From the NCBI GenBank assembly GCA_902775345.1, contig CACYLW010000001.1, forward strand, positions 1-64,000: a stretch of DNA of 64,000 nt, written 5' to 3'. The stretch comes from an uncultured Eubacteriales bacterium (lineage in GTDB: Bacteria; Bacillota; Clostridia; Peptostreptococcales; Anaerovoracaceae). The position numbers were made by a program, and so were the translations under genes. Under the pieces are notes generated by a model. The model was not told the DNA's origin and ran no database searches. It saw only the letters and a list, made by a program, of their open reading frames with translations. Shown here piece by piece: positions 1 to 64,000 of the stretch; position 1 is the first letter of the stretch, and the number at the start of each line of letters is the position of its first letter.

Positions 1-58
1 ACGGGCGTGGGGTCCCAATTCGCAGATTCCGTTAGCCAATCACCTTCATCATAAAGAA

Positions 59-86
59 AAGCGAAGGCTGTTAAAAACCCTCGCTT
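59..86. terminator. Imperfect stem-loop, possible terminator
   Basis: A nine-pair stem with one mismatch joins 59-67 to 78-86 (AAGCGA pairs with TCGCTT). On the minus strand it is followed by a T-rich run (TTTTCTTTA), as in an intrinsic terminator. No minus-strand gene lies to its right, so it may be the bidirectional terminator of a gene outside the window. The sequence from 1 to 149 holds nothing else recognisable. Confidence 0.35.
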
Positions 87-149
87 ATATATTAAGAATT
101 CACAGTTTGTGTTAAAATGATACTGCAAAGGAGATAAAAGGTTATAGAA

Positions 150-370
150 ATGACAGATATACAGAAATTAAAGGAAATCATTGGACGCTGCGGTATTGCC
201 GGCTCCAAAGTACTGAGCCATGAAGCAGAAGGTGAACAGTATAAAGATTCTCTTCTTCAGTTGCTTGATATCGTCTCTGCACGACCGTAGTGGTCACGCT
301 GCTGATCATCATTACAGTGTATCTGCTTAAACGCAAGGGACTGGGAGTGGATAATGAAATCACACGTTAA
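150..370 (+). pseudogene. Small single-TM protein, apparently frameshifted
   Basis: An ATG at 150 opens a 46-codon frame (MTDIQKLKEIIGRCG...) that stops at TAG 288-290. The -1 frame then continues without a break as VVVTLLIIITVYLLKRK, a clear membrane segment with a positive end, and stops at 368-370. Read together they give a soluble N-terminal half plus one C-terminal transmembrane helix, about 73 residues. The frame change lies near 270-287. It overlaps the start of the MATE gene by 17 bases, which suggests a former two-gene operon. An AAAGGAG lies upstream, rather far from the ATG. A sequencing error, a decayed gene or programmed frameshifting could each explain it; no slippery heptamer is evident. 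Confidence 0.4.
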
Positions 371-1715
371 ACTGATGACTGAGGGGAAGCCTGTAAGGCT
401 GATCGTAACTTTTGCGTTTCCTCTCATGATCGGGAATATATTTCAGCAGCTGTACTCAGTAGCTGACAGCATGATCGTGGGAAAAACGCTTGGAGTTGCA
501 GCTCTGGCGGCGTTAGGAGCTTCTACATGGCCAAACTGGATATTTCTCGGAGTGGTGATGGGACTGTCGCAGGGCATATCGATCACCCTCGCGCATTCAT
601 TCGGACGCGGCGATGAGGTCATGCTCCGCAAAGGATTCGGCAATGCAATAGTGCTGTCTGCTGCATTTGCAGCATGCCTGCTGGTGACCGGTGAAATGCT
701 GGCGCCTGAAATGCTGATGCTCCTTGGCACACCGGAAGAACTGATACCTCAGGCACTGGTATATCTGAGGATCTCTTATGCCGGGATACCGATAATAACC
801 GCATATAACCTTCTGGCGTCAACACTCAGAGCTCTTGGCGACAGCAGGACACCGCTGTATGCGATGATCGTTGCATCAGTGGTCAACATAGTGCTCGATC
901 TTACTTTTGTATGCGTTTTCAGATGGGGAATCGGCGGTGCGGCATGGGCAACCATAATCGCACAGTTTTTTTCTGCCTTATTATGCACGCCGGCGATATT
1001 CAGGATCAGGCATCTGCATATAAGACGCACTGACCTTGTCCCGGATATCCTGCTGCTGCGCTCAGTTGCGGTATTGAGTGCTCCGATGATGCTGCAGAAT
1101 TTCCTGATCGTAGTAGGCGGAATGGTCGTCCAATCCGTAGTGAATACTTTCAGCGTTACATTCATAGCAGGTTTTACAGCAGGCGCCAAGATGCATGGTG
1201 TGCTGGAGATAGCTACATCATCGTTCGGCTTTGCCATGACGACATATGTCGCACAGAATCTCGGAGCAGGAAGGATCGACCGTATACACGAAGGTGTAAG
1301 GTCCGCCTTCTGGGCAGCGATCGCAACAGCCTGTGTCATAGCTGCTGTCATGCTGCTCACGGGACGGATGATACTGTCGGGATTTGTTTCCGGCACACCT
1401 GAGGAAATAAAGGCTACGGTGGATGTAGCATACAGATATCTTGCCATAATGTGCGTGTGTCTGCCGGTTCTGTATCTTCTTTACATATTCCGCTCATCCA
1501 CTCAGGGACTGGGTAATACGTTCCTGCCGATGGTATCTGCATTTGCGGAGCTGGTGATGCGCATAGCTTCAGCACTCATACTGGCAAGAGTCATAGGAGA
1601 GACCGGTCTCTTTATAGCAGAGGTGGCTGCATGGGGCGGCGCGGTGATCGTGCTGGTATTCAGTTACTTCTATACTATTCGCAAGATAGAGAGAAAAGCG
1701 GAGCCGGTCTGCTGA
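354..1715 (+). CDS. MATE family multidrug/cation antiporter
   Basis: This is a 453-residue polytopic membrane protein of the MATE family, which exports drugs or metabolites using a Na+ or H+ gradient. The usual N-terminal features are present: FPLMIGNIFQQLYSVADSMIVG and the following G-x-x-A-LAALGAS segment. About twelve hydrophobic segments are arranged as two homologous halves, with the second beginning near residue 235 (APMMLQNFLIVVGGMVV). The length is normal for the family. The ATG at 354 follows GGGAG; an ATG seven codons on is an alternative. It ends six bases before the convergent GH32 gene. The substrate cannot be told from sequence. Confidence 0.9.
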   Translation: MKSHVKLMTEGKPVRLIVTFAFPLMIGNIFQQLYSVADSMIVGKTLGVAALAALGASTWPNWIFLGVVMGLSQGISITLAHSFGRGDEVMLRKGFGNAIVLSAAFAACLLVTGEMLAPEMLMLLGTPEELIPQALVYLRISYAGIPIITAYNLLASTLRALGDSRTPLYAMIVASVVNIVLDLTFVCVFRWGIGGAAWATIIAQFFSALLCTPAIFRIRHLHIRRTDLVPDILLLRSVAVLSAPMMLQNFLIVVGGMVVQSVVNTFSVTFIAGFTAGAKMHGVLEIATSSFGFAMTTYVAQNLGAGRIDRIHEGVRSAFWAAIATACVIAAVMLLTGRMILSGFVSGTPEEIKATVDVAYRYLAIMCVCLPVLYLLYIFRSSTQGLGNTFLPMVSAFAELVMRIASALILARVIGETGLFIAEVAAWGGAVIVLVFSYFYTIRKIERKAEPVC

Positions 1716-1720
1716 TCTGC

Positions 1721-3058
1721 TCACTCTTCAGATGATTCGTATACAGTTCCTGCTTTACCGGTCAGATGATCCTTAAGGTTATAGACTGTGTTTGTCAGAC
1801 AGTATTTGCCATCATCCACGTATATCTCAATGATATTTGGCTCTACAATGATCGACAGCTTATATTCACTGCTGTATGCCGGCACTGTGAAGCTGTTCGG
1901 AAGTCTGGCTCCCTTTACAAAGACCTCATCACGATTGGTGTGAACAGTATCATTCTCCATCCATATTTTATAGCCTCCGATATCAATGGAATCTCCGTTG
2001 GTGATCATCGTCTCCATGAACCACGGTTTTTCCCGGCCGGCCCTGAAAGCGCTCATTTCCTCGTCTGAAAGCTTTTTATCAAAGTATTTCAGCATATTCG
2101 GATGGATCCTGTAATAGAAGCAGCCATCAACGTAATCAATTACACGAGGCACGCACATCATGCCGTTCCACGGCTTTTTATCCGATGGCATTTTGGCTTC
2201 CTCAGGCATGCGGAGCCATACCACCATTACACGGCGGCCTTCCTCATCGATACAGGACTGTGTTGCATAAAGATCTCCTCCGTGATCAATGAACTCAAAC
2301 TCGCCGAGATTGCTCAGCTGACAGGTCTCCGGATCAAAATCCACTGTACCGATCATGGACTGAGCTGTATATCCCGCAGATTTTGGGACGATATACATCG
2401 GAGAAATCAGGAATATATGCTGGTCGCCTATTTTAAACAGATCCGGGCATTCCAGGATGCGGCCGAACTTTTTATCAGCCAGGACAGATCTTATCTCCCA
2501 TTTCCTTGCGTCGTCACTCTGCAGAATGATCACACGGCCCTTTTTCATTTTGTATGTACTTCCCAGAGCCATATAGTACTTGCCGTTTTCTTCCCATACC
2601 TTCGGGTCCCTGGTGTGGTTGAAGTACGCCACGTCATCATCGTAAATTACAGGAAGTATGATCTTTTTGCCGTCATAGTTATCAAAAGTCATGCCATCCG
2701 GAGATGTCATCATGACCTGAGTGCATTCGTAAACATCATTGAGGGAAACGTGACTGTTTTCGCGCTCAAATGCATAATAGCGAACGCCTGTATAGTAGAT
2801 AAGCATTTCGCCGTTCAGTTCAAAAGTACTTCCGGAGAAGATGCCATTCGCGTCAAAATGCTTTGTCGGGAAGATGGCAACTCCCAGATGCTCCCAATGG
2901 ACCAGATCTTTACTGACCGCATGTCCCCAGTGCATGGTTCCCCATCGTGTTGCAAACGGGAAATGCTGATAAAACAGGTGATACTGACCTTTAAAGTATA
3001 TGAATCCATTCGGGTCATTCAGCCAGCTTCCGGGTGCTTTCAAATGTAATGTATCCAT
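1721..3058 (-). CDS. GH32 beta-fructosidase (sucrose/fructan hydrolase)
   Basis: The 445-residue protein is a glycoside hydrolase family 32 enzyme, which releases fructose from sucrose, sucrose-6-phosphate or fructans. The nucleophile motif WLNDPNG carries D15. FSGS follows at 74-77, the transition-state stabiliser motif RDP has D151, and the acid/base motif ECPD has E203. The C-terminal beta-sandwich is short. There is no signal peptide, so it should act in the cytoplasm on an imported sugar. No PTS or sugar-transport gene is adjacent, so the substrate is open. It is convergent with the MATE gene. A sucrose-6-phosphate hydrolase is the most usual role for an intracellular member. Confidence 0.88.
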   Translation of the reverse strand: MDTLHLKAPGSWLNDPNGFIYFKGQYHLFYQHFPFATRWGTMHWGHAVSKDLVHWEHLGVAIFPTKHFDANGIFSGSTFELNGEMLIYYTGVRYYAFERENSHVSLNDVYECTQVMMTSPDGMTFDNYDGKKIILPVIYDDDVAYFNHTRDPKVWEENGKYYMALGSTYKMKKGRVIILQSDDARKWEIRSVLADKKFGRILECPDLFKIGDQHIFLISPMYIVPKSAGYTAQSMIGTVDFDPETCQLSNLGEFEFIDHGGDLYATQSCIDEEGRRVMVVWLRMPEEAKMPSDKKPWNGMMCVPRVIDYVDGCFYYRIHPNMLKYFDKKLSDEEMSAFRAGREKPWFMETMITNGDSIDIGGYKIWMENDTVHTNRDEVFVKGARLPNSFTVPAYSSEYKLSIIVEPNIIEIYVDDGKYCLTNTVYNLKDHLTGKAGTVYESSEE

Positions 3059-3294
3059 GATCTGCTCCTGTCAATGCGGCTGTCACTTATTGAAGCAGCC
3101 AGCTCGCCGTTTTTTTTTAATGAGATAATCGTTGTATTGATGCAGCTCCTCATCTCGGGATCAACTGTATGTATTATATCATCAAAGCAACGTGAGCATC
3201 ATAACTTAAGCCAATACCTCCGGAGCTTCCTTCTGCCGGGATGTGATACAATAAATTGAAATATGTACAACACGCATCTGGAGAAAGATAAAAA

Positions 3295-4215
3295 ATGGAG
3301 TCTTCACGGGAACAGCTGGAAAAACGGATACTGCGCATATCTTTTGCGATGAGCTGCATGCTTTCGGCAGTGGAGGTACTTGCGGCGATCTTTCTTCGCT
3401 CGCAGACAGTGCTTATGGACGCGGTTTTTGATTCCGCTGAACTGATCATGATGGGACCGTTTCTGGTTCTTGTTCCGCTGCTCTACCGCCCGGTAAACGA
3501 GAGGCACCCTTACGGATATGCCCAGGTCGAATCCCTTTTCCTCATAATAAAATACATGACACTGCTGTCGCTGATCATAGTGATGATAACAGAAAACCTG
3601 CGCGTCATCCTCAGCGGAGGACGTCAGGTCAGGCCCGGCGCGATCGCGGTATTCGAGATCTGCCTCGCTGCTGCGAGTATCATAATGTATTTTTTCATGC
3701 TGCACATGAGCAGGAAATACGAATCACCCACCATACATGCTGAGATATACATGTGGAAGACGGACATTATTGGAAGCTGTGGAGTCGCAGCCGCATTCCT
3801 GGCAAATTTTTTTCTGGGAGATACAGTCCTCAAGCCGGTCACTCCGTACATGGATTCCGGCGTGGCCATAATCATGTCGCTTTTTCTCATCGCTGAGCCG
3901 GTAAGGGAACTTATCAGAGGCTTCAGACAGATGATGCTGTTTTCACCTCCGGAAGATGTCATGGACAAGGTCCGCCTGGTGGTAAACGGTGCTCTTGAGG
4001 AGCTTCCGTACGAGGCGGCTTTTATCGATGTGATACAGACAGGGCGCAAGACCTGGATAGAAGTATATTTAAAAGGAACAGAAGATATTCAGATGATAGA
4101 TATAAGTCATCTGATGGAGCTGAAAGGCAGGGTCACCGCAGACCTTAAGGATGATTTTGACCAGCTGTATGTAGAATTCATACCGGATCTGCCGGAGCCA
4201 TCCTCTGTTTCCTGA
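3295..4215 (+). CDS. Cation diffusion facilitator (CDF) family transporter
   Basis: This 306-residue protein has the CDF outline: an N-terminal helical region of about six transmembrane segments and a C-terminal cytoplasmic alpha/beta domain (from about residue 205) like the ZT_dimer fold. The second helix carries D42-xxx-D46 in LMDAVFDSAEL. The loop HPYGYAQVESL matches the family HPYGHGRxE signature with the glycine-histidine changed. A DxxxD site is the kind seen in Mn/Fe exporters, but the matching pair in helix five is less clear (WKTD near 157), so the metal is uncertain. A strong terminator follows at 4304. Confidence 0.75.
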   Translation: MESSREQLEKRILRISFAMSCMLSAVEVLAAIFLRSQTVLMDAVFDSAELIMMGPFLVLVPLLYRPVNERHPYGYAQVESLFLIIKYMTLLSLIIVMITENLRVILSGGRQVRPGAIAVFEICLAAASIIMYFFMLHMSRKYESPTIHAEIYMWKTDIIGSCGVAAAFLANFFLGDTVLKPVTPYMDSGVAIIMSLFLIAEPVRELIRGFRQMMLFSPPEDVMDKVRLVVNGALEELPYEAAFIDVIQTGRKTWIEVYLKGTEDIQMIDISHLMELKGRVTADLKDDFDQLYVEFIPDLPEPSSVS

Positions 4216-4303
4216 TAAATCTGATCAGTACGGGCTTTTCCTGTGTGAAGCCTGACGCAGGAGTGCCTGTGGCTGCCGCCCCGAAGGTGACTGCAAGAAA
4301 AGA

Positions 4304-4346
4304 GCAGGTCTTCCGTATCGTTGATACGGAAGACCTGCCTTCTTTT
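4304..4346. terminator. Intrinsic terminator, 16-bp perfect stem
   Basis: A perfect 16-base inverted repeat (4304-4319 and 4323-4338) with a three-base loop is followed by CTTCTTTT. It lies between the CDF gene and the convergent flavin reductase gene and may serve both. Confidence 0.85.
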
Positions 4347-4384
4347 ACAGGAATCAAAGCGGTCGTGTTTCTGAAAATCACAGT

Positions 4385-4864
4385 TTATTTTTCGATGATT
4401 TCAACTACTTCCCCGATGTAGACTGTATGAGGTTCTTCAGGTGTGTAAAACTCGCTGACTATCTCCTCAGACATATGCGTGGTCTGCATATCCGCATGAT
4501 AGATCCTGCGGCAGAGGAATGTAATTTCTGCTTCCTCGTAAGTAATTGCCTGTCCGAGATCCCTGACCGTCAGCCCGGCTAATGCATCCTTATCAGTTTT
4601 ATGTCTCCCTGTAGTTGAGCCCATCTTCACGAGTGCGTCGCGCTTGTCTTCCGGGAAGAAGCTGACGGTGAAATACTCATATTCATTCATGAACTTATGT
4701 GTGAATCTTGTAGGTCTTACATACACTGTCACAGCCGGCTTGTTCCAGAGGGTCCCCATACTGCCCCAACTGATCGTCATGGTGTTGTGGTCGTCCTTCG
4801 GTCCCGCACTGAGCAGTGCCCATTTTTTATCAAACTGAGCAAAAATATCAGTGTTGAATTCCAC
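4385..4864 (-). CDS. Flavin reductase-like (flavoredoxin family) protein
   Basis: This 159-residue protein belongs to the flavin reductase-like domain family, which binds FMN and transfers electrons from NAD(P)H or other donors. The N-terminal half contains the typical core: N-x-M-T-I-S-W-G-S-M followed by KPAVTVYVRPTRFTHKFMNE, which lines the FMN pocket. The start ATG has an AGGAGG upstream on the minus strand. It stands alone between a terminator and the divergent ADP-ribosylglycohydrolase gene. The partner and substrate are unknown. Confidence 0.82.
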   Translation of the reverse strand: MEFNTDIFAQFDKKWALLSAGPKDDHNTMTISWGSMGTLWNKPAVTVYVRPTRFTHKFMNEYEYFTVSFFPEDKRDALVKMGSTTGRHKTDKDALAGLTVRDLGQAITYEEAEITFLCRRIYHADMQTTHMSEEIVSEFYTPEEPHTVYIGEVVEIIEK

Positions 4865-5026
4865 AATATACCTCCTGTATCGTCCCGTTCCGCGGATTCT
4901 GTTATTTTAAATCCGTCTTCAGTTAATATAATTATAAAGTAGCATGGGGTTTTCATCCAGTATATTTGTTAATAGAATTACATCAGGCAGCATGTGAGAG
5001 AATGCTGCGAAATGGAGGTGCTGTAA

Positions 5027-6277
5027 ATGTACGGTGCGGTTCTTGGAGATATAATTGGCAGTCCATATGAGAGGCATAATAAAAAGAGCAAGGATTTCCC
5101 GCTTTTCAGCAGGTATTCGCGGTTTACGGATGATACCGTGATGACTCTTGCGGTCGCGGCAGGATTCATGTCGGTTTTCAGCGATCCGGACAGTCAGATT
5201 TATGATGGAAACTATGTGAATGATGATAATAAATCTCTGGTTGAGAAGGCGGTCATCAGGAGCATGAAGACGCTCGGCCTCAGGTATCCCAATGCGGGAT
5301 ACGGCGGCAGTTTCAGAAACTGGCTCGAAAACGGGATCGGACCGTATAACAGCTGGGGGAACGGATCCGCGATGAGGGTCTCTCCGGCAGCATGGATCTG
5401 CAGCTCCATAGATAAGGCAAGGGAGCTGGCCGGGCTTCAGGCTGCTGTCACGCATGATCACCCGGAGGGCATTAAGGGAGCAGAGGCGCTGGTGTCGGCG
5501 ATCTTCATAGCGAGGGCAGGCGGAACAAAGGATGACATCAGAGCGTATGTCACTGATGAATTTGGATATGACCTCAGCAGAACCTGCGACAGTATTCGCC
5601 CAGGCTACAGATTCGATGTTTCCTGTCAGGGGAGTGTCCCGGAAGCCATCATAGCGTTCCTCGACAGTAAAGACTTTGAGGATGCTGTCAGGAATGCCGT
5701 ATCACTTGGCGGTGACAGCGATACGATCGGCGCCATGGCAGGCTCGATAGCGGAAGCTTACTACGGCGTGCCCGGCGGGCTTAAGAAGAAGTGCGAGAGC
5801 ATACTGCCGCCCGATCTCAGGGAGATCCTGAAAGAATTTGCAGGGACTTATCTGCCGGCTGATCTGCCGCCGCTGAACGGTAAAATCGCTGAAAAAGACG
5901 ACTGGAAAATCTCGAGGATGCCGGAGGAGCATGAGCGTTTCATCCTGCGCAGGCATTTCAATGATCTCCAGATGGAGGCTCTGAGACGCGGACACATCCC
6001 TCAGGAAATGGAGGATAAGTGGTTCTGGTACATGGAAGGGGATACTCTGTACGCTCACCGCAGCTGGACGGGTTTCTGCATATTCAGAATAGATTTCAGA
6101 CATGACGACAACCACTACGTCACGGTCAGCCGCGACAAGGAGCAGTACTCCTTCACGAGCATTGAAGAGGATGCACGGAAGATCAACGATCTGCTTGGCT
6201 GGTGGTCGCAGAGCACGTATGATTATTACAGCGAGTGGCTGGCAGAAACCGTCGATATGATGGAAAAGAATGGATAA
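5027..6277 (+). CDS. ADP-ribosylglycohydrolase with extra C-terminal domain
   Basis: Residues 1 to about 265 form a DraG-like ADP-ribosylglycohydrolase, which removes ADP-ribose from proteins, nucleic acids or small molecules using a two-metal site. Metal-binding motifs are visible: GDIIGSPYE near the start, FTDDTVMT with D35-D36, and GGDSDTIGAM with D230 and D232. The family usually ends near residue 270-300. Here a further ~150 residues follow (about 285-416), rich in Trp/Tyr and containing WYMEGDTLYAHRSWTGFCIF and WWSQSTYDYYSEW. I recall this segment as a small domain found alone or fused in other Clostridia but know no function for it. The ATG at 5027 follows GGAGGTG. Confidence 0.87.
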   Translation: MYGAVLGDIIGSPYERHNKKSKDFPLFSRYSRFTDDTVMTLAVAAGFMSVFSDPDSQIYDGNYVNDDNKSLVEKAVIRSMKTLGLRYPNAGYGGSFRNWLENGIGPYNSWGNGSAMRVSPAAWICSSIDKARELAGLQAAVTHDHPEGIKGAEALVSAIFIARAGGTKDDIRAYVTDEFGYDLSRTCDSIRPGYRFDVSCQGSVPEAIIAFLDSKDFEDAVRNAVSLGGDSDTIGAMAGSIAEAYYGVPGGLKKKCESILPPDLREILKEFAGTYLPADLPPLNGKIAEKDDWKISRMPEEHERFILRRHFNDLQMEALRRGHIPQEMEDKWFWYMEGDTLYAHRSWTGFCIFRIDFRHDDNHYVTVSRDKEQYSFTSIEEDARKINDLLGWWSQSTYDYYSEWLAETVDMMEKNG

Positions 6278-6389
6278 ATGCCATCCTCCTTTCCGCCCGG
6301 AAAGAGAAAAAAGCGGATGACTGTGGTATACTTTTAAACCGTGGGACTATAAATGCATTGATCTTACAGGATTAAGGAGAATAAGCATA

Positions 6390-6971
6390 ATGGATAAGAA
6401 AGAAGTATTTGTTGACGTTTCTGCAAGGCATGTCCATCTGAGCAGAGAGGATCAGGATGTGCTGTTTGGAAAAGGATATGAACTGGAGGTATACAAGGAA
6501 CTCGCCGGCGGCGGCGGATTCGCAAGTGTCGAGCAGATCGCTGTCGAGGGACCGAGAAGCACATTCCCGAAAGTCAGAATACTCGGACCATGCAGAAGGC
6601 AGTCGCAGGTAGAGCTGTCAAAGACAGATGCAAGAGCGCTGGGCGTAGATGCTCCTGTCAGACTTTCAGGCGACCTTGAAGGAACACCGGGAATCAAACT
6701 GGTTGGTCCTGCGGGAGAACTTGAACTTGAAAAAGGCGTGATCGTCGCAAAGAGACATGTCCACATCGGAAAAAAGCAGGTAGAAGAATGGGGCCTCAAA
6801 ACCGGAGACATCGTTGCTGTAAGAGTAGATACTCCTGACAGATCGCTTATCTTTGGCGATACTGAGATCAGGGTGCAGGACGAAGAGGATCTTGCGCTGA
6901 TGCATATAGATACTGATGAGGCCAATGCTGCAGGAATGAAGCCTATGAAGGGTCATATCGTGGAGTTCTGA
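6390..6971 (+). CDS. pduL: PduL-type phosphate acyltransferase
   Basis: The 193-residue protein is a phosphate propanoyltransferase (PduL/PTAC family), which swaps CoA for phosphate on short acyl-CoAs. Two zinc-binding histidine motifs are present, SARHVHLS near residue 12-19 and AKRHVHI near 124-130, one in each beta-barrel half. No microcompartment-targeting N-terminal extension and no microcompartment shell genes are seen, so it should be a free cytoplasmic enzyme. It lies just beyond the LysR gene from the had operon, whose last gene is a butyrate kinase. I infer that PduL and Buk together turn the reduced acyl-CoA, or acetyl/propionyl-CoA, into acid plus ATP. A terminator follows at 7006. 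Confidence 0.9.
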   Translation: MDKKEVFVDVSARHVHLSREDQDVLFGKGYELEVYKELAGGGGFASVEQIAVEGPRSTFPKVRILGPCRRQSQVELSKTDARALGVDAPVRLSGDLEGTPGIKLVGPAGELELEKGVIVAKRHVHIGKKQVEEWGLKTGDIVAVRVDTPDRSLIFGDTEIRVQDEEDLALMHIDTDEANAAGMKPMKGHIVEF

Positions 6972-7005
6972 CAGGTCTGCCGCGTAAAAGCATTCAGAAA
7001 CAAGG

Positions 7006-7043
7006 CAGCCGCCGGTAAAGGCGGCTGTCAGTTTTATTTTTTG
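7006..7043. terminator. Intrinsic terminator after pduL
   Basis: CAGCCGCC at 7006-7013 pairs perfectly with GGCGGCTG at 7020-7027 and is followed by TTTTATTTTTT. It ends the pduL transcript and lies at the 3-prime end of the convergent LysR gene. Confidence 0.85.
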
Positions 7044-7906
7044 TAAGACTCTGAATCCTTGATGTAGTTTATGAACGTCCACAGGCTTGCCGGTACATGC
7101 TTTATGGAGTAGTAAAGCTGGAGTGTCTCGTTGAAGACTCCCTGGAGCGAGTACGCATACAAGCCCTCGGTGTCAGATGCTTCATTTTCGAGCATTATAC
7201 AGAAACCCTGTGAAAGCTTCGTGAGCAGCGACTGCTTGGAAGGAGACTCTACAACGGTGACGCTTTCAAATGATGCATCAAAGGTGCGCTGCAGTATCCT
7301 GCGGCAGTATTCGTGATAAGGGAGCTCCGAAGACTTTGTTATCAGTGGCAGATTGCGTATTACTCCCTGAATGCTGCCGTATTTCTTTGCTGCTGATTCT
7401 GAGCAGTAAAGGAAGGCGTCACCTGAAATCACATCGACCATTCTCAGGGAGTGGTTCCTTAGGGCTTCCGAGACCAGTATGTTTGGTATGAGCACGGCAT
7501 GGATTTTACGGCGATTGAGCTGATCGTACAGATTAGTGCGGGTGTCGAATGAAACTTTCAGCTCTACATCAGGATAGGTCTTCCTGAAATTGCCGAGTAT
7601 GGACAGGTCGAAAAATTCTCCGTAAATGCCGATCCTCAGCTCGTTTTCGTTTACCTGCTGGAGCTGCTTCCTGATGTCGTCATAATCTTTTACCAGCTCC
7701 TTAGCACCGTTGTAGAATGTATGCCCGGCTTCAGTCAGAAAACACTCTCTGGTCGTGCGGTAAAAAAGCTTCATCCCGAGTTCTTCCTCTAGCTGGGCAA
7801 TGTATTTGCTGACAGTTGTCTGAGCTACGTTGCACTTCTCGGCTGCCTGCGTAAAACTCCTGCTGTTGGCGGCTGCAAAGAAGAGGTCAAGTTTATTCAG
7901 ATCCAT
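7034..7906 (-). CDS. LysR-type regulator, probable control of the had operon
   Basis: This is a 290-residue LysR-type transcriptional regulator. Residues 1-60 form the winged helix-turn-helix (SFTQAAEKCNVAQTTVSKYIAQLEEELGMKLF, broken here only for reference as positions 17-48), and the rest is the periplasmic-binding-protein-like effector domain (LRIGIYGEF onward). It is divergent from hadI with a 188-base gap that contains a perfect dyad at 7930-7956. Divergent LysR genes normally control the neighbouring operon and themselves. The likely effector is a substrate or intermediate of the Stickland pathway, such as a 2-oxo or 2-hydroxy acid; this is inference. Confidence 0.88.
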   Translation of the reverse strand: MDLNKLDLFFAAANSRSFTQAAEKCNVAQTTVSKYIAQLEEELGMKLFYRTTRECFLTEAGHTFYNGAKELVKDYDDIRKQLQQVNENELRIGIYGEFFDLSILGNFRKTYPDVELKVSFDTRTNLYDQLNRRKIHAVLIPNILVSEALRNHSLRMVDVISGDAFLYCSESAAKKYGSIQGVIRNLPLITKSSELPYHEYCRRILQRTFDASFESVTVVESPSKQSLLTKLSQGFCIMLENEASDTEGLYAYSLQGVFNETLQLYYSIKHVPASLWTFINYIKDSESYKK

Positions 7907-7927
7907 ATGGAATCACCTCCCAAAAAG

Positions 7928-7956
7928 AGTTTACATTGAAGGAAATACAATGTAAA
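7928..7956 (-). promoter_or_regulatory. LysR operator dyad overlapping the LysR promoter
   Basis: TTTACATTG (7930-7938) and CAATGTAAA (7948-7956) form a perfect nine-base inverted repeat around a nine-base centre, which fits the LysR T-N11-A rule. On the minus strand the same bases supply TTTACA (7956-7951), a 17-base spacer and TAAACT (7933-7928), a plausible promoter for the LysR gene. Binding here would both repress the regulator and act upstream of hadI. No convincing sigma-70 promoter was found for hadI itself; TTGAAA at 8030 is a weak candidate -35. Confidence 0.6.
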
Positions 7957-8094
7957 GTGCAGTCAGCACGATTTGGAATAGATAATAACTATTAATCAAG
8001 AAGTTTCCTTGCAGATACATCCGGTGAGATTGAAACGGTCCCGTGAATATGTAAAAATTAAACTGATAAAAAATTAACAAGGAGGACTGCGGAA

Positions 8095-8871
8095 ATGATC
8101 ACTCTCGGAATCGACATCGGATCAACAACTTCAAAGTGCGTTCTTATGAAAGACGGGCAGGATATCATTGCCGCCAGTCTAAGAGTCGGCGGACTCGGAA
8201 CGGAAGGCCCGGCAGAAGCACTTGCTGAGCTGTGGGAAAAAGCAGGGATCAGTGCTGACAGCGTTGACCGCACGATTGTTACCGGATACGGACGCAACAA
8301 GTATGAAGGCGCGGACGGCGAAGTAAGCGAACTGACATGCCACGCGCTCGGCGGAAGATGGGCCTTTCCTGAACTCAGAACACTGATAGACATCGGCGGG
8401 CAGGACGCCAAGATAATAACTCTCAGCGAGAGCGGCAGAATGTCCAACTTTGTCATGAACGATAAGTGCGCAGCCGGTACCGGAAGATTTCTGGATGTAA
8501 TGGCAAACATCCTGAGGATGGACATCGACGAACTCGATGAATGCGCGTCGAAGTCAGTAAAGCCGGCTTCCATTTCAAGCACATGCACTGTGTTCGCGGA
8601 GTCTGAAGTCATCAGTCAGCTTGCGAACGGAGTCGAAAGACCCGACCTTGTAGCAGGCATCTGCGAGAGTGTGGCATCGAGAGTAGGTGCCCTTGCAAGA
8701 AGAGCAGGAGTCGTTCCTAAAGTCTGCATGTCAGGCGGAGTCGCAAAAAACGGAGCCGTCAGAAGAGCCCTCGCAAGGAGCCTCGGAACAGACATCGACT
8801 TCGACCCTATGGCACAGTATTTTGGGGCTATCGGAGCAGCGCTGTATGCATACAGGCAGCTCAGCAAATAA
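8095..8871 (+). CDS. hadI: 2-hydroxyacyl-CoA dehydratase activator (ATPase)
   Basis: This 258-residue protein is the activator (archerase) of 2-hydroxyacyl-CoA dehydratase. It hydrolyses ATP to push one low-potential electron into the dehydratase. The actin-like ATPase fold is clear from GIDIGSTTSKC near the start, IDIGGQDAK in the middle and MSGGVAKNGAVRRAL near the end. The homodimer shares one [4Fe-4S] cluster bound by two cysteines per subunit; these match C125 (NDKCAAGTGRF) and C164 (STCTVFAESE). It is the first gene of the operon, as required because few copies activate many dehydratase turnovers. Its RBS is AAGGAGG. The homologue in aromatic pathways is called fldI. Confidence 0.95.
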   Translation: MITLGIDIGSTTSKCVLMKDGQDIIAASLRVGGLGTEGPAEALAELWEKAGISADSVDRTIVTGYGRNKYEGADGEVSELTCHALGGRWAFPELRTLIDIGGQDAKIITLSESGRMSNFVMNDKCAAGTGRFLDVMANILRMDIDELDECASKSVKPASISSTCTVFAESEVISQLANGVERPDLVAGICESVASRVGALARRAGVVPKVCMSGGVAKNGAVRRALARSLGTDIDFDPMAQYFGAIGAALYAYRQLSK

Positions 8872-8901
8872 ATGATTACATAGATATTGAAGGAGGAAGA
8901 A

Positions 8902-10161
8902 ATGGCAGAAGAAGTCAAAAAGCCTGAAGAAGTCAAAAAGCCTCGCAAGCCGCTCGATCCTAATTCGGCAAAGTACAAGCTCGGAAAGATCGCATCGGAT
9001 GCTTTTGCAACAGCAATCGAGGCTAAGAAGCAGGGCAGGCCTGTAGCCTGGGTATCCAGCAATTTCCCTGTTGAGATCCCTGAAACGCTCGGTCTGGCAA
9101 CCGCTTACCCTGAGAATCAGGCTGCAGGAATCGCAGCAAGAGGCGCAGGCGAGCGCATGTGCGAAGTAGCTGAAGCAGACGGATATTCAAACGATATCTG
9201 CGCATATGCAAGGATCAGCCTGGCATACGCAAAACTCAAGGAGTGTCCTGAACAGGATGTGGCAATGCCGGACGTGCTGCTCTGCTGCAACAACATCTGC
9301 AACTGCATGATAAAGTGGTATGAGAATCTCTCACAGGAACTTGGTATCCCTATGATCATGCTGGACATCCCGTTCAATCCTGATTACGAAGTATCGGACG
9401 CGGAAGTAGCTTATGTAAGCGGCCAGTTCTGGGATGCAGTTCATCAGCTCGAAGACCTCTTTGGTCTCAAGTGGGATGATGACAAATTTGAGCAGGTCAC
9501 CGGATTCAGCTGCCGCGCAAGCCGTGCATGGCTCGAAGCAACAGCCCAGGCTAAATACACTCCGTCTCCGTTCAACGGATTCGATCTTCTCAACCACATG
9601 GCTGTAATGGTTACGGCACGCGGCAAGGAAGAGGCCGGTGAGGCGATGGAGACCCTCCTTAAGGAATACAAGGAAAACCACGAAAAGGGCGTGAGCACTT
9701 TCCGCGTAGAGGAGAAGCACAGGATCATGTTCGAGGGTATCGCCTGCTGGCCATATCTCAGAGCAACTTCAAGAGGACTCAAGGACCGCGGCATCAACAT
9801 GGTAACTACGATCTATGCAGATGCTTTCGGCTTCGACTACAACTCGTTCGATGAGATGATCAGAGCTTACTGCAGCGTACCGAATGCCATCAACCTTGAG
9901 AAGTCCAGAGACAAGAGAATCAAACTCTGCAAGGACAACAACGTTGAGGGACTCCTCGTTCACACCAACAGATCATGCAAGCTCTGGAGCGGATTCATGG
10001 CAGAGATGAGCCGTCAGATCGGCAAGGAATGCAACATTCCTGTGACATCGTTCGACGGTGACCAGGCTGACCCGAGAAACTTCTCAGAAGCACAGTATGA
10101 CACCAGAGTCCAGGGTCTCTGCGAGATCATGGAAGCAAACAAGGAAGCGAAGGAGGCGTAG
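8902..10161 (+). CDS. hadB: 2-hydroxyacyl-CoA dehydratase subunit alpha
   Basis: This 419-residue protein is one of two Fe-S subunits of 2-hydroxyacyl-CoA dehydratase (HgdB/FldB/HadB family), which removes water from a 2-hydroxyacyl-CoA by a ketyl radical mechanism. Cysteines in LLCCNNICNCMIKWYE and in the later segment GLLVHTNRSCKLWSG are likely cluster ligands. The ATG at 8902 is chosen because AGGAGG lies seven bases before it; a longer frame opens with TTG inside that RBS. The N-terminus is unusually charged, with a repeated KKPEEVK stretch. It is followed two bases later by hadC, so the pair is translationally coupled. Confidence 0.93.
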   Translation: MAEEVKKPEEVKKPRKPLDPNSAKYKLGKIASDAFATAIEAKKQGRPVAWVSSNFPVEIPETLGLATAYPENQAAGIAARGAGERMCEVAEADGYSNDICAYARISLAYAKLKECPEQDVAMPDVLLCCNNICNCMIKWYENLSQELGIPMIMLDIPFNPDYEVSDAEVAYVSGQFWDAVHQLEDLFGLKWDDDKFEQVTGFSCRASRAWLEATAQAKYTPSPFNGFDLLNHMAVMVTARGKEEAGEAMETLLKEYKENHEKGVSTFRVEEKHRIMFEGIACWPYLRATSRGLKDRGINMVTTIYADAFGFDYNSFDEMIRAYCSVPNAINLEKSRDKRIKLCKDNNVEGLLVHTNRSCKLWSGFMAEMSRQIGKECNIPVTSFDGDQADPRNFSEAQYDTRVQGLCEIMEANKEAKEA

Positions 10162-10163
10162 AG

Positions 10164-11276
10164 ATGATCAAGGATACAATGAAGAAATTCCACGAGGCAG
10201 CAGCATCTCCTCGCGCACAGATGGAAAAATACATGGCAGAGGGCAAGAAGATCGTTCTTACTGCTCCTGTATACACACCGGAAGAGATAATCCACTCCAT
10301 GGGATTCGTTCCAATGGGAGCATGGGGAGCTGACATGGAGCTCAACAGGGCAAAAGAATATTTCCCTGCGTTCCTCTGCTCCATCGTACAGTCGATCCTC
10401 GAGCTCGGCATCAGAGGCGCATACAAGGGTGCAAGCGCGATCGTCATCCCTTCACTCTGCGACACTCTCAAGACACTCGGAGAAAACTGGAAATACGCAG
10501 TAGACGATATCAAGTTCATCCCTATGACATATCCGCAGAACAGAAAGCCTGACTACGGCATCGCTTTTACAAAGGCCGGATATGAAAGAGTTATCAGAGA
10601 TCTCGAGGCGCTCGGCGGAAAGTTCGATCCTGAAGCTCTGAAAGAGTCAAACAAGATCTACAATGCTCACAATGCAGTGATGAGAAGAGTTGACGAGGCG
10701 CTCGCAGCTCACCCTGAGATCACAGCAGCTGAGAGAAGCGACATCTTCAGAAGCGCATACTTCATGACCAAGGAAGAGCACACAGCTCTCTGCGAAGAAT
10801 TCCTTGCAGAGCTCGGAGAAGCCGGTGCTGAAGACAAGCTCGGTATCGTAGTAAGCGGTATCCTTACGGATGCTCCTCAGCTGAACGAGATATTCGACGA
10901 CATGGGAATGCACATCGTAGCAGACGACGTTGCAGCTCAGTCCCGCCAGTACAGGACTGATGTTCCTGAGATGGATGATCCTCTTCAGGCGCTTGCAGTC
11001 AAGTTCGCAAACATGGACAACTGCTCGGTCCTCTACAACGTAAAGAAGCCGAGAATCCAGTGGATCGTAGATACAGCTAAGGAAAGAAACGCCAAGGGTG
11101 TCGTAGTAGTAATGACCAAGTTCTGCGACCCTGAAGAATTCGATTACGTAATGATCAAAAAAGCGTGTGAAGCAGCAGATATGCCGCTCGCACTCGTGGA
11201 AGTCGACAGACAGATGGTGCACTTCGAGCAGGTACGCACCAACCTCGAGACCTTCCGCGACATGCTGACGATGTAA
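10164..11276 (+). CDS. hadC: 2-hydroxyacyl-CoA dehydratase subunit beta
   Basis: The 370-residue partner of HadB belongs to the same dehydratase family (HgdC-like D-component beta subunit). Typical features are PVYTPEEIIHSMGFVPMG, which forms the substrate and cluster region, FLCSIVQSILELG with a candidate ligand cysteine, and VVVMTKFCDPEEFDY near the C-terminus. It makes the heterodimer with HadB in the cytoplasm and receives electrons from HadI. The start lies two bases after the hadB stop and has AAGGAGG inside the end of hadB. Which acyl group it dehydrates (phenyllactyl, 2-hydroxyisocaproyl or another) cannot be read from sequence. Confidence 0.93.
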   Translation: MIKDTMKKFHEAAASPRAQMEKYMAEGKKIVLTAPVYTPEEIIHSMGFVPMGAWGADMELNRAKEYFPAFLCSIVQSILELGIRGAYKGASAIVIPSLCDTLKTLGENWKYAVDDIKFIPMTYPQNRKPDYGIAFTKAGYERVIRDLEALGGKFDPEALKESNKIYNAHNAVMRRVDEALAAHPEITAAERSDIFRSAYFMTKEEHTALCEEFLAELGEAGAEDKLGIVVSGILTDAPQLNEIFDDMGMHIVADDVAAQSRQYRTDVPEMDDPLQALAVKFANMDNCSVLYNVKKPRIQWIVDTAKERNAKGVVVVMTKFCDPEEFDYVMIKKACEAADMPLALVEVDRQMVHFEQVRTNLETFRDMLTM

Positions 11277-11289
11277 TAAGGAGGAAGAA

Positions 11290-12534
11290 ATGAGTGAAGT
11301 AAGAAGACCTCTTGAAGGGATCAAGGTCGTTGAGCTTGCGACATTTATCGCTGCTCCATGCACCGCAAGATTCCTCGCCGACCTCGGAGCTGACGTCATC
11401 AAGGTTGAGGCTCCAATGGGAGACCCGCTGAGATACACAGCAGCCAACGAAGGCCGTCCTCTCGATCAGAAGGAAAACACTTCCTACGACCTGGAGAACG
11501 CAGGCAAAAGATGTATCGCTCTTAATATCAAGTCGCCTGAAGGACGTGAAGTCCTTGAGAAGCTGATCGCAGACGCAGATGTATTCATCACCAACAACCG
11601 TCAGCCGTCGCTGATCAAGAACAAACTCGACTATGACACACTTCATGCCAAGTATCCTTCGCTCGTATACGGATTCATCTCCGGATACGGTGAGAAGGGA
11701 CCGGACAAGGATCTTCCGGGATTCGATTTCACGGCATTCTACGCAAGAGGCGGAATCCTCGGACCTCTGAGAGACAAGACAAGCACTCCGATGCTTACAG
11801 TCCAGGGCTTCGGAGATCACCAGGTTGCCATGAACCTCGCAGCAGGAATCCTGGCATCCCTGTTCAAGGCAAAGATGACAGGCGAGGGAGATCAGGTAGT
11901 AGTATCTCTCTTCCACAGTGCTGTATGGGACGTTTCCCTCATGCTTCAGTCCAGCCAGTATGGCGCAGACAGCTGCAAGTTCCCTATGGAAAGATGGGAG
12001 AACGGCAACCCGCTCACAATGGTCTACAAGACAAAGGACGAGCAGTGGCTGCAGATCGCAATGCCTCAGTATGACAGACACTATCCTGTATTCATGCAGG
12101 CTGCCGGACATCCTGAGATGATCGATAACTCTAAGTTCTTCCCGCAGAAGAACCTTTATCCTAACAGAAAAGAGTTCTCCGAGTGGATCTCCGCACTGTT
12201 CCTGACAAAGGACTGCGATGAGTGGTGCAAGCTGCTCGACGCTGCAGATATCCCTTACGCAGTAGCCCAGAACTGGGATACTCTCCTCGTGGATAAGCAG
12301 GCATGGGCATCGGATATCTTCTATGAGATGCAGTACAGCAACGGAAACAAGCGGACTCTGGTAAGACCGCCGGTCATGTTCAAGGAAAACGGACTGCCTG
12401 AGTACAACAGAGGACCTTATCTTGCCGAACATACTGAGGAGATACTCGGACAGTACGGATATACAGATGAGGAGATCTCAAAGATGCTCGCAGACGGAGC
12501 AGTAAAATCGATGGATCCTGCTCTCAGAGACTGA
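11290..12534 (+). CDS. hadA: Class III acyl-CoA transferase (HadA/FldA type)
   Basis: This 414-residue family III CoA-transferase moves CoA from the enoyl- or acyl-CoA product to the incoming 2-hydroxy acid, starting each cycle without spending ATP. The N-terminal half (VVELATFIAAPCTARFLADL, the DPLRYTA segment, YDLENAGKR) closely follows what I recall of FldA, the cinnamoyl-CoA:phenyllactate CoA-transferase of Clostridium sporogenes. The catalytic aspartate is D146 in the motif PGFDFTAF. AGGAGG precedes the start. The resemblance suggests an aromatic substrate, but HadA of leucine fermentation belongs to the same family, so this is not decisive. Confidence 0.93.
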   Translation: MSEVRRPLEGIKVVELATFIAAPCTARFLADLGADVIKVEAPMGDPLRYTAANEGRPLDQKENTSYDLENAGKRCIALNIKSPEGREVLEKLIADADVFITNNRQPSLIKNKLDYDTLHAKYPSLVYGFISGYGEKGPDKDLPGFDFTAFYARGGILGPLRDKTSTPMLTVQGFGDHQVAMNLAAGILASLFKAKMTGEGDQVVVSLFHSAVWDVSLMLQSSQYGADSCKFPMERWENGNPLTMVYKTKDEQWLQIAMPQYDRHYPVFMQAAGHPEMIDNSKFFPQKNLYPNRKEFSEWISALFLTKDCDEWCKLLDAADIPYAVAQNWDTLLVDKQAWASDIFYEMQYSNGNKRTLVRPPVMFKENGLPEYNRGPYLAEHTEEILGQYGYTDEEISKMLADGAVKSMDPALRD

Positions 12535-12622
12535 TCCGGAATAAAACAAAACCAATATATATCATTAGCGGGATCAGAGATAAATTTCGAGGGTAAAAAA
12601 CCAATACGGAGGAATAAAAGAA

Positions 12623-13630
12623 ATGAAAATCGCTGCTTATGAAGTAAGACCTGATGAAAAGCCGATCATTGAAGGACTTTGCAAAGAATACGGAATCGAG
12701 CTGGTCAGCACACCTGCTAACCTTGATGCTTCCACAGTCGACATGGCTGAAGGATGCGAAGGCGTAACGATGCTCGGACAGAGCGATCTGTCAGACCCTA
12801 TCATTGACAAGCTCGCAGATTACGGCTGCCAGGTGCTTGCTGCACGCTGCGTCGGATTCGACCACATGAACAGACACTATGCAAGATCCAAGGGCATGCA
12901 CGTATGCCACGGTTCTTACGCAGCTAACGGTGTTGCGGAGTATACAGTAATGGCTATCCTGATGTGCATCCGTAACTACAAGAAGGCACAGGCAAACACA
13001 GACGACAACGACTTCACACTGAAGGGCAAGATGGGAAGAGAGCTCCGCTCGCTCACAGTCGGCGTCATGGGAACAGGCAAGATCGGACGCACAGTCATTC
13101 AGCTTCTCTCAAGCTTCGGCTGCAGGATCCTTGCTTATGACATTTTCCAGAATGATGAAGTCAGAAAGTATGCTGAGTATGTAGATCTCGATACTATCCT
13201 TGCAGAGTCGGATGTGATCACACTTCACATGCCGCTCCTCGAGGATACAAAGGGAATGATCAGCAAGGAGAATGTAATGAAGATGAAGGACGGCGTAGTC
13301 CTCATCAACAACGCAAGAGGAGAGCTCTGCGATGTAGATGCGCTGATCTGGGGCGTTGAGAACGAAAAGATCGGTGCGCTCTTCATGGACGCGTTCCCTG
13401 GCGAAGTCGGCATCATCCACCTCGGACACGATGCGGATATCATCAGAACTGAGGGTATGCCGTACTTCAAGCTCAAATACCTTCGTTCATTCGTAAATGT
13501 ATATCATACACCTCACATGGCATTCTTCACACAGGAAGCCGCTGAGTCCATGGCAAGATGCGGAGTAGACGCTATCTACGAGCTCCTTACCAAGGGCGAG
13601 ACACAGCATGAGGTCCCTAAAAACATGTAG
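12623..13630 (+). CDS. D-2-hydroxyacid dehydrogenase, FldH-like
   Basis: The 335-residue NAD-dependent D-2-hydroxyacid dehydrogenase should reduce the 2-oxo acid made by transamination to the 2-hydroxy acid that feeds HadA. The nucleotide-binding motif is VGVMGTGKIGRTV (about residues 149-161). The catalytic Arg lies in NNARGELCD and the acid/base His in YHTPHMAFF. Several stretches (start AYEVRPDE, YDIFQNDEVRKYAEY) recall the phenyllactate dehydrogenase FldH. An odd feature is GVAEYTVMA where most relatives have AIAELAV. It is separated from hadA by 88 bases with its own AGGAGG; a secondary promoter there is possible but not evident. Confidence 0.9.
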   Translation: MKIAAYEVRPDEKPIIEGLCKEYGIELVSTPANLDASTVDMAEGCEGVTMLGQSDLSDPIIDKLADYGCQVLAARCVGFDHMNRHYARSKGMHVCHGSYAANGVAEYTVMAILMCIRNYKKAQANTDDNDFTLKGKMGRELRSLTVGVMGTGKIGRTVIQLLSSFGCRILAYDIFQNDEVRKYAEYVDLDTILAESDVITLHMPLLEDTKGMISKENVMKMKDGVVLINNARGELCDVDALIWGVENEKIGALFMDAFPGEVGIIHLGHDADIIRTEGMPYFKLKYLRSFVNVYHTPHMAFFTQEAAESMARCGVDAIYELLTKGETQHEVPKNM

Positions 13631-13677
13631 GCTGAATCGCAGTGCGGTTGATAAACCAAAAGAATTAGGAGGAAAAA

Positions 13678-14820
13678 ATGATTCTTGATAAGAAACATGC
13701 CATGCAGCAGAAACTCTTCCGTCAGTTCGCTGAGACAGAGTTCACAAAAGAGCTGCAGGAAGAACTGGATACTACCGGTGCTTTCAACTGGGATATCCAC
13801 AACAAGATGGCAAAGTACGGATTCATGGGAGTAAAGATTCCTGTGGAATACGGCGGATCGGGCGGAGACTATATGTCATACGTCATCATGAACGAAGAGC
13901 TTTCGCGCCAGAATCTCGTACTGTCGATCTATGCAAACACATCGAATTCCCTCGGCGGCGGCCCGCTGCTGCTTGCAGGAAGCGAAGAGCAGAAAAAAGA
14001 GTATCTGCCTCCTGTAGCAAGAGGAGAGAAGATCCTCGTATTCGGACTCACTGAGCCGGGCGCAGGATCAGACGCAGGCGGAACAACAACTACAGCTATT
14101 CCTGACGGAGACGACTTCATCATCAATGGCCGTAAGTGCTTCATCTCCGGAGCTCCAATGGCTGACTGGATCATCATCTTTGCAAAGACAGATCTGAGCC
14201 AGAAGGGTTCAAGAGGAATCTCGATGTTCATCGTTGACATGCACCTTCCGGGTGTTTCCCTCGGTGCAGACGAGAAGAAGATGGGAATCAAGGGCTATCC
14301 AACCAGCGACGTAGTATTTGAAGACGTACGCGTCAGCAAGGACTGCCTCATCGGACCTCTCAACAAGGGATTCCAGTACGCTATGAGAACTCTTGACGGC
14401 GGACGTCTCGGAGTTGCCGCAATGTCAGTAGGCGTTGCACAGTGCGCTCTCGACGAAGCTGTTAAGTACGCAAAGGAAAGAAAGCAGTTCGGACGCAGGA
14501 TCGCTGACTTCCAGGGAATCAGCTTCATGATCGCTGAGATGGCTGCAGATGTCGAAGCTGCAAGACAGATGACATATCACGCTGCACAGCTCAAGGACGC
14601 TAATGATCCTGAAGCAGGAGTTGCCTGCTCAAAGGCTAAGTTCTTTGCTGCAGAAGCTGCAAACAGATGCGCTTACAAGGCGGTGCAGATCCATGGCGGA
14701 TACGGATATATCCAGGAGTACAAAGTAGAGAGACTCTACAGAGACGCACGTATCCTCTCGATCTTCGAAGGAACCACTCAGATCCAGCAGCTCGTTATCG
14801 CAAACAGTCTGCTTAAGTAA
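13678..14820 (+). CDS. acdB: Acyl-CoA dehydrogenase (enoyl-CoA reductase)
   Basis: This 380-residue FAD flavoprotein of the acyl-CoA dehydrogenase family is the size of the short/medium-chain enzymes. In this operon it should run in the reductive direction, reducing the enoyl-CoA from HadBC to the saturated acyl-CoA with electrons from EtfBA. Motifs seen are the FAD and substrate region LTEPGAGSDAGG, the KERKQFGRRIADFQ helix, and the C-terminal QIHGGYGYIQEYKVERLYRD. The catalytic base is E364 in SIFEGTTQIQ. It carries its own AGGAGG and is followed 18 bases later by etfB, as in known Stickland clusters. Confidence 0.93.
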   Translation: MILDKKHAMQQKLFRQFAETEFTKELQEELDTTGAFNWDIHNKMAKYGFMGVKIPVEYGGSGGDYMSYVIMNEELSRQNLVLSIYANTSNSLGGGPLLLAGSEEQKKEYLPPVARGEKILVFGLTEPGAGSDAGGTTTTAIPDGDDFIINGRKCFISGAPMADWIIIFAKTDLSQKGSRGISMFIVDMHLPGVSLGADEKKMGIKGYPTSDVVFEDVRVSKDCLIGPLNKGFQYAMRTLDGGRLGVAAMSVGVAQCALDEAVKYAKERKQFGRRIADFQGISFMIAEMAADVEAARQMTYHAAQLKDANDPEAGVACSKAKFFAAEAANRCAYKAVQIHGGYGYIQEYKVERLYRDARILSIFEGTTQIQQLVIANSLLK

Positions 14821-14838
14821 TACAAGGAGGTAAGGACA

Positions 14839-15639
14839 ATGAAAATTATGGTAACAGTAAAGCAGGTTCCTGATACCTCCGGCAAAGTCGCTGTAAACGA
14901 GGATGGTACACTGAACCGCGCAAGCATGCAGACGATCATCAACCCTGATGACCTCAACGCAGTAGAAGAGGCGCTCAGCCTCAAGGACGAATACGGCTGC
15001 AAGGTAGTCGCATTCACAATGGGACCTATGCAGGCAGAGCCGATGCTCAGAGAACTCCTGGCTATGGGAGTCGATGAGACAGTTCTGATCTCCGGAAGAG
15101 AATTCGGAGGATCCGACACATACGCTACATCGCAGATCATCGCTGCAGCCATCGATACTTACGGAATCGACGATGACGATATCATCATCGCAGGACGTCA
15201 GGCTATCGACGGAGATACAGCTCAGGTTGGTCCGCAGATCGCTGAGAAACTTCACCTTCCACAGGTAACATATGCCGGCGAAGTTAAGAAGGACGGCAAC
15301 GAGCTTACTATCATGAGAATGCTGGAAGACGGCTACATGACAGTAAAGGTACACACTCCTTGCATGATCACATGCATCAAGGAGCTCAATGAGCCTAGAT
15401 ACATGAACTTCCGCGGCACCATCGAGTGCTGGGACAAGCCTCTTACCATCATGGACTATAATGCACTCAAGGATCACGAACTGATCGATGCTACAACTAT
15501 CGGTCTTAAGGGATCCCCGACAAACATTTATAAGTCATTCGCACCTCCTGTAAAGGAGCCTGGCATGATACTCGAAGGCTCCGGCAAGGAAACCACTGAC
15601 AAGCTTGCACATATCCTTACAGGCAAGCACATCATCTAG
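14839..15639 (+). CDS. etfB: Electron transfer flavoprotein subunit beta
   Basis: The 266-residue protein is EtfB. It starts with the family sequence MKIMVTVKQVPDTSGKV and has the AMP/FAD-binding segment GRQAIDGDTAQVGPQIAEKL, written here as the stretch near residues 118-137. With EtfA it passes electrons between NADH, ferredoxin and AcdB. In reductive amino-acid fermentation the Etf-acyl-CoA dehydrogenase pair often bifurcates electrons, giving reduced ferredoxin; the order acdB-etfB-etfA fits that, but proof needs biochemistry. AAGGAGG lies just before the start and the gene is 15 bases from etfA. Confidence 0.95.
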   Translation: MKIMVTVKQVPDTSGKVAVNEDGTLNRASMQTIINPDDLNAVEEALSLKDEYGCKVVAFTMGPMQAEPMLRELLAMGVDETVLISGREFGGSDTYATSQIIAAAIDTYGIDDDDIIIAGRQAIDGDTAQVGPQIAEKLHLPQVTYAGEVKKDGNELTIMRMLEDGYMTVKVHTPCMITCIKELNEPRYMNFRGTIECWDKPLTIMDYNALKDHELIDATTIGLKGSPTNIYKSFAPPVKEPGMILEGSGKETTDKLAHILTGKHII

Positions 15640-15654
15640 GAAAGGAGGACAGAA

Positions 15655-16770
15655 ATGGCTTACAACAGTGCAGATATAGCTGCTTTCAAGAACGTATGGG
15701 TATTCTGTGAGCAGCGTCAGGGCAAAATGATGCCTACAACATTTGAACTTATCTCCGAGGGAAGAAAGCTTGCTGACGAGCTCGGCGTTGAGCTGTGCGG
15801 CATCCTGCTTGGTGATGACGTAGACGGCATCGCTGCAGAACTCGGCGGATACGGAGCTGACAGAGTATATGTTTACAACAGCCCGCTCCTCAAGAATTAC
15901 ACAACAGACGCTTACACAAAGGTTATCGTAGACGCGGTAGAGGAATTCAAGCCTGAGATCATGATCTATGGTGCTTCCCACATCGGAAGAGACCTCGCTC
16001 CGAGATGCGCGGCAAGACTTCACACCGGTCTCTGCGCAGACTGCACACATCTTGACGTAGACCTTAACGGATACATGGAATTCCTCAGAACAGGCTCCAA
16101 CGTAGACGTTGACAACACAAACTTCGAGAACAAGATGTTTGACGTCAACACGAACCTCAAGATGACACGTCCTGCATTCGGCGGACACCTCATGGCTACC
16201 ATCGTATGCCCGAGATTCCGTCCTGCAATGGCAACAGTCCGTCCGGGCGTCATGAAGAGAAGACCTTTTGATGAAGAGGGCGTTAAGAAGATCGAGATCG
16301 TACATCCTGAATTCGAACTTACTGAAGCTGATGTACAGACTGAGGTAGTCGAAGTCGTCAAGGCAGCAAAGAAGCTCGTAGACCTTATCGGAGCTGAGTA
16401 CATCGTCTCCGTAGGCCGCGGTATCGCCAAGGACGTTGAGGGCGGAATCGCTCTCGCCGAAGAGCTTGCTGACGTACTCGGCGGAGTAGTCGGCGCATCC
16501 CGTGCGGTAGTTGACGCAGGTTGGATGACAGCTGATCACCAGGTAGGACAGACAGGAAAGACCGTTCATCCTAAGGTTTACATCGCTCTCGGTATCTCCG
16601 GAGCTATCCAGCACAAAGCCGGAATGCAGGAGTCCGAATACATAATCGCTGTTAACAAGGATGAGAATGCTCCTATGTTCGAGATCGCAAATTACGGTAT
16701 CGTAGGAGACCTGTTCAAGGTAGTACCTCTTCTGATCCAGTCGATCAAGGATGCAAAAGCTGAGGCATAA
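15655..16770 (+). CDS. etfA: Electron transfer flavoprotein subunit alpha
   Basis: The 371-residue EtfA has the two expected parts: an N-terminal alpha/beta domain (VWVFCEQRQGKMMPTTFELIS) and a C-terminal FAD domain (GRGIAKDVEGG, GASRAVVDAGW, then HPKVYIALGISGAIQH, with the following motif for FAD binding). It pairs with EtfB. No N-terminal ferredoxin domain is present. The length is slightly longer than the minimal ~320-residue form because of the region around 200-240. It ends one base before the start of buk, so translation of the kinase is coupled to it. Confidence 0.95.
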   Translation: MAYNSADIAAFKNVWVFCEQRQGKMMPTTFELISEGRKLADELGVELCGILLGDDVDGIAAELGGYGADRVYVYNSPLLKNYTTDAYTKVIVDAVEEFKPEIMIYGASHIGRDLAPRCAARLHTGLCADCTHLDVDLNGYMEFLRTGSNVDVDNTNFENKMFDVNTNLKMTRPAFGGHLMATIVCPRFRPAMATVRPGVMKRRPFDEEGVKKIEIVHPEFELTEADVQTEVVEVVKAAKKLVDLIGAEYIVSVGRGIAKDVEGGIALAEELADVLGGVVGASRAVVDAGWMTADHQVGQTGKTVHPKVYIALGISGAIQHKAGMQESEYIIAVNKDENAPMFEIANYGIVGDLFKVVPLLIQSIKDAKAEA

Positions 16771-16771
16771 A

Positions 16772-17896
16772 ATGAGTTACAGGATCTTTACCATCAGCCC
16801 GGGCTCTACTTCGACAAAGTGTGCCGTATTCGAGGACAGCAAGCTGCTGTTCAAGGAAAACATCAGTCACGAGCCTGAAGTGCTGAAACAGTTTCCGACA
16901 GTAAATTCACAGAGACCTTTCAGAGTTGGTGTAGTCATGGCTGTGCTTCACACCCATGGCTACCAGCTCAGGGACATGGACGCGTTCGCCGCATATTCAG
17001 GGGGACTTGAATCCACTCCGGGAGGCATTTTCCCGGTAAACCAGAAGATGCTCGTAGACGCCATGTCGGGCAGGATCGCTGATCACCCGGCTGTGCTCGG
17101 ATCGCAGATAATCGGTGAGTTTGCAACAGCTCTCGGAAAGCCGGCATATGTAATAGATCCGCCTGATGTCGATGAACTCGATGACATCGCCAGGATCTCC
17201 GGCATCAGGGGCGTTTACCGCGAGTCCCACGTGCATGTGCTCAATCAGAAGGAAGTGGCAAGACGCATGGCTGCCGAGCTGGGCAAAAGGTATGATGAAT
17301 GCAATTTCATCGTCTGTCATGTAGGCGGAGGCCTTTCCATCGCGGCACACTGCCATGGCCGGATGATTGACGCTAATGACGTGGTCAACGGTGACGGACC
17401 TATGGCACCAAACAGGACGGGATATGTTCCGCTCATGCCGGTCGTAAAGATGTGTTATTCCGGAGATTACAGCCTAGATGATATCAAGGCCCTGATCACT
17501 AAAAACGGCGGGCTCAAGTCGCTGGCAGGGACAGACGATATCAAAAAAATCAAGAGCATGAGAGACAGCGGAGACAAGTGGGCAGGCCTGGTATATGACG
17601 CGTTTGCCTACAACCTTGGGAAGTACATCGGTTCATATGCCTGTGTCCTTCAGGGAAAAGTCGACGCGATCATCCTTACCGGCGGAGTCAGCAATGACGA
17701 GGAGTTTGTAGAGAACATTCGCAAATACACTGAATGGATCGCTCCTGTGAAAGCATATGGCGGAGACTTTGAGATGGAAGCACTCGCAGAGGGAGCTCTC
17801 AGAGCTCTCAGAGGCGAGGAGGAACTCAAGGAATATACCGGAGTCCCTGTATTTTCAGGATTCGAATCCGATGACCCTGAGGAAGCTGCCGAATAA
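16772..17896 (+). CDS. buk: Butyrate kinase family acyl kinase
   Basis: This 374-residue protein belongs to the ASKHA acyl-kinase group, butyrate kinase type: FTISPGSTSTKCAVF at the start binds ATP phosphate, HVGGGLSIAAH lies in the middle, and ILTGGVSNDEEFV near residue 300 binds adenosine. It makes acid and ATP from acyl phosphate. A frame could open at 16751 inside etfA, but the ATG at 16772, one base after the etfA stop, gives the family start MSYRIFTISPGS and is preferred. A kinase as the last gene of a Stickland operon is unusual; with PduL it would allow substrate-level phosphorylation from the acyl-CoA product. A terminator follows. Confidence 0.9.
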   Translation: MSYRIFTISPGSTSTKCAVFEDSKLLFKENISHEPEVLKQFPTVNSQRPFRVGVVMAVLHTHGYQLRDMDAFAAYSGGLESTPGGIFPVNQKMLVDAMSGRIADHPAVLGSQIIGEFATALGKPAYVIDPPDVDELDDIARISGIRGVYRESHVHVLNQKEVARRMAAELGKRYDECNFIVCHVGGGLSIAAHCHGRMIDANDVVNGDGPMAPNRTGYVPLMPVVKMCYSGDYSLDDIKALITKNGGLKSLAGTDDIKKIKSMRDSGDKWAGLVYDAFAYNLGKYIGSYACVLQGKVDAIILTGGVSNDEEFVENIRKYTEWIAPVKAYGGDFEMEALAEGALRALRGEEELKEYTGVPVFSGFESDDPEEAAE

Positions 17897-17911
17897 AATC
17901 TGAACAATATG

Positions 17912-17960
17912 AAAGCACCTGCGCTGTCCGGTCATGAAAGACCGGGAGGCAGGTGCTTTT
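17912..17960 (+). terminator. Intrinsic terminator of the had-buk operon
   Basis: AAAGCACCTGC (17912-17922) pairs with GCAGGTGCTTT (17949-17959), with an inner CCGGTC/GACCGG stem, and ends in TTTT. It closes the nine-gene operon. Confidence 0.8.
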
Positions 17961-18080
17961 CGCTGCTGTTAAAAACCGTGCACCTGGGACATTTTTTCAT
18001 GCAGTTGTGACACGGATGTTGTGCCGCGCTTTTTTTGACGATAAAATCTATGGGGGATAAGTATTCATAAGGAGAAAGAT

Positions 18081-18797
18081 ATGATCCGGACCGCTGTATG
18101 TGATGATGAAAGACCTGTAAGGGAGTCGATCGTAAAAGCTCTCAGGCGTTATGGTTCTGAGACCGGCACAGATATTGAGATAGCAGAGTTTACATCTGCG
18201 GATGAGCTTCTGAACAGATATCCTGAGAAGCTTGATCTGCTGCTGCTGGATATTTACATGCCCGGAACAGACGGCATGGATGCTGCCAGGAGAATAAGAG
18301 AGTTTGATCCCAAGGTGTGTCTCATATTCATCACCACGATGTATCAGCGCGCGATAGAAGGATACAAGGTGCGCGCGTTTGGCTTCATACGCAAGCCGGT
18401 CAGCTATGTGGAGTTCTCCCATGAGATCGGTGACGCGGTGAAACGCATAGAGCAGAGCCGCGGGAAGGATCACGTAATTACCATAAAGTCATCAGGCAAG
18501 TCCTACCGCGTTCCAGTCTCACAGATCAGCTACTGCGAGGTGAGGGGACACTACATAAGCCTGTGCATAAACGGAGAGATCAGTGAATACAGATGCCCGA
18601 TCCGTGAGCTCGAAGAGCAGCTGAAAGAGTTCGGATTCTTCAGATGCCACGCGAGCTTCCTTGTGTCTGCTGACTCGATACAGGAGATACGGCAGACAGA
18701 CATACTCCTGAAAGACGGGAACACGATCCCAATAAGCCAGAGAAAGCGCAAGTCGTTTCTTAACGATCTGTCGGAATACCTCGGAGAACGGATCTGA
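18081..18797 (+). CDS. LytTR-family response regulator (AgrA-like)
   Basis: This 238-residue regulator has a CheY-like receiver at residues 1-120 with the phosphorylation site D57 in LLLLDIYMPG and acidic residues D8-D9. A LytTR DNA-binding domain covers about 135-235 (SGKSYRVPVSQISYCEVRGHY is its first part). LytTR regulators usually bind paired direct repeats and control secreted products, bacteriocins or virulence. It is paired with the GHKL kinase 17 bases downstream. No candidate peptide pheromone gene or processing protease lies next to it. Confidence 0.9.
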   Translation: MIRTAVCDDERPVRESIVKALRRYGSETGTDIEIAEFTSADELLNRYPEKLDLLLLDIYMPGTDGMDAARRIREFDPKVCLIFITTMYQRAIEGYKVRAFGFIRKPVSYVEFSHEIGDAVKRIEQSRGKDHVITIKSSGKSYRVPVSQISYCEVRGHYISLCINGEISEYRCPIRELEEQLKEFGFFRCHASFLVSADSIQEIRQTDILLKDGNTIPISQRKRKSFLNDLSEYLGERI

Positions 18798-18814
18798 ATT
18801 TTGCTAAAACAGCT

Positions 18815-20173
18815 ATGGACAACGGAATAATAACCGGATCTTTAATAGACATACTCTCATTCGCGGCTGAAGCGGCGATCCTTTTATGGTTCTTCAGCAA
18901 AATGCCTGAACGCAGGGAGATCCTGGGCAGAAGGGCTGCGAGGACAGCAGGATTCCTGCCGCTCCTGGTGCTGCTTGCGATCTACATGACACCGCTAAAC
19001 GCAGCGGTAAGCGTTTTTTCGATGGAGAATCTGGCAATACAGATCCTGAGGATGCTGATGCATCTTCTCCCGGTGATGTGCTGGCTTCTCATGAACAAGG
19101 ACTGCACGCCTAAGGTCGCAGCTTATCTCGCTGCGATCTTTACCGCGATATATCTTACTTCTCAGAACCTGAGAATGATAATGATGACGTACGGGACGGT
19201 AACTCCTCCGCATGAGACGAAGGGTTCAGGATATCTCATAGGCCTTGCCATCGTTGCAGCGACAGAACTTACGCTTGCGGCAGTGACGCGCAGGCTGATC
19301 AGACCTGAAAAGATAGACACGATAGACAGGCAGAGAACGATAATGATGAGCCTGGTACTCTTCATCATGGTGTATTTCAAGTGGATACTGACAGCTGTCA
19401 GGGAACTGAGTCTCGGCGGCAACAGGACGGCCATGATCTCATTCTCGCTTGTCACGTCGATTGGCCTTTATCTTGTGATATTGCTCTACGACTACAGCAG
19501 GCTTCTGCTCAGGGAGAAGGAAGCGGCTGAGCATGAACAGATGGTGCTGCAGTATGAAGTAAGGAGTGCAAAACGTGAGATGCAGGCTGCCGGAGACATC
19601 CGCAGGCTCTATCACGATGTCAAGAATCATCTGCTTGCGATCCGCAGCATGGCGGGAAGTGAAGGGGAGATCAATGATTATCTCAGTGAGCTTCTGCCGA
19701 AGTTCGAAGGATATGAGACACAGGTCAGGACCGGAAACGAAACGGTGGATGCCATCCTCTCTGAGAAGATACAGCTGGCGTATGCTGACGGGATAAGATT
19801 CAATGTGTGTCTTGATCTTGAAAGACTGGATCATATCAGGGCTGTGGATCTTGTCACGATTTTCGGAAATGCTGTCGATAACGCGATTGAAGCGCTGCGG
19901 AACACAGAAGAAGGTGACAACGGGAGATTCCTGTTCATAAAAAGCAGTACTTTTGCGAATAACACCGTGATCAGATTCCAGAACCGCTTTGCCGGCACTG
20001 TGGAGCTGAACAACGGCGATCCGGTGACGAGCAAGAAGGACGCGGACATGCACGGCATAGGGATCAGCAGCATCCGCAACGCGGTAAGCAGATACGGCGG
20101 CACGGTAAATGTAAAGGCAGACAACGACAGCCGGCTGTTCACGCTGGTCATCATGCTGCCGGAATCAGAGTAA
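18815..20173 (+). CDS. GHKL-type sensor histidine kinase (AgrC-like)
   Basis: This 452-residue kinase has about six N-terminal transmembrane helices (residues 10 to ~215), a short coiled linker, a dimerisation segment with the phospho-acceptor in RLYHDVKNHLLAIRSM, and a GHKL ATPase domain with the N-box FGNAVDNAIEAL and the GIGISSIRNAV loop. This is the class that senses peptides or membrane signals and pairs with LytTR regulators. The ATG at 18815 lacks a clear RBS, so its translation may depend on coupling with the upstream regulator gene. A terminator follows at 20199. Confidence 0.88.
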   Translation: MDNGIITGSLIDILSFAAEAAILLWFFSKMPERREILGRRAARTAGFLPLLVLLAIYMTPLNAAVSVFSMENLAIQILRMLMHLLPVMCWLLMNKDCTPKVAAYLAAIFTAIYLTSQNLRMIMMTYGTVTPPHETKGSGYLIGLAIVAATELTLAAVTRRLIRPEKIDTIDRQRTIMMSLVLFIMVYFKWILTAVRELSLGGNRTAMISFSLVTSIGLYLVILLYDYSRLLLREKEAAEHEQMVLQYEVRSAKREMQAAGDIRRLYHDVKNHLLAIRSMAGSEGEINDYLSELLPKFEGYETQVRTGNETVDAILSEKIQLAYADGIRFNVCLDLERLDHIRAVDLVTIFGNAVDNAIEALRNTEEGDNGRFLFIKSSTFANNTVIRFQNRFAGTVELNNGDPVTSKKDADMHGIGISSIRNAVSRYGGTVNVKADNDSRLFTLVIMLPESE

Positions 20174-20198
20174 AAGCACGGTCTCTGGACCGGTTCAC

Positions 20199-20222
20199 GG
20201 GGCGGCATGCCCCTCTTTTTTT
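20199..20222 (+). terminator. Intrinsic terminator after the kinase gene
   Basis: GGGGC (20199-20203) pairs with GCCCC (20209-20213) around a five-base loop and is followed by a T-run. It separates the two-component genes from the hydrolase gene at 20393. Confidence 0.75.
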
Positions 20223-20392
20223 GCTGTCTGAACAGGTGCAGGCTGCTCCGGGTCTGCATTTAGGACAGCTTAATTGCAGATATGCCACTTCCGTTGAACG
20301 CAGCCCTGTGAGGAAATATGATTCAGTCAATGAACACAACTCTATCAGAAAATACACGTTAAAAGATGTATGAAACAGAAGGGTGAACAGAA

Positions 20393-22207
20393 ATGAAAGA
20401 TAAACAGACTGAAAGGAAAAAAGCCGTAAGGTTCTTCTCGGTAACAATGCTGATCCTGCTTGTGTGCTCGATCTGCATCTGGGGATTCCAGACTTCCTGG
20501 GGCAAAGTCCATATCGAGAGGATCTATCTTAATTCACAGGATGGAACATCAGTGAGCTCACTGATCTACATTCCGGAGAACGCAACTGACGAGACGCCTG
20601 CTCCTGCAGCAGTCATCTATCATGGACGTTCCAACCATGCTCACTCCAACGATACATGGAGCATGGAGCTTGCAAGAAGAGGTTTCGTAGTACTCTCGCC
20701 GGATCTTCAGGGCGGCGGCGAGTCCGACCCGGATATCGACAGAGGCGTACAGGCTATTACAACAGCGCAGTATGCGAACAATCTCTCGTTCGTCCAGAAG
20801 GACAGCCTCAACCTGATAGGATATTCCGCAGGAACAGCAACTGTCCTGCAGACATACGGAGCAATGCCTGACAAGGTCAACAGCGTATGCATGGTATTCG
20901 GACCATTCATGATGCAGATGGCAGGCGGATTCGACTTTGTGGATGCCCACTTCGGCCTCATCAAGTCGACTGCTGACCAGTACGACTATCACTTCATAGG
21001 CGACCCGGATGCATGTCTCAAGGCTACAGCTGAGATGTCAGGCATCAAGGGACTTGAGCCAAACAAGGACTATGACAGAAACGGAAAGCTGTTCAGATAT
21101 GCAGTTATCGACGGCACACTCCATCAGACCGGTAATATATCCGGAGCAACCATCTCTGAGATCGTAAAGTTTGAAAACGACGTAGTAGACACTCCGGTCA
21201 AGCTCGAAAACACAGACCTCGCATGGAAGCCGCAGCAGCTGTTCTCGGGTATCGCATGCATCGCCATGATGTTCCTGCTCGCTGCACTCGTCAACCTGCT
21301 GATGCAGAACGAGTTCTTCGCAAGCGCAGCTAACGCTGTTCCTAAGGGCAGTACACCTAGAAAGGGCTTAAAGGCATGGGCCATTGACCTGCTGTTCTCT
21401 CTGGTCATCCCGGCACTCATCTTCGTACACGTATCAGCATATAACATAAAGTGGACCGGACTCGGCACAAAGTGGGTCAAGATACTTCCGTCCGCGAACC
21501 TTAACGGAATCATGGCATGGCTCGTTGTACTCGCACTGATCGGGATCGTAAGAATGATCATTAAGTCCTCCAAGGCAAAGAAGGCCGGCACTCCGCTTAC
21601 ACTCGGCGATTATGCTCTCGGAGCAGACGGAGATACAAAGATCGACTGGAGCAAGCCTGCAAAGGGTTTCCTGATGGCACTCATCGTTGCTGTATTCGTC
21701 TTCACATGGCTCTGGCTTATTGAAGGTTTCATGGGCATCAACTATCAGGTCTGGAACCTCTCAACATACCTCAAGATGAGCCCGATGAGGATCGTAAGAG
21801 CCATCCCATACTGCCTGATCATCTTCTTCGTAATGTTCGTAGGCAACATGTCACAGCGCATCCTGCCTTCAACAGGCAATGAGAAGAAAGACATGTGGCG
21901 GGCAGTAATCATCAATACCGTCCTTACAGCAAGCGCACTCTTCGTTCTGCTGCTCGCTCAGTACGGCGGATCGATGCTGATCGGAACAGGTCAGACCATC
22001 ATCCCGCAGATCGACATCTATGGAACAGGCCAGAATACAAGCTCAGGATCACTTGACTTCGCATTCGGATACTGCTACATGATGGGCGGCACCACGGGCG
22101 TGGTGACATACCTCTACAGAAAGTACGGAAACATCTGGGTAGGCGTTATCCCTGCAGCAATGTTCGCAGGCCTCGTAACCCTCTCGGGATTCACAGTACT
22201 CGGCTAA
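20393..22207 (+). CDS. Membrane-anchored alpha/beta hydrolase with polytopic C-terminal domain
   Basis: This is a 604-residue fusion. An N-terminal helix (about 12-32) anchors an alpha/beta-hydrolase domain at about 40-270 with nucleophile S145 in LIGYSAGTA, an HGRSNHAH oxyanion region and SPDLQGGG. The domain is probably outside the cell. From about 285 onward there are eight or so transmembrane helices with no family I can name. Such hydrolase-plus-membrane proteins occur in Clostridia but I know no function; lipid or cell-envelope ester chemistry is only a guess. It lies 220 bases after the AgrCA-like pair behind a terminator, so it has its own promoter. A terminator follows at 22247. Confidence 0.7.
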   Translation: MKDKQTERKKAVRFFSVTMLILLVCSICIWGFQTSWGKVHIERIYLNSQDGTSVSSLIYIPENATDETPAPAAVIYHGRSNHAHSNDTWSMELARRGFVVLSPDLQGGGESDPDIDRGVQAITTAQYANNLSFVQKDSLNLIGYSAGTATVLQTYGAMPDKVNSVCMVFGPFMMQMAGGFDFVDAHFGLIKSTADQYDYHFIGDPDACLKATAEMSGIKGLEPNKDYDRNGKLFRYAVIDGTLHQTGNISGATISEIVKFENDVVDTPVKLENTDLAWKPQQLFSGIACIAMMFLLAALVNLLMQNEFFASAANAVPKGSTPRKGLKAWAIDLLFSLVIPALIFVHVSAYNIKWTGLGTKWVKILPSANLNGIMAWLVVLALIGIVRMIIKSSKAKKAGTPLTLGDYALGADGDTKIDWSKPAKGFLMALIVAVFVFTWLWLIEGFMGINYQVWNLSTYLKMSPMRIVRAIPYCLIIFFVMFVGNMSQRILPSTGNEKKDMWRAVIINTVLTASALFVLLLAQYGGSMLIGTGQTIIPQIDIYGTGQNTSSGSLDFAFGYCYMMGGTTGVVTYLYRKYGNIWVGVIPAAMFAGLVTLSGFTVLG

Positions 22208-22246
22208 TACATAATCTGAATAACTGATTAGTTGACATGAACATTG

Positions 22247-22285
22247 AAAAGAGCGATGCATACATAATGCTTCGCTCTTTTCTTA
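22247..22285 (+). terminator. Intrinsic terminator
   Basis: AAAAGAGCGA (22247-22256) pairs with TCGCTCTTTT (22272-22281), then TCTT. It ends the hydrolase transcript. The longest reading frame of the next gene runs back through this hairpin, which argues that the next gene really starts at 22333. Confidence 0.8.
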
Positions 22286-22332
22286 ATAAAAGCAGCAAAC
22301 ATGGATCGGCGCAGCCGGGAAAGGGAAATAAG

Positions 22333-23316
22333 ATGCCAACAGTAATATGCAGTCTGCCGGAGAGCAGATTTGAGAAATACGGAGTCAGCTGGCCGAAGGG
22401 CTGGGACATAAGATACATTGAGCGCCCGATAAACGAAGCGGGACGTAAAGAGATGCAGGAAGGAGATTATCTGCTTGTAGACTGCATGGATAAAATCACA
22501 AGGGAGATGCTTGAACCCTGCAGAAAACTGAAGATGCTCCACGTTGAGGGCGTTTCCTTCAACATGGTGGATGTTGAAGGCGCAAGGGAACTCGGCATCA
22601 TGGTTTGCAACAACAAGGCGGTCAATGCAGCAGCTGTCGCGGAGCACTGCGCAGCGTTGATGCTGGCAGGATTCAGAAAGGTCGGCTGGATGGATCACAA
22701 CATCCGCACCTGCGGATACGCAAAAGCAAACGAGCTGTTCGTGAGCCAGGGCGTCCGTGAGATCGAAGGCTCGACGATCGGCATGATCGGGATGGGTGTT
22801 ATCGGCAGGGAAGTTGCAAAGAGGCTTGCAGGCTGGGGATGCAGGCTTGTCTACTCAGATCCGGTCAGAATGAGCAAAGAACTTGAAGAGGCTTACGGAC
22901 TCGAATACCTGACACAGGAAGAACTCATGAAACAATCAGATATCATCAGTGTGCATGTACCCGTACTGCCGTCAACGATCAACATGATCAATAAGGATAC
23001 TATCAGGCTGATGAAAAACGATGTTCTGCTCGTTAACGTCGCCAGGGGCGAGATCGTTAACAACGAAGATCTTGCATGGGCGCTGGAGAACAACGAAATC
23101 GGCTTCGCGGCGCTTGATACTGTAGCACCTGAACCAATGCCGGAAGATCATGTCCTCAGGAATCTTAGTGCGGAAGCCGATGCCAGAGTCATCTTCACGA
23201 CACATGCAGCCGGACGTACAGATCAGGCATTCAAAAGAATGCTCGAATGGGCGATCGTGAGCATGCAGAAAATGGAAGCCGGCGACAGACCGAACAACAT
23301 AGTAAACGGTCTATGA
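22333..23316 (+). CDS. D-isomer 2-hydroxyacid dehydrogenase family protein
   Basis: The 327-residue protein is a second NAD-dependent D-2-hydroxyacid dehydrogenase, distinct from the one in the had operon. The Rossmann motif is IGMIGMGVIGREVAKRL, the catalytic Arg is in LVNVARGEIVNNED, the Glu in DTVAPEPMP, and the His lies in FTTHAAGRT. The start at 22333 is chosen because GGGAAA precedes it and the longer frame includes the upstream terminator. Substrate is unknown; phosphoglycerate, glyoxylate or 2-oxo acids are all possible. It stands alone with a terminator at 23326. Confidence 0.85.
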   Translation: MPTVICSLPESRFEKYGVSWPKGWDIRYIERPINEAGRKEMQEGDYLLVDCMDKITREMLEPCRKLKMLHVEGVSFNMVDVEGARELGIMVCNNKAVNAAAVAEHCAALMLAGFRKVGWMDHNIRTCGYAKANELFVSQGVREIEGSTIGMIGMGVIGREVAKRLAGWGCRLVYSDPVRMSKELEEAYGLEYLTQEELMKQSDIISVHVPVLPSTINMINKDTIRLMKNDVLLVNVARGEIVNNEDLAWALENNEIGFAALDTVAPEPMPEDHVLRNLSAEADARVIFTTHAAGRTDQAFKRMLEWAIVSMQKMEAGDRPNNIVNGL

Positions 23317-23325
23317 TATACAGGA

Positions 23326-23363
23326 AGCTGTCACGCGAAAAGCTGTGACAGCTCTGTTTTTCT
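23326..23363 (+). terminator. Intrinsic terminator
   Basis: AGCTGTCAC (23326-23334) pairs with GTGACAGCT (23345-23353) and is followed by CTGTTTTTCT. Confidence 0.8.
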
Positions 23364-23392
23364 GTTGTATCATTTAGGTCGGAGGAAAAGCG

Positions 23393-24199
23393 ATGTACAA
23401 GCACAGAGTTGAGATCAGGGACGGTGAAGCGATCATTGTCGGGCATCTTTATATACCGGACGAGCAGTCTGACCGCCCGTGCATTGTCATAAGTCATGAA
23501 TTCGGAGTGGATCAGAACTGGGAGAGCAAGTACGCGATCGAGCTCGCCAGAAGGTCATACCCGGTCTTTACATACGATTTTCCGGGTTCCGGCAACGGAT
23601 GCAGCACGGGACGGGATACCCGTGAAATGAGCATACTGACTGAAGTGGGAGACCTTAAGGCGGTAGTCGGATATCTGCGCAAAAGGCTCGGAGACAAGGA
23701 CCTTGTTCTCTGCGGCTTCTCCATGGGAGGCATGGTCTCCGCGCTGGCAGCCGCTGAGCTGGGAGAAGACATCGCCGGACTTATCCTTGTTTATCCGGCT
23801 CTTTCAGCCTCGGATGACGCAAGAAAAGGCAAGGCTCTCGGAGCCCGTTTCGATCCGCACGATCCGCCGGAGGAGTTCAGTACGAAGAAACCGCCGGTGA
23901 CGCTCGGACGGAAGTTCATCGACGACGCTTTTGCCGTAGAAAACTGGCTCGACCGCATCGGAGCATACAGGGGACCGGTACTGATCATGCATGGAGAGAA
24001 CGACAGGGTGGTCCCGGTCATATATTCAGAAATGGCAGCGAGCGTTTATGAAAATGTCCGCCTTGTAAGGATCCCTCACGCAGGCCATATATTCTGGCAG
24101 CCGTGGGTCAAGAACAAGGCGATACAGAAAATGATCGTTTTTCTGGCTGAGCTCAGTCTGCGCAGACAGAGACGCGACAGGGAAAAGGAGAAAAAATGA
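23393..24199 (+). CDS. Alpha/beta hydrolase (serine aminopeptidase S33-like)
   Basis: This 268-residue soluble alpha/beta hydrolase has the full catalytic set: S110 in LCGFSMGGM, an Asp in MHGENDRVVPV and a His in IPHAGHIF. The oxyanion motif is ISHEFGVDQN. Its start at 23393 follows GGAGG. The stop overlaps the start of the next gene by four bases (ATGA), so the two products are made together. I infer that it is an esterase or C-C hydrolase acting with the PhlG-like protein on one compound; the substrate is unknown. Confidence 0.8.
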   Translation: MYKHRVEIRDGEAIIVGHLYIPDEQSDRPCIVISHEFGVDQNWESKYAIELARRSYPVFTYDFPGSGNGCSTGRDTREMSILTEVGDLKAVVGYLRKRLGDKDLVLCGFSMGGMVSALAAAELGEDIAGLILVYPALSASDDARKGKALGARFDPHDPPEEFSTKKPPVTLGRKFIDDAFAVENWLDRIGAYRGPVLIMHGENDRVVPVIYSEMAASVYENVRLVRIPHAGHIFWQPWVKNKAIQKMIVFLAELSLRRQRRDREKEKK

Positions 24200-24981
24200 C
24201 AGATAAGACATTATATATAGCAAGCGCGGGACAGACTCACATTCCTTTTCAGGAGAATGAGGGAGTCCCGTTTGTACCGTTTGAGAGACCGGCGAAACCT
24301 GAGCCGCCCCTGCCTCAGCTTGAACTGACGCAGGAAGCCATTGATAAAGGATACGATCTGCCTTCCCAGAGGCATCACTTTCTGCCCGGCCTTTCTTCGG
24401 AGATGATAGACTGGTTCTGGGCTAATATGGAGAAAGGATATTATCTTTGGGCTCCGGGATCACATAAGAGATTCAACTGGCTCAAGACGCCGTATGAATA
24501 CGGATTCGAGGATTCAGTCCACATAATAGCCGAGACTACCGATCCGGCGCTGCCGGTATTCGGTGGAGAAGGCGTGGAGATACACAGGCTGCACCTTACG
24601 GATTTCTATCCGTTTACGACAGCTCTCGGCCATGTCATATGTGAGGGAGTTTATAATGACGCCGGGGAACTCGTGGACTCGACCGTTCACGAGTGGGAAG
24701 ACGTTCCGGGAGGGATCGTGCATATCACTGCAACGGTAACGAACACCAGGGCTTCGATGCCGCCGGGATTCGTGATCGATATACTCAAAAAGGATCCGGA
24801 CGCAAAACTGGTACCTAATTACGCGACTGACCACGAGGACTACGAGGCCAGCCAGTGGCCGGTGTTCCTTCCGAAACTGTATGAACTGTGGAAAAACCAT
24901 CCGGATCCATCGCAGAACGTTCACTGCGACCTGTCCGTTGAGTGGAGAGATGACGGCAGACTGCACTATATCAATATGTAG
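24196..24981 (+). CDS. PhlG-like (phloretin/DAPG) C-C bond hydrolase family protein
   Basis: The 261-residue protein resembles the DAPG-hydrolase (PhlG) domain family, which includes 2,4-diacetylphloroglucinol hydrolase and the phloretin hydrolase of Eubacterium ramulus. These zinc enzymes cut an acyl group from a phenolic ring. The recognisable part is SEMIDWFWANMEKGYYLWAP followed by GSHKRFNW (about residues 72-99), and there are conserved-looking His and Glu residues further on (HRLHLTDFYPF, VHEWEDVPGG). It is coupled to an alpha/beta hydrolase gene upstream and convergent with an MFS exporter. This would fit turnover of a plant phenolic or related ketone; family assignment is by recall. 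Confidence 0.62.
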   Translation: MTDKTLYIASAGQTHIPFQENEGVPFVPFERPAKPEPPLPQLELTQEAIDKGYDLPSQRHHFLPGLSSEMIDWFWANMEKGYYLWAPGSHKRFNWLKTPYEYGFEDSVHIIAETTDPALPVFGGEGVEIHRLHLTDFYPFTTALGHVICEGVYNDAGELVDSTVHEWEDVPGGIVHITATVTNTRASMPPGFVIDILKKDPDAKLVPNYATDHEDYEASQWPVFLPKLYELWKNHPDPSQNVHCDLSVEWRDDGRLHYINM

Positions 24982-24984
24982 GAA

Positions 24985-26376
24985 CTAATTGCGGTCTCTG
25001 GCCAGTGAGAAAAAGAGACCGAGAACGCAGATACACGCGAATGTAATGAATGAAACATGCATCATACGGAGTATGTCGGCGTGCGGAGATGTTTCGAGCG
25101 TGCCGGATCCGAGTACGACTGCGGTGATGGAACTCAGGATCGCCATGCCGGATGACTGCCCGTAAGTGCGCATCGTAGCGATTATTGAATTGGCGACGCC
25201 ATAGTCCTTCTGACTGACGCAGCTGAGTATGGCATTTGTGTTAGGAGACGAAAACAAAGCGAAGCCCATCCCGGTAGCACACATTACGATCAGAATATAG
25301 AAGATGGATGTGCTTTCACCTATGCGTGAGTATAACAGCAGTGTGACGGCACAGACTCCCATGCCGGCGCTTGCAAGAACTGATGGCCTGATACGGTCAG
25401 ACAGGCTGCCCGTGAAAGGTGACAGCAGAGCCTGCGCTGCAGGCATGATGATGAGCATGAGGCCGGCTTTTCCGGATGGAATGCCGAGTATGACCTGCAG
25501 GTATATGCTCATTTCATAGCTGATGGCGAAAGTTGCTCCGTAGTTCAGCAGGGCAGCAAGGCACGAAAATGTGAAAGTCCGGCTCTGCCTGAACATGCTG
25601 ACCCTTATGAGAGCATTCCTTTCCAGGCTCTCGCGCCTTGATTCATGTATGAAGAATCCTGCCAGGAGGATGATGCCGGCGCCAAGCAGGTATGGCGCGG
25701 CGTCAAAGCTGCCGAGACCTGTCATGCCAAACAGGCTTATGACTATGGAAGATATGTAAAGCGCAATACCTGTCATGTCCGTTCCGGATGCGTGCGAGAC
25801 CGCGTGATCATCCGGAACAGCCCTGAAGGCTGCGAGGAAAGCCAAGGCTGAAATGGCAGCCGATACGGCAAAGATCGACCTCCATCCGAAAGCGCCGTTC
25901 AGAATACCTCCCGCGACAGGCCCTGCCGTAAGCCCGATATATGTAGCGGCTACGGAGAAGCCAAGCATTTTGCCCTGAACATTGTGAGGAAAAGCGCTTA
26001 TAAGGATCGCATTGTTCGTGGCGAATATCATGGCTGCGCATGTTCCCGACAGTGCGCGGAGGAGCATGAGTATCCTGATGGATGGCGCGAAGATGCTGAC
26101 TGCGGATAAAATGCCGAAGCCGGCTATTCCGGTCAGGAATACCGCCCTCCGGCTGGTAATGTCAGACACCTTTCCCATCGGAAGACTCATGGCGGCTACA
26201 GCTATCGTGTATGAACTGACGATCCAGCTTACATAAGCCGCATTCACACTAAAATAACTCTCAAGCGACGGCACCGAGAGGTTCAGGGCGCTTGACATGA
26301 AAGTGGTCATGAAAGAAGTTATCATGGCCGCAGCTAATATTTGAAAGTTTCCGCCGGGATTCTTTTCATCTGACAT
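24985..26376 (-). CDS. MFS transporter, DHA2 (14-TM drug exporter) type
   Basis: This 463-residue major facilitator protein has the N-terminal half typical of the EmrB/QacA drug:H+ antiporters: ALNLSVPSLESYFSVNAAYVSWIVSSY and the loop motif LPMGKVSDITSRRAVFL, given here only in part. About twelve to fourteen transmembrane helices are visible. It probably exports a toxic compound by proton exchange. It is convergent with the PhlG-like gene (three bases between stops). A hairpin (24992-24999 with 25014-25021) lies inside its 3-prime end but has no T-run. Confidence 0.88.
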   Translation of the reverse strand: MSDEKNPGGNFQILAAAMITSFMTTFMSSALNLSVPSLESYFSVNAAYVSWIVSSYTIAVAAMSLPMGKVSDITSRRAVFLTGIAGFGILSAVSIFAPSIRILMLLRALSGTCAAMIFATNNAILISAFPHNVQGKMLGFSVAATYIGLTAGPVAGGILNGAFGWRSIFAVSAAISALAFLAAFRAVPDDHAVSHASGTDMTGIALYISSIVISLFGMTGLGSFDAAPYLLGAGIILLAGFFIHESRRESLERNALIRVSMFRQSRTFTFSCLAALLNYGATFAISYEMSIYLQVILGIPSGKAGLMLIIMPAAQALLSPFTGSLSDRIRPSVLASAGMGVCAVTLLLYSRIGESTSIFYILIVMCATGMGFALFSSPNTNAILSCVSQKDYGVANSIIATMRTYGQSSGMAILSSITAVVLGSGTLETSPHADILRMMHVSFITFACICVLGLFFSLARDRN

Positions 26377-26456
26377 ACTTAAATTATGAAACTAAAGGAT
26401 AGCCATGTCAATTTCAGGCCATATATAACAGCCGCGGGATACATGGTTATGGTGCA

Positions 26457-26972
26457 ATGCTCATGACTGTTAATGAAGAATTAAAAGATATTGCAATAAC
26501 AGAGTACCTTGAAGATAAGGAAAAGAAAGCGATCAAATATATAAACGACAACGTCAGGCTGGCTGCGCTGATCATGGCTGCTATATATCTGATCGTATTT
26601 GCTGTGCTGGCATTTAAATTCTATTTTTCGGGTCGCTTTGAGGACGGGATGGAAATATTCAGCATGGGAATGGCGGTATCTTTGGTATTTCTGCTGCCGG
26701 CATGTCTGATAACATGGATCGTGATGAGAAAGAGGTCTTCCCTGGATAAAAAAGCAGCAGAAGAAGAACTGCGGAAAACCTCATATGCAATTGAAGGCGA
26801 CTGCCTTGTCAGAAGTGTCGAGGGAGATGGCCGGAGAACGAAAAATTATGATCTTGGGCGGATCAGGAATGTTTCCAAAGAAGGCTTCCTTGTTACATTT
26901 GAATACGGAAGTGAAGAGGCAGAGTTTCTGGATTTCTATGAGCCATCGCTGTATGACAGTTTGAAAAAATAA
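26457..26972 (+). CDS. YcxB-like membrane protein
   Basis: The 171-residue protein has two transmembrane helices (about 35-55 and 70-92) followed by a soluble C-terminal domain (about 105-170) with the pattern of YcxB-like proteins, a beta-rich region ending ...FLDFYEPSLYDSLKK. No function is known for this family. The start is uncertain: the ATG at 26457 has no good RBS and one at 26463 is equally possible. It is followed 19 bases later by the CPBP protease gene, suggesting an operon. Confidence 0.6.
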   Translation: MLMTVNEELKDIAITEYLEDKEKKAIKYINDNVRLAALIMAAIYLIVFAVLAFKFYFSGRFEDGMEIFSMGMAVSLVFLLPACLITWIVMRKRSSLDKKAAEEELRKTSYAIEGDCLVRSVEGDGRRTKNYDLGRIRNVSKEGFLVTFEYGSEEAEFLDFYEPSLYDSLKK

Positions 26973-26991
26973 GAGAAGGAGTTATCGGGAA

Positions 26992-27876
26992 GTGAAAAAG
27001 AGAGAACATAAGATACTTGATCATACGATTTTAAGCTACTTTCTGCTGTGGATCTATGTATCTGTATTTGAGGAAACCCTGGGAGGCTTAGCGGATAAAT
27101 GTATTGGCAATGTCATCCCGGGCTATGCGGCAGAGAGGCTGGTCATGGGCAGAACTGCCGATGTTGCCGCGGGTGTCGGAGTCGCGGCTGCGGCGCTCCT
27201 TGCGGCATTGTTATTCAAACTGTGGTTCAGACCGGATTTTAACGGCTGCCTTCAGAAAGGAGGCTTTAAAGAGGGTCTTCTGATGCTTCTGCCGTTTCTG
27301 GTCATCCATTATGCAGGCAGCATAGTCAGCTGGATAACACTCGGTACAGGCAGTGTGTTCATAGCCCTGCTGAGAGCTGCAGCACCGGGATTCGGCGAAG
27401 AGATTATGTTCCGCGGACTGGGAGTCGCCAATTATATGAGGAAGATAAAGTCCGGGGGGCAGATCAAAGTCATATTCTGGCTGTCTTCAATAGTGTTTGG
27501 CCTGATACATCTGCTGAATATCACTGTGGGCGGTGACCCGGTGTCAGTCGTCATACAATCCATATATGCCGTTGGTGTAGGGATGCTTTTCGGAGCCGTT
27601 TATCTGCGAACAGGAAACCTGTGGCCGACAATACTGGGACACATGAGCGTGGACTTTTTTGAGCTTATCCGTGTCGATTTGTCCGGCAGCGGCGGAGTCA
27701 TGACCGGCATGGGCATAGGAGACTGGATCACTATTGTCGCGGGAATTTTCGCCGCTTTCTGGGCGCTGCGCCTGATGAATCAGAAATATTATGACGAGAT
27801 CATGAGAATATGGGACATGAAGTGGAACAAAAATAGCAATGAGCAGCGTACGGAGAAAGGGGACGCGACAGTCTGA
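26992..27876 (+). CDS. CPBP family intramembrane glutamic protease
   Basis: This 294-residue polytopic protein belongs to the CPBP (CAAX protease and bacteriocin-processing, Abi) family. The three catalytic motifs are seen: E136-E137-xxx-R141 in FGEEIMFRG, F-x-x-x-H ending at H173 in VFGLIH, and H217-xxx-D221 in GHMSVD. It starts with GTG at 26992, seven to ten bases after AAGGAG. Members cleave prenylated or peptide substrates in the membrane and often take part in bacteriocin immunity or signalling. No bacteriocin gene is visible nearby, so the substrate is unknown. Confidence 0.83.
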   Translation: MKKREHKILDHTILSYFLLWIYVSVFEETLGGLADKCIGNVIPGYAAERLVMGRTADVAAGVGVAAAALLAALLFKLWFRPDFNGCLQKGGFKEGLLMLLPFLVIHYAGSIVSWITLGTGSVFIALLRAAAPGFGEEIMFRGLGVANYMRKIKSGGQIKVIFWLSSIVFGLIHLLNITVGGDPVSVVIQSIYAVGVGMLFGAVYLRTGNLWPTILGHMSVDFFELIRVDLSGSGGVMTGMGIGDWITIVAGIFAAFWALRLMNQKYYDEIMRIWDMKWNKNSNEQRTEKGDATV

Positions 27877-27981
27877 TAAAATGCTTCATAATTAAATAAA
27901 TATGTGGCATAATGAATAATTATAACTGTAGTTAAATTTGTTTAATCGAATCATATGTTATATGGTAGAAAGGGGGTATTA

Positions 27982-29409
27982 ATGTCGGCTGATGAAAAGA
28001 AAGTAAAGGGACTTAGCGTTATGACTTCCGAGTATGAACTGGAAGGACGTATCCCTACCGGAAAAGCGATCATACTCGGTATGCAGCACGTTCTGGCCAT
28101 GTTCGTGGGTAACCTTACACCTATTCTGGTCATAGGCGGAGCATGTTCGCTCGGTGACTCGGGGCTGATGGTTCCTGTCATCCAGAATGCCATGCTGGTA
28201 GCGGGTCTTGTAACACTCGTGTAGCTGTGGACCATCGGACCTATCGGTGCCAGACTGCCGTGTGTAATGGGAACCAGTTCCGGTTTCATAGGTGTAATGA
28301 GCGGTGTTGCCGGTTCCATGGGAGGAGGAGTAGTCGCATATGGCGCTATTCTTGGAGCCTGCTTCATAGGCGGTATATTCGAGATGCTGCTCGGATTCAT
28401 GCTTAAGCCTCTGCGTAAATTCTTCCCTAGCGTAGTAACGGGTACGGTCGTAACGGCGATCGGTCTGTCTCTGATCAGCGTCGGTATCAACTCGTTCGGA
28501 GGCGGCAACAATAACAAGGACTTCGGTTCGCCGACCAACCTGCTGATCGGTCTTGCAGTGCTTGTCTTCATAATCGTGCTCAAGCATTTCACAAAAGGTA
28601 TCTGGTCTGCGGCGTCGATTCTTTTCGGAATCATTTTCGGATATATTCTGTGCGCGATCCTGGCCCTGTTCCTCGATACGACTTATGTCGTGGAAGGTGA
28701 GACATACATCCACTCCTGGGTCCTGCAGTGGGACAAGGTAGCGGCGGCTGCGTGGATATCGCTGCCTAAGATAATGCCTGTTAAATTCGTATTTGATGTG
28801 CGCGCGATAATTCCGATTATGATTATGTTCATCGTAACTGCCGTAGAGACTATAGGTGACCTTTCGGGCATCACTGAGGGAGGCCTCGGACGTGAAGCTA
28901 CAGATAAAGAGCTTTCCGGCGGAGTTGCATGCGATGGTATCGGTTCGACATTCGCTACATTCTTCGGCGTTCTGCCTAACACATCGTTCAGCCAGAATGT
29001 AGGACTTGTGGGAATGACGAAGATAGTAAACCTGTTTGCGATCACAATGGGAGCGCTCTTCCTGGTGCTCTGCGGATTCTGCCCTAAGCTGGCTGCTGTC
29101 GTTCAGCTGATGCCTCAGTCGGTACTCGGCGGAGCAGCTGTAATGATGTTCGCGTCCATTGTAGTAAGCGGCATCCAGCTGATCACTAAGGATGGTATCG
29201 GAAACCGTGAGGTAACGATCGTTGCAGTATCCCTCGGTCTCGGATACGGACTCGGCTCAACAGCGAATGTACTGGCTCACATGCCTGCATTCGTAGGATA
29301 TATCTTCGGCGGATCCGGAATCGTTCCGGCGGCTATCGTTGCAATCATACTCAATATCGTACTTAAGAAGGATCCTAAGGAGAAAGAAGCTGAGCCTCTC
29401 TGGGATTGA
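27982..29409 (+). pseudogene. NCS2 nucleobase permease interrupted by in-frame TAG
   Basis: One frame from the ATG at 27982 (RBS AAAGGGGG) to 29409 encodes a 475-residue NCS2 family uracil/xanthine permease: GMQHVLAMFVGNLTPILVIGG at the start and DLSGITEGGLGR and SFSQNVGLVGMTK later. The frame is broken once by TAG at 28222-28224 in LVTLV*LWTIGPIGARLP. Relatives have Gln at that place, so a single CAG to TAG change explains it. The downstream part has no other damage. Either the gene was lost very recently, or there is a base-call error. Several other genes here end in TAG, so the codon is not reassigned. Uptake of xanthine or uracil would be the original role. Confidence 0.85.
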
Positions 29410-29438
29410 TCCGTGCTGAACGTATTATCATGGAAACG

Positions 29439-29476
29439 AAGGACTTCCTGCAAAAGGCCGGGAGTCCTTTATTTTA
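29439..29476 (+). terminator. Intrinsic terminator after the permease
   Basis: AAGGACT (29439-29445) pairs with AGTCCTT (29463-29469), followed by TTATTTT. The leader further on (29477-29594) has a smaller hairpin, ACAGGCT 29528-29534 with AGCCTGT 29548-29554, and no T-run. Confidence 0.7.
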
Positions 29477-29594
29477 CAGAGCTTCGTTGTTTTTTGAGTG
29501 ACTTTTGCAGAACTTAGGGTGTAAAATACAGGCTATATGGGCAGAAAAGCCTGTGTAAAACAAAAGAGGCTGTTATTGGGAAGGAACAATCAGA

Positions 29595-30785
29595 ATGAAG
29601 GAAAGTATCAGAAAAATATCTACAGACGCTATTCACGGAGGCAGCAACAGGGATCAGTACGGCTCGCTGATCACTCCGATCTACAACACATCCACATACA
29701 TTTTTGATTCCACGGCGCAGGGTGCCGCGAGGTTTGCCCTCGAGGAACCGGGATATATCTATCCCCGCATAGGCTCACCGACATGTAACGATCTGGAAGA
29801 CATCCTTGCGCGCCTTGAAGGAGGCGAAGCGGGACTGGTCACAGCGACAGGCATGGGAGCGATCACTGCCACCATATGGACGATGATCAACGGCGGAGAA
29901 GAGATCATTGCGGATAAGACACTGTATGGCTGTACTTTCGAATTCTTCAGACATCACCTCAGCCGCTTCGGAGTTACCGTTCATTTCATCGAAATGTCTG
30001 ATGAGAACGAGCTCAGGGCAGCGCTGAACGAAAAGACAAAGATCGTTTATCTCGAGACTCCTGCTAATCCGAACTTAAAAATAATAGATATCGAAAAGAC
30101 TGCGAAGATCGCCCACGAATTCAATCCGGAGATACGGGTCATCGCTGACAACACATTCGCTTCTCCTGCTCTTCAGCGCCCGCTTGAGCTGGGATGTGAT
30201 ATCGTTTTACATTCCTGCACCAAATACATCAACGGTCACGGAGATGTACTGGCCGGCGCGGTCATTTCCGATCAGGAGACCATCAACAACATCCGCCTGG
30301 TCGGTATCAAGGACATGACCGGTGCGGTCCTCGCGCCAAATGAAGCCTTTCTTGTGGCCCGCGGACTGAAGACACTGGAGATCCGCATGCAGCGTCACTG
30401 TGAAAGTGCCATGAAGGTAGCGGAATACCTGAAGAGCAATGAGAAGGTAGAGAAGGTCTTCTACCCCGGCCTCGAGCATCATGAAGGTCACGATATCGCG
30501 GCAAAGCAGATGTGCGGCTTCGGAGGCGTGGTAAGCTTTGTAGTCAAAGGCGGACGCGAAAAAGCAGCCATAGTAACAGATAATGTAAAAGTCGCTTCAC
30601 TCGCCGTTTCACTCGGAGCGGCAGAGACTCTGATCGAGCATCCTGCATCCATGACGCATTCTCCTCTGTCCGATAAAGAGCTGATCGCTGCGGACATTCA
30701 GCCGGGACTGATCCGTCTCTCAGTAGGACTTGAAAACGTTGAGGATATCGTAGATGATCTGAAGCAGGCCTTTGAAAAAATATAG
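29595..30785 (+). CDS. megL: Methionine gamma-lyase
   Basis: The 396-residue PLP enzyme belongs to the Cys/Met metabolism family. It is called methionine gamma-lyase because the cysteine that marks this enzyme is present: C113 in TLYGCTFEFF. The Schiff-base lysine is K211 in HSCTKYINGHGD, and SPTC and YPRIG close to residue 60 fit the family. It would split L-methionine into methanethiol, 2-oxobutyrate and ammonia in the cytoplasm; 2-oxobutyrate can be fermented further. Cystathionine gamma-lyase or O-acetylhomoserine sulfhydrylase are alternatives, made less likely by C113. The start follows GGGAAGGA. Confidence 0.87.
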   Translation: MKESIRKISTDAIHGGSNRDQYGSLITPIYNTSTYIFDSTAQGAARFALEEPGYIYPRIGSPTCNDLEDILARLEGGEAGLVTATGMGAITATIWTMINGGEEIIADKTLYGCTFEFFRHHLSRFGVTVHFIEMSDENELRAALNEKTKIVYLETPANPNLKIIDIEKTAKIAHEFNPEIRVIADNTFASPALQRPLELGCDIVLHSCTKYINGHGDVLAGAVISDQETINNIRLVGIKDMTGAVLAPNEAFLVARGLKTLEIRMQRHCESAMKVAEYLKSNEKVEKVFYPGLEHHEGHDIAAKQMCGFGGVVSFVVKGGREKAAIVTDNVKVASLAVSLGAAETLIEHPASMTHSPLSDKELIAADIQPGLIRLSVGLENVEDIVDDLKQAFEKI

Positions 30786-30807
30786 GAAGATAAATCAGCG
30801 AACCATA

Positions 30808-31977
30808 ATGCCGGAATTACCTCAGGAATATAAGGAATATACTTTTGGACTGGCACTGCTGGATACGGTGCCGGTTTTACTGTTCCTCGGGAGCGGGCTC
30901 ATCATGTACAGCATGTACGGGAGACCGCTTCTGCTTGCAGGCGTACTTGCATCCTTTGCGGGAGGCATGAGCAAAGCGGTCTGGAAGATGATCGTTGTGA
31001 TCAGAAAAAAGGATCTACCGGGCCTGACAAAGGCGTTTCACATACTCTTGCCGGCCGGCTTTGCCCTGATGATCCTGTCTGTTGCTGCGGGAGGCAGAGC
31101 TGCCTTTTCCGGGCTGTGGCGGTCATTAACCATGATGCCCGCGGCCATCATGTTCGCAGCCGGTTTTGCCCTGCTTTGCCTGATGGGGTACCTCGGGGCG
31201 CATATGGACGGCAGTGCCCGCTCGAACTGGATAGAAGAACTGGTCAACACTTTGGCGCAGCTCGCTGTTCTTGCCGGTGTGATAGCTGTATATTTCGGGA
31301 CTTACTATCATGCGGATGTTACTGCGCTTGCTGCTCTCGAAAGCATGGATGATGTAAGTGTCTCGGAGATCACGCAGGAGGATAACGGAACAGACGGATG
31401 GCTCTTTGACGGTCCGGGTACGGATTCCGCGCTGGTGTTTTATCCCGGAGCCAAGGTCGAAGCTGCTTCATATGCACCGCTTATGAAGGAGATATCTGCT
31501 CGCGGCGTCGATTGCTATCTGTGCGAAATGCCACTGAAATTTGCGCTGCTGGGCAAGGACGCGGCAGAGCATATACGCGATGATGAAATAAATGAATATG
31601 AGAACTGGTATATCGGAGGGCATTCGCTCGGAGGTGCGGCTGCGGCCATGGCTGCGGATGATGCAGAGGAGGATGAAAGTGCATCTGCATGGGACGGACT
31701 GATCCTGCTTGCTGCATATCCGACCGGGGAACTCAGCACTCCGGTGCTCTCGATATTTGGTTCGGAGGATCTGGTTCTCAATACTGACAGATACAGTAAG
31801 GCAGAAGCTGACGGCCTGTGGCCTGCTGATTTCACCGAGCTGGTCATAGAGGGAGGGAACCACGCGCAGTTCGGAAGCTATGGTGCGCAAAAGGGCGATG
31901 GCAAAGCCCTGATAGATGAGGACATACAGAAAAAAGAAACCGCGGAGGCGGTTTCCGGATGGATCAGGTGCAAATAA
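30808..31977 (+). CDS. Membrane protein with C-terminal alpha/beta hydrolase domain
   Basis: The 389-residue protein has about five hydrophobic helices in residues 12-165, then an extracellular-looking hydrolase domain of the alpha/beta-hydrolase-5 type (about 195-385). The nucleophile is S273 in YIGGHSLGGAA, and LSIFGSEDLV and EGGNHAQFG supply the likely Asp and His. The ATG at 30808 lies 22 bases after the megL stop; an earlier TTG at 30772 would overlap megL. Neither has a strong RBS, so the start is uncertain. It probably shares the megL transcript. Function unknown. Confidence 0.65.
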   Translation: MPELPQEYKEYTFGLALLDTVPVLLFLGSGLIMYSMYGRPLLLAGVLASFAGGMSKAVWKMIVVIRKKDLPGLTKAFHILLPAGFALMILSVAAGGRAAFSGLWRSLTMMPAAIMFAAGFALLCLMGYLGAHMDGSARSNWIEELVNTLAQLAVLAGVIAVYFGTYYHADVTALAALESMDDVSVSEITQEDNGTDGWLFDGPGTDSALVFYPGAKVEAASYAPLMKEISARGVDCYLCEMPLKFALLGKDAAEHIRDDEINEYENWYIGGHSLGGAAAAMAADDAEEDESASAWDGLILLAAYPTGELSTPVLSIFGSEDLVLNTDRYSKAEADGLWPADFTELVIEGGNHAQFGSYGAQKGDGKALIDEDIQKKETAEAVSGWIRCK

Positions 31978-31989
31978 GCCTAAACAAAA

Positions 31990-32024
31990 GACGCTGCTTA
32001 ACTGTGCAGCGCCTTTCTTTTTTC
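31990..32024 (+). terminator. Intrinsic terminator
   Basis: CGCTGC (31992-31997 region) pairs with GCAGCG (32006-32011), followed by a long T-rich run (TTTCTTTTTT). It ends the plus-strand megL-hydrolase transcript and overlaps the 3-prime end of the convergent permease gene. Confidence 0.75.
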
Positions 32025-33098
32025 TACATATCTTTCAAACCGCAGCTTGAGCAATGCTGCCACGGGTACAGCTACAAGCATTCCGACAACACCGCCGATC
32101 TTTCCGCCGGCCAGAAGAGCGATTATGACCAGCACCGGATGAACTTCCACGTTGCTGCTCAGCATTCTCGGATTGATGATATTGCCGTCAATGAACATGA
32201 CAGTTGCAAGTATGGCACCACCAATGACCAGATGCAGTATGGAGCCTTCTGCCAGGCAGACGATTATCAGCGATCCGAAGCCTACGACCGGCCCTACATA
32301 AGGCACCAGATTGCCAAGCCCGGTGAGGATCCCGATCACTACTGCGTAAGGCACTCCCGCGATAAGAAGCGCAACGCAGACCAGCGATCCTACTATGGCC
32401 GCGTCCATGGACTGACCTCTTATATATCCGGAGAACACTTTGTTAGCGTCTGCGGAGAGCGTATGAAGTTTTTCCTGTGTTTCCTCGTTTGCGAAGACTT
32501 TAAGAACTTCTGCCCAGTACCTGAATATCTTCTCGTCGAGAAGGAAGTAGACAGAAAATATCACGGCAAACAGCAGCGTGGACGCGCCCGATCTGACACC
32601 GTTGAAGATCCTGCCCAGCATGTCTCCGAGACTTCCGAGATTTATATTCATGCTTGCCAGCTGCTTTTCTATGGTCGTCCAGAATTTTGAAAACTGATCG
32701 GCAATGGCAACGAGATATTCCTTGAACTCCGCGGGGTTGAATGCTGAAAGGCTCTTTGTGACAGTGACCGCTATTATCCCCAGAATAAGACCGAGCACCA
32801 TCAGTACTATGATAAATGTCAGTACTACAGCAGCGACTCTTCCTGCAGCCCTGTTTTTCATTCCGCTGAAAAGTTTGGTCTCAAGCTTCTTTACGGCAGG
32901 ACTCAGCAGATATGTGAATACAAGGCCGAGTACAAGCGGCTTCAGAACTGCAGAAAGGAAGGACACGGCAGTGCCGGTCTTTCCGGCCAGATAGTAAATG
33001 ACAAGTCCCAGCGCAAACGTAATGAGCACTGTCTTTATCACGTAATACGATTTTATCGAATATTCCTTGTTATAATACTTATCAAGTCTTTTCATCAT
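31998..33098 (-). CDS. AI-2E family transporter
   Basis: This 366-residue polytopic protein belongs to the AI-2E (UPF0118) family. Typical features are an N-terminal pair of helices, a central amphipathic region (residues ~110-200), and the C-terminal block GLGNLVPYVGPVVG, with the later HPVLVIIALLAGG. Members have been linked to autoinducer-2 export, Na+/H+ exchange and stress response; the family name does not prove an AI-2 role. No luxS is in the window. It is a single gene with an ATG at 33098 and a weak AATGG upstream. Confidence 0.85.
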   Translation of the reverse strand: MMKRLDKYYNKEYSIKSYYVIKTVLITFALGLVIYYLAGKTGTAVSFLSAVLKPLVLGLVFTYLLSPAVKKLETKLFSGMKNRAAGRVAAVVLTFIIVLMVLGLILGIIAVTVTKSLSAFNPAEFKEYLVAIADQFSKFWTTIEKQLASMNINLGSLGDMLGRIFNGVRSGASTLLFAVIFSVYFLLDEKIFRYWAEVLKVFANEETQEKLHTLSADANKVFSGYIRGQSMDAAIVGSLVCVALLIAGVPYAVVIGILTGLGNLVPYVGPVVGFGSLIIVCLAEGSILHLVIGGAILATVMFIDGNIINPRMLSSNVEVHPVLVIIALLAGGKIGGVVGMLVAVPVAALLKLRFERYVEKRKALHS

Positions 33099-33217
33099 TC
33101 CATTCCCGATCCCCGGTGTTTAACACTTCAATGATAGATGATATCATTATAGCAAATTATCTGTTTGACGCGGAATGAAGAGTCAGATATATTCAAATTA
33201 AAAAAGGAGGGCGCGCT

Positions 33218-33679
33218 ATGAAAATCGCAATGGCAAATGATCATGCCGGAACACAGATGAAAGAAGAAATAAAAGCTTATCTCATTTCGCAGGGTCATGA
33301 GGTGGAAGACTTCGGAACCTATGACGGTGCATCCTGCGATCTGTCGGATTTTGTATACCCTGCTGCCCTGGCAGTCGCAAAGGGAGAGTGTGACAGAGGC
33401 ATCTTCTGCGATGGAGTCGGCTATGGCAGTGCTCTGATCGCGAACAAGATAAACGGCTGCTACGCGGCTGTCTGCCAGGATCCTGTCTGCGCTGCTCTTG
33501 CAAGGGAACATACTGATTCAAACATCCTGTGCCTCGGCGCCAAGATAATCGGCGGACTCATGTCAATGGAGATAGTCAAGACCTGGCTTACGACAGATCC
33601 TCTCATGGAAGAAAAGTACCGCAGAAGAGTAAACAAAGTCTGCGAGATCAATGATAAGCACTGCGTTCCGGTAAAGTAG
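33218..33679 (+). CDS. RpiB/LacAB-family sugar-phosphate isomerase
   Basis: This 153-residue protein has the RpiB/LacA/LacB fold: NDHAG near residue 8, a catalytic cysteine C64 in GIFCDGVGYG, and REHTDSN with the base His near 98. The phosphate loop differs from ordinary RpiB, which has ICGTGxGxSIAANK; here it reads CDGVGYGSALIANK with one extra residue. That suggests a substrate other than ribose 5-phosphate. In Brucella an RpiB-like enzyme (EryI) acts on a tetrulose phosphate. The gene lies alone, 9 kb from the polyol PTS cluster, with RBS AAAGGAGG and a terminator at 33725. Confidence 0.8.
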   Translation: MKIAMANDHAGTQMKEEIKAYLISQGHEVEDFGTYDGASCDLSDFVYPAALAVAKGECDRGIFCDGVGYGSALIANKINGCYAAVCQDPVCAALAREHTDSNILCLGAKIIGGLMSMEIVKTWLTTDPLMEEKYRRRVNKVCEINDKHCVPVK

Positions 33680-33724
33680 GATCCGCACAGGCGAAAGACA
33701 GTGAAAGCTGATAAAGATCATCAG

Positions 33725-33745
33725 AGCCCCGGTTACGGGGCTTTT
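33725..33745 (+). terminator. Intrinsic terminator
   Basis: GCCCC (33726-33730) pairs with GGGGC (33737-33741) around GGTTAC and ends in TTTTAAA. Confidence 0.7.
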
Positions 33746-33769
33746 AAATTAGTGTATGCTAATCCAATG

Positions 33770-33778
33770 TGGTATAAT
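33770..33778 (+). promoter_or_regulatory. Extended -10 promoter of the lipoprotein gene
   Basis: TGGTATAAT is an extended -10 element (TGnTATAAT) 31 bases before the ATG at 33810. A weak TTAGTG lies 18 bases upstream. Strong extended -10 elements can work without a good -35. Confidence 0.6.
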
Positions 33779-33809
33779 TATTATGTATATGCGTATTGGG
33801 AGGTTCATT

Positions 33810-35240
33810 ATGAAGAAGCATAAAGCAGGCTTGCTGAAACTGGTGGTCCTGACCCTGACCGTCTGCATGCTGAGCGCGTGCGGACAGAGCGCGGCATCAT
33901 CGGGCAAGGGCGGATACACGATCGACAATATCCGTGAGCAAGTCGTCGGACTCAATGAAGAAATGGAGCTCGAAAGCGGTCAGAAAAAAGCCGTTACAAA
34001 CTTTGATAATGCTGCGACTACTCCTGCGCTGCAGCCTGTCATGGACGAGGTGGATGAACAACTTAAGAAATACGGTTCGATCGGAAGAGGCTTTTCACCA
34101 AAGTCAGACTATTCGACCGATCTTTACAATAATACAAGAGACAAAGTCCTTGAGTTTGTGGGAGCAGATCCTGAAAAGTATACTGTCTTTTATGTCAACA
34201 ATACCACGGACGGCCTGAACAAGCTGGCGTCCGCGCTGATTGAGAAGAAGAGCGACGTGGTGCTGACAACGCGCATAGAGCATCATTCAAATGATCTGCC
34301 ATGGCGTGAGAGCGGCACGGTCATCTACGCTGAGGTTGATGATCAGGGACGTGTAATGTACGACGAGATCGAGAATCAGCTGAAGAACAACAAGGTAAAA
34401 TACGTCTCCGTAACAGCGGCTTCCAATGTGACCGGTTATGTTACAGACGTACACAGAGTAGCTAAACTCGCGCATAAGTACGGCGCGAAGATCATCGTAG
34501 ACGGAGCTCAGATAGTGGCCCACAGAAAGTTTTCGATGATGGGAGAAAGCGAAGATGAAAACATCGATTTCTTCGTGTTCTCCGCTCACAAGATGTATTC
34601 GCCATATGGCGGCGGCGCGGTAGTCGGTCTGACGGACGAACTCGGGTCTCACATGCCGAAGTTCTACGGCGGAGGCACGATCCATATCGTAGGCGATGAG
34701 TGGGTGGAATACGCTGAGGCGCCGAAGAGCTATGAAGCCGGCTCTCCGAACTATCCGGGAGTCGTAGGTCTGGGCAAGGCAATAGACATCCTTGAGGAGA
34801 TCGGATTCGACAAGATAGAAGAGCATGAGAAGGCTCTGAACCAGAGGCTGGTCGATGGTCTGCTGAAGATCGACAACTCGATAGTATACGGAGATACTGA
34901 AGACCTGAGCGACCGTGTCGGTGTCATCACGTTCAACTTCAGTGATGTAAACTCCCAGCTGGTGGCTGAGGAACTGTCACACCGTTACGGGATCGCGACC
35001 AGACGCGGCGCATTCTGCGCGAATCCATACGTCTGGAGACTGTACGGCCTGCCTGATGAAGCGGTAAGAAACTTTACGGAGTGCTCCGACATCAATACAC
35101 CGGGCATGATCCGCGTCAGCTTCGGGATCTATAACACCGAAGAAGAAGTAGATTATTTGCTTGAAGTCCTGCCTGACGCGATCAAGCAGGCAAAGAAGTC
35201 GAACGAAGAGAACTTCAATCTGGCTGAACCGTTATACTGA
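33810..35240 (+). CDS. Lipoprotein with class V aminotransferase (cysteine desulfurase-like) domain
   Basis: The 476-residue protein starts with a lipoprotein signal peptide: MKKHKAGLLK, a hydrophobic core, and the lipobox LSAC with the lipidated C24. The remainder is a complete PLP-dependent class V aminotransferase of the cysteine desulfurase/NifS-SufS group. The Schiff-base lysine is K261 in FSAHKMYSPYG, PLP-stacking is from EHHSNDLPW, and VDGAQIVAH binds the ring nitrogen. C403 in RRGAFCANP is near the position of the SufS persulfide cysteine. The start at 33810 follows GGGAGG. A lipid-anchored, presumably extracytoplasmic PLP enzyme of this family is very unusual. Serine dehydratase genes follow after 30 bases. 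Confidence 0.85.
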   Translation: MKKHKAGLLKLVVLTLTVCMLSACGQSAASSGKGGYTIDNIREQVVGLNEEMELESGQKKAVTNFDNAATTPALQPVMDEVDEQLKKYGSIGRGFSPKSDYSTDLYNNTRDKVLEFVGADPEKYTVFYVNNTTDGLNKLASALIEKKSDVVLTTRIEHHSNDLPWRESGTVIYAEVDDQGRVMYDEIENQLKNNKVKYVSVTAASNVTGYVTDVHRVAKLAHKYGAKIIVDGAQIVAHRKFSMMGESEDENIDFFVFSAHKMYSPYGGGAVVGLTDELGSHMPKFYGGGTIHIVGDEWVEYAEAPKSYEAGSPNYPGVVGLGKAIDILEEIGFDKIEEHEKALNQRLVDGLLKIDNSIVYGDTEDLSDRVGVITFNFSDVNSQLVAEELSHRYGIATRRGAFCANPYVWRLYGLPDEAVRNFTECSDINTPGMIRVSFGIYNTEEEVDYLLEVLPDAIKQAKKSNEENFNLAEPLY

Positions 35241-35270
35241 TCAAAAACTGCGTATAAACAGGGAGATTTT

Positions 35271-35945
35271 ATGGCTAACAACTACATCGGCATCTTTGAT
35301 GTCATAGGGCCTGTAATGGTCGGCCCATCAAGTTCGCATACTTCGGGCGCTGCGACTATATCCTGGATGGCCAGGCAGATCCTTTCGGGCGTACCTGTCA
35401 AGGCAACATTCACACTGTACGGGTCATTTGCCGACACGTACAAAGGTCATGGTACGGACAGAGCCCTGATAGGAGGAATGCTCGGATACAGGTCTGATGA
35501 TGTACGCATAAGGGACGCGTATAATGAGGCAAGAAAGAGCGGCCTGCAGGTGGATTTCGTTGCAGACAGGGAGACGCATGTCAGTCACCCGAATACGGTA
35601 GATATACTGATGGAAGCGGATGACGGGCATACGCTGCTCATCAGAGGCGAGTCCATCGGAGGCGGCCGGGTGCGCATCAGAAAGCTCAATGACATAGTAG
35701 TTGATTTCACGGGTGAATACAGCACCATGATCGTCGGTCACAAGGATGTCACCGGTACGGTAGCCTACATTACGAAGTGTCTTGCCGAAAAGAAGGTCAA
35801 TGTCGCTACCCTCAAACTCTTCAGGAAAGAGAAGGGCAAGGACGCGGTCACTGTAATAGAGACAGACAGCTTCATTCCGGAGATGCTTAAGGAAAAGATC
35901 CTTGAGTATGAGACCGTTACCAGCGTTGATGTGATCGAAGTGTAA
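35271..35945 (+). CDS. sdaAB: L-serine dehydratase, beta subunit
   Basis: The 224-residue protein is the beta subunit of the two-subunit, Fe-S dependent L-serine dehydratase of Gram-positive bacteria. Residues 1-140 form the beta domain (FDVIGPVMVGPSSSHTSGAA), where the SSSHT stretch helps bind substrate. The C-terminal part (about 148-222) is an ACT regulatory domain (TMIVGHKDVTGTVAYITK). With SdaAA it deaminates serine to pyruvate in the cytoplasm. It lies 30 bases after the PLP lipoprotein gene and 11 bases before sdaAA. Confidence 0.94.
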   Translation: MANNYIGIFDVIGPVMVGPSSSHTSGAATISWMARQILSGVPVKATFTLYGSFADTYKGHGTDRALIGGMLGYRSDDVRIRDAYNEARKSGLQVDFVADRETHVSHPNTVDILMEADDGHTLLIRGESIGGGRVRIRKLNDIVVDFTGEYSTMIVGHKDVTGTVAYITKCLAEKKVNVATLKLFRKEKGKDAVTVIETDSFIPEMLKEKILEYETVTSVDVIEV

Positions 35946-35956
35946 GGAGGGCTGCC

Positions 35957-36856
35957 ATGAACTGGGATTTCAAAAGTGCTGAAGAGCTGCTGGATCTTTG
36001 CAGCGAGAAGAGCCTGCCTATCTCTGAGGTCATGATCAGAAGAGAAATGCAGCTGGGAGAGACCCGCAGAGAGGCGATCCTCGACCGGATAGACGCAAGC
36101 CTCCGCATCATGAACACATCGGTCGACCGCGCGATATCTGATCCGGTGAGGTCCATGGGCGGTCTGATTGGCGGGGAAGCGAAAAGGCTGGATGATCTTG
36201 ATGAATCGAAAAAGATATGCGGACCGATCATCCACGGAGCAATAACAAATGCGCTTGCGGTCTCTGAGACAAATGCGAGCATGGGTGTCATCGTTGCCGC
36301 GCCGACAGCCGGGTCGTCAGGAGTTCTGCCGGCCGTGCTGATATCCATGTATGAACACGGAAATATCGACATGGACACCTTAAGAAGAGGACTCGTAAAT
36401 GCAAGTGCAATAGGTTATATACTGACCAGGAACGGTTCTGTTGCAGGGGCTGAAGCCGGCTGTCAGGCTGAGGTCGGTTCAGCATCGGCGATGGCAGCAA
36501 GCGCTCTGGTTGAGATGCTTGGCGGAACGCCTGAACGGTGCTGCGAAGCGGCAAGTGTCGCATTGTCCAATCTGCTCGGACTGGTATGCGATCCTGTACG
36601 GGGGCTCGTGGAAGTACCGTGCCAGACAAGAAACGCGATAGGAGCAGTCGGAGCGTACACTGCTGCCGAGCTTGCTCTGGCTGATGCGGGGCTCAACATT
36701 CCGCTGGACGAAATGGTCAGGATCACTTATGACGTAGGAAAGGCGCTTCCTGAGAGCCTGCGCGAAACAGCGAAGGGCGGCTGCGCAGTCGCTCCGTCAT
36801 TATGCGCGGAGTGCAGCAAGGAGGCAGCGTGGCAGAAGGCACGTTCACTCATGTAA
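35957..36856 (+). CDS. sdaAA: L-serine dehydratase, alpha subunit
   Basis: The 299-residue alpha subunit holds the oxygen-labile [4Fe-4S] cluster that acts as a Lewis acid on serine. Family motifs are APTAGSSGVLPAV, GAEAGCQAEVGSASAM with a candidate cluster cysteine, and CDPVRGLVEVPCQTRNA with two more. The C-terminal tail KGGCAVAPSLCAEC supplies the tail cysteine that occupies the active site in such enzymes. AAGGAGG precedes the start. Together with SdaAB it feeds pyruvate to fermentation, fitting an amino-acid-using organism. Confidence 0.94.
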   Translation: MNWDFKSAEELLDLCSEKSLPISEVMIRREMQLGETRREAILDRIDASLRIMNTSVDRAISDPVRSMGGLIGGEAKRLDDLDESKKICGPIIHGAITNALAVSETNASMGVIVAAPTAGSSGVLPAVLISMYEHGNIDMDTLRRGLVNASAIGYILTRNGSVAGAEAGCQAEVGSASAMAASALVEMLGGTPERCCEAASVALSNLLGLVCDPVRGLVEVPCQTRNAIGAVGAYTAAELALADAGLNIPLDEMVRITYDVGKALPESLRETAKGGCAVAPSLCAECSKEAAWQKARSLM

Positions 36857-36892
36857 AAAAAATCCTGAGAATAATAAGGAGCATAAATAAAG

Positions 36893-39487
36893 ATGAAATA
36901 TCTGAACGATTTTAAAAACGCATCCAAGAAGAAAAAACTGCTGACAGTCTTTGGCGGACTGGTAGCGCTGGGCGTTGCCGTGGTTCTTCTGACGATGATC
37001 ACAACAGCTGTCAGGGTAGGAAAAATAAACGAGGACAGCCTGTATGCAAACATCGAGCGGTCGTCCATCCTCTATGACATCAACGGCACGGAGATCGATA
37101 CCCTGCATTACACCGAAGACCGGAAAATAGTACCGATAAGTGAGATGCCGGATGATCTGAAAAATGCCTTCATTGCCATAGAAGACAAAACATTCTACAA
37201 GCATCACGGATTCAACTTCCGCAGGATGTTCGGCGCCGTGCTGTCCAAGCTGACAGGCAGGTCATCCGCCATCAGCGGAACCTCAACGATCACGCAGCAG
37301 CTTGCCAGAAACGCGTATCTTGCTGAGATAAAGAGCCAGCGAAGCATAAGCAGAAAACTTGCGGAGATGTATATCGCATGGCGTCTGGAGCATAATCTGA
37401 CCAAGGATCAGATCCTCGAGGGATATCTGAATACGATCTATCTGGGCTACGGCAATTACGGCGTAAACGCGGCGGCAAGAACGTATTTTTCAAAGGATGT
37501 AAGCGAGCTTACCCTTGCCGAGTGCGCAGCTCTGGCAGCTCTGCCGCAGGCGCCTGATTCCTATGCTCTGATCACGGAAGATCCTGAGGGCAATGAGGAG
37601 CTCAAAAACATTAACTACTACACTCTCGACTCGATCGAGGATGAGAAAGAAGAGAGCGAAGAAAGCTACGAGGGCTACGACAGTTACTCTGACGAAACGG
37701 AATCTGAAGACGCGGAAGCGGCAGGTACCGGCTTCTACGCGAATGACATATCAAAGGACAGACGTGACCTTGTTCTCGAACTCATGGCGGATCAGGGATA
37801 CATTTCATCCGAAGAAGCACAGGGATCGATGGTGGACATCGCGGATATCCTGGAGCCTAGCTTCGAAAAGAAGGGCTCCGCGTACACATACTTCACTGAT
37901 TATGTGGCGACAGTAGTCTCCAATGATCTCATGGAGAAGTACAAGATGTCCGAAGAGGAAGCCCAGCGCATGATATATACCGGAGGACTGCAGATCCATA
38001 CTACTCTGAGAAGCGATGTACAGAACGCGATCTATAATGAATTCCAGGATGACAGCAACTTCCCGGCAGCAGCAGACGGCAGCAAGGTGCAGGCCAGCAT
38101 GGTAGTCACAGAGGTCGGCACGGGATACATCAGCGGTTTTGTAGGAGGACGTGACGCTGAGGGATCCAATCTCTTCAACAGGGCAATAAGCCCGAGACAG
38201 CCGGGATCCTCGATAAAGCCGCTGGCTGTTTACGGCGCGGCTCTTCAGAAAAGCTACGAATACGCGTCAAAGAACAAGACCTTCGAATACACGGACTATG
38301 GATTCGACAAGCAGGGCATACAGGGCTGGGGTGACTACATCACCGCGAGTTCGGTAGTGGTCGATGAGCCGCTCACGATAAACGGTGAGGAATGGCCGCA
38401 GAACTTCACGAAGTCATATTCGGGCAATAATTCGCTGAGGACCGCTTTGCAGCAGTCGATCAACACATGCGCTGTAAAGATACTCTGGCAGGTAGGCCTC
38501 GATTATTCCATCGACCTGCTCCAGAAGTACGGTCTCACTACTCTTGAGACCGACAGAAGTGTATCCGCCAACGATATAAATCCGGCAGCTCTCGCTCTCG
38601 GCGCAATGACATACGGCGTTACACCGCTTGAAATGTCACTTGCATATGCGGCGTTCCCGAATGGCGGAAGCATAAATACAGCGGTCTGCTATACGGATGT
38701 GGCCGACAGTAACGGAAAGGTGCTGCTGAAAGGTGAATCCAAGTCTACAAAGGTGCTCGATGAAGGCGTTGCCTGGATCATGACAGACCTTCTCAAGTCC
38801 GTCGTTTCTAGAGGTATCGCAGGAAACGCAGCTATTTCAGGAGTGGAAGTCGGCGGCAAGACCGGAACGACAAACGATACATTCGATGTGTGGTTCGATG
38901 GATTCACACCTGATTTTTCCGCTGCTCTCTGGATCGGTACCGATCTGAATGTAGAGATGTATGGTTCCTCCGCGCAGGCTGCAGCCCTGTGGAGCAGGAT
39001 AATGAGTCAGGTCGACGGTGTCAGGGATGGCAAGTACCGCGAGATGCCTTCAAATGTAATACAGCAGAATGGAGAGTATTATACCTCCGGTACTGAGAAA
39101 AACGCCGGAAAGTATTTCGGAAACTCTTCAAATAAAAAGAAAGAGGAAAAGAAAGAAGAAGTAACTACGGACAGTGATGCCGGAACAGCCATCGAGGAGA
39201 CTCCGGAAAAACCTGCTAAAGAAAAGAAGGAAAAAGACAAAAAGGATAAGGACGATACCGGAGATAAGGACGACACCGGCGGAAAAGACGACACCGGCGG
39301 AAAGGACGATACCGGCGGAAAGGACGACACCGGCGGAAAAGACGACACCGGCGGCGATCAAGGCGGTGACCAGGGCGGCGACCAAGGTGGCGACCAGGGC
39401 GGCGATCAAGGTGGTAACCAGGGTGGCGATACCGGCGGAGAAAACGGCGGCACAGGCGGAGACGCAGCTACCGGTGGCGGCAACTAG
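36893..39487 (+). CDS. Class A penicillin-binding protein with repetitive C-terminal tail
   Basis: The 864-residue bifunctional peptidoglycan synthase has one N-terminal membrane helix (about 20-42), a GT51 glycosyltransferase domain (FIAIEDKTFYKHHG and TITQQLARN, residues ~80-250), and a transpeptidase domain with S439-x-x-K442 (PGSSIKP), the SxN-like SINTC and K656-TGT (GGKTGTTND). An acidic insert of about 45 residues (~245-290) lies between them. The final ~100 residues form a charged linker followed by six DDTGGK-type and six QGGD-type repeats, exposed outside the membrane. The gene follows sdaAA after 36 bases with AAGGAG; a terminator ends it. Confidence 0.93.
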   Translation: MKYLNDFKNASKKKKLLTVFGGLVALGVAVVLLTMITTAVRVGKINEDSLYANIERSSILYDINGTEIDTLHYTEDRKIVPISEMPDDLKNAFIAIEDKTFYKHHGFNFRRMFGAVLSKLTGRSSAISGTSTITQQLARNAYLAEIKSQRSISRKLAEMYIAWRLEHNLTKDQILEGYLNTIYLGYGNYGVNAAARTYFSKDVSELTLAECAALAALPQAPDSYALITEDPEGNEELKNINYYTLDSIEDEKEESEESYEGYDSYSDETESEDAEAAGTGFYANDISKDRRDLVLELMADQGYISSEEAQGSMVDIADILEPSFEKKGSAYTYFTDYVATVVSNDLMEKYKMSEEEAQRMIYTGGLQIHTTLRSDVQNAIYNEFQDDSNFPAAADGSKVQASMVVTEVGTGYISGFVGGRDAEGSNLFNRAISPRQPGSSIKPLAVYGAALQKSYEYASKNKTFEYTDYGFDKQGIQGWGDYITASSVVVDEPLTINGEEWPQNFTKSYSGNNSLRTALQQSINTCAVKILWQVGLDYSIDLLQKYGLTTLETDRSVSANDINPAALALGAMTYGVTPLEMSLAYAAFPNGGSINTAVCYTDVADSNGKVLLKGESKSTKVLDEGVAWIMTDLLKSVVSRGIAGNAAISGVEVGGKTGTTNDTFDVWFDGFTPDFSAALWIGTDLNVEMYGSSAQAAALWSRIMSQVDGVRDGKYREMPSNVIQQNGEYYTSGTEKNAGKYFGNSSNKKKEEKKEEVTTDSDAGTAIEETPEKPAKEKKEKDKKDKDDTGDKDDTGGKDDTGGKDDTGGKDDTGGKDDTGGDQGGDQGGDQGGDQGGDQGGNQGGDTGGENGGTGGDAATGGGN
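39251..39430 (+). repeat. Tandem repeats coding for the PBP tail (18-bp and 12-bp units)
   Basis: Six 18-base units (39251-39358) each code for DDTGGK or a close variant, and six 12-base units (39359-39430) code for QGGD or a close variant. Adjacent units are nearly identical in DNA as well as protein, so unit number could change by slippage while keeping the frame, since both unit lengths are multiples of three. Confidence 0.9.
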
Positions 39488-39509
39488 ACAATACGGCAAT
39501 AGCATTCAG

Positions 39510-39538
39510 ACGGCTTCCGGAAACGGAAGCCGTTTTTC
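39510..39538 (+). terminator. Intrinsic terminator after the PBP gene
   Basis: CGGCTTCCG (39511-39519) pairs with CGGAAGCCG (39524-39532) around a GAAA tetraloop and is followed by TTTTT. Confidence 0.88.
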
Positions 39539-39665
39539 TAATCTTTTTCTAATTTTATTCTAATTCCGCTTGAATGGCGTTTTCATCTTGCTGCCTTATC
39601 ATAAAACCATCAAAGAGGGGTCACAAAAGGACCTGTAAACTGTTAGAATAAACAAGGAGGCAGAA

Positions 39666-40256
39666 ATGGATAACTATCAGAAAGTCGAACAGCTTGTTAA
39701 TAAGGCGGGCTGCAGCTATGAGGATGCAAAGGCTGCTCTTGAGGGATGCGGCTGGGATATGCTGGATGCTGTTATAAGCCTTGAAAGAGAAGGCAAGATC
39801 ATAAAAGAAACAGCAGAAAAGACTGCGCAGAAGGCAGAGGAGCCTGTAGAGATAATTCCTGAAGTCGCATACTCACATGATGACAGAGCAGACGGATATC
39901 AGGAAAACGCCGGCAGGAGCGGGAACGCTGAAGGTGCTCCAAAATGCAAATTCAAACTGTGGCAGCGCATCAAAAGCATTCTGATGAACAACAGAATGGT
40001 GATCCTTAAAAGCAGCGGCAAGACGATCGCGGATCTTCCGATCCTCATCCCGGTCATTGCGCTCATCGCTTTCTTCTGGGGAACGCTGATTCTGGCATGT
40101 GTCGCGATGCTGTTCGGATGCCGCTTCCACTTTGAGGGAGAGGACCTCGGAAAGACAAGCATCAACAATACAATGGACAAGGCGACGGATTACGCCGAAA
40201 AGGTCAAGAATGACCTGTCAGGAAGAGTAAATGACAAACACAATACTGATAATTGA
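39666..40256 (+). CDS. DUF4342 protein with UBA-like N-terminal domain
   Basis: The 196-residue protein has a UBA/CUE-like helical domain at residues 1-48 (QKVEQLVNKAGCSYEDAKAALEGCGWDMLDAV), cited by position 5-36, an acidic disordered linker (50-95), and a DUF4342-like domain (about 98-150) with one membrane helix, LPILIPVIALIAFFW. The C-terminus is a charged helix. UBA-like folds in bacteria bind proteins, as in EF-Ts. Its last 26 bases overlap the response-regulator gene, so the three genes 39666-42097 form one operon. A role in envelope sensing with the two-component pair is inference. RBS is AAGGAGG. Confidence 0.7.
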   Translation: MDNYQKVEQLVNKAGCSYEDAKAALEGCGWDMLDAVISLEREGKIIKETAEKTAQKAEEPVEIIPEVAYSHDDRADGYQENAGRSGNAEGAPKCKFKLWQRIKSILMNNRMVILKSSGKTIADLPILIPVIALIAFFWGTLILACVAMLFGCRFHFEGEDLGKTSINNTMDKATDYAEKVKNDLSGRVNDKHNTDN

Positions 40257-40938
40257 AGATGAAGAAAAGATCGCGCGTTTCATAGAGCTTGAACTCATAC
40301 ATGAGGGCTACGAAATCGTGAAATGCGGAGACGGCAGAACAGGGCTGGAACTGGCTGAAAGCGGAGGCTTCAGCCTCGTTTTGCTTGATATAATGCTTCC
40401 GGGACTGAACGGACTGGAGGTCCTGAGAAGGCTTAGGAAGAGTTCCGACGTACCGGTGATAATGCTTACGGCACGTGACGCGGTGATGGACAAGGTCGCG
40501 GGGCTGGATCAGGGCGCCGATGACTATATAACCAAGCCTTTTGCCATAGAGGAACTACTGGCGAGGATAAGACTGGTGCTGCGCCGCAGGGCTTACCCGG
40601 CCGGGGAGACTAAAGCGGAAACACCGGATGATCTGCTGAGATGCGGTGAGCTTACCCTGTCGGAAAGCAGGCATGAGGTAAAATACGCAGGCAATGAAAT
40701 AGAACTCACCGGCAGGGAATTCGACCTGCTGAATACTCTGCTTATCAATAAGAACATAGTGCTGTCCAGGGACCGCCTTCTGGGAAATGTATGGGGATAT
40801 GATTACATGGGCGAAACCAACGTGGTCGATGTATATATCAGATATCTGCGGAGCAAGATCGATGAAGTGTACGGGATCAGCCTTATTCAGACGGTGCGCG
40901 GAGTAGGCTACGTTATAAGAGACGAAAATGAGCAATAA
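40231..40938 (+). CDS. OmpR/PhoB-family response regulator
   Basis: The 235-residue regulator has a receiver domain with D53 in LVLLDIMLPG and K103-type lysine in YITKPFAIEE, then an OmpR winged helix (about 135-232) ending in VRGVGYVIRDE. It overlaps the DUF4342 gene by 26 bases upstream and the kinase gene by 11 bases downstream. This tight packing indicates an obligate partnership with the kinase. The regulon cannot be inferred beyond possible control of its own operon or the adjacent PBP. Confidence 0.93.
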   Translation: MTNTILIIEDEEKIARFIELELIHEGYEIVKCGDGRTGLELAESGGFSLVLLDIMLPGLNGLEVLRRLRKSSDVPVIMLTARDAVMDKVAGLDQGADDYITKPFAIEELLARIRLVLRRRAYPAGETKAETPDDLLRCGELTLSESRHEVKYAGNEIELTGREFDLLNTLLINKNIVLSRDRLLGNVWGYDYMGETNVVDVYIRYLRSKIDEVYGISLIQTVRGVGYVIRDENEQ

Positions 40939-42097
40939 AAAGAGAAGAGAAAAACCCATCCGCACAGGCTCGATGGCATTCAGAATAGGCCTGAGTTCAG
41001 GCCTTAATCTGCTGCTTATCTTTATCGTGATCGATGCCGTGCTGTTTGGCATATATCTGTGGCCGGCCATCAGTGACGGGACAGGCGCAGCAGAGATCAC
41101 GGCTGATGGCTTTAATGCTCTCATGATGCTTCTTAAGGAATGGAAGTTCGACATGCTGCTGAGGCTGGAAGGACTTCTGGTGGTGCTGTGGGTTCTGCTC
41201 GAAACACTGAAAGTACGTGCCAAACTCAAGCCGCTGCAGGAGTTTGCCGACGCGGCCCTGAAGCTGAGCGACATGGACGGTGAGACAGAGCAGCGTTATC
41301 AGAAACTTGAAAACGCCATAGACATGCTGAGCCCGGGAGAAGAAGACCAGAAGCTCGCCACGGGGGATGCTGAACTTGCCGGCCTTGAGTCGGCGGTCAA
41401 TAAACTCATGGCGAGAATGAGGGACTCATACAGACAGCAGGCGCGGTTCGTATCTGATGCCTCCCATGAATTGCGGACGCCTATTGCTGTTATCAGGGGA
41501 TATGCAGACCTGCTGGACCGCTGGGGAAAGACCGATGAAAAGATCCTGGAAGAATCGATAGAGGCGATCAAGGATGAAAGCGAGAACATGCAGCATCTGG
41601 TGGAGCAGCTGCTGTTCCTGGCACGCGGCGACAGCGGACGTACTCCTCTGAACATATCGGATTTCGACGTATCGGATATCATGAAAGAGGTCTGGGAAGA
41701 ATCCGCAATGATAGACAAGGCGCACGACTACCGCTTCGAGAGCGGAGGTGACATTCCTGCCCGCGGAGACGTATCTCTCATCAAGCAGGCAGCCAGGATC
41801 CTTGTTGAGAATGCGTCAAAATACACCCCGGAAGGAGGGGAGATACTGCTGAGAAGCCTTGTTCACGAAGGACATCCTGCTTTCTCGGTCCAGGACAGCG
41901 GAATAGGAATAAGCGAGAGCGACATTCCGCATATATTTGAGCGTTTCTACCGCGCAGACGATTCGCGCTCCAAGCAGACAGGAGGGAGCGGACTCGGACT
42001 GGCTATCGCCAAGTGGATAGTAGAACGCCATGGAGGGCGCTTCGAAGTCCTTTCGCGAAAAGACATTGGAACAAGGATCACGGTAATACTTCCGTAA
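40928..42097 (+). CDS. Sensor histidine kinase (HisKA/HATPase_c)
   Basis: The 389-residue kinase has two transmembrane helices (about 18-40 and 70-92) around a short extracellular loop, a linker that replaces a clear HAMP domain, a HisKA domain with the phospho-acceptor H180 in FVSDASHELRTP, and a HATPase_c domain with N-box LVENASKYTPEGG, G1 QDSGIGISESD and G2 TGGSGLGLAIAKW. The short sensor loop suggests it senses the membrane or a partner protein such as the DUF4342 product made from the same operon; that link is inference. Confidence 0.92.
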   Translation: MSNKKRREKPIRTGSMAFRIGLSSGLNLLLIFIVIDAVLFGIYLWPAISDGTGAAEITADGFNALMMLLKEWKFDMLLRLEGLLVVLWVLLETLKVRAKLKPLQEFADAALKLSDMDGETEQRYQKLENAIDMLSPGEEDQKLATGDAELAGLESAVNKLMARMRDSYRQQARFVSDASHELRTPIAVIRGYADLLDRWGKTDEKILEESIEAIKDESENMQHLVEQLLFLARGDSGRTPLNISDFDVSDIMKEVWEESAMIDKAHDYRFESGGDIPARGDVSLIKQAARILVENASKYTPEGGEILLRSLVHEGHPAFSVQDSGIGISESDIPHIFERFYRADDSRSKQTGGSGLGLAIAKWIVERHGGRFEVLSRKDIGTRITVILP

Positions 42098-42140
42098 GGG
42101 CGCGATCGGCGGTATCATATAGTATAAGGAGGGTCTTGAT

Positions 42141-42557
42141 ATGTATCATGAAATAGAGGGACAGCTAAGCATAGAACCTATTATTTTTGATGATGACGAG
42201 CTGGTCGCACGCGGTCATCATTACCCATATGCTGAGATCGAGTCGCTGGAGATAACCAGTTCGCAGATCTTTTCGCCTTACGGCATACTGACACTGCGGA
42301 CACAGGGCAAGGATATTCCGATCCCGTTTGTACGCTCAAGGAAAAGTAAACTGGAGCTGGCGCTGAGAGATTTTAAGAAACTGCACGAGAGCGGGGGAGA
42401 TAAATCTGCAGGCAAGGCGCAGGGCAGCGCGATGGGTGTTCCTCCGGAGGGCATGGATCCTTATGAAGAACTGAAGAAACTTAAGGAACTGCTCGATCTG
42501 GATATAGTAACCAAAGAAGAATTTGAGGCTAAAAAGAAAAAGTTGCTGGATCTGTGA
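42141..42557 (+). CDS. SHOCT-domain protein
   Basis: This 138-residue protein has a beta-rich N-terminal domain (residues 1-85, with ITSSQIFSPYGILTLRTQGK, a PH-like pattern) and a C-terminal SHOCT motif (about 107-138: PYEELKKLKELLDLDIVTKEEFE). SHOCT modules are short paired helices thought to mediate protein contacts in cell-surface or envelope proteins. It lies 43 bases after the kinase with AAGGAGG, and may be the last gene of that operon. A strong terminator follows within 2 bases of the stop. Confidence 0.7.
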   Translation: MYHEIEGQLSIEPIIFDDDELVARGHHYPYAEIESLEITSSQIFSPYGILTLRTQGKDIPIPFVRSRKSKLELALRDFKKLHESGGDKSAGKAQGSAMGVPPEGMDPYEELKKLKELLDLDIVTKEEFEAKKKKLLDL

Positions 42558-42577
42558 AAGATCCGGCAACTTTTTTT
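42539..42577 (+). terminator. Intrinsic terminator
   Basis: AAAGTTGC-x-GGATCT pairs with AGATCC-x-GCAACTTT (42539-42552 with 42559-42573) and is followed by a T-run. The stem includes the last codons of the SHOCT gene. Confidence 0.85.
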
Positions 42578-42605
42578 GCTTTAAGGAGATTTTTTTATTC
42601 TGTGA

Positions 42606-43925
42606 TTACAGAACGTGCTTTCCGTACATAGCATCCTGCTCTTTTCTGAGCTTGTAGATCAGAGTGTTCTTGTCGAGCTCAACCATGTCGTATGTGATGA
42701 GGTCGCCCTTCTTGCAGTCAACCTTCATAACAGCATTCTTGTTGATCAGGCCGAATGGTACATAACCCTTCTCTGTTGCCTCTGCCTCTGTGCAGATTGA
42801 TCCGAGTGTTGTGTATCCGCCGATTCCGTCGAGGTTCTGACCAGCCTTGAGGTCGATCTTAGCTCTTGTGATGCACTCAGCAACGAGTCCGTCCTTAGCT
42901 ACGCATGTCTTCTCTCCGTCGATAACAGCCTTAGCAACTGTGAGCGGTGTCTCGAGGTTGCAGAGGTGATATGGTCTGTAGAGTGTCCAGAGTGGTCCAG
43001 GACCCATGCTGTGGTACTGCAGCTGGTAAGCGATCTCAGCGTTGTCTGTGGAGACTGTTACGAATACGCCAGGGGCGATTCCGTTTACGTACTCAACTAC
43101 GCCGTGCTTGTTGAGGATTCCGCCGTCTTTCTTCAGCTTGAAGATCTCGTTGAGCTGCTTAACGCCCTCTGTTCCAGGAGCTGTTGCAGGGCCGTGTCCG
43201 CCGATTACGTCAGGAATGAGACCTGTGTAGTTGCACATAGCAGTCATCTCTACCATTGTCTTTGTGCCATCCTTGAATGCGCAGAGCATTCTTGGGCTCA
43301 TCTTGCGGCGTGTAGCCTCTTCGAGTACTGTGTCAGGGTTGCACTCATAGTCGAGCTTGTTGTTCTTGCCCTTGCCCATTACTTCTACGTTGAGGCCCAT
43401 AGCCTTTGCGAAGCAGTAGAGCTCCATTACAGCGCCCGGCTCGTCACCAGCGGAACCTGTGTAGATTACGCCGTGATCCTTAGCGAACTTGTCGAGGTAA
43501 GGTCCGATAACAACGTCTGTCTCAACGTTAAGCATTACTACGTGCTTACCATGCTCCATAGCGTCTGTAGCAACCTTAGCGCCAACATCAGGAACTCCTG
43601 TGCAGTCAACTACAGCGTGAACGCCTTCTACCTGTGCAACGAAATCTGCGTTTGAGCATGCAACGTACTTGTGAGCTGCGATTCCTGCGTTAGCTTCTTC
43701 GAGAGTGTTTGCAACAACGATGTCTTCATCAGCAACCTCAGCATACTTGAATGCATGTACAGCGAGGTCGATGTTGATGTCGGATACGATTGCAGGTGTC
43801 ATTCCCTTCATGAGAACCATCTGTGTAACCATTCCGCGGCCCATCTGTCCTGCGCCAACGATACCGACCTTGATGATCTTTCCTTCTTTTTCTCTCTGCT
43901 CGAGTTTCCAGTTCATGTTAAGCAT
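42606..43925 (-). CDS. DRL-like NAD(P)-dependent oxidoreductase with SAF domain
   Basis: The 439-residue protein has a homoserine-dehydrogenase-like Rossmann domain (VGIVGAGQMGRG, residues 20-31) and a C-terminal SAF domain (about 365-425, VPFGLINKNAVMKVDCKKGD). This architecture matches the DRL family. In Brucella, DRL converts 1-deoxyxylulose 5-phosphate to methylerythritol 4-phosphate, but many relatives sit in other contexts. Here the gene is co-transcribed with a glucitol-type EIIA, where a sorbitol-6-phosphate dehydrogenase would normally be. I infer that it oxidises, perhaps with carbon-skeleton rearrangement, the polyol phosphate made by this PTS. The start follows AAGGAGG. It is 93 bases from the EIIA gene. 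Confidence 0.7.
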   Translation of the reverse strand: MLNMNWKLEQREKEGKIIKVGIVGAGQMGRGMVTQMVLMKGMTPAIVSDINIDLAVHAFKYAEVADEDIVVANTLEEANAGIAAHKYVACSNADFVAQVEGVHAVVDCTGVPDVGAKVATDAMEHGKHVVMLNVETDVVIGPYLDKFAKDHGVIYTGSAGDEPGAVMELYCFAKAMGLNVEVMGKGKNNKLDYECNPDTVLEEATRRKMSPRMLCAFKDGTKTMVEMTAMCNYTGLIPDVIGGHGPATAPGTEGVKQLNEIFKLKKDGGILNKHGVVEYVNGIAPGVFVTVSTDNAEIAYQLQYHSMGPGPLWTLYRPYHLCNLETPLTVAKAVIDGEKTCVAKDGLVAECITRAKIDLKAGQNLDGIGGYTTLGSICTEAEATEKGYVPFGLINKNAVMKVDCKKGDLITYDMVELDKNTLIYKLRKEQDAMYGKHVL

Positions 43926-44018
43926 AATAGTAATCCTCCTTGTTGGTCCTATGCTTGAGATATGGATTTTTCTTTAAAGGTATATGAGTATTGTTTATGA
44001 CTTTTTCATGCAGACTGC

Positions 44019-44390
44019 TTAGAAGATCTGAATTTCAGTTCCGTTTGCGAGGTCTGCTTCAGTAACGATCTCACCATCCAGATTGATGCAGCCCGGACGG
44101 TAAGGTTCTGTATCTGCTGTGAACGCAAGTGTGCAGTGTCCCAGTTCCTTGAGAGTCTGTATAGCCTCGTCACCGACAGCTGTGATCTTATAAGTCTTAG
44201 CGCCGATCTTCATGGTGTCTCCAGGAGCAGGTGCTTCAGTAAGCTCTGCCTTTGTATGCAGAATAGCAAGTTCAGCAAGTTCAGCAGGTGCATCGTCGTT
44301 GAAGAGAATAACGAATCTCATTTCCATTGCAGGATCGAGGAATGCGAGTGCCATATCGCCGAGCCCGGTAACGGATACATCATATTTCAT
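44019..44390 (-). CDS. srlB: PTS glucitol/sorbitol-type EIIA
   Basis: The 123-residue protein is the EIIA of the glucitol family (SrlB/GutB). It takes phosphate from HPr and passes it to EIIB. The likely phosphohistidine is H45 in AILHTKAEL, at the place of the E. coli IHCHGEL motif, and the family segments YKITAVGDEAIQTLKELGH and RPGCINLDGE are present. It is split from the EIIC and EIIB genes by nearly 4.5 kb and transcribed in the opposite direction, unlike the srlAEB order in E. coli. AAGGAGG precedes its ATG and a good promoter lies at 44436-44464. Confidence 0.92.
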   Translation of the reverse strand: MKYDVSVTGLGDMALAFLDPAMEMRFVILFNDDAPAELAELAILHTKAELTEAPAPGDTMKIGAKTYKITAVGDEAIQTLKELGHCTLAFTADTEPYRPGCINLDGEIVTEADLANGTEIQIF

Positions 44391-44435
44391 ATGGGACCTC
44401 CTTTGTGTTGCGTTTAATATCTCTTTACATTGAGT

Positions 44436-44464
44436 ATTATATGTCTAATTACACGCGACTTCAA
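44436..44464 (-). promoter_or_regulatory. Promoter of the EIIA-DRL operon
   Basis: On the minus strand TTGAAG (44464-44459), a 17-base spacer and a perfect TATAAT (44441-44436) form a sigma-70 type promoter 46 bases before the EIIA start codon. Confidence 0.75.
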
Positions 44465-44516
44465 GCGTTTTGTTCAGAACATATGATTAAGAAGCGTTAT
44501 TTAGGCATATTGATTT

Positions 44517-44528
44517 ACGCATATGCGT
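44517..44528. promoter_or_regulatory. 12-bp perfect palindrome in the divergent control region
   Basis: ACGCATATGCGT is a perfect palindrome lying between the divergent EIIA and SorC promoters. It could be an operator, but it has no second copy in the window and a 12-base palindrome may be chance. Confidence 0.3.
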
Positions 44529-44580
44529 GCATACAAATGAATATGTTGCGAATATTTGTTAGATAATTGACGAAGAACTG

Positions 44581-44609
44581 TTGCTTTTGTTAACTTTGGC
44601 CGATATAAT
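44581..44609 (+). promoter_or_regulatory. Promoter of the SorC-family regulator
   Basis: TTGCTT (44581-44586), a 17-base spacer and TATAAT (44604-44609) lie 74 bases before the regulator start. The inverted repeat at 44626-44656 lies just downstream of the expected transcription start. Confidence 0.7.
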
Positions 44610-44625
44610 CTAAAAGCACTTTCAG

Positions 44626-44656
44626 ACAAATGCATTTACTCAACTGAAGCATTTGT
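44626..44656. promoter_or_regulatory. Candidate SorC operator, inverted repeat
   Basis: ACAAATGC (44626-44633) and GCATTTGT (44649-44656) are perfect inverted arms separated by 15 bases, followed by a further ACAAAT at 44659. The same half-site appears near 47914 and 48042 in the other divergent region of this cluster, which supports a common regulator. Confidence 0.55.
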
Positions 44657-44682
44657 GAACAAATCCGAAGAGGAAAACTGAC

Positions 44683-45660
44683 ATGAAGAAAATCGTAGAT
44701 GACGAGCGTCTGATATATAAGGTATGCAGCCTTTACTATCAGGATAATATGAATCAGCAGGAGGTAGGGGACTATCTTGGCGTTTCCAGATCTTCCGTAC
44801 TGCGCATGCTCCAGAAGGGCCGTGAGATGGGCATAGTCACGATCGAACTGCATAACCCGCGGTTCTATGACTACGGTGAAATGGAAAAGACCCTTGAGAG
44901 AGCATATGGACTAAAGGATGTCCTGATCGTAGAAAACAGTGTGCTCGACACAAGATCTGAAGCTGCATCCTATATGTTTGGTTCGGCATCAGACTATCTG
45001 CACAGCTTCTTTAAGGAAGGTGACCGGGTAGGAGTTGCCATGGGCAATACGCTCAACAATGTCGTTAACACCAATAAAGTCTATGAAAAGCACAAGGATC
45101 TCATCTTTGTTGCGCTGGAAGGAAGCATCAGCAGGATCACAGTCGAAGGCACTGACGTGCAGGGAAACGAGATCGCAAGAAAGTTTGCGGACAAGTTCGG
45201 CGGTACCTACACGCAGTTCCTGTCACCGGCGGTCTTTTCTGACTGGAAGGTCCTCGAGTTTTTCATGAAGGAAAAGGCGGTCAACTACATTCTTGATGAG
45301 TTCAAGAGGCTGAATGTAGTTGTCGTAGGAATAGGAGTTCCGGACGGCACCGAACATACGCTGAGCAAGGCCGGATACCTGGCGGATGAAGAGCGCAGAA
45401 AGCTGGTAGAGAGGGGAGCCGTAGGCGATATGTGCCTGCAGTTCTATGATAAAGATGGAAATACTGATCAGTACAGCTTCTACAACGACCGTGTAGCCGC
45501 TATGCGTCTCGCGGACGTCCGCAGGATACCAAGCAAGATCGGTATCGCCGGCGGAGCGAGAAAGGTAGATGCCGTGATAGGCGCGATACGCGGAGGCTTT
45601 ATCAACATCCTGATCACAGATACCGAATGCGCAAAGAAACTTATCGAACTGGCGCAGTAG
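44683..45660 (+). CDS. SorC/DeoR-type transcriptional regulator of the polyol cluster
   Basis: The 325-residue protein belongs to the SorC family: an N-terminal helix-turn-helix (about 20-50, MNQQEVGDYLGVSRSSVLRML) and a large C-terminal sugar-phosphate-binding domain (60-325) related to sugar-phosphate isomerases (GVAMGNTLNNV, VVGIGVPDG, GIAGGARKVDAV). Such regulators respond to a sugar phosphate or dihydroxyacetone phosphate. It lies in the centre of the cluster with divergent metabolic genes on both sides, so it most likely controls both arms. It sits after its own promoter and candidate operator, which suggests autoregulation. Confidence 0.88.
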   Translation: MKKIVDDERLIYKVCSLYYQDNMNQQEVGDYLGVSRSSVLRMLQKGREMGIVTIELHNPRFYDYGEMEKTLERAYGLKDVLIVENSVLDTRSEAASYMFGSASDYLHSFFKEGDRVGVAMGNTLNNVVNTNKVYEKHKDLIFVALEGSISRITVEGTDVQGNEIARKFADKFGGTYTQFLSPAVFSDWKVLEFFMKEKAVNYILDEFKRLNVVVVGIGVPDGTEHTLSKAGYLADEERRKLVERGAVGDMCLQFYDKDGNTDQYSFYNDRVAAMRLADVRRIPSKIGIAGGARKVDAVIGAIRGGFINILITDTECAKKLIELAQ

Positions 45661-45680
45661 CAAAATCAAAATACAAACAA

Positions 45681-45720
45681 AATGGCGGAAGCTCTTCTGG
45701 GTGCTTCCGCCATTCTTTTA
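45681..45720. terminator. Bidirectional intrinsic terminator
   Basis: AATGGCGGAAGC (45681-45692) pairs perfectly with GCTTCCGCCATT (45703-45714) and is followed by CTTTTA. The minus strand beyond it is also T-rich, so it may end both the regulator and the convergent aldolase transcripts. Confidence 0.85.
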
Positions 45721-45753
45721 TAGGATTTATATTATGAAGTTTTGTAAGCTGCT

Positions 45754-46584
45754 TTATGCTCTTGTGCCGAACACCTTGAAATAATGCTCGAGGCACTCGT
45801 TCATTCCCTTCTGCAGGGCATCTCTTACCTTGAAGTAGCTGGAGGTATCTTCTTCGTCAAGAGACTTCATAGCGGCAAGATAGAGGTCAGTGTAAATGTT
45901 GACCTTGCAGATGCCTTCCTTAGCGCAGCGGCTGAGATTGTCGTCTCCGGAGCCGGAACCGCCGTGAAGTACGAGAGGAACGTTTGTTGCCTGACGGATC
46001 TTTGCAAGAGAATCAAAGCTGATCTCCGGAATTGCCTTTGCCTTATAAACGCCGTGGGCGGTACCGATCGAGATCGCCAGTGAATCGCAGCCTGACTGCT
46101 CTGCGAAGGAAGAAGCTTCCTCAGCTGTCGTATACAGTGTTTCAGTGTCGTTCTCGTCGAAGTTGCTGGCAACATGGCCGATCTCAGCTTCAACAGTTAC
46201 TCCGCGCGCGTGTGCATACTCAACTACCTTGCGTGTTGTCTCTACGTTTTCTTCAAAGCTCTTCATGGAAGCATCGATCATGACGGAAGTGAATCCGAGG
46301 TCGATAGCCTTCTTGCATGTCTCAAAGCTTTCACCGTGATCAAGGTGCAGAACAACAGGAACGCTTGCTTCGGCAGCATACTTTCTGCCTACCAGAGCTG
46401 CGTCTTCAAGGCTGATGTTATTGCCGAGATGGCTCTCAGCTACACCTACGATCAGCGGGAGACCGAGCTTCTCTGCCAGCTGAATGTGGTTCTTGATGCT
46501 CTCCATGTCGAGAACATTTGCGGATGGGATAGCGTAGTGGCCTTCCTGGGCCTTTTCAAACAGTACTTTTGAATTAACAAGCAT
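45754..46584 (-). CDS. Class II ketose-(bis)phosphate aldolase
   Basis: The 276-residue enzyme belongs to the class II zinc aldolases (FbaA/GatY type), which split ketose phosphates into dihydroxyacetone phosphate and an aldehyde. Catalytic D82 and zinc ligand H83 lie in VLHLDHGES, with further ligands H177 in TAHGVYKAK and H207 in LVLHGGSG. The longer frame opens at 46614 and would overlap the stop of the preceding gene; the ATG at 46584 has AAGGAGG and gives the family start MLVNSKVLFEKA, so it is preferred. It is the third gene of a TIM-YjbQ-aldolase operon. The ketose it uses in this pathway is unknown. Confidence 0.9.
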   Translation of the reverse strand: MLVNSKVLFEKAQEGHYAIPSANVLDMESIKNHIQLAEKLGLPLIVGVAESHLGNNISLEDAALVGRKYAAEASVPVVLHLDHGESFETCKKAIDLGFTSVMIDASMKSFEENVETTRKVVEYAHARGVTVEAEIGHVASNFDENDTETLYTTAEEASSFAEQSGCDSLAISIGTAHGVYKAKAIPEISFDSLAKIRQATNVPLVLHGGSGSGDDNLSRCAKEGICKVNIYTDLYLAAMKSLDEEDTSSYFKVRDALQKGMNECLEHYFKVFGTRA

Positions 46585-46606
46585 TTCTATATCCTCCTTG
46601 CCCTGA

Positions 46607-47137
46607 TTATTCACCCATTACGATGATTCTGCATCTTCTGCCGCGTTCTCTTGTTCTGTCAAAGTCTACGAAATATACATAACCGGTGGATCCGACTGCC
46701 AGCTTGCCGCCTTCGACTTCCAGTGTTGCGCTGTTGCCGAGGAGCGTTGCCTTCATGTGTGCATCGCAGTTGAGAAGGGCAGTCTTGTCGCCGCCAGGGA
46801 GATATGCTTCTGCATCAGGCCAGGAAGCAACGTCTGCATAGTGCTCAGGGCCCGGATACATATACTGACCAGCAGGAGGAATCTCAGTCTGATCAGGAAT
46901 GATCTTCTTAAGTGCATCGTTCAGGTCTACCTGCAGGAATTCTGTTCCGTCTTCTGTAAGGTCGTGAACGAACTCTTCAAAGAATACCGAGCATGTCGTG
47001 TGCGGCGAAATGATAGTTACGATTCCGCTCTGGATGCCGCTGTTTGCGATGGCCTGCTTAACCTCAGGAGTGATGTTGATAAAAGTAGGTGTTCCGCCAT
47101 GGGACTTCAGATTGATCTGCTCTTTGTAAATCTTCAT
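46607..47137 (-). CDS. YjbQ (UPF0047) family protein in the polyol operon
   Basis: The 176-residue protein is a YjbQ/UPF0047 member: SPHTTCSVFFEEF near residue 44, then HMKATLLGNSATLEVEGG and the C-terminal FVDFDRTRERGRR. Its usual length is about 135-140; the extra residues lie in the middle (about 85-120, IPPAGQYMYPGPEHYAD). YjbQ of E. coli has weak thiamine-phosphate synthase activity, but the main role of the family is not settled. The gene lies between a triosephosphate isomerase-like gene (2-base gap) and the aldolase gene, so a sugar-phosphate reaction is plausible. That is inference from position. Confidence 0.85.
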   Translation of the reverse strand: MKIYKEQINLKSHGGTPTFINITPEVKQAIANSGIQSGIVTIISPHTTCSVFFEEFVHDLTEDGTEFLQVDLNDALKKIIPDQTEIPPAGQYMYPGPEHYADVASWPDAEAYLPGGDKTALLNCDAHMKATLLGNSATLEVEGGKLAVGSTGYVYFVDFDRTRERGRRCRIIVMGE

Positions 47138-47139
47138 TA

Positions 47140-47835
47140 TTATTTACCTTCTCTTTCCTTATAAGCTTTTACGATTGCTTCTGCCATCTCCTGTACACGT
47201 ACAGCCGGTGATGGAGCGTTCAGGATACCGGATGTTGCGCCGGTGCCGTCTGCGCCGAGTCTTACTACATTGTAGCAGTCATCAGCAGTAACAACGCCGG
47301 AAGCGATCATTACTAGCACGTCCGGATTAACTTTATGGAGTGCGGCAACTGTTTCTGTTACGTAAGAGTCATCGGCAGTCTTGCCGGTTCCGATCAGGTC
47401 TGTAGGCTCTGCCAGTACGATGTCAGCATCGAGGCAGGCAACTGCAGCAGCTTCCTTTGTGCTGTCTGCGCATACTACAGTGATCATCTCAAGCTCTTTT
47501 GCACGTTTGATGCAGGCGCTCAGCTCTGCAACGGTCTTAGGGTTTTCTGCGTGGTTGAGGAATACTGCGTCAGCTCCTGCTTCCTTGAGAGATTCAGGAA
47601 GTACGTGTCCCATGCCGCGTCCCGGTGTAAGCGGATCGAGAGACTGTGCGCAAACGATCACATGGCTTGTGTTCTGTTTGATCAGTCTGATATCAGCGTA
47701 AGGACATGTAAAATAGATCTGAAGACCTGTCTCAGCGGCAGTCTTGTCAGCAGCCATTGCGAGCTCCAGACTCTTCTGGCCATAGAGATAAGATTTTGGA
47801 TTGACGATCAGGAATGGGCGTTCTGCTTTAACCAT
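47140..47835 (-). CDS. Triosephosphate isomerase-like protein, short form
   Basis: This 231-residue protein is of the shorter, archaeal-like TIM type, not the usual bacterial ~250 residues. All catalytic residues are present: N12 and K14 in VNPKSY, H95 in FLNHAENP and E143 in LAEPTDLIG, plus the phosphate loop GADGTGATSGIL. It may interconvert dihydroxyacetone phosphate and glyceraldehyde 3-phosphate made by the neighbouring aldolase. Related TIM-like proteins in erythritol operons (EryH of Brucella) instead act on tetrulose phosphates, so that is an alternative. First gene of the operon with the aldolase. Confidence 0.85.
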   Translation of the reverse strand: MVKAERPFLIVNPKSYLYGQKSLELAMAADKTAAETGLQIYFTCPYADIRLIKQNTSHVIVCAQSLDPLTPGRGMGHVLPESLKEAGADAVFLNHAENPKTVAELSACIKRAKELEMITVVCADSTKEAAAVACLDADIVLAEPTDLIGTGKTADDSYVTETVAALHKVNPDVLVMIASGVVTADDCYNVVRLGADGTGATSGILNAPSPAVRVQEMAEAIVKAYKEREGK

Positions 47836-47895
47836 GGATCTGTTCCTCTCTTTCCTTTTATATAGATTTCCAGTGTAGTTTCATTTTATGGCTTC

Positions 47896-47924
47896 ATATT
47901 AGACCATATTTAAACATTTGTCAA
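47896..47924 (-). promoter_or_regulatory. Promoter of the TIM-YjbQ-aldolase operon
   Basis: On the minus strand TTGACA (47924-47919), a 17-base spacer and TAATAT (47901-47896) form a promoter 60 bases before the TIM start. The -35 overlaps the half-site ACATTTGT at 47914-47921, a suitable place for repression. Confidence 0.65.
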
Positions 47925-47934
47925 GAACATTTGC
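47914..47934. promoter_or_regulatory. Candidate SorC half-sites, direct pair
   Basis: ACATTTGT (47914-47921) and ACATTTGC (47927-47934) repeat with a 13-base period. They match the arms of the inverted repeat at 44626-44656. Confidence 0.45.
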
Positions 47935-48027
47935 GTAAATTTTATTTTATTTTTTTATTCCGGAAGTTAACAATATAACTATGTCAACATTGCTTTGTGT
48001 GAGTTGACTGAGGGTTTCCATAAAAGT

Positions 48028-48064
48028 GCAAATATATTAAAGCAAATGTATAGATAAATTTGTG
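48028..48064. promoter_or_regulatory. Candidate SorC half-sites upstream of gutM
   Basis: GCAAATAT (48028-48035) and GCAAATGT (48042-48049) repeat with a 14-base period, and AAATTTGTG follows at 48056. They resemble the half-sites near the SorC gene. The 376-base region 47836-48211 also holds the two outward promoters and is otherwise AT-rich with no gene seen. Confidence 0.4.
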
Positions 48065-48143
48065 TCAATCTCGCCATTGAAGCAAAAAATGCAAAAGATT
48101 GGTTAAGATATATTAATTTAGTCATATGGTCAGAACATTATCC

Positions 48144-48173
48144 TTGATATTTGACAGCGTTTAGAGATACAAT
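48144..48173 (+). promoter_or_regulatory. Candidate promoter of the gutM-PTS operon
   Basis: TTGATA (48144-48149), an 18-base spacer and TACAAT (48168-48173) lie 38 bases before gutM. An overlapping TTGACA at 48151 with TACAGT at 48173, and a TATAAT at 48182, are alternatives, so the exact promoter is not settled. Confidence 0.45.
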
Positions 48174-48211
48174 ACAGTCATTATAATGGGGAAGAAACAG
48201 GAGTATATGTA

Positions 48212-48685
48212 ATGAAACTCAGCGGAGTATCCATTCTCTTATTGATAGTACTGGGATTGCTCATAATGCAGTCACTCGGCGGAGTGCTGCAGATCAAGAG
48301 TTATCAGAGAGCAGTCCGCAGGGTGCACCAGCTGGGAAACGTGGGCATGGGACAGAGACGCGGCAAATTCTTTGATGGACACATTGCCATAATCGCCTGC
48401 GATAACGAAGGTATCATCACTGGTGCGGAGGCGCTGGACGGATCCGGCCTGTGGGCACGCTTTCACCCGGTGGATTCCTTCCTGGGACAGCCACTTGTCG
48501 GCAGCAGTATCTACGACCTTCTGAAATTGACAGAGAGTCTGGATAAAAAGGAATGGAAGCGCTGGCAGGGATACATCCGTGCGCTGGAAGCGCTTGAGGT
48601 AAGGCTGACTGATCGTGAGCTCACGAGAGAGCAGGAAGCTTTCATGGAAACAAAAAGGGGAAAGCAGGGAAAAAGGCTCAGATAA
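48212..48685 (+). CDS. gutM: Glucitol operon activator-type protein GutM
   Basis: The 157-residue protein belongs to the GutM family. It has one N-terminal membrane helix (about 6-26) and a soluble part with QRRGKFFDGHIAIIACDNEG and AEALDGSGLWARF. In E. coli GutM is described as an activator of the glucitol operon, yet the membrane helix suggests it helps the EII complex instead. It is the first gene of gutM-EIIC-EIIBC-HAD-ptsH-ptsI. The following 135 bases contain a stem-loop (48705-48744) before the EIIC gene. Confidence 0.85.
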   Translation: MKLSGVSILLLIVLGLLIMQSLGGVLQIKSYQRAVRRVHQLGNVGMGQRRGKFFDGHIAIIACDNEGIITGAEALDGSGLWARFHPVDSFLGQPLVGSSIYDLLKLTESLDKKEWKRWQGYIRALEALEVRLTDRELTREQEAFMETKRGKQGKRLR

Positions 48686-48704
48686 ACAATATCCCGATAT
48701 GTAT

Positions 48705-48744
48705 CACCGGAGAGGCAACCGGGGTTAAAAGCCTCCAGCCGGTG
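48705..48744 (+). other. Stem-loop between gutM and the EIIC gene
   Basis: CACCGG (48705-48710) and GAGGC (48712-48716) pair with GCCTC (48731-48735) and CCGGTG (48739-48744). No T-run follows, so it is more likely an mRNA stabiliser or processing site than a terminator. Confidence 0.5.
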
Positions 48745-48820
48745 TATCATATATAAATAAGTAAAGTCTTCATCAATTTGCATGAAGATGAGTTTGTAAA
48801 AAAATGAATGGAGGAACTTT

Positions 48821-49336
48821 ATGGAATTTGTTGCAAAACTGGCAGAAGGCTTCATGTCACTGTTCAGTGCCGGCGGAGAGACCTTCATGGGCTGGGTAAC
48901 AGGAATCATTCCTACACTCGTATGCCTTATGACAGCTGTCAACTCCATCATCAAGCTGGTCGGTGTAGAGAAGGTTGAGAGATTTGCTCAGAAGATTACA
49001 AAGTATGCCGTTCTCAGGTATACACTGCTCCCTTTAATGGCAGTATTCTTCCTGGGTAACCCGATGTGCTACACATTCGGACGTTTCTGCGAAGAGAAGT
49101 ATAAACCTGCTTACTATGATGCAGCAGTCAGCTTCGTACACCCTATTACAGGTCTGTTCCCTCACGCAAATGCCGGTGAGCTCTTCGTCTGGCTCGGTAT
49201 CGCACAGGGCCTTCAGGAGGCTGGACTCAGCACAGGCGGACTTGCAGTTCGTTACTTCATCGTTGGTCTTATCGTGATCCTCATCAGAGGCCTTCTCACA
49301 GAGAGGATCTATGCAGGCATGATAAAGAACAAGTAG
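48821..49336 (+). CDS. srlA: PTS glucitol/sorbitol-type EIIC
   Basis: The 171-residue membrane protein is the EIIC of the glucitol family (SrlA/GutA), carrying part of the sugar channel. Four or so hydrophobic helices are seen, with family segments AVNSIIKLVGVEKVERFAQK, FFLGNPMCYTFGRFCEEKYKP and SFVHPITGLFPHANAGELFV (given by these fragments at about 40-60, 76-97 and 104-123). It works with the EIIBC protein encoded next. RBS is GGAGG. This family of EIIC is known mainly for sorbitol, but closely related systems could carry other polyols. Confidence 0.93.
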   Translation: MEFVAKLAEGFMSLFSAGGETFMGWVTGIIPTLVCLMTAVNSIIKLVGVEKVERFAQKITKYAVLRYTLLPLMAVFFLGNPMCYTFGRFCEEKYKPAYYDAAVSFVHPITGLFPHANAGELFVWLGIAQGLQEAGLSTGGLAVRYFIVGLIVILIRGLLTERIYAGMIKNK

Positions 49337-49351
49337 TGAGGAGGTAGGACT

Positions 49352-50356
49352 ATGTATAAGACAATTAAGATTAATGCTGGAGACGGCGGCTGGGGCGGCC
49401 CTCTCACAATTACACCAACTGATAAATGCTTCACAGTTCTTAGCGTAACCGGTGGCGGAATCCACCCTGTTGCAGCAAAGATCGCTGAGCTCACAGGCGG
49501 CGAAGCAGTAGACGGTTGGAAGACAACACTTCCTGACGACGAGGTCATGGTTGCAGTAGTAGACTGCGGCGGAACTGCAAGATGCGGAGTATATCCTAAG
49601 AAGGGTATCTTCACTGTAAACCTTATGCCTTCGGGCGCTACAGGCCCTCTGGCACAGTTCATCACACCTGAGATCTATGTATCCGGCGTAAAGGAAAAAG
49701 ATATTGAAGTTCTTGGCGATGCACCTGAAGTTGCAGCAGCGCCTGCTGCAGCAGCTGCTGTTGCTGACAAGGGACCTAAGACAAAGGATGAGGCTAAGGC
49801 AGAAATCGCTGCTGCCAATGAAGGAAAGAAGCAGGGCTTCGTAGTACGTCTTGGTAAGGGCGTAGGAGCTGTTGTTAGTAAGTTCTTCCAGGCCGGCCGT
49901 GACACAATCGACATGGTCATCAAGAACATCCTGCCGTTCATGGCATTCACAAGTACAATTCTTGGTATCATCAGCGCAAGCGGACTTGGTAACGTAATCG
50001 CTAACACGATCGCACCTCTCGCAGGATCTCTTCCTGGCATGCTGGTAATCTGCTTTATCTGCTCACTGCCGTTCCTGTCACCTATCCTCGGACCTGGAGC
50101 TGTAATCGCCCAGATCGTAGGTACACTCCTCGGTGCACAGTTCGCAGTAGGTGCTATCCCTGCTAAGTACGCTCTGCCTGCTCTGTTCGCTATCGACGGT
50201 CAGGTCGGTGGAGACTTCGTTCCTGTAGGACTTTCCCTCGGAGAAGCTGAACCTGAAACAATCGAGTACGGTGTTCCGGCAGTTCTGTTCTCCCGTATGG
50301 TAACAGGTCCTCTCGCAGTTCTGATCGCATTTGCTTTCAGCGTAGGTCTGTACTAA
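49352..50356 (+). CDS. srlE: PTS glucitol/sorbitol-type EIIBC
   Basis: The 334-residue protein has an N-terminal EIIB domain (1 to ~120) and a C-terminal membrane domain (about 165-334). The phospho-cysteine is expected at C72 in VVDCGGTARCGVYPKKG (C78 is the second conserved cysteine); the start INAGDGGWGGPL and later GPLAQFITPEIYVSGVKE are family marks. An Ala-rich linker (about 125-150) joins the domains. It phosphorylates the polyol during uptake. It is followed by a strong stem-loop at 50365 and then the HAD gene. Confidence 0.93.
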   Translation: MYKTIKINAGDGGWGGPLTITPTDKCFTVLSVTGGGIHPVAAKIAELTGGEAVDGWKTTLPDDEVMVAVVDCGGTARCGVYPKKGIFTVNLMPSGATGPLAQFITPEIYVSGVKEKDIEVLGDAPEVAAAPAAAAAVADKGPKTKDEAKAEIAAANEGKKQGFVVRLGKGVGAVVSKFFQAGRDTIDMVIKNILPFMAFTSTILGIISASGLGNVIANTIAPLAGSLPGMLVICFICSLPFLSPILGPGAVIAQIVGTLLGAQFAVGAIPAKYALPALFAIDGQVGGDFVPVGLSLGEAEPETIEYGVPAVLFSRMVTGPLAVLIAFAFSVGLY

Positions 50357-50364
50357 TCAAAATT

Positions 50365-50397
50365 GACCGGTTCGCGGATCCCGTCTGCGAACCGGTC
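50365..50397 (+). other. 11-bp stem-loop after the EIIBC gene
   Basis: GACCGGTTCGC (50365-50375) pairs perfectly with GCGAACCGGTC (50387-50397). It is followed by TGATTAAAAAGG, not a T-run. It may protect the upstream mRNA or reduce read-through into the HAD-ptsH-ptsI part. Confidence 0.6.
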
Positions 50398-50418
50398 TGA
50401 TTAAAAAGGAAGAGAAGA

Positions 50419-51099
50419 ATGGAGGCGCTTTACCAGTACATCATTTTTGACCTGGACGGTACGCTTATTAAGTCTGAAGAAGGGCTTTATGACTCTATAA
50501 CCTATGCGTTGGAAAAGTCAGGGGTCCATCCGGGGGATCGTAAAGATATGAAGAGAATGATCGGTCCGGTACTGTGGGAGTCTTTTCAGAAATTCTACAA
50601 TATGAGTGCGGAAGAAGCAGATTTGGCAAACGCGTATTTCAACGAAGCCTATGATAAAGAGGGACTATATAACGCCTCTGTTTATGAAGGTGTTGAAGAT
50701 ATGCTCCAAACGCTTCGGAATGCAGGCAGAATACTTCTTGTTGTGACAGCCAAGCCCCGGGATATGGCTGAAAGAGTTTTAAACCACACAGGAATAGACC
50801 AGTATTTTCAGGCAGTCATAGGGCCGGCTCGAGAAGATAAGAAGACCGACAAAGGCTCTCTGCTTAGGAAAGCACTTAGTTTTCTGGCAAATACCGGAAC
50901 AGATCACTTTCAAAAGGAACAGGCTGTTATGGTCGGCGACCGCATGTTTGACATGGAAGGAGCCGTCGAAACAGGCATTCATTCTATCGGCGTTCTCTAC
51001 GGTTATGGGGACCGGCAAGAATTATTGCGCGCTGGTGCAACATGGCTTGCCGATACACCTGCAGATGTTGTAAAATTACTCTGTAGGGAGTCGCTGTAA
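50419..51099 (+). CDS. HAD-family phosphatase (phosphoglycolate phosphatase-like)
   Basis: The 226-residue HAD hydrolase has motif I IIFDLDGTLI (nucleophile Asp and the +2 Asp near residues 10-12), motif II VVTAKPRD, a motif III lysine near KTDKGSLL, and motif IV MVGDRMFDMEGA, with an alpha-helical cap between. Such enzymes dephosphorylate phosphoglycolate, sugar phosphates or polyol phosphates. Placed between the EII and ptsH genes, it could relieve build-up of a toxic polyol phosphate. Its codon use looks more AT-rich than that of its neighbours, which may indicate a separate origin. Confidence 0.85.
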   Translation: MEALYQYIIFDLDGTLIKSEEGLYDSITYALEKSGVHPGDRKDMKRMIGPVLWESFQKFYNMSAEEADLANAYFNEAYDKEGLYNASVYEGVEDMLQTLRNAGRILLVVTAKPRDMAERVLNHTGIDQYFQAVIGPAREDKKTDKGSLLRKALSFLANTGTDHFQKEQAVMVGDRMFDMEGAVETGIHSIGVLYGYGDRQELLRAGATWLADTPADVVKLLCRESL

Positions 51100-51128
51100 C
51101 TCAGGAATAAGTAGTCAAGGAGATTATT

Positions 51129-51392
51129 ATGGTATCAAAAGAATTCACAATCAATAATGAACTGGGAATGCACATGCGTCCGGCAAGCCTTCTGTCCCAG
51201 ATGGCAGCTAAATACCAGAGCAACATTACAGTTAAGCACAACGGTAAGGACTTCAACGCTAAGAGCGTTATGCTTCTGATGACCGCACTCATCAAATGCG
51301 GTTCGGAGATCGAAGTCGTATGCGACGGTCCGGATGAAGAGGCTGCTCTCGCTGAGATCACAGCTTTCATCGATTCTGGAATGGGAGACTGA
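51129..51392 (+). CDS. ptsH: Phosphocarrier protein HPr
   Basis: The 87-residue protein is HPr. The phosphohistidine is H15 in LGMHMRPAS, where most HPr read GLHARPAS, and the regulatory serine is S46 in AKSVMLLMTA. Retention of S46 implies that HPr kinase could act on it, so it may serve carbon catabolite control as well as transport. The gene follows the HAD gene by 29 bases and precedes ptsI, with a terminator-like hairpin between. A dedicated HPr inside a single-sugar cluster is not usual; it may also be the only HPr of the cell. Confidence 0.93.
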   Translation: MVSKEFTINNELGMHMRPASLLSQMAAKYQSNITVKHNGKDFNAKSVMLLMTALIKCGSEIEVVCDGPDEEAALAEITAFIDSGMGD

Positions 51393-51411
51393 TCAATAAG
51401 TTAATCTTCTC

Positions 51412-51446
51412 TGCTCCCCTGCATTTTTTGCAGGGGAGCATTTCTT
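51412..51446 (+). terminator. Terminator-like hairpin between ptsH and ptsI
   Basis: TGCTCCCCTGCA (51412-51423) pairs perfectly with TGCAGGGGAGCA (51429-51440) around five T residues, then TTTCTTAA. Partial termination here would give more HPr than Enzyme I. Confidence 0.7.
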
Positions 51447-51461
51447 AACGGAGGAATAAAA

Positions 51462-53168
51462 ATGTACAAAGGAATCGCAGCATCTAGGGGAATCGGTATC
51501 GGCAGCATCTGCCGCATAATAGAGCAGGATCTTTCTTTTGAGGCAAAAATGGTCTCGGATACAGCTGCTGAGAAGGCCCGTTTCCAGAAAGCCATAGATG
51601 ATTTCGTAGAAGAAACATATGCAATGGCTGAAGATGTTAAGAAAAACATCGGTGAAAAAGAATCAGAAATCCTTTTGGGACATGCAGTCATGATCTCCGA
51701 CCCGTCAATGTCGGGAGAGATGTTCAGCATGATAGAAGCCGGACAGTGTGCTGAAGCTGCACTTACAGGTGTCTGCGACATGTTTTACGGCATATTTTCC
51801 ACTATGGATGATGAGATGATGAAGCAGAGAGCATCCGATATCGCAGACGTCAAGTTAAGCATCCTCAAGAAGCTTCTCGGCGTCAAGGATATCGAGATCG
51901 GAAAGGTTCCAAAGGGAACCGTACTCGTCTGCAAGGATCTGACACCATCAATGACGTCACAGATCGTTAAGGAGAATGTCGCCGGAATCATAACAGAGGT
52001 GGGCGGTCCTACTTCTCATTCCGCAATTCTCGCAAGAGCTCTTGAGATTCCGGCCGTATTATCGGTTCCGGGAATCGTTGATCTGGTCGAAGACAAGGAT
52101 GCGGCTATCGTAGACGGTACTTCGGGAGATGTATTCATCAATCCTGAAGGAGACGTCCTTGCAAAATACGTTGACAAGCGCGAAGAGTTCATTAAAAAGA
52201 GAGAAGAACTGAAGAAATTCATCGGCAAGGAAACTCTTACTGCTGATGGCGATAAGCTTGAGATCTTCTGCAACATCGGTACTCCAAAGGATGCGAAAAA
52301 AGCCATGGAATGCGACGGCGAAGGCGTTGGCCTGTTCCGTTCGGAGTTCCTGTTCATGGACAACACGCACCTTCCAACCGAAGAAGAGCAGTTTGCAGCA
52401 TATAAAGAAGCACTTGAAACCATGGAGGGCAAGACTGTCATCATCCGTACACTCGATATCGGCGGTGACAAGGACATCCCTTATATGGACTTCGAGAAAG
52501 AAGAGAATCCGTTCCTCGGATTCAGAGCTGTCAGATACTGCCTCGCTAATCCGGACATGTACAAGACTCAGCTCCGTGCCATTACAAGAGCAAGCGCTTT
52601 CGGAAAGGCAAAAATCATGGTTCCGCTCGTTACCACGGTAGATGAGGTCAGGGCGGTCAAAAAACTCGTCGCTGAGATCAAGGAGGATCTCCGCAAGGAG
52701 GGAATAGCATTTGACGAAGACATCGAAGTAGGATGCATGACAGAAACAGCAGCATCTGCTGCAATAGCAGATCTCCTTGCTAAGGAAGCAGACTTCTTCT
52801 CGATCGGAACAAATGACCTCACGGGTTACACAATGGCAGTAGACAGAGGCAATGCGAAGGTTGCTTATCTGTACTCGGCATTCCAGCCTGCAGTACTCCG
52901 CTCGATCAGACAGATCATCAAGGCTGCAAAGGAAGCGGGCATACCTGTAGGAATGTGCGGAGAAGCAGCGGCAGATCCTCTTATGATTCCGCTCCTCATG
53001 TCCTTCGGACTTGACGAGTACAGCGTAAACCCTGTGCTTGTCCTTACGGCTCGCTCCATTATTTCAAAATGGTCAAAAGCTGAAGCTGATGCCCTTGCCG
53101 ACAAGGTCATGGCAATGGACAACATCGAAGACGTCGTTGCAGCACTCAAGGCAGCGGCAAAGGAATAG
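51462..53168 (+). CDS. ptsI: PTS Enzyme I
   Basis: The 568-residue protein is Enzyme I, which moves phosphate from phosphoenolpyruvate to HPr. The active-site histidine is H186 in GGPTSHSAILARAL. The C-terminal PEP-binding barrel contains EGVGLFRSEFLFMD and MCGEAAADPLMIPLL, with the catalytic Cys in the latter. Length is normal (about 570-575). The first residues MYKGIAASRGIGIG are typical. RBS is GGAGG and a terminator follows at 53183. It is the last gene of the gutM operon. Confidence 0.96.
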   Translation: MYKGIAASRGIGIGSICRIIEQDLSFEAKMVSDTAAEKARFQKAIDDFVEETYAMAEDVKKNIGEKESEILLGHAVMISDPSMSGEMFSMIEAGQCAEAALTGVCDMFYGIFSTMDDEMMKQRASDIADVKLSILKKLLGVKDIEIGKVPKGTVLVCKDLTPSMTSQIVKENVAGIITEVGGPTSHSAILARALEIPAVLSVPGIVDLVEDKDAAIVDGTSGDVFINPEGDVLAKYVDKREEFIKKREELKKFIGKETLTADGDKLEIFCNIGTPKDAKKAMECDGEGVGLFRSEFLFMDNTHLPTEEEQFAAYKEALETMEGKTVIIRTLDIGGDKDIPYMDFEKEENPFLGFRAVRYCLANPDMYKTQLRAITRASAFGKAKIMVPLVTTVDEVRAVKKLVAEIKEDLRKEGIAFDEDIEVGCMTETAASAAIADLLAKEADFFSIGTNDLTGYTMAVDRGNAKVAYLYSAFQPAVLRSIRQIIKAAKEAGIPVGMCGEAAADPLMIPLLMSFGLDEYSVNPVLVLTARSIISKWSKAEADALADKVMAMDNIEDVVAALKAAAKE

Positions 53169-53182
53169 AGACTTTTACAGGG

Positions 53183-53215
53183 AGCCTGTGCTTTTACAGC
53201 ACAGGCTCTTTTTTA
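53183..53215 (+). terminator. Intrinsic terminator of the PTS operon
   Basis: GAGCCTGTGC (53183-53192) pairs with GCACAGGCTC (53200-53209) around TTTTACA and is followed by TTTTTT. Confidence 0.92.
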
Positions 53216-53264
53216 GTTTCCGCATATGATAAAATAATAAAAAGTGAACGTAAGGCAGTGGCCG

Positions 53265-54806
53265 ATGGTAACAATGAAGGAAGTAACGGGAAAAATACCT
53301 GTAATAGTAGGGGCCACAGGACACAGGGATCTGAGGGATCAGGATCTTGGCGCTCTCAGGGATGCAGTACGCGCGGAATTCGGGGATCTGATGACTAAGT
53401 ATCCGAATTCGGAACTTGCCGTAATGACATGTCTTGAGGAGGGAGCTGATCAGCTTTGCGCTGAGACTGCGCTTGACATGGGCCTTGAGATCATAACTGT
53501 GCTGCCTGTGCCGGCCGGCGAGTATTCAGAGAGATTTGAAGGAGATGCCCGGAGAAAGCTGAACGAACTGATGGGCCGCTCATCAAAGACTTTTGTCGTG
53601 CCTCATGAGGAGCGGGCCGGGATATACATAGCAGAGCACTGTCATATCCTGCTGGCGCTGTGGGACGGATCTCCGGGGGAAAACGGAGCATGCGATACGG
53701 CAGCTGTAGTTCAGGCAAAACTCAGGAACCGTACAAGCGGAAGCGCAGGTGAGCAGCTGCGAAAGAACGATGGAGTTGTCGTTCAGATCGTTGCACCGCG
53801 TTCGGGGTCAGACAGTACATGCATGGAAGCAGGCAAAGTCGTAATACACGGAGACGAAGCCGCCGGCAGCAGGATGCTCAGGGATACCGATGATTACAAC
53901 AAGGACTGCGGGTCCCTTGGATGTACAGCAGATGACAAGCTCTCTGCGGTTTATATGGTTTCCGACCGGCTCAGTATAGTCAATGACATAAAGGACAGAA
54001 GGGTGCTCATAGGTCTTTCCGTATGCGCGACTGTCCTGGCGGTTGCGTTCCTGCTGTATGATGAAGCGGAACTGCACTGGATGATCGTGCTGTGCGGACT
54101 GATGATCATTTCACTCTTTGTGATAAACGCGTTTACAAGGTGGACCGGGTTCAACGCAAGATATGTCGAGTACAGGATGCTGGCGGAAGCGTGCAGGGTG
54201 CAGACGTATCTGCGCACTGCAGGCATATGCCGCGAAGTCACGGAAATAATGCCGTGGAATCTGCAGATAGAGATCCCTTGGGTAAGCAGGGCGATGTCCG
54301 CGGTAACGGCAGGCGAAAAGGCCGGCAATAAGAACAGCGTACTGAATATGTGGATACTCGATCAGCGGGATTACCACAGAAAAGCGCTTATGAGAACCGA
54401 ATTGCAGCTCAGACGGAATGACCGCATGGTCACTGCTGCGCTGATCATAACCATCGTGACTTATGTGGCGGCACTGCTGTTTGAGACAGTCTGCTGCGGC
54501 ATGATCTCGGGAACCAGCATGTTTGCGCCTGAAACAAACGATGCAGTCAGGACGGGCTTCAAACTGTGCATGGGCGTGTTTTCGGCACTCACCATTTTTG
54601 CCAACAATTATTACGGCAGGCTGGCTCTTCCGAATGTCATTGATGACCACCGGAAGATGGTGATGCTGTATGAAGAGGCGGAACGTGAGATAACGGATAA
54701 AGGCGAGGATGAGGCTCTTCTGCTGCGTTTAGCTGAGGATGAACTCTGTGAGAATGCAAACTGGTATGCTTACCAGAGCAAGCATGACCGGGGACTGGGA
54801 ATATAA
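53265..54806 (+). CDS. SLOG domain plus SLATT-like 2TM effector protein
   Basis: This 513-residue protein has an N-terminal Rossmann-like SLOG domain (about 8-190) with VIVGATGHRDL, TCLEEGADQLCAETALDMG and CHILLALWDGS, which form a nucleotide-binding pocket. The C-terminal part has two helix pairs (about 245-291 and 385-450) around the segment YVEYRMLAEACRVQTYL, as in SLATT domains, and ends in a helix (DDHRKMVMLYEEAEREI onward). In theory papers SLOG-SLATT proteins are predicted conflict systems: a nucleotide signal opens a membrane pore and harms the cell under phage attack. No second component is adjacent. The ATG at 53265 follows AAGGCAG; a GTG at 53244 is an alternative. Confidence 0.65.
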   Translation: MVTMKEVTGKIPVIVGATGHRDLRDQDLGALRDAVRAEFGDLMTKYPNSELAVMTCLEEGADQLCAETALDMGLEIITVLPVPAGEYSERFEGDARRKLNELMGRSSKTFVVPHEERAGIYIAEHCHILLALWDGSPGENGACDTAAVVQAKLRNRTSGSAGEQLRKNDGVVVQIVAPRSGSDSTCMEAGKVVIHGDEAAGSRMLRDTDDYNKDCGSLGCTADDKLSAVYMVSDRLSIVNDIKDRRVLIGLSVCATVLAVAFLLYDEAELHWMIVLCGLMIISLFVINAFTRWTGFNARYVEYRMLAEACRVQTYLRTAGICREVTEIMPWNLQIEIPWVSRAMSAVTAGEKAGNKNSVLNMWILDQRDYHRKALMRTELQLRRNDRMVTAALIITIVTYVAALLFETVCCGMISGTSMFAPETNDAVRTGFKLCMGVFSALTIFANNYYGRLALPNVIDDHRKMVMLYEEAEREITDKGEDEALLLRLAEDELCENANWYAYQSKHDRGLGI

Positions 54807-54816
54807 AAAACTGACG

Positions 54817-54849
54817 AAAAAAAGCGCCTTGTGAGGCGCTTTTTGTTTT
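54817..54849. terminator. Intrinsic terminator
   Basis: AAAAAGCGCCT (54819-54829) pairs with AGGCGCTTTTT (54834-54844), with A-runs before and T-runs after, so it can end both the SLOG gene and the convergent ATP-grasp gene. Confidence 0.9.
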
Positions 54850-54856
54850 GTCCGGG

Positions 54857-56077
54857 TCAGTTGTACAAAGTCGGCATTATCAGCGGACCCTGTTCGTCGA
54901 GTACGTAAGTGACATATTCACGCACTTCGTCTTCCGTATCAAGGAGGGCCATGTACATCTGATTACCCATTGCCGCTACGAAGACGTCAGGCATGCGCTG
55001 GCACATGGTTATCCTGCTTCCGTAACGGGAGAGTATCTCATCACGATCATGCGTGTGCCTGAAAGTATCCTTAGTGCCGATAAATACGCAGAAACGGTCA
55101 GGTCCGCCCTTTTCTTTCGTGCTGTGCCCGTAACATGCCATGTCGGCCCATATCTTATATACATCCGTTGAGTGCGAATAGTTCATCATGTCAGGGATGA
55201 AGCCTCCGGCAGGACGCATGTTGACCTCAAGTCCTACGAAATCTCCAACGCCGGCGAGACCCTTGCGGGCTTCGGTCAGCCTGAAGAATTCGAAGTGCAC
55301 AAAGCGGCTCTTTACCTTAAATCCTTTCAGGGCTTTGCGGCCGTAATCGCGCAGCTGGTCAGGAACATCCGGCAATATGAAAATGATGGCTTCCGTGCCG
55401 TCGTTTACTGAATCTGCGACATTCACACACCTGAGAGTGGATTCAAAAATCGGATCTCCGTTCTGATCGCAGATCGCGTCATAAGTGTAGATATCGCCTA
55501 CGATGTATTCCTCCATGACGTAGTCCCTGCCGGATACGGCATCGAAAAATGCCCTGAGATCCTCGTCGCTTTCTATCTTATAAGTCTCACTTGCGCCGAC
55601 TCCTACATTCGGTTTTGCGAAGACCGGATATCCGCCGATCTCATCAAGGAAATCCTTTGCTGCTTCGATGGTGGATACACGGTGCTGACGCGCGGAAGGG
55701 ATGCCTGCCGCCTTGTAGACAGGTTTCATGGCAGCCTTGCTCTTCCAGAGCGCGAGCTCATCAGGCTGCACTCCGGTAGTCACGTTGAAATCCTGTCTCA
55801 GCTTTGCGTCGAGTTCCAGCCAGTATTCGTTGTTGGATTCGATCCAGTCGATTTTTCCGTGCTTAAAGGCAAAGTAGGCGACCGCGCGGTAGACCTGACC
55901 GTAATCCTCCATGGAATCCACTTTATAATATTCGGTCAGAGATTTTTTAAGGTCCTCGTTCAGCGAATCATAAGGAGCATCTCCGATGCCCAGAACGTTT
56001 GCGCCGTTCTTATGGAGTCTGTCGCAGAAGTTCCGGAAATTATCCGGAAAGTTTGGTGAGATAAAAACAAAATTCAT
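54857..56077 (-). CDS. ATP-grasp family ligase
   Basis: The 406-residue protein has an ATP-grasp fold like biotin carboxylase or carbamoyl-phosphate synthase large subunit. A pre-ATP domain covers 1-105 (FVFISPNFPDNFRNFC), then YPVFAKPNVGVGASETYKI binds ATP (about 165-185), YVMEEYIVGDIYTYDA follows, and FVGLEVNMRPAGGF holds the metal-binding Glu and Asn. It joins a carboxylate to an amine or similar nucleophile through an acyl phosphate; the substrates are unknown. A longer frame opens at 56191, but the ATG at 56077 has a GGGAAC upstream and starts directly in the domain. It is divergent from the PIG-L gene. Confidence 0.83.
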   Translation of the reverse strand: MNFVFISPNFPDNFRNFCDRLHKNGANVLGIGDAPYDSLNEDLKKSLTEYYKVDSMEDYGQVYRAVAYFAFKHGKIDWIESNNEYWLELDAKLRQDFNVTTGVQPDELALWKSKAAMKPVYKAAGIPSARQHRVSTIEAAKDFLDEIGGYPVFAKPNVGVGASETYKIESDEDLRAFFDAVSGRDYVMEEYIVGDIYTYDAICDQNGDPIFESTLRCVNVADSVNDGTEAIIFILPDVPDQLRDYGRKALKGFKVKSRFVHFEFFRLTEARKGLAGVGDFVGLEVNMRPAGGFIPDMMNYSHSTDVYKIWADMACYGHSTKEKGGPDRFCVFIGTKDTFRHTHDRDEILSRYGSRITMCQRMPDVFVAAMGNQMYMALLDTEDEVREYVTYVLDEQGPLIMPTLYN

Positions 56078-56262
56078 AATGTTCCCTGTTTCATTTTCAA
56101 TACCCGTGATAACTGATTCCATGCCGGGCATGGAAGTTACTGGTAATTCTACACTATACCGCAAAAAACACGCAAGTTTGGAAAGGTTCATTATATAATT
56201 ATTACAACGGAATCAGAGCGGCGTAAGGTTACAGAAGAGGAATACTTGTACAGGGGAAAAAT

Positions 56263-57033
56263 ATGAGTCTGACAAAAGCGGTACTGAAAATAGCGGCGCC
56301 GGTGCCAAGGATAGAAGGTTTTTCACGGTATCTGTTCATCGGACCGCATCCGGATGACATAGAGATAGGCTGCGGGGCAACTGCGGCAAAGCTTGCGGCA
56401 GAGGGGAAGACGGTCACCTTCCTTATACTGACTGACGGAAGATACGGTGACGGTTTTTCCGGAGGAATCAGGGGGGATGATCTTGTCGCGCTGAGAAGGC
56501 GGGAATCCATAGCTTCAGCAGAGCGCCTGGGTGTGAAGGATGTGCGTTTTCTGGATCTGTGTGACGGCGGCTTTTATGACTACAGGGATATGATAAGAGG
56601 GATCGCGAAGACTGCCGGCGAGTGCGCGCCTGATCTTATATTTGCACCTGATCCATATACGGGGCGTGAGTGCCACATAGACCATCTGAATACGGGACGA
56701 GCTGCATCACACGTCGCGTATCTGGCGCCGTACCCGGGCATAATGGAAAGAGAAGGAGCTGATGCCGCGGATGTGAAGGGCATCGCCTATTACATGACTG
56801 CGAAGCCTAACCGCTATGTAAAAGTCAGTAAGGAGATGTTCGCGCTGCAGAACGAAGCTCTTTTTGGCTACCATACGAGCCAGTTCCCTGAAGGAAGCAC
56901 AGAAGCAAAACAGCTTCAGATGTATCTGAAGCTGCGGTCGGCTGATTTCGGATTGAGGAACATGTGCAGACATGCAGAGGGATTCCGCGTTCTGGGACCT
57001 GTACACATGCACTGTACGCCGGAGAGCGTCTGA
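56263..57033 (+). CDS. PIG-L (LmbE-like) deacetylase
   Basis: The 256-residue protein belongs to the PIG-L family of zinc-dependent N-deacetylases. The zinc and catalytic motif is FIGPHPDDIEIGCGA (H29, D31, D32), and the third ligand region is ECHIDHLNTGRAASH. Relatives deacetylate GlcNAc-inositol, bacillithiol precursors, diacetylchitobiose or lincomycin intermediates. No glycosyltransferase is next to it, so the substrate stays open. It is convergent with the GntR gene (4-base gap) and divergent from the ATP-grasp gene, so a joint pathway with that ligase is possible only as a guess. Confidence 0.88.
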   Translation: MSLTKAVLKIAAPVPRIEGFSRYLFIGPHPDDIEIGCGATAAKLAAEGKTVTFLILTDGRYGDGFSGGIRGDDLVALRRRESIASAERLGVKDVRFLDLCDGGFYDYRDMIRGIAKTAGECAPDLIFAPDPYTGRECHIDHLNTGRAASHVAYLAPYPGIMEREGADAADVKGIAYYMTAKPNRYVKVSKEMFALQNEALFGYHTSQFPEGSTEAKQLQMYLKLRSADFGLRNMCRHAEGFRVLGPVHMHCTPESV

Positions 57034-57037
57034 CGGT

Positions 57038-57697
57038 TCAGAAATACTGCGCGATGCGGCGCAGCTTGGACTGTTCCATGTGGTTCTCCATCGCCTTGCG
57101 CCCTGCGGCGGCGTTTCTTGCCTCGAATGCCTCATATATGGCTTTATGCTCTTCAAGTATGGCCTTGAGGCTTTCTTCAGTATATGTTTTATGAGGCGCT
57201 GAATATTTCAGATAAGTATGATAGATCGACAGCGTCTTCTGCAGCATGCGGTTCTTTGTGCCCGCATAGATGATGCTGTGGAACTGCGTATTGAAAGAGA
57301 GGACTTTCTCGACATCTTCCTTGAGGGTGTAGAATTCCATGAATTCCAGGCTTTCCGCCAGCGTGTCGATCTCCTCGCTGCTCATGCGCTTTATTGCCCA
57401 TTCCACGGCCTGGACTTCAAAGTGTATCCTGAGATCGAAAAGATCCGATATGTCGCGCTTTGTGAGACCTGTTACAAATGCGCCGCGGTTCGGTATGTTT
57501 TCGATCAGCCCGTCCGCCTCAAGCTGTCTGAAAGCTTCTCTTACAGGCGTCCTGCTCACGCTGTATCTTTTGCAGACTGCCTGCTCCGTGAGCTTGCTTC
57601 CGTCAGGAATGGAGCCGGAGAGTATGTCTTTCTGAAGCTCTGAATACAGTCCGGCCGAAAGAGGCTGATTTGATTTTTCTCCGTTGATGATATCCAT
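57038..57697 (-). CDS. GntR-family regulator (FadR subgroup)
   Basis: The 219-residue protein has a winged helix-turn-helix (about 12-80: LTEQAVCKRYSVSRTPVREAFRQLEADGLI, cited by region 38-67) and an all-helical FCD effector domain (about 90-215), which binds small carboxylic acids. Divergence from the aconitase-citDEF-icd operon suggests that it controls it and senses citrate or a related acid. A perfect palindrome lies just upstream of its start (57730-57741), downstream of its own promoter, a layout for autorepression. Confidence 0.88.
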   Translation of the reverse strand: MDIINGEKSNQPLSAGLYSELQKDILSGSIPDGSKLTEQAVCKRYSVSRTPVREAFRQLEADGLIENIPNRGAFVTGLTKRDISDLFDLRIHFEVQAVEWAIKRMSSEEIDTLAESLEFMEFYTLKEDVEKVLSFNTQFHSIIYAGTKNRMLQKTLSIYHTYLKYSAPHKTYTEESLKAILEEHKAIYEAFEARNAAAGRKAMENHMEQSKLRRIAQYF

Positions 57698-57729
57698 TAT
57701 GCACCTCGGTTTTCCATACGTTTTATACT

Positions 57730-57741
57730 ATTGTATACAAT
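57730..57741. promoter_or_regulatory. Candidate GntR operator, perfect palindrome
   Basis: ATTGTATACAAT is a perfect 12-base palindrome of the TNGTNNNACNA type used by FadR-subgroup GntR proteins. It lies 33 bases upstream of the GntR start codon. Confidence 0.6.
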
Positions 57742-57744
57742 TTC

Positions 57745-57772
57745 AGTATACCCTTTTGATCCCCAAAGTCAA
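57745..57772 (-). promoter_or_regulatory. Promoter of the GntR gene
   Basis: On the minus strand TTGACT (57772-57767), a 16-base spacer and TATACT (57750-57745) precede the GntR gene; the palindrome at 57730 overlaps the expected start of transcription. Confidence 0.6.
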
Positions 57773-57831
57773 TAAAGAACAACAGTAATTTCTTTGAAAT
57801 AAAGCTCTTTTACCGAAAAACAAGTAAAAAC

Positions 57832-57862
57832 AAAAATGATAGACAACCTCTATCATTTTTTG
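57832..57862. promoter_or_regulatory. AT-rich 11-bp dyad in the divergent region
   Basis: AAAAATGATAG (57832-57842) pairs perfectly with CTATCATTTTT (57850-57860), then another T. It looks like a terminator but lies between two divergent genes and upstream of the aconitase promoter, so an operator with ATGATAG half-sites is as likely. Confidence 0.4.
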
Positions 57863-57873
57863 GTTAAATTGTA

Positions 57874-57903
57874 TTGGAATTAAATCAATGGCAATTCTAT
57901 AAT
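57874..57903 (+). promoter_or_regulatory. Promoter of the aconitase-citDEF-icd operon
   Basis: TTGGAA (57874-57879), an 18-base spacer and TATAAT (57898-57903) lie 73 bases before the ATG at 57977. The leader between them holds no clear structure. Confidence 0.6.
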
Positions 57904-57976
57904 CAAAATGCAGGGGACTGTTTCCCAAGCGTTAAATCCAGTGAAAACCGTATTGTTTCGGGAAAGGAAGGAAACA

Positions 57977-60220
57977 ATGATCAAGTATTATCAGCAAGGT
58001 ACTGTATGGCACAACGGCGCCCCGCAGAATGCAGCACAGGACGCTGACAAAAGCGCCGGAAGAAACGGCACTATCGCCTATCAGATACTGAATGCGCACC
58101 GCGCTCAGTCTGATGACGGCATTTTCCATATCAGCTTTGATGCGTTAGTTTCGCATGATATCACCTATGTCGGGATCATCCAGACGGCCAGGGCAAGCGG
58201 CCTCAGAGAGTTCCCGATTCCTTATGCCATGACAAACTGCCACAACAGCCTTTGTGCTGTAGGCGGCACCATTAACGAAGACGACCATGTATTCGGTCTG
58301 TCTGCCGCAAAGAAATACGGCGGGATATACGTTCCGGCAAATCAGAGTGTTATCCACTCGTACGCAAGGGAGGAACTGGCTGCCTGCGGAAACATGATAC
58401 TCGGATCTGACAGCCATACACGCTACGGCGCTCTGGGTACCATGGGAGTAGGAGAAGGAGGACCTGAGCTCGTTAAGCAGCTCCTTAAGAACACCTGGGA
58501 CATAACTCCTCCTGAAGTAGTGCTCTGCTATGTGACCGGCAAGCCTAAAAAGGGCATTGGGCCGCACGATGTGGCCATCGCTCTTGTAAAGGAGACATTC
58601 GGACAGGGACTGGTCAAAAACAAGGTGCTCGAGTTTGCGGGACCGGGCCTTGAATACCTGCCTTATGACTTCAGAAGCGGCATCGATGTCATGACTACTG
58701 AGACAACATGCCTCTCTTCGATCTGGGCAACCGATGATGAGATCAGAAAATACTATGAGATCCACAAGCGCCCTGAGTGCTATAAGAAACTCGAACCGAA
58801 GGAAGGCGCATACTATGATGCAATCATAACTATCGAACTGGACAGGATGGAGTCGATGATCGCACTTCCTTTCCATCCGTCAAATGCGTATACAATACAT
58901 GAGTTCCTCGAAAATGCTGATGAGATCCTCGCCGGCGTTGAGGCGGAAGCTGCAAAGAAGTTCCCTAAGGCACATCTCGATCTCAGGTCGAAGGTGAGCG
59001 ATAAGGGAGTATTGGCGAACCAGGGCATCATCGCAGGCTGCTCCGGCGGTATTTTCGACAACATAGTCGAAGCTGCAGACATACTCAAGGACAGAAGCAC
59101 CGGCAACGGATACTTCTCGCTCTCGGTGTACCCTACAAGCGTCCCGACCAGTCTGGCGCTCACACGTGCGGGCAAGACGGAAGTTCTTCTTGAGGCCGGC
59201 GCAGTCATCAAGCCGTCGTTCTGCGGACCTTGCTTCGGTGCGGGAGACGTACCGGCAAACAACGGTCTTTCCCTCCGCCACACGACAAGGAACTTCCCGA
59301 ATCGTGAAGGATCGAAACCGGGCGAGGGCCAGATAAGCGCTGTCGCTCTCATGGATTCGAGGTCGATCGCTGCTACAGCCGCAAACGGCGGATATATAAC
59401 CGCAGCTACAGATATAGATTACGAAACCGAGCAGGTACCGTACACATTCGATAACGAAGTATACAAAAAACGCTGCTACTACGGATTCGGAAAGGCAGAG
59501 CCGGATACCGAACTCATACTCGGACCGAACATCACCGACTGGCCTAAGATGTATGAGCTGGCAGACAACATGCTGCTCGAGCTCGCGGCGGTGATAAGAG
59601 ATCCGGTCACTACTACAGATGAACTCATACCTTCGGGCGAAACGAGCTCGTACAGGAGCAATCCTCTCCGCCTGTCGGAATTTGCGCTTTCGCGCCGCGT
59701 TCCGGAGTACGTCGGACGTTCCAAGGCAGTAGCGGCTGACGAAGCTGCCCGCCGTGCCGGAGAGAAGCCGGCTAAGATGGTAAAGGTCCTCGGAGCTGTC
59801 GGAGACGCCGAAGAACTGCTGAAGAACACTCAGTTCGGCTCATGCGTATTCGCCAACAAGCCGGGCGACGGATCGGCCCGTGAGCAGGCTGCATCCTGCC
59901 AGAAGGTGCTCGGCGGTTTTGCCAACATCTGCTATGAGTACGCCACTAAGCGCTACCGCAGCAACTGCATCAACTGGGGTATCCTGCCGTTCACGCTGGC
60001 AGAGGGCGACGAGTTCCCTTATGAGGACGGAGATTTCGTATTCGTACCGGGTATCCGTGCCGCGATAGAAAGCGGACAGGAAGAGATACCTGCAAAGGCT
60101 GTCCGCAAGGACGGATCGGTCAGTGACCTGACACTCTACGTGAAGGGACTCACTGAAGATGAAAAGACCATAATCCTCGAAGGCTGCCTCATGAATTACT
60201 ATGCGGCACAGAATAAATAG
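57977..60220 (+). CDS. Aconitase-family hydratase
   Basis: The 747-residue protein belongs to the aconitase superfamily (single-chain, YbhJ/hydratase-like branch). The [4Fe-4S] ligands are the cysteine of IIAGCSGG and the two of SFCGPCFGAG. Domain 4 (swivel) lies near the C-terminus, about 595-745, with the segment TQFGSCVFANKPGDGSAREQA. It should isomerise citrate and isocitrate, given its neighbours. An earlier in-frame ATG at 57908 exists, but 57977 follows AAGGAAGGA and gives the family start. It leads an operon with citD, citE, citF and icd. Confidence 0.85.
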   Translation: MIKYYQQGTVWHNGAPQNAAQDADKSAGRNGTIAYQILNAHRAQSDDGIFHISFDALVSHDITYVGIIQTARASGLREFPIPYAMTNCHNSLCAVGGTINEDDHVFGLSAAKKYGGIYVPANQSVIHSYAREELAACGNMILGSDSHTRYGALGTMGVGEGGPELVKQLLKNTWDITPPEVVLCYVTGKPKKGIGPHDVAIALVKETFGQGLVKNKVLEFAGPGLEYLPYDFRSGIDVMTTETTCLSSIWATDDEIRKYYEIHKRPECYKKLEPKEGAYYDAIITIELDRMESMIALPFHPSNAYTIHEFLENADEILAGVEAEAAKKFPKAHLDLRSKVSDKGVLANQGIIAGCSGGIFDNIVEAADILKDRSTGNGYFSLSVYPTSVPTSLALTRAGKTEVLLEAGAVIKPSFCGPCFGAGDVPANNGLSLRHTTRNFPNREGSKPGEGQISAVALMDSRSIAATAANGGYITAATDIDYETEQVPYTFDNEVYKKRCYYGFGKAEPDTELILGPNITDWPKMYELADNMLLELAAVIRDPVTTTDELIPSGETSSYRSNPLRLSEFALSRRVPEYVGRSKAVAADEAARRAGEKPAKMVKVLGAVGDAEELLKNTQFGSCVFANKPGDGSAREQAASCQKVLGGFANICYEYATKRYRSNCINWGILPFTLAEGDEFPYEDGDFVFVPGIRAAIESGQEEIPAKAVRKDGSVSDLTLYVKGLTEDEKTIILEGCLMNYYAAQNK

Positions 60221-60241
60221 GGATTTACCGGGAGGAAAACC

Positions 60242-60541
60242 ATGGAAATCAAGAAAACCGCAGTTGCAGGCACTCTTGAGAGCAGCGACTGCATGGTAAC
60301 GGTCGAGCCCGCGGCAAAAGGCCTGGAACTCGAACTGGAAAGCGCTGTTATAAGACAGTACGGAAGACAGATAAGAAAGGTGGCTATGGAGACTCTTAAG
60401 CGCCTTGGTGTAAAAAAGGCAAGAGTCAGCATAGTAGACAAAGGAGCTCTTGACTGTACCATAAAGGCAAGAGTGGAATGTGCCGTGATGCGTGCTGCTG
60501 AACACGAAGGAAGAGTAAACTGGGGAGGTATGATAAGATGA
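60242..60541 (+). CDS. citD: Citrate lyase acyl carrier protein (gamma subunit)
   Basis: The 99-residue CitD carries the phosphoribosyl-dephospho-CoA prosthetic arm. The attachment site is S14 in GTLESSDCMV. It cycles acetyl and citryl groups between CitF and CitE. GGGAGG precedes the start and its stop overlaps the citE start by four bases. The genes that make and attach the arm (citG, citX) and the activating ligase citC are not in the window and may lie beyond its right end or elsewhere. Confidence 0.93.
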   Translation: MEIKKTAVAGTLESSDCMVTVEPAAKGLELELESAVIRQYGRQIRKVAMETLKRLGVKKARVSIVDKGALDCTIKARVECAVMRAAEHEGRVNWGGMIR

Positions 60542-61440
60542 ACAATCCTAACAAATACCGCCTGCGCCGCACGATGATGTTTCTGAACTGCCAGAAACCG
60601 AGTCTGATCAAGGATCCGTATGTTTATAAGCCGGATTCGATCATGCTCGACCTTGAGGATGCCGTAGCTGAGAGAGAAAAGGACGCGGCGCGTTACTCCC
60701 TCTACCACGCTCTTCAGGAGATAGACTACAGGGGCGTCGAGAGGGTAGTCCGTATCAACGGACTTGATACAAACCTCTGGCGCGAAGATATAAGATGTGC
60801 TGTTGCCGGAGGCTGTGACTCCATCCGCATCCCTAAGACAGAGACCGCTGATGATGTGCGCACGGTCGAGTACGCCATCGCCGAAGCGGAAAGAGAGTTC
60901 AGCAGACCGGAAGGAAGCGTGCTCATCATGGCAGCCCTCGAGTCTGCAAGAGGTGTCATCAATGCGATGAGCATCTGCGACTCGTCGGAGAGGCTCTTTG
61001 GTATCGCTCTTTCGGGAGGCGATTATTCCAAAGATCTCCAGGTTCCTATCTCCGGGACCGGTGTAGAATTCATGGGAGCCAGGCAACACATGGTCATAGC
61101 TGCAAGAGCGGCAAAGGTGCAGTGCTTCGATACAGTATGGACTAACCTGGACGACATGGAAGGCTTCAGAAGGGAAACCGAGATCATACATTCCATGGGA
61201 TTTGACGGAAAGTCCATAGTCAATCCGCGCCAGATCCCTGTCGTTCATGAAATATATACGCCGAGTGAGAAGTCTGTCATTTTTGCGGAGAAGGTCATCA
61301 AGGAGATCGACACAAAGAAAGCTCAGGGAATAGGCGTATTCACGGTGGACGGCAAGATGATAGACATCGCGTTCTACGACGGCGCAAAGAGAACGATAGC
61401 CCTGGCCAAGGCATCAGGTGTATACAAGGGGGATCTGTAG
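60538..61440 (+). CDS. citE: Citrate lyase beta subunit
   Basis: The 300-residue CitE is the citryl-ACP lyase, giving oxaloacetate and acetyl-ACP. The HpcH/HpaI-type TIM barrel has SIMLDLEDAVAEREKD near residue 35, VVRINGLDT (Mg and substrate Arg), and MAALESARGVINAM with the metal-binding Glu. It starts at the ATG overlapping the citD stop, with GGGAGG upstream. It belongs to the three-subunit cytoplasmic complex with CitD and CitF. Confidence 0.94.
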   Translation: MNNPNKYRLRRTMMFLNCQKPSLIKDPYVYKPDSIMLDLEDAVAEREKDAARYSLYHALQEIDYRGVERVVRINGLDTNLWREDIRCAVAGGCDSIRIPKTETADDVRTVEYAIAEAEREFSRPEGSVLIMAALESARGVINAMSICDSSERLFGIALSGGDYSKDLQVPISGTGVEFMGARQHMVIAARAAKVQCFDTVWTNLDDMEGFRRETEIIHSMGFDGKSIVNPRQIPVVHEIYTPSEKSVIFAEKVIKEIDTKKAQGIGVFTVDGKMIDIAFYDGAKRTIALAKASGVYKGDL

Positions 61441-61441
61441 C

Positions 61442-62992
61442 ATGAAAAACGCAGTAGGAAGAGAGATCCCGGAAGAGATAATCGAGATCACCGGGAAAGA
61501 GCCGTTTCAGGGCAACTATTACCGCGACGACAAGCCTATAACACTACACGGCCCTACGATCCGTCCGGTAATGAATAACGAGAAATCCAAGCTGGTAGGA
61601 AGCATCAGGGAAGCGCTCGAGAAGTGCGATGCTCACGACGGCATGACTGTTTCGTTCCATCACCATTTCCGTGAGGGAGACCTGATAGTCAACATGGTAA
61701 TGAAAGAGATCCATGACATGGGTCTCAAGGATATAAGAATATGCGCATCCTCGCTCGGCAAGGCTCACAGCGCGCTCGTGCCGATGATAGAGGACGGTAC
61801 CATCACCAACATCGAATCCTCCGGAGTCAGAGGCGGTATCGGAGAGGCGATTTCGAAGGGCAAGCTTAAAGGCCTGGCCATAATGCGTTCGCACGGCGGA
61901 CGTGTAAGATCGATAGCGACGGGCGAGAGCCACATCGATATCGCTTTCATAGGCGCGCCGACAGCTGATGATTACGGAAATCTGAGAGGTATCGGAGGCA
62001 AGGCGGACTGCGGCGTACTGAGTTATGCCATAGTTGACGGAAACCACGCCGATCACTGTGTGGCGATCACGGACTGCCTGGTCCCGTATCCTAACTTTCC
62101 GGCCCATATTTCACAGACAAAGGTGGACTATGTGTGCGTCGTTGACGAGATAGGCATTCCGTCCAAGATCGCGACGGGCGCCGCCAAGCCGACGACCGAC
62201 CAGAGGAAACTGCTCATGGCGCAGTACTGCACCGATGTAGTGGTCAATACCCCTTGGTTCAAGGACGGATTCTCATATCAGACAGGCGTTGGCGGGGCTT
62301 CGATCGCTTCGACCCAGTATCTCGCTGACATAATGAGAGAACGCAATATCCGCATGGGATTTGGCGTCGGAGGCCTCACAAAGGCAATGTGCAAGCTGCT
62401 CGACGACGGTATGGCGGACGTAATGCTCGATGTACAGGACTTCGACCTTGACGCGGTACGGAGCCTCAAGAATGTGAACCACCACAGGATACCGGCCGCT
62501 GTTTACGCGAACCCTCTCAACAAAGGCGCTGTAGTTAACAAGCTCGACTACGTGGTGCTGGCTTCGCTCGAAGTTGACGTCAATTTCAACTGCAACGTTG
62601 TTGTGGGTTCCGACGGAATGATAACCGGCGCGCAGGGAGGACACCCTGACACCGCGCAGGGAGCAAAATGCGCGATAGTAATATGCCCGCTGCTGCAGGG
62701 AAGGATCCCGGCTATATGCACTGAGGTAACAACGGTTACGACACCGGGAGAGAGCATCGACGTAGTAGTCACTGACTACGGTGTAGCGGTCAATCCGGCA
62801 AGGCAGGATATCCTTCAGGCACTGAAGGAAGCTGACTGCGTGCCTCTGAAGACCATCGAAGAGCTCAGGGACATCGCTTATTCAATAGTAGGCAAACCTG
62901 ACAAGGTGGAATTCGAAGACAGGGTAGTAGGCATCATAGAAGCCCGCGACGGCACCATCATGGATGTCGTAAGACAGATAAAGGAAGTATAA
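61442..62992 (+). CDS. citF: Citrate lyase alpha subunit
   Basis: The 516-residue CitF is the citrate:acetyl-ACP transferase, which exchanges acetate for citrate on CitD. Family marks are SFHHHFREGDLIVNMVM near residue 65-80, GGHPDTAQGAKC near 400, and ITDCLVPYPN. A longer frame opens with GTG at 61418 inside citE; the ATG at 61442, one base after the citE stop and with AGGGGG upstream, is preferred. With CitD and CitE it links citrate to acetate and oxaloacetate. Confidence 0.94.
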   Translation: MKNAVGREIPEEIIEITGKEPFQGNYYRDDKPITLHGPTIRPVMNNEKSKLVGSIREALEKCDAHDGMTVSFHHHFREGDLIVNMVMKEIHDMGLKDIRICASSLGKAHSALVPMIEDGTITNIESSGVRGGIGEAISKGKLKGLAIMRSHGGRVRSIATGESHIDIAFIGAPTADDYGNLRGIGGKADCGVLSYAIVDGNHADHCVAITDCLVPYPNFPAHISQTKVDYVCVVDEIGIPSKIATGAAKPTTDQRKLLMAQYCTDVVVNTPWFKDGFSYQTGVGGASIASTQYLADIMRERNIRMGFGVGGLTKAMCKLLDDGMADVMLDVQDFDLDAVRSLKNVNHHRIPAAVYANPLNKGAVVNKLDYVVLASLEVDVNFNCNVVVGSDGMITGAQGGHPDTAQGAKCAIVICPLLQGRIPAICTEVTTVTTPGESIDVVVTDYGVAVNPARQDILQALKEADCVPLKTIEELRDIAYSIVGKPDKVEFEDRVVGIIEARDGTIMDVVRQIKEV

Positions 62993-63021
62993 GGATATCA
63001 GAAGAGATATAAGGAGCAATA

Positions 63022-64000
63022 ATGGAAAAAATCAGAATGACTACCCCTATCGTTGAGATGGACGGGGATGAAATGACAAGGATTCTCTGGAAGATGATCA
63101 AGGATGAGCTCATACTGCCTTTCGTCGACCTCAAGAGTGAATATTACGATCTCGGACTTCCTGTCCGCGATGAGACGGGCGACCAGATCACAAAGGATGC
63201 GGGAGAAGCCATCAAGAAGTACGGCGTAGGCGTAAAGTGTGCCACGATCACACCGAACGCTCAGCGCATGACAGAATATAATCTGCACGAGATGTGGAAG
63301 AGCCCTAACGGAACTATCCGTGCGATCCTCGACGGAACGGTGTTCCGCGCTCCTATCACTATCGACGGGATCAAGCCGGTCGTACGCAACTGGAAGAAGC
63401 CTATCACCGTTGCGCGTCACGCATACGGAGACCTCTATAAAGGAACAGAATACCGCGTTCCTGAAAAAGGCAAGGCTGAGCTCGTGTTCACCGGTGAGAA
63501 TGGGGCAGAGTACCGCGAGACGGTATATGACTTCGAGTGCCCGGGCATACTGCAGAGCATCTACAACAAGGACTCGTCGATCGTTTCCTTTGCTCACTCA
63601 TGCTTCAAGTATGCCATCGAGACAAAGCAGGACCTCTGGTTCTCCGCAAAGGACACCATTTCAAAGAAGTACGACATGCACTTCCGCAATGTGTTCCAGG
63701 AAGTCTACGATGAGTGCTACAAGGAGAAGTTCGAAGAACTCTGCCTTACATACTTCTATACGCTTATCGATGATGCCATCGCGCGCGTCATACGCAGCGA
63801 GGGAGGTTTTATATGGGCTCTCAAGAACTATGACGGCGATGTAATGAGCGACATGGTATCCACGGCATTCGGTTCGCTGGCAATGATGACATCCGTTCTG
63901 TGCAGCCCGGACGGCAAGTTCGAGTATGAGGCAGCGCACGGTACGGTCACGCGCCATTATTACAAATACCTTAACGGCGAAGAGACATCGACCAACCCTA
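63022..64000 (+). CDS. icd: NADP-dependent isocitrate dehydrogenase (partial at window end)
   Basis: An open frame runs from the ATG at 63022 (RBS AAGGAG) to the window end without a stop, giving 326 residues of a protein normally about 400 long. It begins [20 protein letters not shown], and contains [17 protein letters not shown] (isocitrate-binding Ser and Asn), [11 protein letters not shown] (metal Asp) and [11 protein letters not shown] (NADP loop). This is the IDH subfamily II form, found in eukaryotes and some bacteria. It interconverts isocitrate and 2-oxoglutarate. It is 29 bases after citF, so part of the same operon. The C-terminus is outside the window. Confidence 0.93.

Follow-up and report, generated by a model that had tools for sequence, protein, structure and literature searches.

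Glucitol/sorbitol PTS operons of the srl/gut type carry the genes for EIIA, EIIC, EIIBC and GutM, and the sorbitol PTS reportedly transports 2-C-methyl-D-erythritol (ME), a branched tetritol, into Salmonella, according to the title of a 2004 paper by Testa. The Brucella-type DXR-II enzyme, or DRL (PF21135, COG4091), is known as a biosynthetic producer of MEP, and members of this family yield MEP in complementation assays, according to PMC3847144. MEP pathways in which DXS is missing and the lower MEP genes are retained were described by Marshall et al. (2023; PMC10663253), and in that survey 172 DXS-less species are left without explanation. In the titles and abstract openings covered here (most subscription papers and supplements lay outside this scope), none was found to connect DXR-II with a PTS, with the catabolism of ME or with isoprenoids made from ME.

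Gene content of the block and candidate operators

The window analyzed is a stretch of 64,000 nucleotides from an uncultured Eubacteriales bacterium related to gut bacteria. At positions 42606-53168, it contains a block of twelve genes which resembles the srl/gut operon in that it includes a glucitol-type PTS, identified with Pfam models: EIIA (44019-44390, minus strand; PF03829, 101.7 bits), GutM (48212-48685, plus strand; PF06923, 69.6 bits), EIIC (48821-49336, plus; PF03608, 263.4 bits) and EIIBC (49352-50356, plus; PF03612, 237.2 bits, and PF07663, 147.1 bits). The block differs from this operon in having its own HPr (51129-51392, plus; PF00381, 103.9 bits) and Enzyme I (51462-53168, plus; PF02896, 377.1 bits), and it carries DXR-II, an aldolase, a TIM-like protein and YjbQ instead of a sorbitol-6-phosphate dehydrogenase of the SDR type, which is absent from the twelve assigned genes, as the initial annotation had stated. 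With the SorC/DeoR-type regulator, which has a sugar-binding domain (44683-45660, plus; PF04198, 202.4 bits), and a phosphoglycolate phosphatase-like HAD phosphatase (50419-51099, plus; PF13419, 114.4 bits), every gene named in that annotation was recovered in profile searches. The block is kept as a unit in genomes of the same genus, and the HAD phosphatase gene was not found at two genus loci (L044 and L046).

The three genes referred to here as the tail occur together within the cluster in all five genus regions compared. The class II aldolase, of the FBA/GatY type and presumably acting on DHAP (45754-46614, minus; PF01116, 299 bits; TIGR00167, 243.6 bits, above the cut-off), has the motifs HLDHG, GTxHG and LHGGS, which are conserved in 31 aligned rows, and its closest solved structures are FBA and YdjI. 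The archaeal-type TIM-like isomerase (47140-47835, minus; PRK04302, 177.8 bits, above the cut-off; 1hg3, E 8e-45) retains K14, H95 and E143, and across 34 rows the conservation of each is 95% or higher. The long-form YjbQ/UPF0047 protein (46607-47137, minus; PF01894, 88 bits; TIGR00149, above the cut-off) has solved relatives which, among those listed, carry no assigned function.

A candidate operator, TTTGTTCAGAACAT, lies in the gap between the EIIA and SorC genes (44469-44482, plus), and similar sites recur, by pattern matching only, in the TIM-GutM gap, as TTTGTCAAGAACAT (47917-47930, plus) and TATGGTCAGAACAT (48125-48138, plus), and in genus relatives. The SorC-type regulator might act through this shared candidate operator at both divergent promoters. 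Within the window, no Rfam match at the gathering score and no tRNA were detected; the promoter scan (11, versus a shuffle mean of 14.0) was not above shuffles, and the terminator scan (11, versus 9.0) was counted likewise.

The DXR-II enzyme and its neighborhoods

The oxidoreductase (42606-43925, minus) contains the DRL catalytic domain anticipated in the initial annotation (PF21135, 203.8 bits versus a cut-off of 27) and matches the Brucella DRL structures 3upl/3upy over its full length (query 8-436, E 2e-93). The residues G121, T229, H250 and V351 of the Brucella enzyme, which are diagnostic with respect to DLO1/DLO2, correspond to G115, T223, H244 and V348 in the window protein. The active-site and dimer residues K191, K193, E174, F178, R320 and Y322 are all present (6/6), K191, K193, R320 and Y322 corresponding to K185, K187, R317 and Y319. 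E174 and Y322 differ in a few of the other compared rows; K191, K193, T229, H250 and R320 are invariant in 71 of 71 rows whatever the tail genes, which argues for a single substrate. Judging from its domain, its full-length homology and these diagnostic residues, the window oxidoreductase is a true DXR-II. The SAF label given to it earlier holds by homology, as relatives are annotated "SAF domain-containing", but the Pfam SAF model (PF08666) matched neither this protein nor any other part of the genome. No match to the DXR-II gene was found in the E. coli collection. While the described enzymes of this family are known for making MEP, that of the window sits in a PTS cluster, where it is proposed to interconvert MEP and DXP, mainly in the direction of DXP.

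The survey suggested in the initial annotation showed that the pairing of the two systems recurs: of the 80 named loci, 70 have one or more gut-PTS genes no farther than 9 kb from DXR-II, as do 33 of the 37 loci flanked by at least 7 kb on each side and 19 of 20 order-level regions. DXR-II occupies the place expected of a polyol-phosphate dehydrogenase, and the analysis supports the central idea of the initial annotation, in which a polyol catabolic cluster makes use of a DXR-like reaction. The linkage was observed in Clostridia, Selenomonas and its kin, Bacilli and Alphaproteobacteria, whereas two or more tail genes are near DXR-II at 35 of the 80 loci. Some relatives have a gut PTS with Enzyme I as the importer, others an ABC transporter with a kinase, and in Clostridia, Priestia and Alphaproteobacteria these are often accompanied by E1-E2-E3 genes. 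Of 13 annotated alphaproteobacterial regions, 11 have E1-E2 genes directly downstream of DXR-II (8 of 10 when the three regions picked for an adjacency already seen are set aside), and such genes also adjoin it in Priestia; E1-alpha occurs within 9 kb in 9 of the 20 order-level regions, seven of which have all four subunits. No E1, E2 or E3 gene is present among the twelve genes of the window block.

The relatives' complex, which is proposed to act on DXP, belongs with the pyruvate and acetoin dehydrogenases. Its E1-alpha scores just under a PDH cut-off and its E1-beta exceeds a PDH subfamily cut-off (NCBIfam models), the closest solved E1 is that of mitochondrial PDH, and the E2 beside DXR-II is annotated as PDH in four fetched records and as acetoin dehydrogenase in three. 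By the models, E1 seems to resemble pyruvate more than acetoin dehydrogenase; the solved structures and plasmid annotations lean at most towards PDH as well, and we count this against the ME route proposed below.

Distribution of DXS and DXR-I

The absence of DXS and DXR-I is not visible from the letters of the window alone. The genus survey comprised 47 genomes, most of the genomes surveyed in this study being incomplete draft MAGs. Neither DXS nor DXR-I was found in any of the 14 genomes with a substantial DXR-II, which are related, so that these are not 14 independent events; among the 33 others, DXS (above 300 bits) was present in 27 and DXR-I in 31. In the 14 carriers, IspD was above its cut-off in 12, IspF was present in 12, IspG was present in all six tested, and HMG-CoA reductase was found in none. 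Two genomes of the genus (G339 and G405) lack DXS, DXR-I and DXR-II alike. Matches of about 50 bits to the DXS model were rejected as real DXS: they cover approximately positions 1-183, the frames being some 280-300 residues long, and one such protein, in L085, scores 215 bits with Transketolase_N versus 57 with the DXS model. In the window genome (90.5% complete), the top match to the DXS model reached 57 bits in a 284-residue frame; IspD, IspF and IspG are present and HMG-CoA reductase is not. This genome fits a DXS-less MEP pathway, the mevalonate route being judged by HMG-CoA reductase alone and the lower MEP pathway by IspD, IspF and IspG. In comparison with the survey by Marshall et al. 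(2023; PMC10663253), whose species may or may not carry the cluster, the present analysis ties the absence to a PTS-DXR-II cluster and proposes where MEP comes from.

Outside the genus the picture is more varied. Of 37 named DXR-II genomes, a subset chosen by us from those behind the 80 loci, 10 have neither DXS nor DXR-I, and eight of these carry IspF. A further genome, G059, likewise lacks both and carries IspF. Both genes are kept in 16 of the 37, and in the order outside the genus DXR-I is kept in 14 of 15 DXR-II genomes and DXS in 10 of 11; the cluster therefore does not require their loss. Selenomonas and its kin (7 of the 37) have a DXS-like gene and DXR-II without DXR-I. At L083, L088 and L109, DXS is missing and DXR-I is kept, which ME import does not explain.

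A proposed methylerythritol route and its alternatives

We give an even chance to the proposal that the cluster handles ME for energy and isoprenoids. Using the HPr and Enzyme I encoded alongside it, the gut-type PTS would import ME and phosphorylate it to MEP, which would join the ordinary pathway at IspD-IspF, so that isoprenoids could be made without DXS and DXR-I. Surplus MEP would be oxidized and rearranged by DXR-II to DXP, in the reverse of the known reaction, and DXP would then be split into a three-carbon phosphate and a two-carbon unit, which is the least certain step. In many relatives, E1-E2-E3 would convert DXP to acetyl-CoA and glyceraldehyde 3-phosphate; in the clade of the window, the TIM-like protein would shift the carbonyl, perhaps together with YjbQ, and thereby form a 5-deoxypentulose 1-phosphate, which the DHAP-type aldolase would cleave to DHAP and acetaldehyde. 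This cleavage is known for 5-deoxyribulose 1-phosphate, and a similar carbonyl migration for MTRu-1P to MTXu-5P. The 5-deoxyribose disposal system (drdKIA) and the MTA-isoprenoid shunt likewise cleave a 5-deoxypentulose 1-phosphate to DHAP and acetaldehyde and involve carbonyl migration to a 5-phosphate ketose, but they use other families, namely an MtnA-like isomerase, a FucA-like aldolase and a RubisCO-like protein. The MtnA-like isomerase and FucA-type aldolase which mark the DHAP shunt are not those of the block, which has a PF01116 aldolase and a PF00121 isomerase-like protein. We know of no TIM-family or YjbQ protein that shifts a carbonyl twice.

The main rival is a bypass of DXS in which the tail runs backwards: the aldolase would join DHAP and acetaldehyde, the resulting 5-deoxypentulose 1-phosphate would be isomerized to DXP by the TIM-like protein and YjbQ, and DXR-II would reduce DXP to MEP, the PTS importing something else or being auxiliary. 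The lack of DXS in all 14 genus carriers, the presence of the tail in all five genus regions compared and the aldol equilibria of this kind, which lie strongly towards condensation, speak for this reading, which would also account for L109, where DXR-I and the tail are present without DXS. It seems rather unlikely, however: the PTS is a steadier partner of DXR-II than the tail (70 versus 35 of the 80 loci), a regulator of the SorC type points to a nutrient as inducer, and L062, L071, L072, L091 and L127, which lack DXS and DXR-I, show no tail in the available surroundings of DXR-II (for L071 and L072 only a short downstream stretch is covered, and the tail could be located elsewhere). That DXR-II is a mere biosynthetic stand-in for DXR-I, incidentally located beside a PTS and fed with DXP by an unrecognized synthase, would agree with the complementation assays and with the gene content of Selenomonas and its kin, but it is improbable given that the PTS linkage repeats in the four groups named above and that DXR-II is the sole MEP or MVA gene of Finegoldia magna and Anaerococcus prevotii (PMC3847144).

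The initial annotation had named apiitol phosphate as an example: apiitol, or another branched pentitol, would be imported and phosphorylated, and DXR-II would then give xylulose 5-phosphate. The transaldolase/FSA or transketolase genes located by DXR-II in some relatives suit xylulose 5-phosphate at least as well, and a split transketolase half adjoins Enzyme I in some genus loci; apiitol is therefore possible in relatives of this kind. As the substrate of the window cluster it is unlikely, since xylulose 5-phosphate would need neither a DHAP-aldolase nor the E1-E2-E3 complexes that many relatives carry, and the absence of DXS and DXR-I from the genus carriers is left unexplained. For the D-apiose route of E. 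coli, a kinase and transketolases are described together with an isomerase or other oxidoreductases (PMC13001218). ME fits the window better. A plain linear route, with dehydrogenase activity on sorbitol, arabinitol or tetritol phosphate, would match the gut-type PTS and the aldolase, but is very improbable given the retention of the DXR-II-specific residues, and it provides no selective reason for the absence of DXS and DXR-I.

The ME route provides a testable account of why bacteria hold DXR-II beside, or without, an MEP pathway (PMC3847144) and of how isoprenoids may be made without DXS, as in the 172 species mentioned above. More tentatively, and with somewhat less than even confidence, we suggest that several lineages of gut anaerobes have lost DXS and DXR-I and obtain MEP by PTS import of ME made by plants or other microbes, their isoprenoids depending on diet or neighbors, and that DXR-II serves primarily in ME catabolism, in a widespread pathway ending in acetyl-CoA and glyceraldehyde 3-phosphate or in DHAP and acetaldehyde. 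If this is true, an essential pathway of some gut bacteria would begin with a scavenged metabolite, these bacteria would escape drugs directed at DXS or DXR-I, and DXR-II, viewed so far as a spare biosynthetic enzyme, would become a primarily ME-catabolic one that marks a route for the catabolism of a neglected natural product.

Gene block and oxidoreductase

The block at 42606-53168 comprises twelve genes, which match those listed in the initial annotation, and none of them encodes a short-chain dehydrogenase, as had also been claimed. The first pair, consisting of the oxidoreductase and EIIA genes, lies on the (-) strand and is followed by the SorC regulator gene on the (+) strand, which faces the aldolase, YjbQ and TIM-like genes on the (-) strand, while the right part of the block carries the genes encoding GutM, EIIC, EIIBC, HAD, HPr and Enzyme I on the (+) strand. 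To the left of the cluster, positions 39666-42557 encode a DUF4342-like protein, a response regulator and a histidine kinase (the latter two identified by eye), and a SHOCT-like protein, which adjoins the cluster in the related locus L046 as well. The genome (2.25 Mb, 26 contigs, 90.5% complete) has as its nearest named relatives entries with titles such as Mogibacterium sp., from the gut of goat, sheep and horse.

By its sequence, the oxidoreductase is a DXR-II (DRL). It had been described as a DRL-like protein with a SAF domain: the DRL catalytic domain was retrieved with the Pfam model (203.8 bits), and the SAF domain gave no match with Pfam's own model. Residues 8-436 of the query align with the solved DRL of Brucella (E 2e-93). 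Extracts from PMC3847144 (2013) name the active-site residues of DXR-II and the positions, such as 121, 229, 250, and 351, which divide true DXR-II from two look-alike families; all these diagnostic and active-site residues are present in the aligned window protein. Across 71 other DXR-II rows, K191, K193, F178, T229, H250, and R320 are invariant, and changes are seen at E174 (6 rows), Y322 (3 rows) and V351 (7 rows); this count leaves out the distant rows L047 and L150, both of which deviate at T229.

Importers, tails and a candidate operator

At least one gut-PTS gene was found within 9 kb of the DXR-II gene in 70 of 80 named loci, which are the best 80 of 456 relatives, some genomes contributing more than one locus, and in 33 of the 37 loci flanked on each side by 7 kb or more. 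In the order, 27 of 393 genomes gave a DRL_cat match, and a PTS gene was present in 19 of the 20 regions examined from these genomes, the single exception being the distant row L047; at least six of these 20 regions, including L046 and L049, are also among the 80 named loci. The linkage to an importer recurs in plasmid records (19 examined out of 111 with a match) of Priestia, Listeria, Ligilactobacillus, and Enterococcus, and in those of Alphaproteobacteria, where the importer is of one of two kinds: a gut PTS together with Enzyme I, or an ABC transporter plus a kinase. In an Oscillospiraceae MAG (L123:10082-16842), DXR-II adjoins large proteins that resemble, by eye, subunits of the xanthine-dehydrogenase type, with no PTS beside it.

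Three types of tail occur next to DXR-II. Tail (a) consists of E1-alpha, E1-beta and E2, frequently accompanied by E3 and lipoate genes. Of the 20 order regions, 9 have E1-alpha no more than 9 kb from DXR-II, as do L126 and L127 among the 80 loci (L126 and L036 come from one genome). All four subunits are present in 7 of these 9 regions, the subunit families having been verified for L036 only, plus two further E1 pairs. Among the 13 alphaproteobacterial regions with annotation, tail (a) is directly 3' of DXR-II in 11; three of the 13 were picked because this adjacency had previously been seen, and of the other 10 it holds in 8, the exceptions being two Phyllobacterium regions without the tail. 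A haloarchaeal relative has no tail (a) either. Tail (b), that of the window, consists of the TIM-like, YjbQ and aldolase genes, at least two of which occur in 35 of the 80 loci. Tail (c), transaldolase/FSA and/or transketolase, occurs in 14 rows out of 100, from 12 distinct contigs; in six of the 14 rows (four contigs) it takes the form of a transketolase half beside Enzyme I in genus loci. It was also seen in L. salivarius. In the DXR-II tree (73 of 118 rows, the remainder having been removed as near-identical), the window-type clade comprises 42 rows with a support of 100/100 and no tail (a), and tail (a) occurs on deeper branches; since the tree has several long branches, the deep order is unsure.

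Each of the window's two divergent gaps contains a site resembling TTTGnTCAGAACAT. In genus relatives, it was found with 1-3 mismatches in 11/11 GutM|TIM rows (10/10 distinct) and with 0-2 mismatches in 7/9 SorC|EIIA rows (7/8 distinct), the two rows without it, L046 and L049, being one contig. In row L043, 5 of 40 shuffles equalled the match, and the site was found in 2 of 6 gaps in distant loci (L058 and L062). Given how closely related these loci are, and given the simple shuffling, this candidate operator carries little weight.

Isoprenoid genes in DXR-II carriers

Of the new findings, the strongest is that the genus carriers lack DXS and DXR-I. Among the 47 genus genomes surveyed, 14 have a substantial DXR-II (with an internal stop in G408, and truncated by contig ends in some others), and the 33 others include G300, which has a 56-position fragment. 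None of the 14 has DXR-I, HMG-CoA reductase or DXS (the best DXS matches reach only about 36 to 57 bits, and G334 has none), whereas DXS exceeds 300 bits in 27 of the other 33 genomes and DXR-I is present in 31 (Fisher p = 1e-7 and 4e-10, respectively, on counts that are not independent events since the genus genomes are related). IspD is over the cut-off in 12 of the 14 carriers, IspF is present in 12, and IspG in all six tested. Two of the 33, G339 and G405, have IspD and IspF without DXS, DXR-I or DXR-II; the DXR-II cluster is perhaps absent from these assemblies.

In DXR-II genomes of the order that fall outside the genus, DXS is missing from one of 11 tested (the match in G177 being 260 bits) and DXR-I from one of 15; the genome is G059 in either case. 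Among 37 named DXR-II genomes, hand-picked from those behind the 80 loci and of unstated completeness, 16 have DXS, DXR-I and IspF, one has DXS without DXR-I, seven (Selenomonas and kin) have a DXS-like match of about 240 bits and no DXR-I, and 10 lack both, eight of these having IspF. The remaining three lack DXS only, showing no match of DXS size and keeping DXR-I and IspF: Propionispora (L083/G422), a Pelosinus MAG (L088/G425), and Megasphaera massiliensis (L109/G436).

A fused IspDF is likely in the window's genome, where adjacent IspD and IspF matches (G000:C6:25186-26394) fall within open frames of 417 aa. In Selenomonas ruminantium (L102:10001-12697), ispD and ispF are directly 3' of the DXR-II gene; ispD is just upstream of the cluster in L071 and L072, and both genes flank it in L036.

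Substrate and source of MEP

DXR-II interconverts DXP and MEP. DXP is an acyloin bearing a methyl ketone, which a pyruvate/acetoin-dehydrogenase-like complex could cleave into acetyl-CoA and glyceraldehyde 3-phosphate. 2-C-methyl-D-erythritol (ME) is a plant product. The sorbitol PTS of Salmonella is reportedly responsible for ME transport (Testa 2004). Given this chemistry and this reported transport, the gut PTS, MEP, DXR-II, DXP and the E1-E2-E3 complex, in that order, would close a route from ME. We infer this mechanism from the gene content, which supports the catabolic use of a DXR-like reaction originally proposed. The substrate then suggested was apiitol phosphate, from which DXR-II would yield xylulose 5-phosphate; no part of tail (a) would be needed in that case, and ME seems more likely than apiitol. 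Against the ME reading, E1 looks nearer to pyruvate dehydrogenase by models, and the annotation of E2 is divided (pyruvate dehydrogenase in four records, acetoin dehydrogenase in three). A mutant PDH E1 is stated in extracts from PMC3424233 to permit DXP formation in E. coli.

In the tail found in the window, FBA-type motifs are conserved in the aldolase, as are K14, H95, and E143 in the TIM-like protein. YjbQ (46607-47137) has 176 aa, and its solved relatives, 129-151 aa long, match it in separate pieces, so that an insertion within the protein is suggested. Since a DHAP-aldolase should not split DXP directly, the carbonyl must first shift to the phosphate end, a step which the TIM-like protein and YjbQ would carry out. 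A comparable migration, from MTRu-1P to MTXu-5P, is ascribed to a RubisCO-like protein in extracts from PMC4958253. The cleavage of 5-deoxyribulose 1-phosphate into DHAP and acetaldehyde described in part of PMC6079011 involves an enzyme from another family than the window aldolase; as such aldol equilibria are said there to favour condensation, the tail could also run backwards and make DXP without DXS.

Since DXS, DXR-I and HMG-CoA reductase were not found in the genus carriers, MEP for IspD would be either imported as ME or obtained via DXP made otherwise. According to extracts from a 2023 survey (PMC10663253), 181 species lack DXS only, and no explanation is offered for 172; its text contains none of the words uptake, scaveng-, sorbitol and phosphotransferase. 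The PTS-DXR-II cluster may account for some of these DXS-less species.
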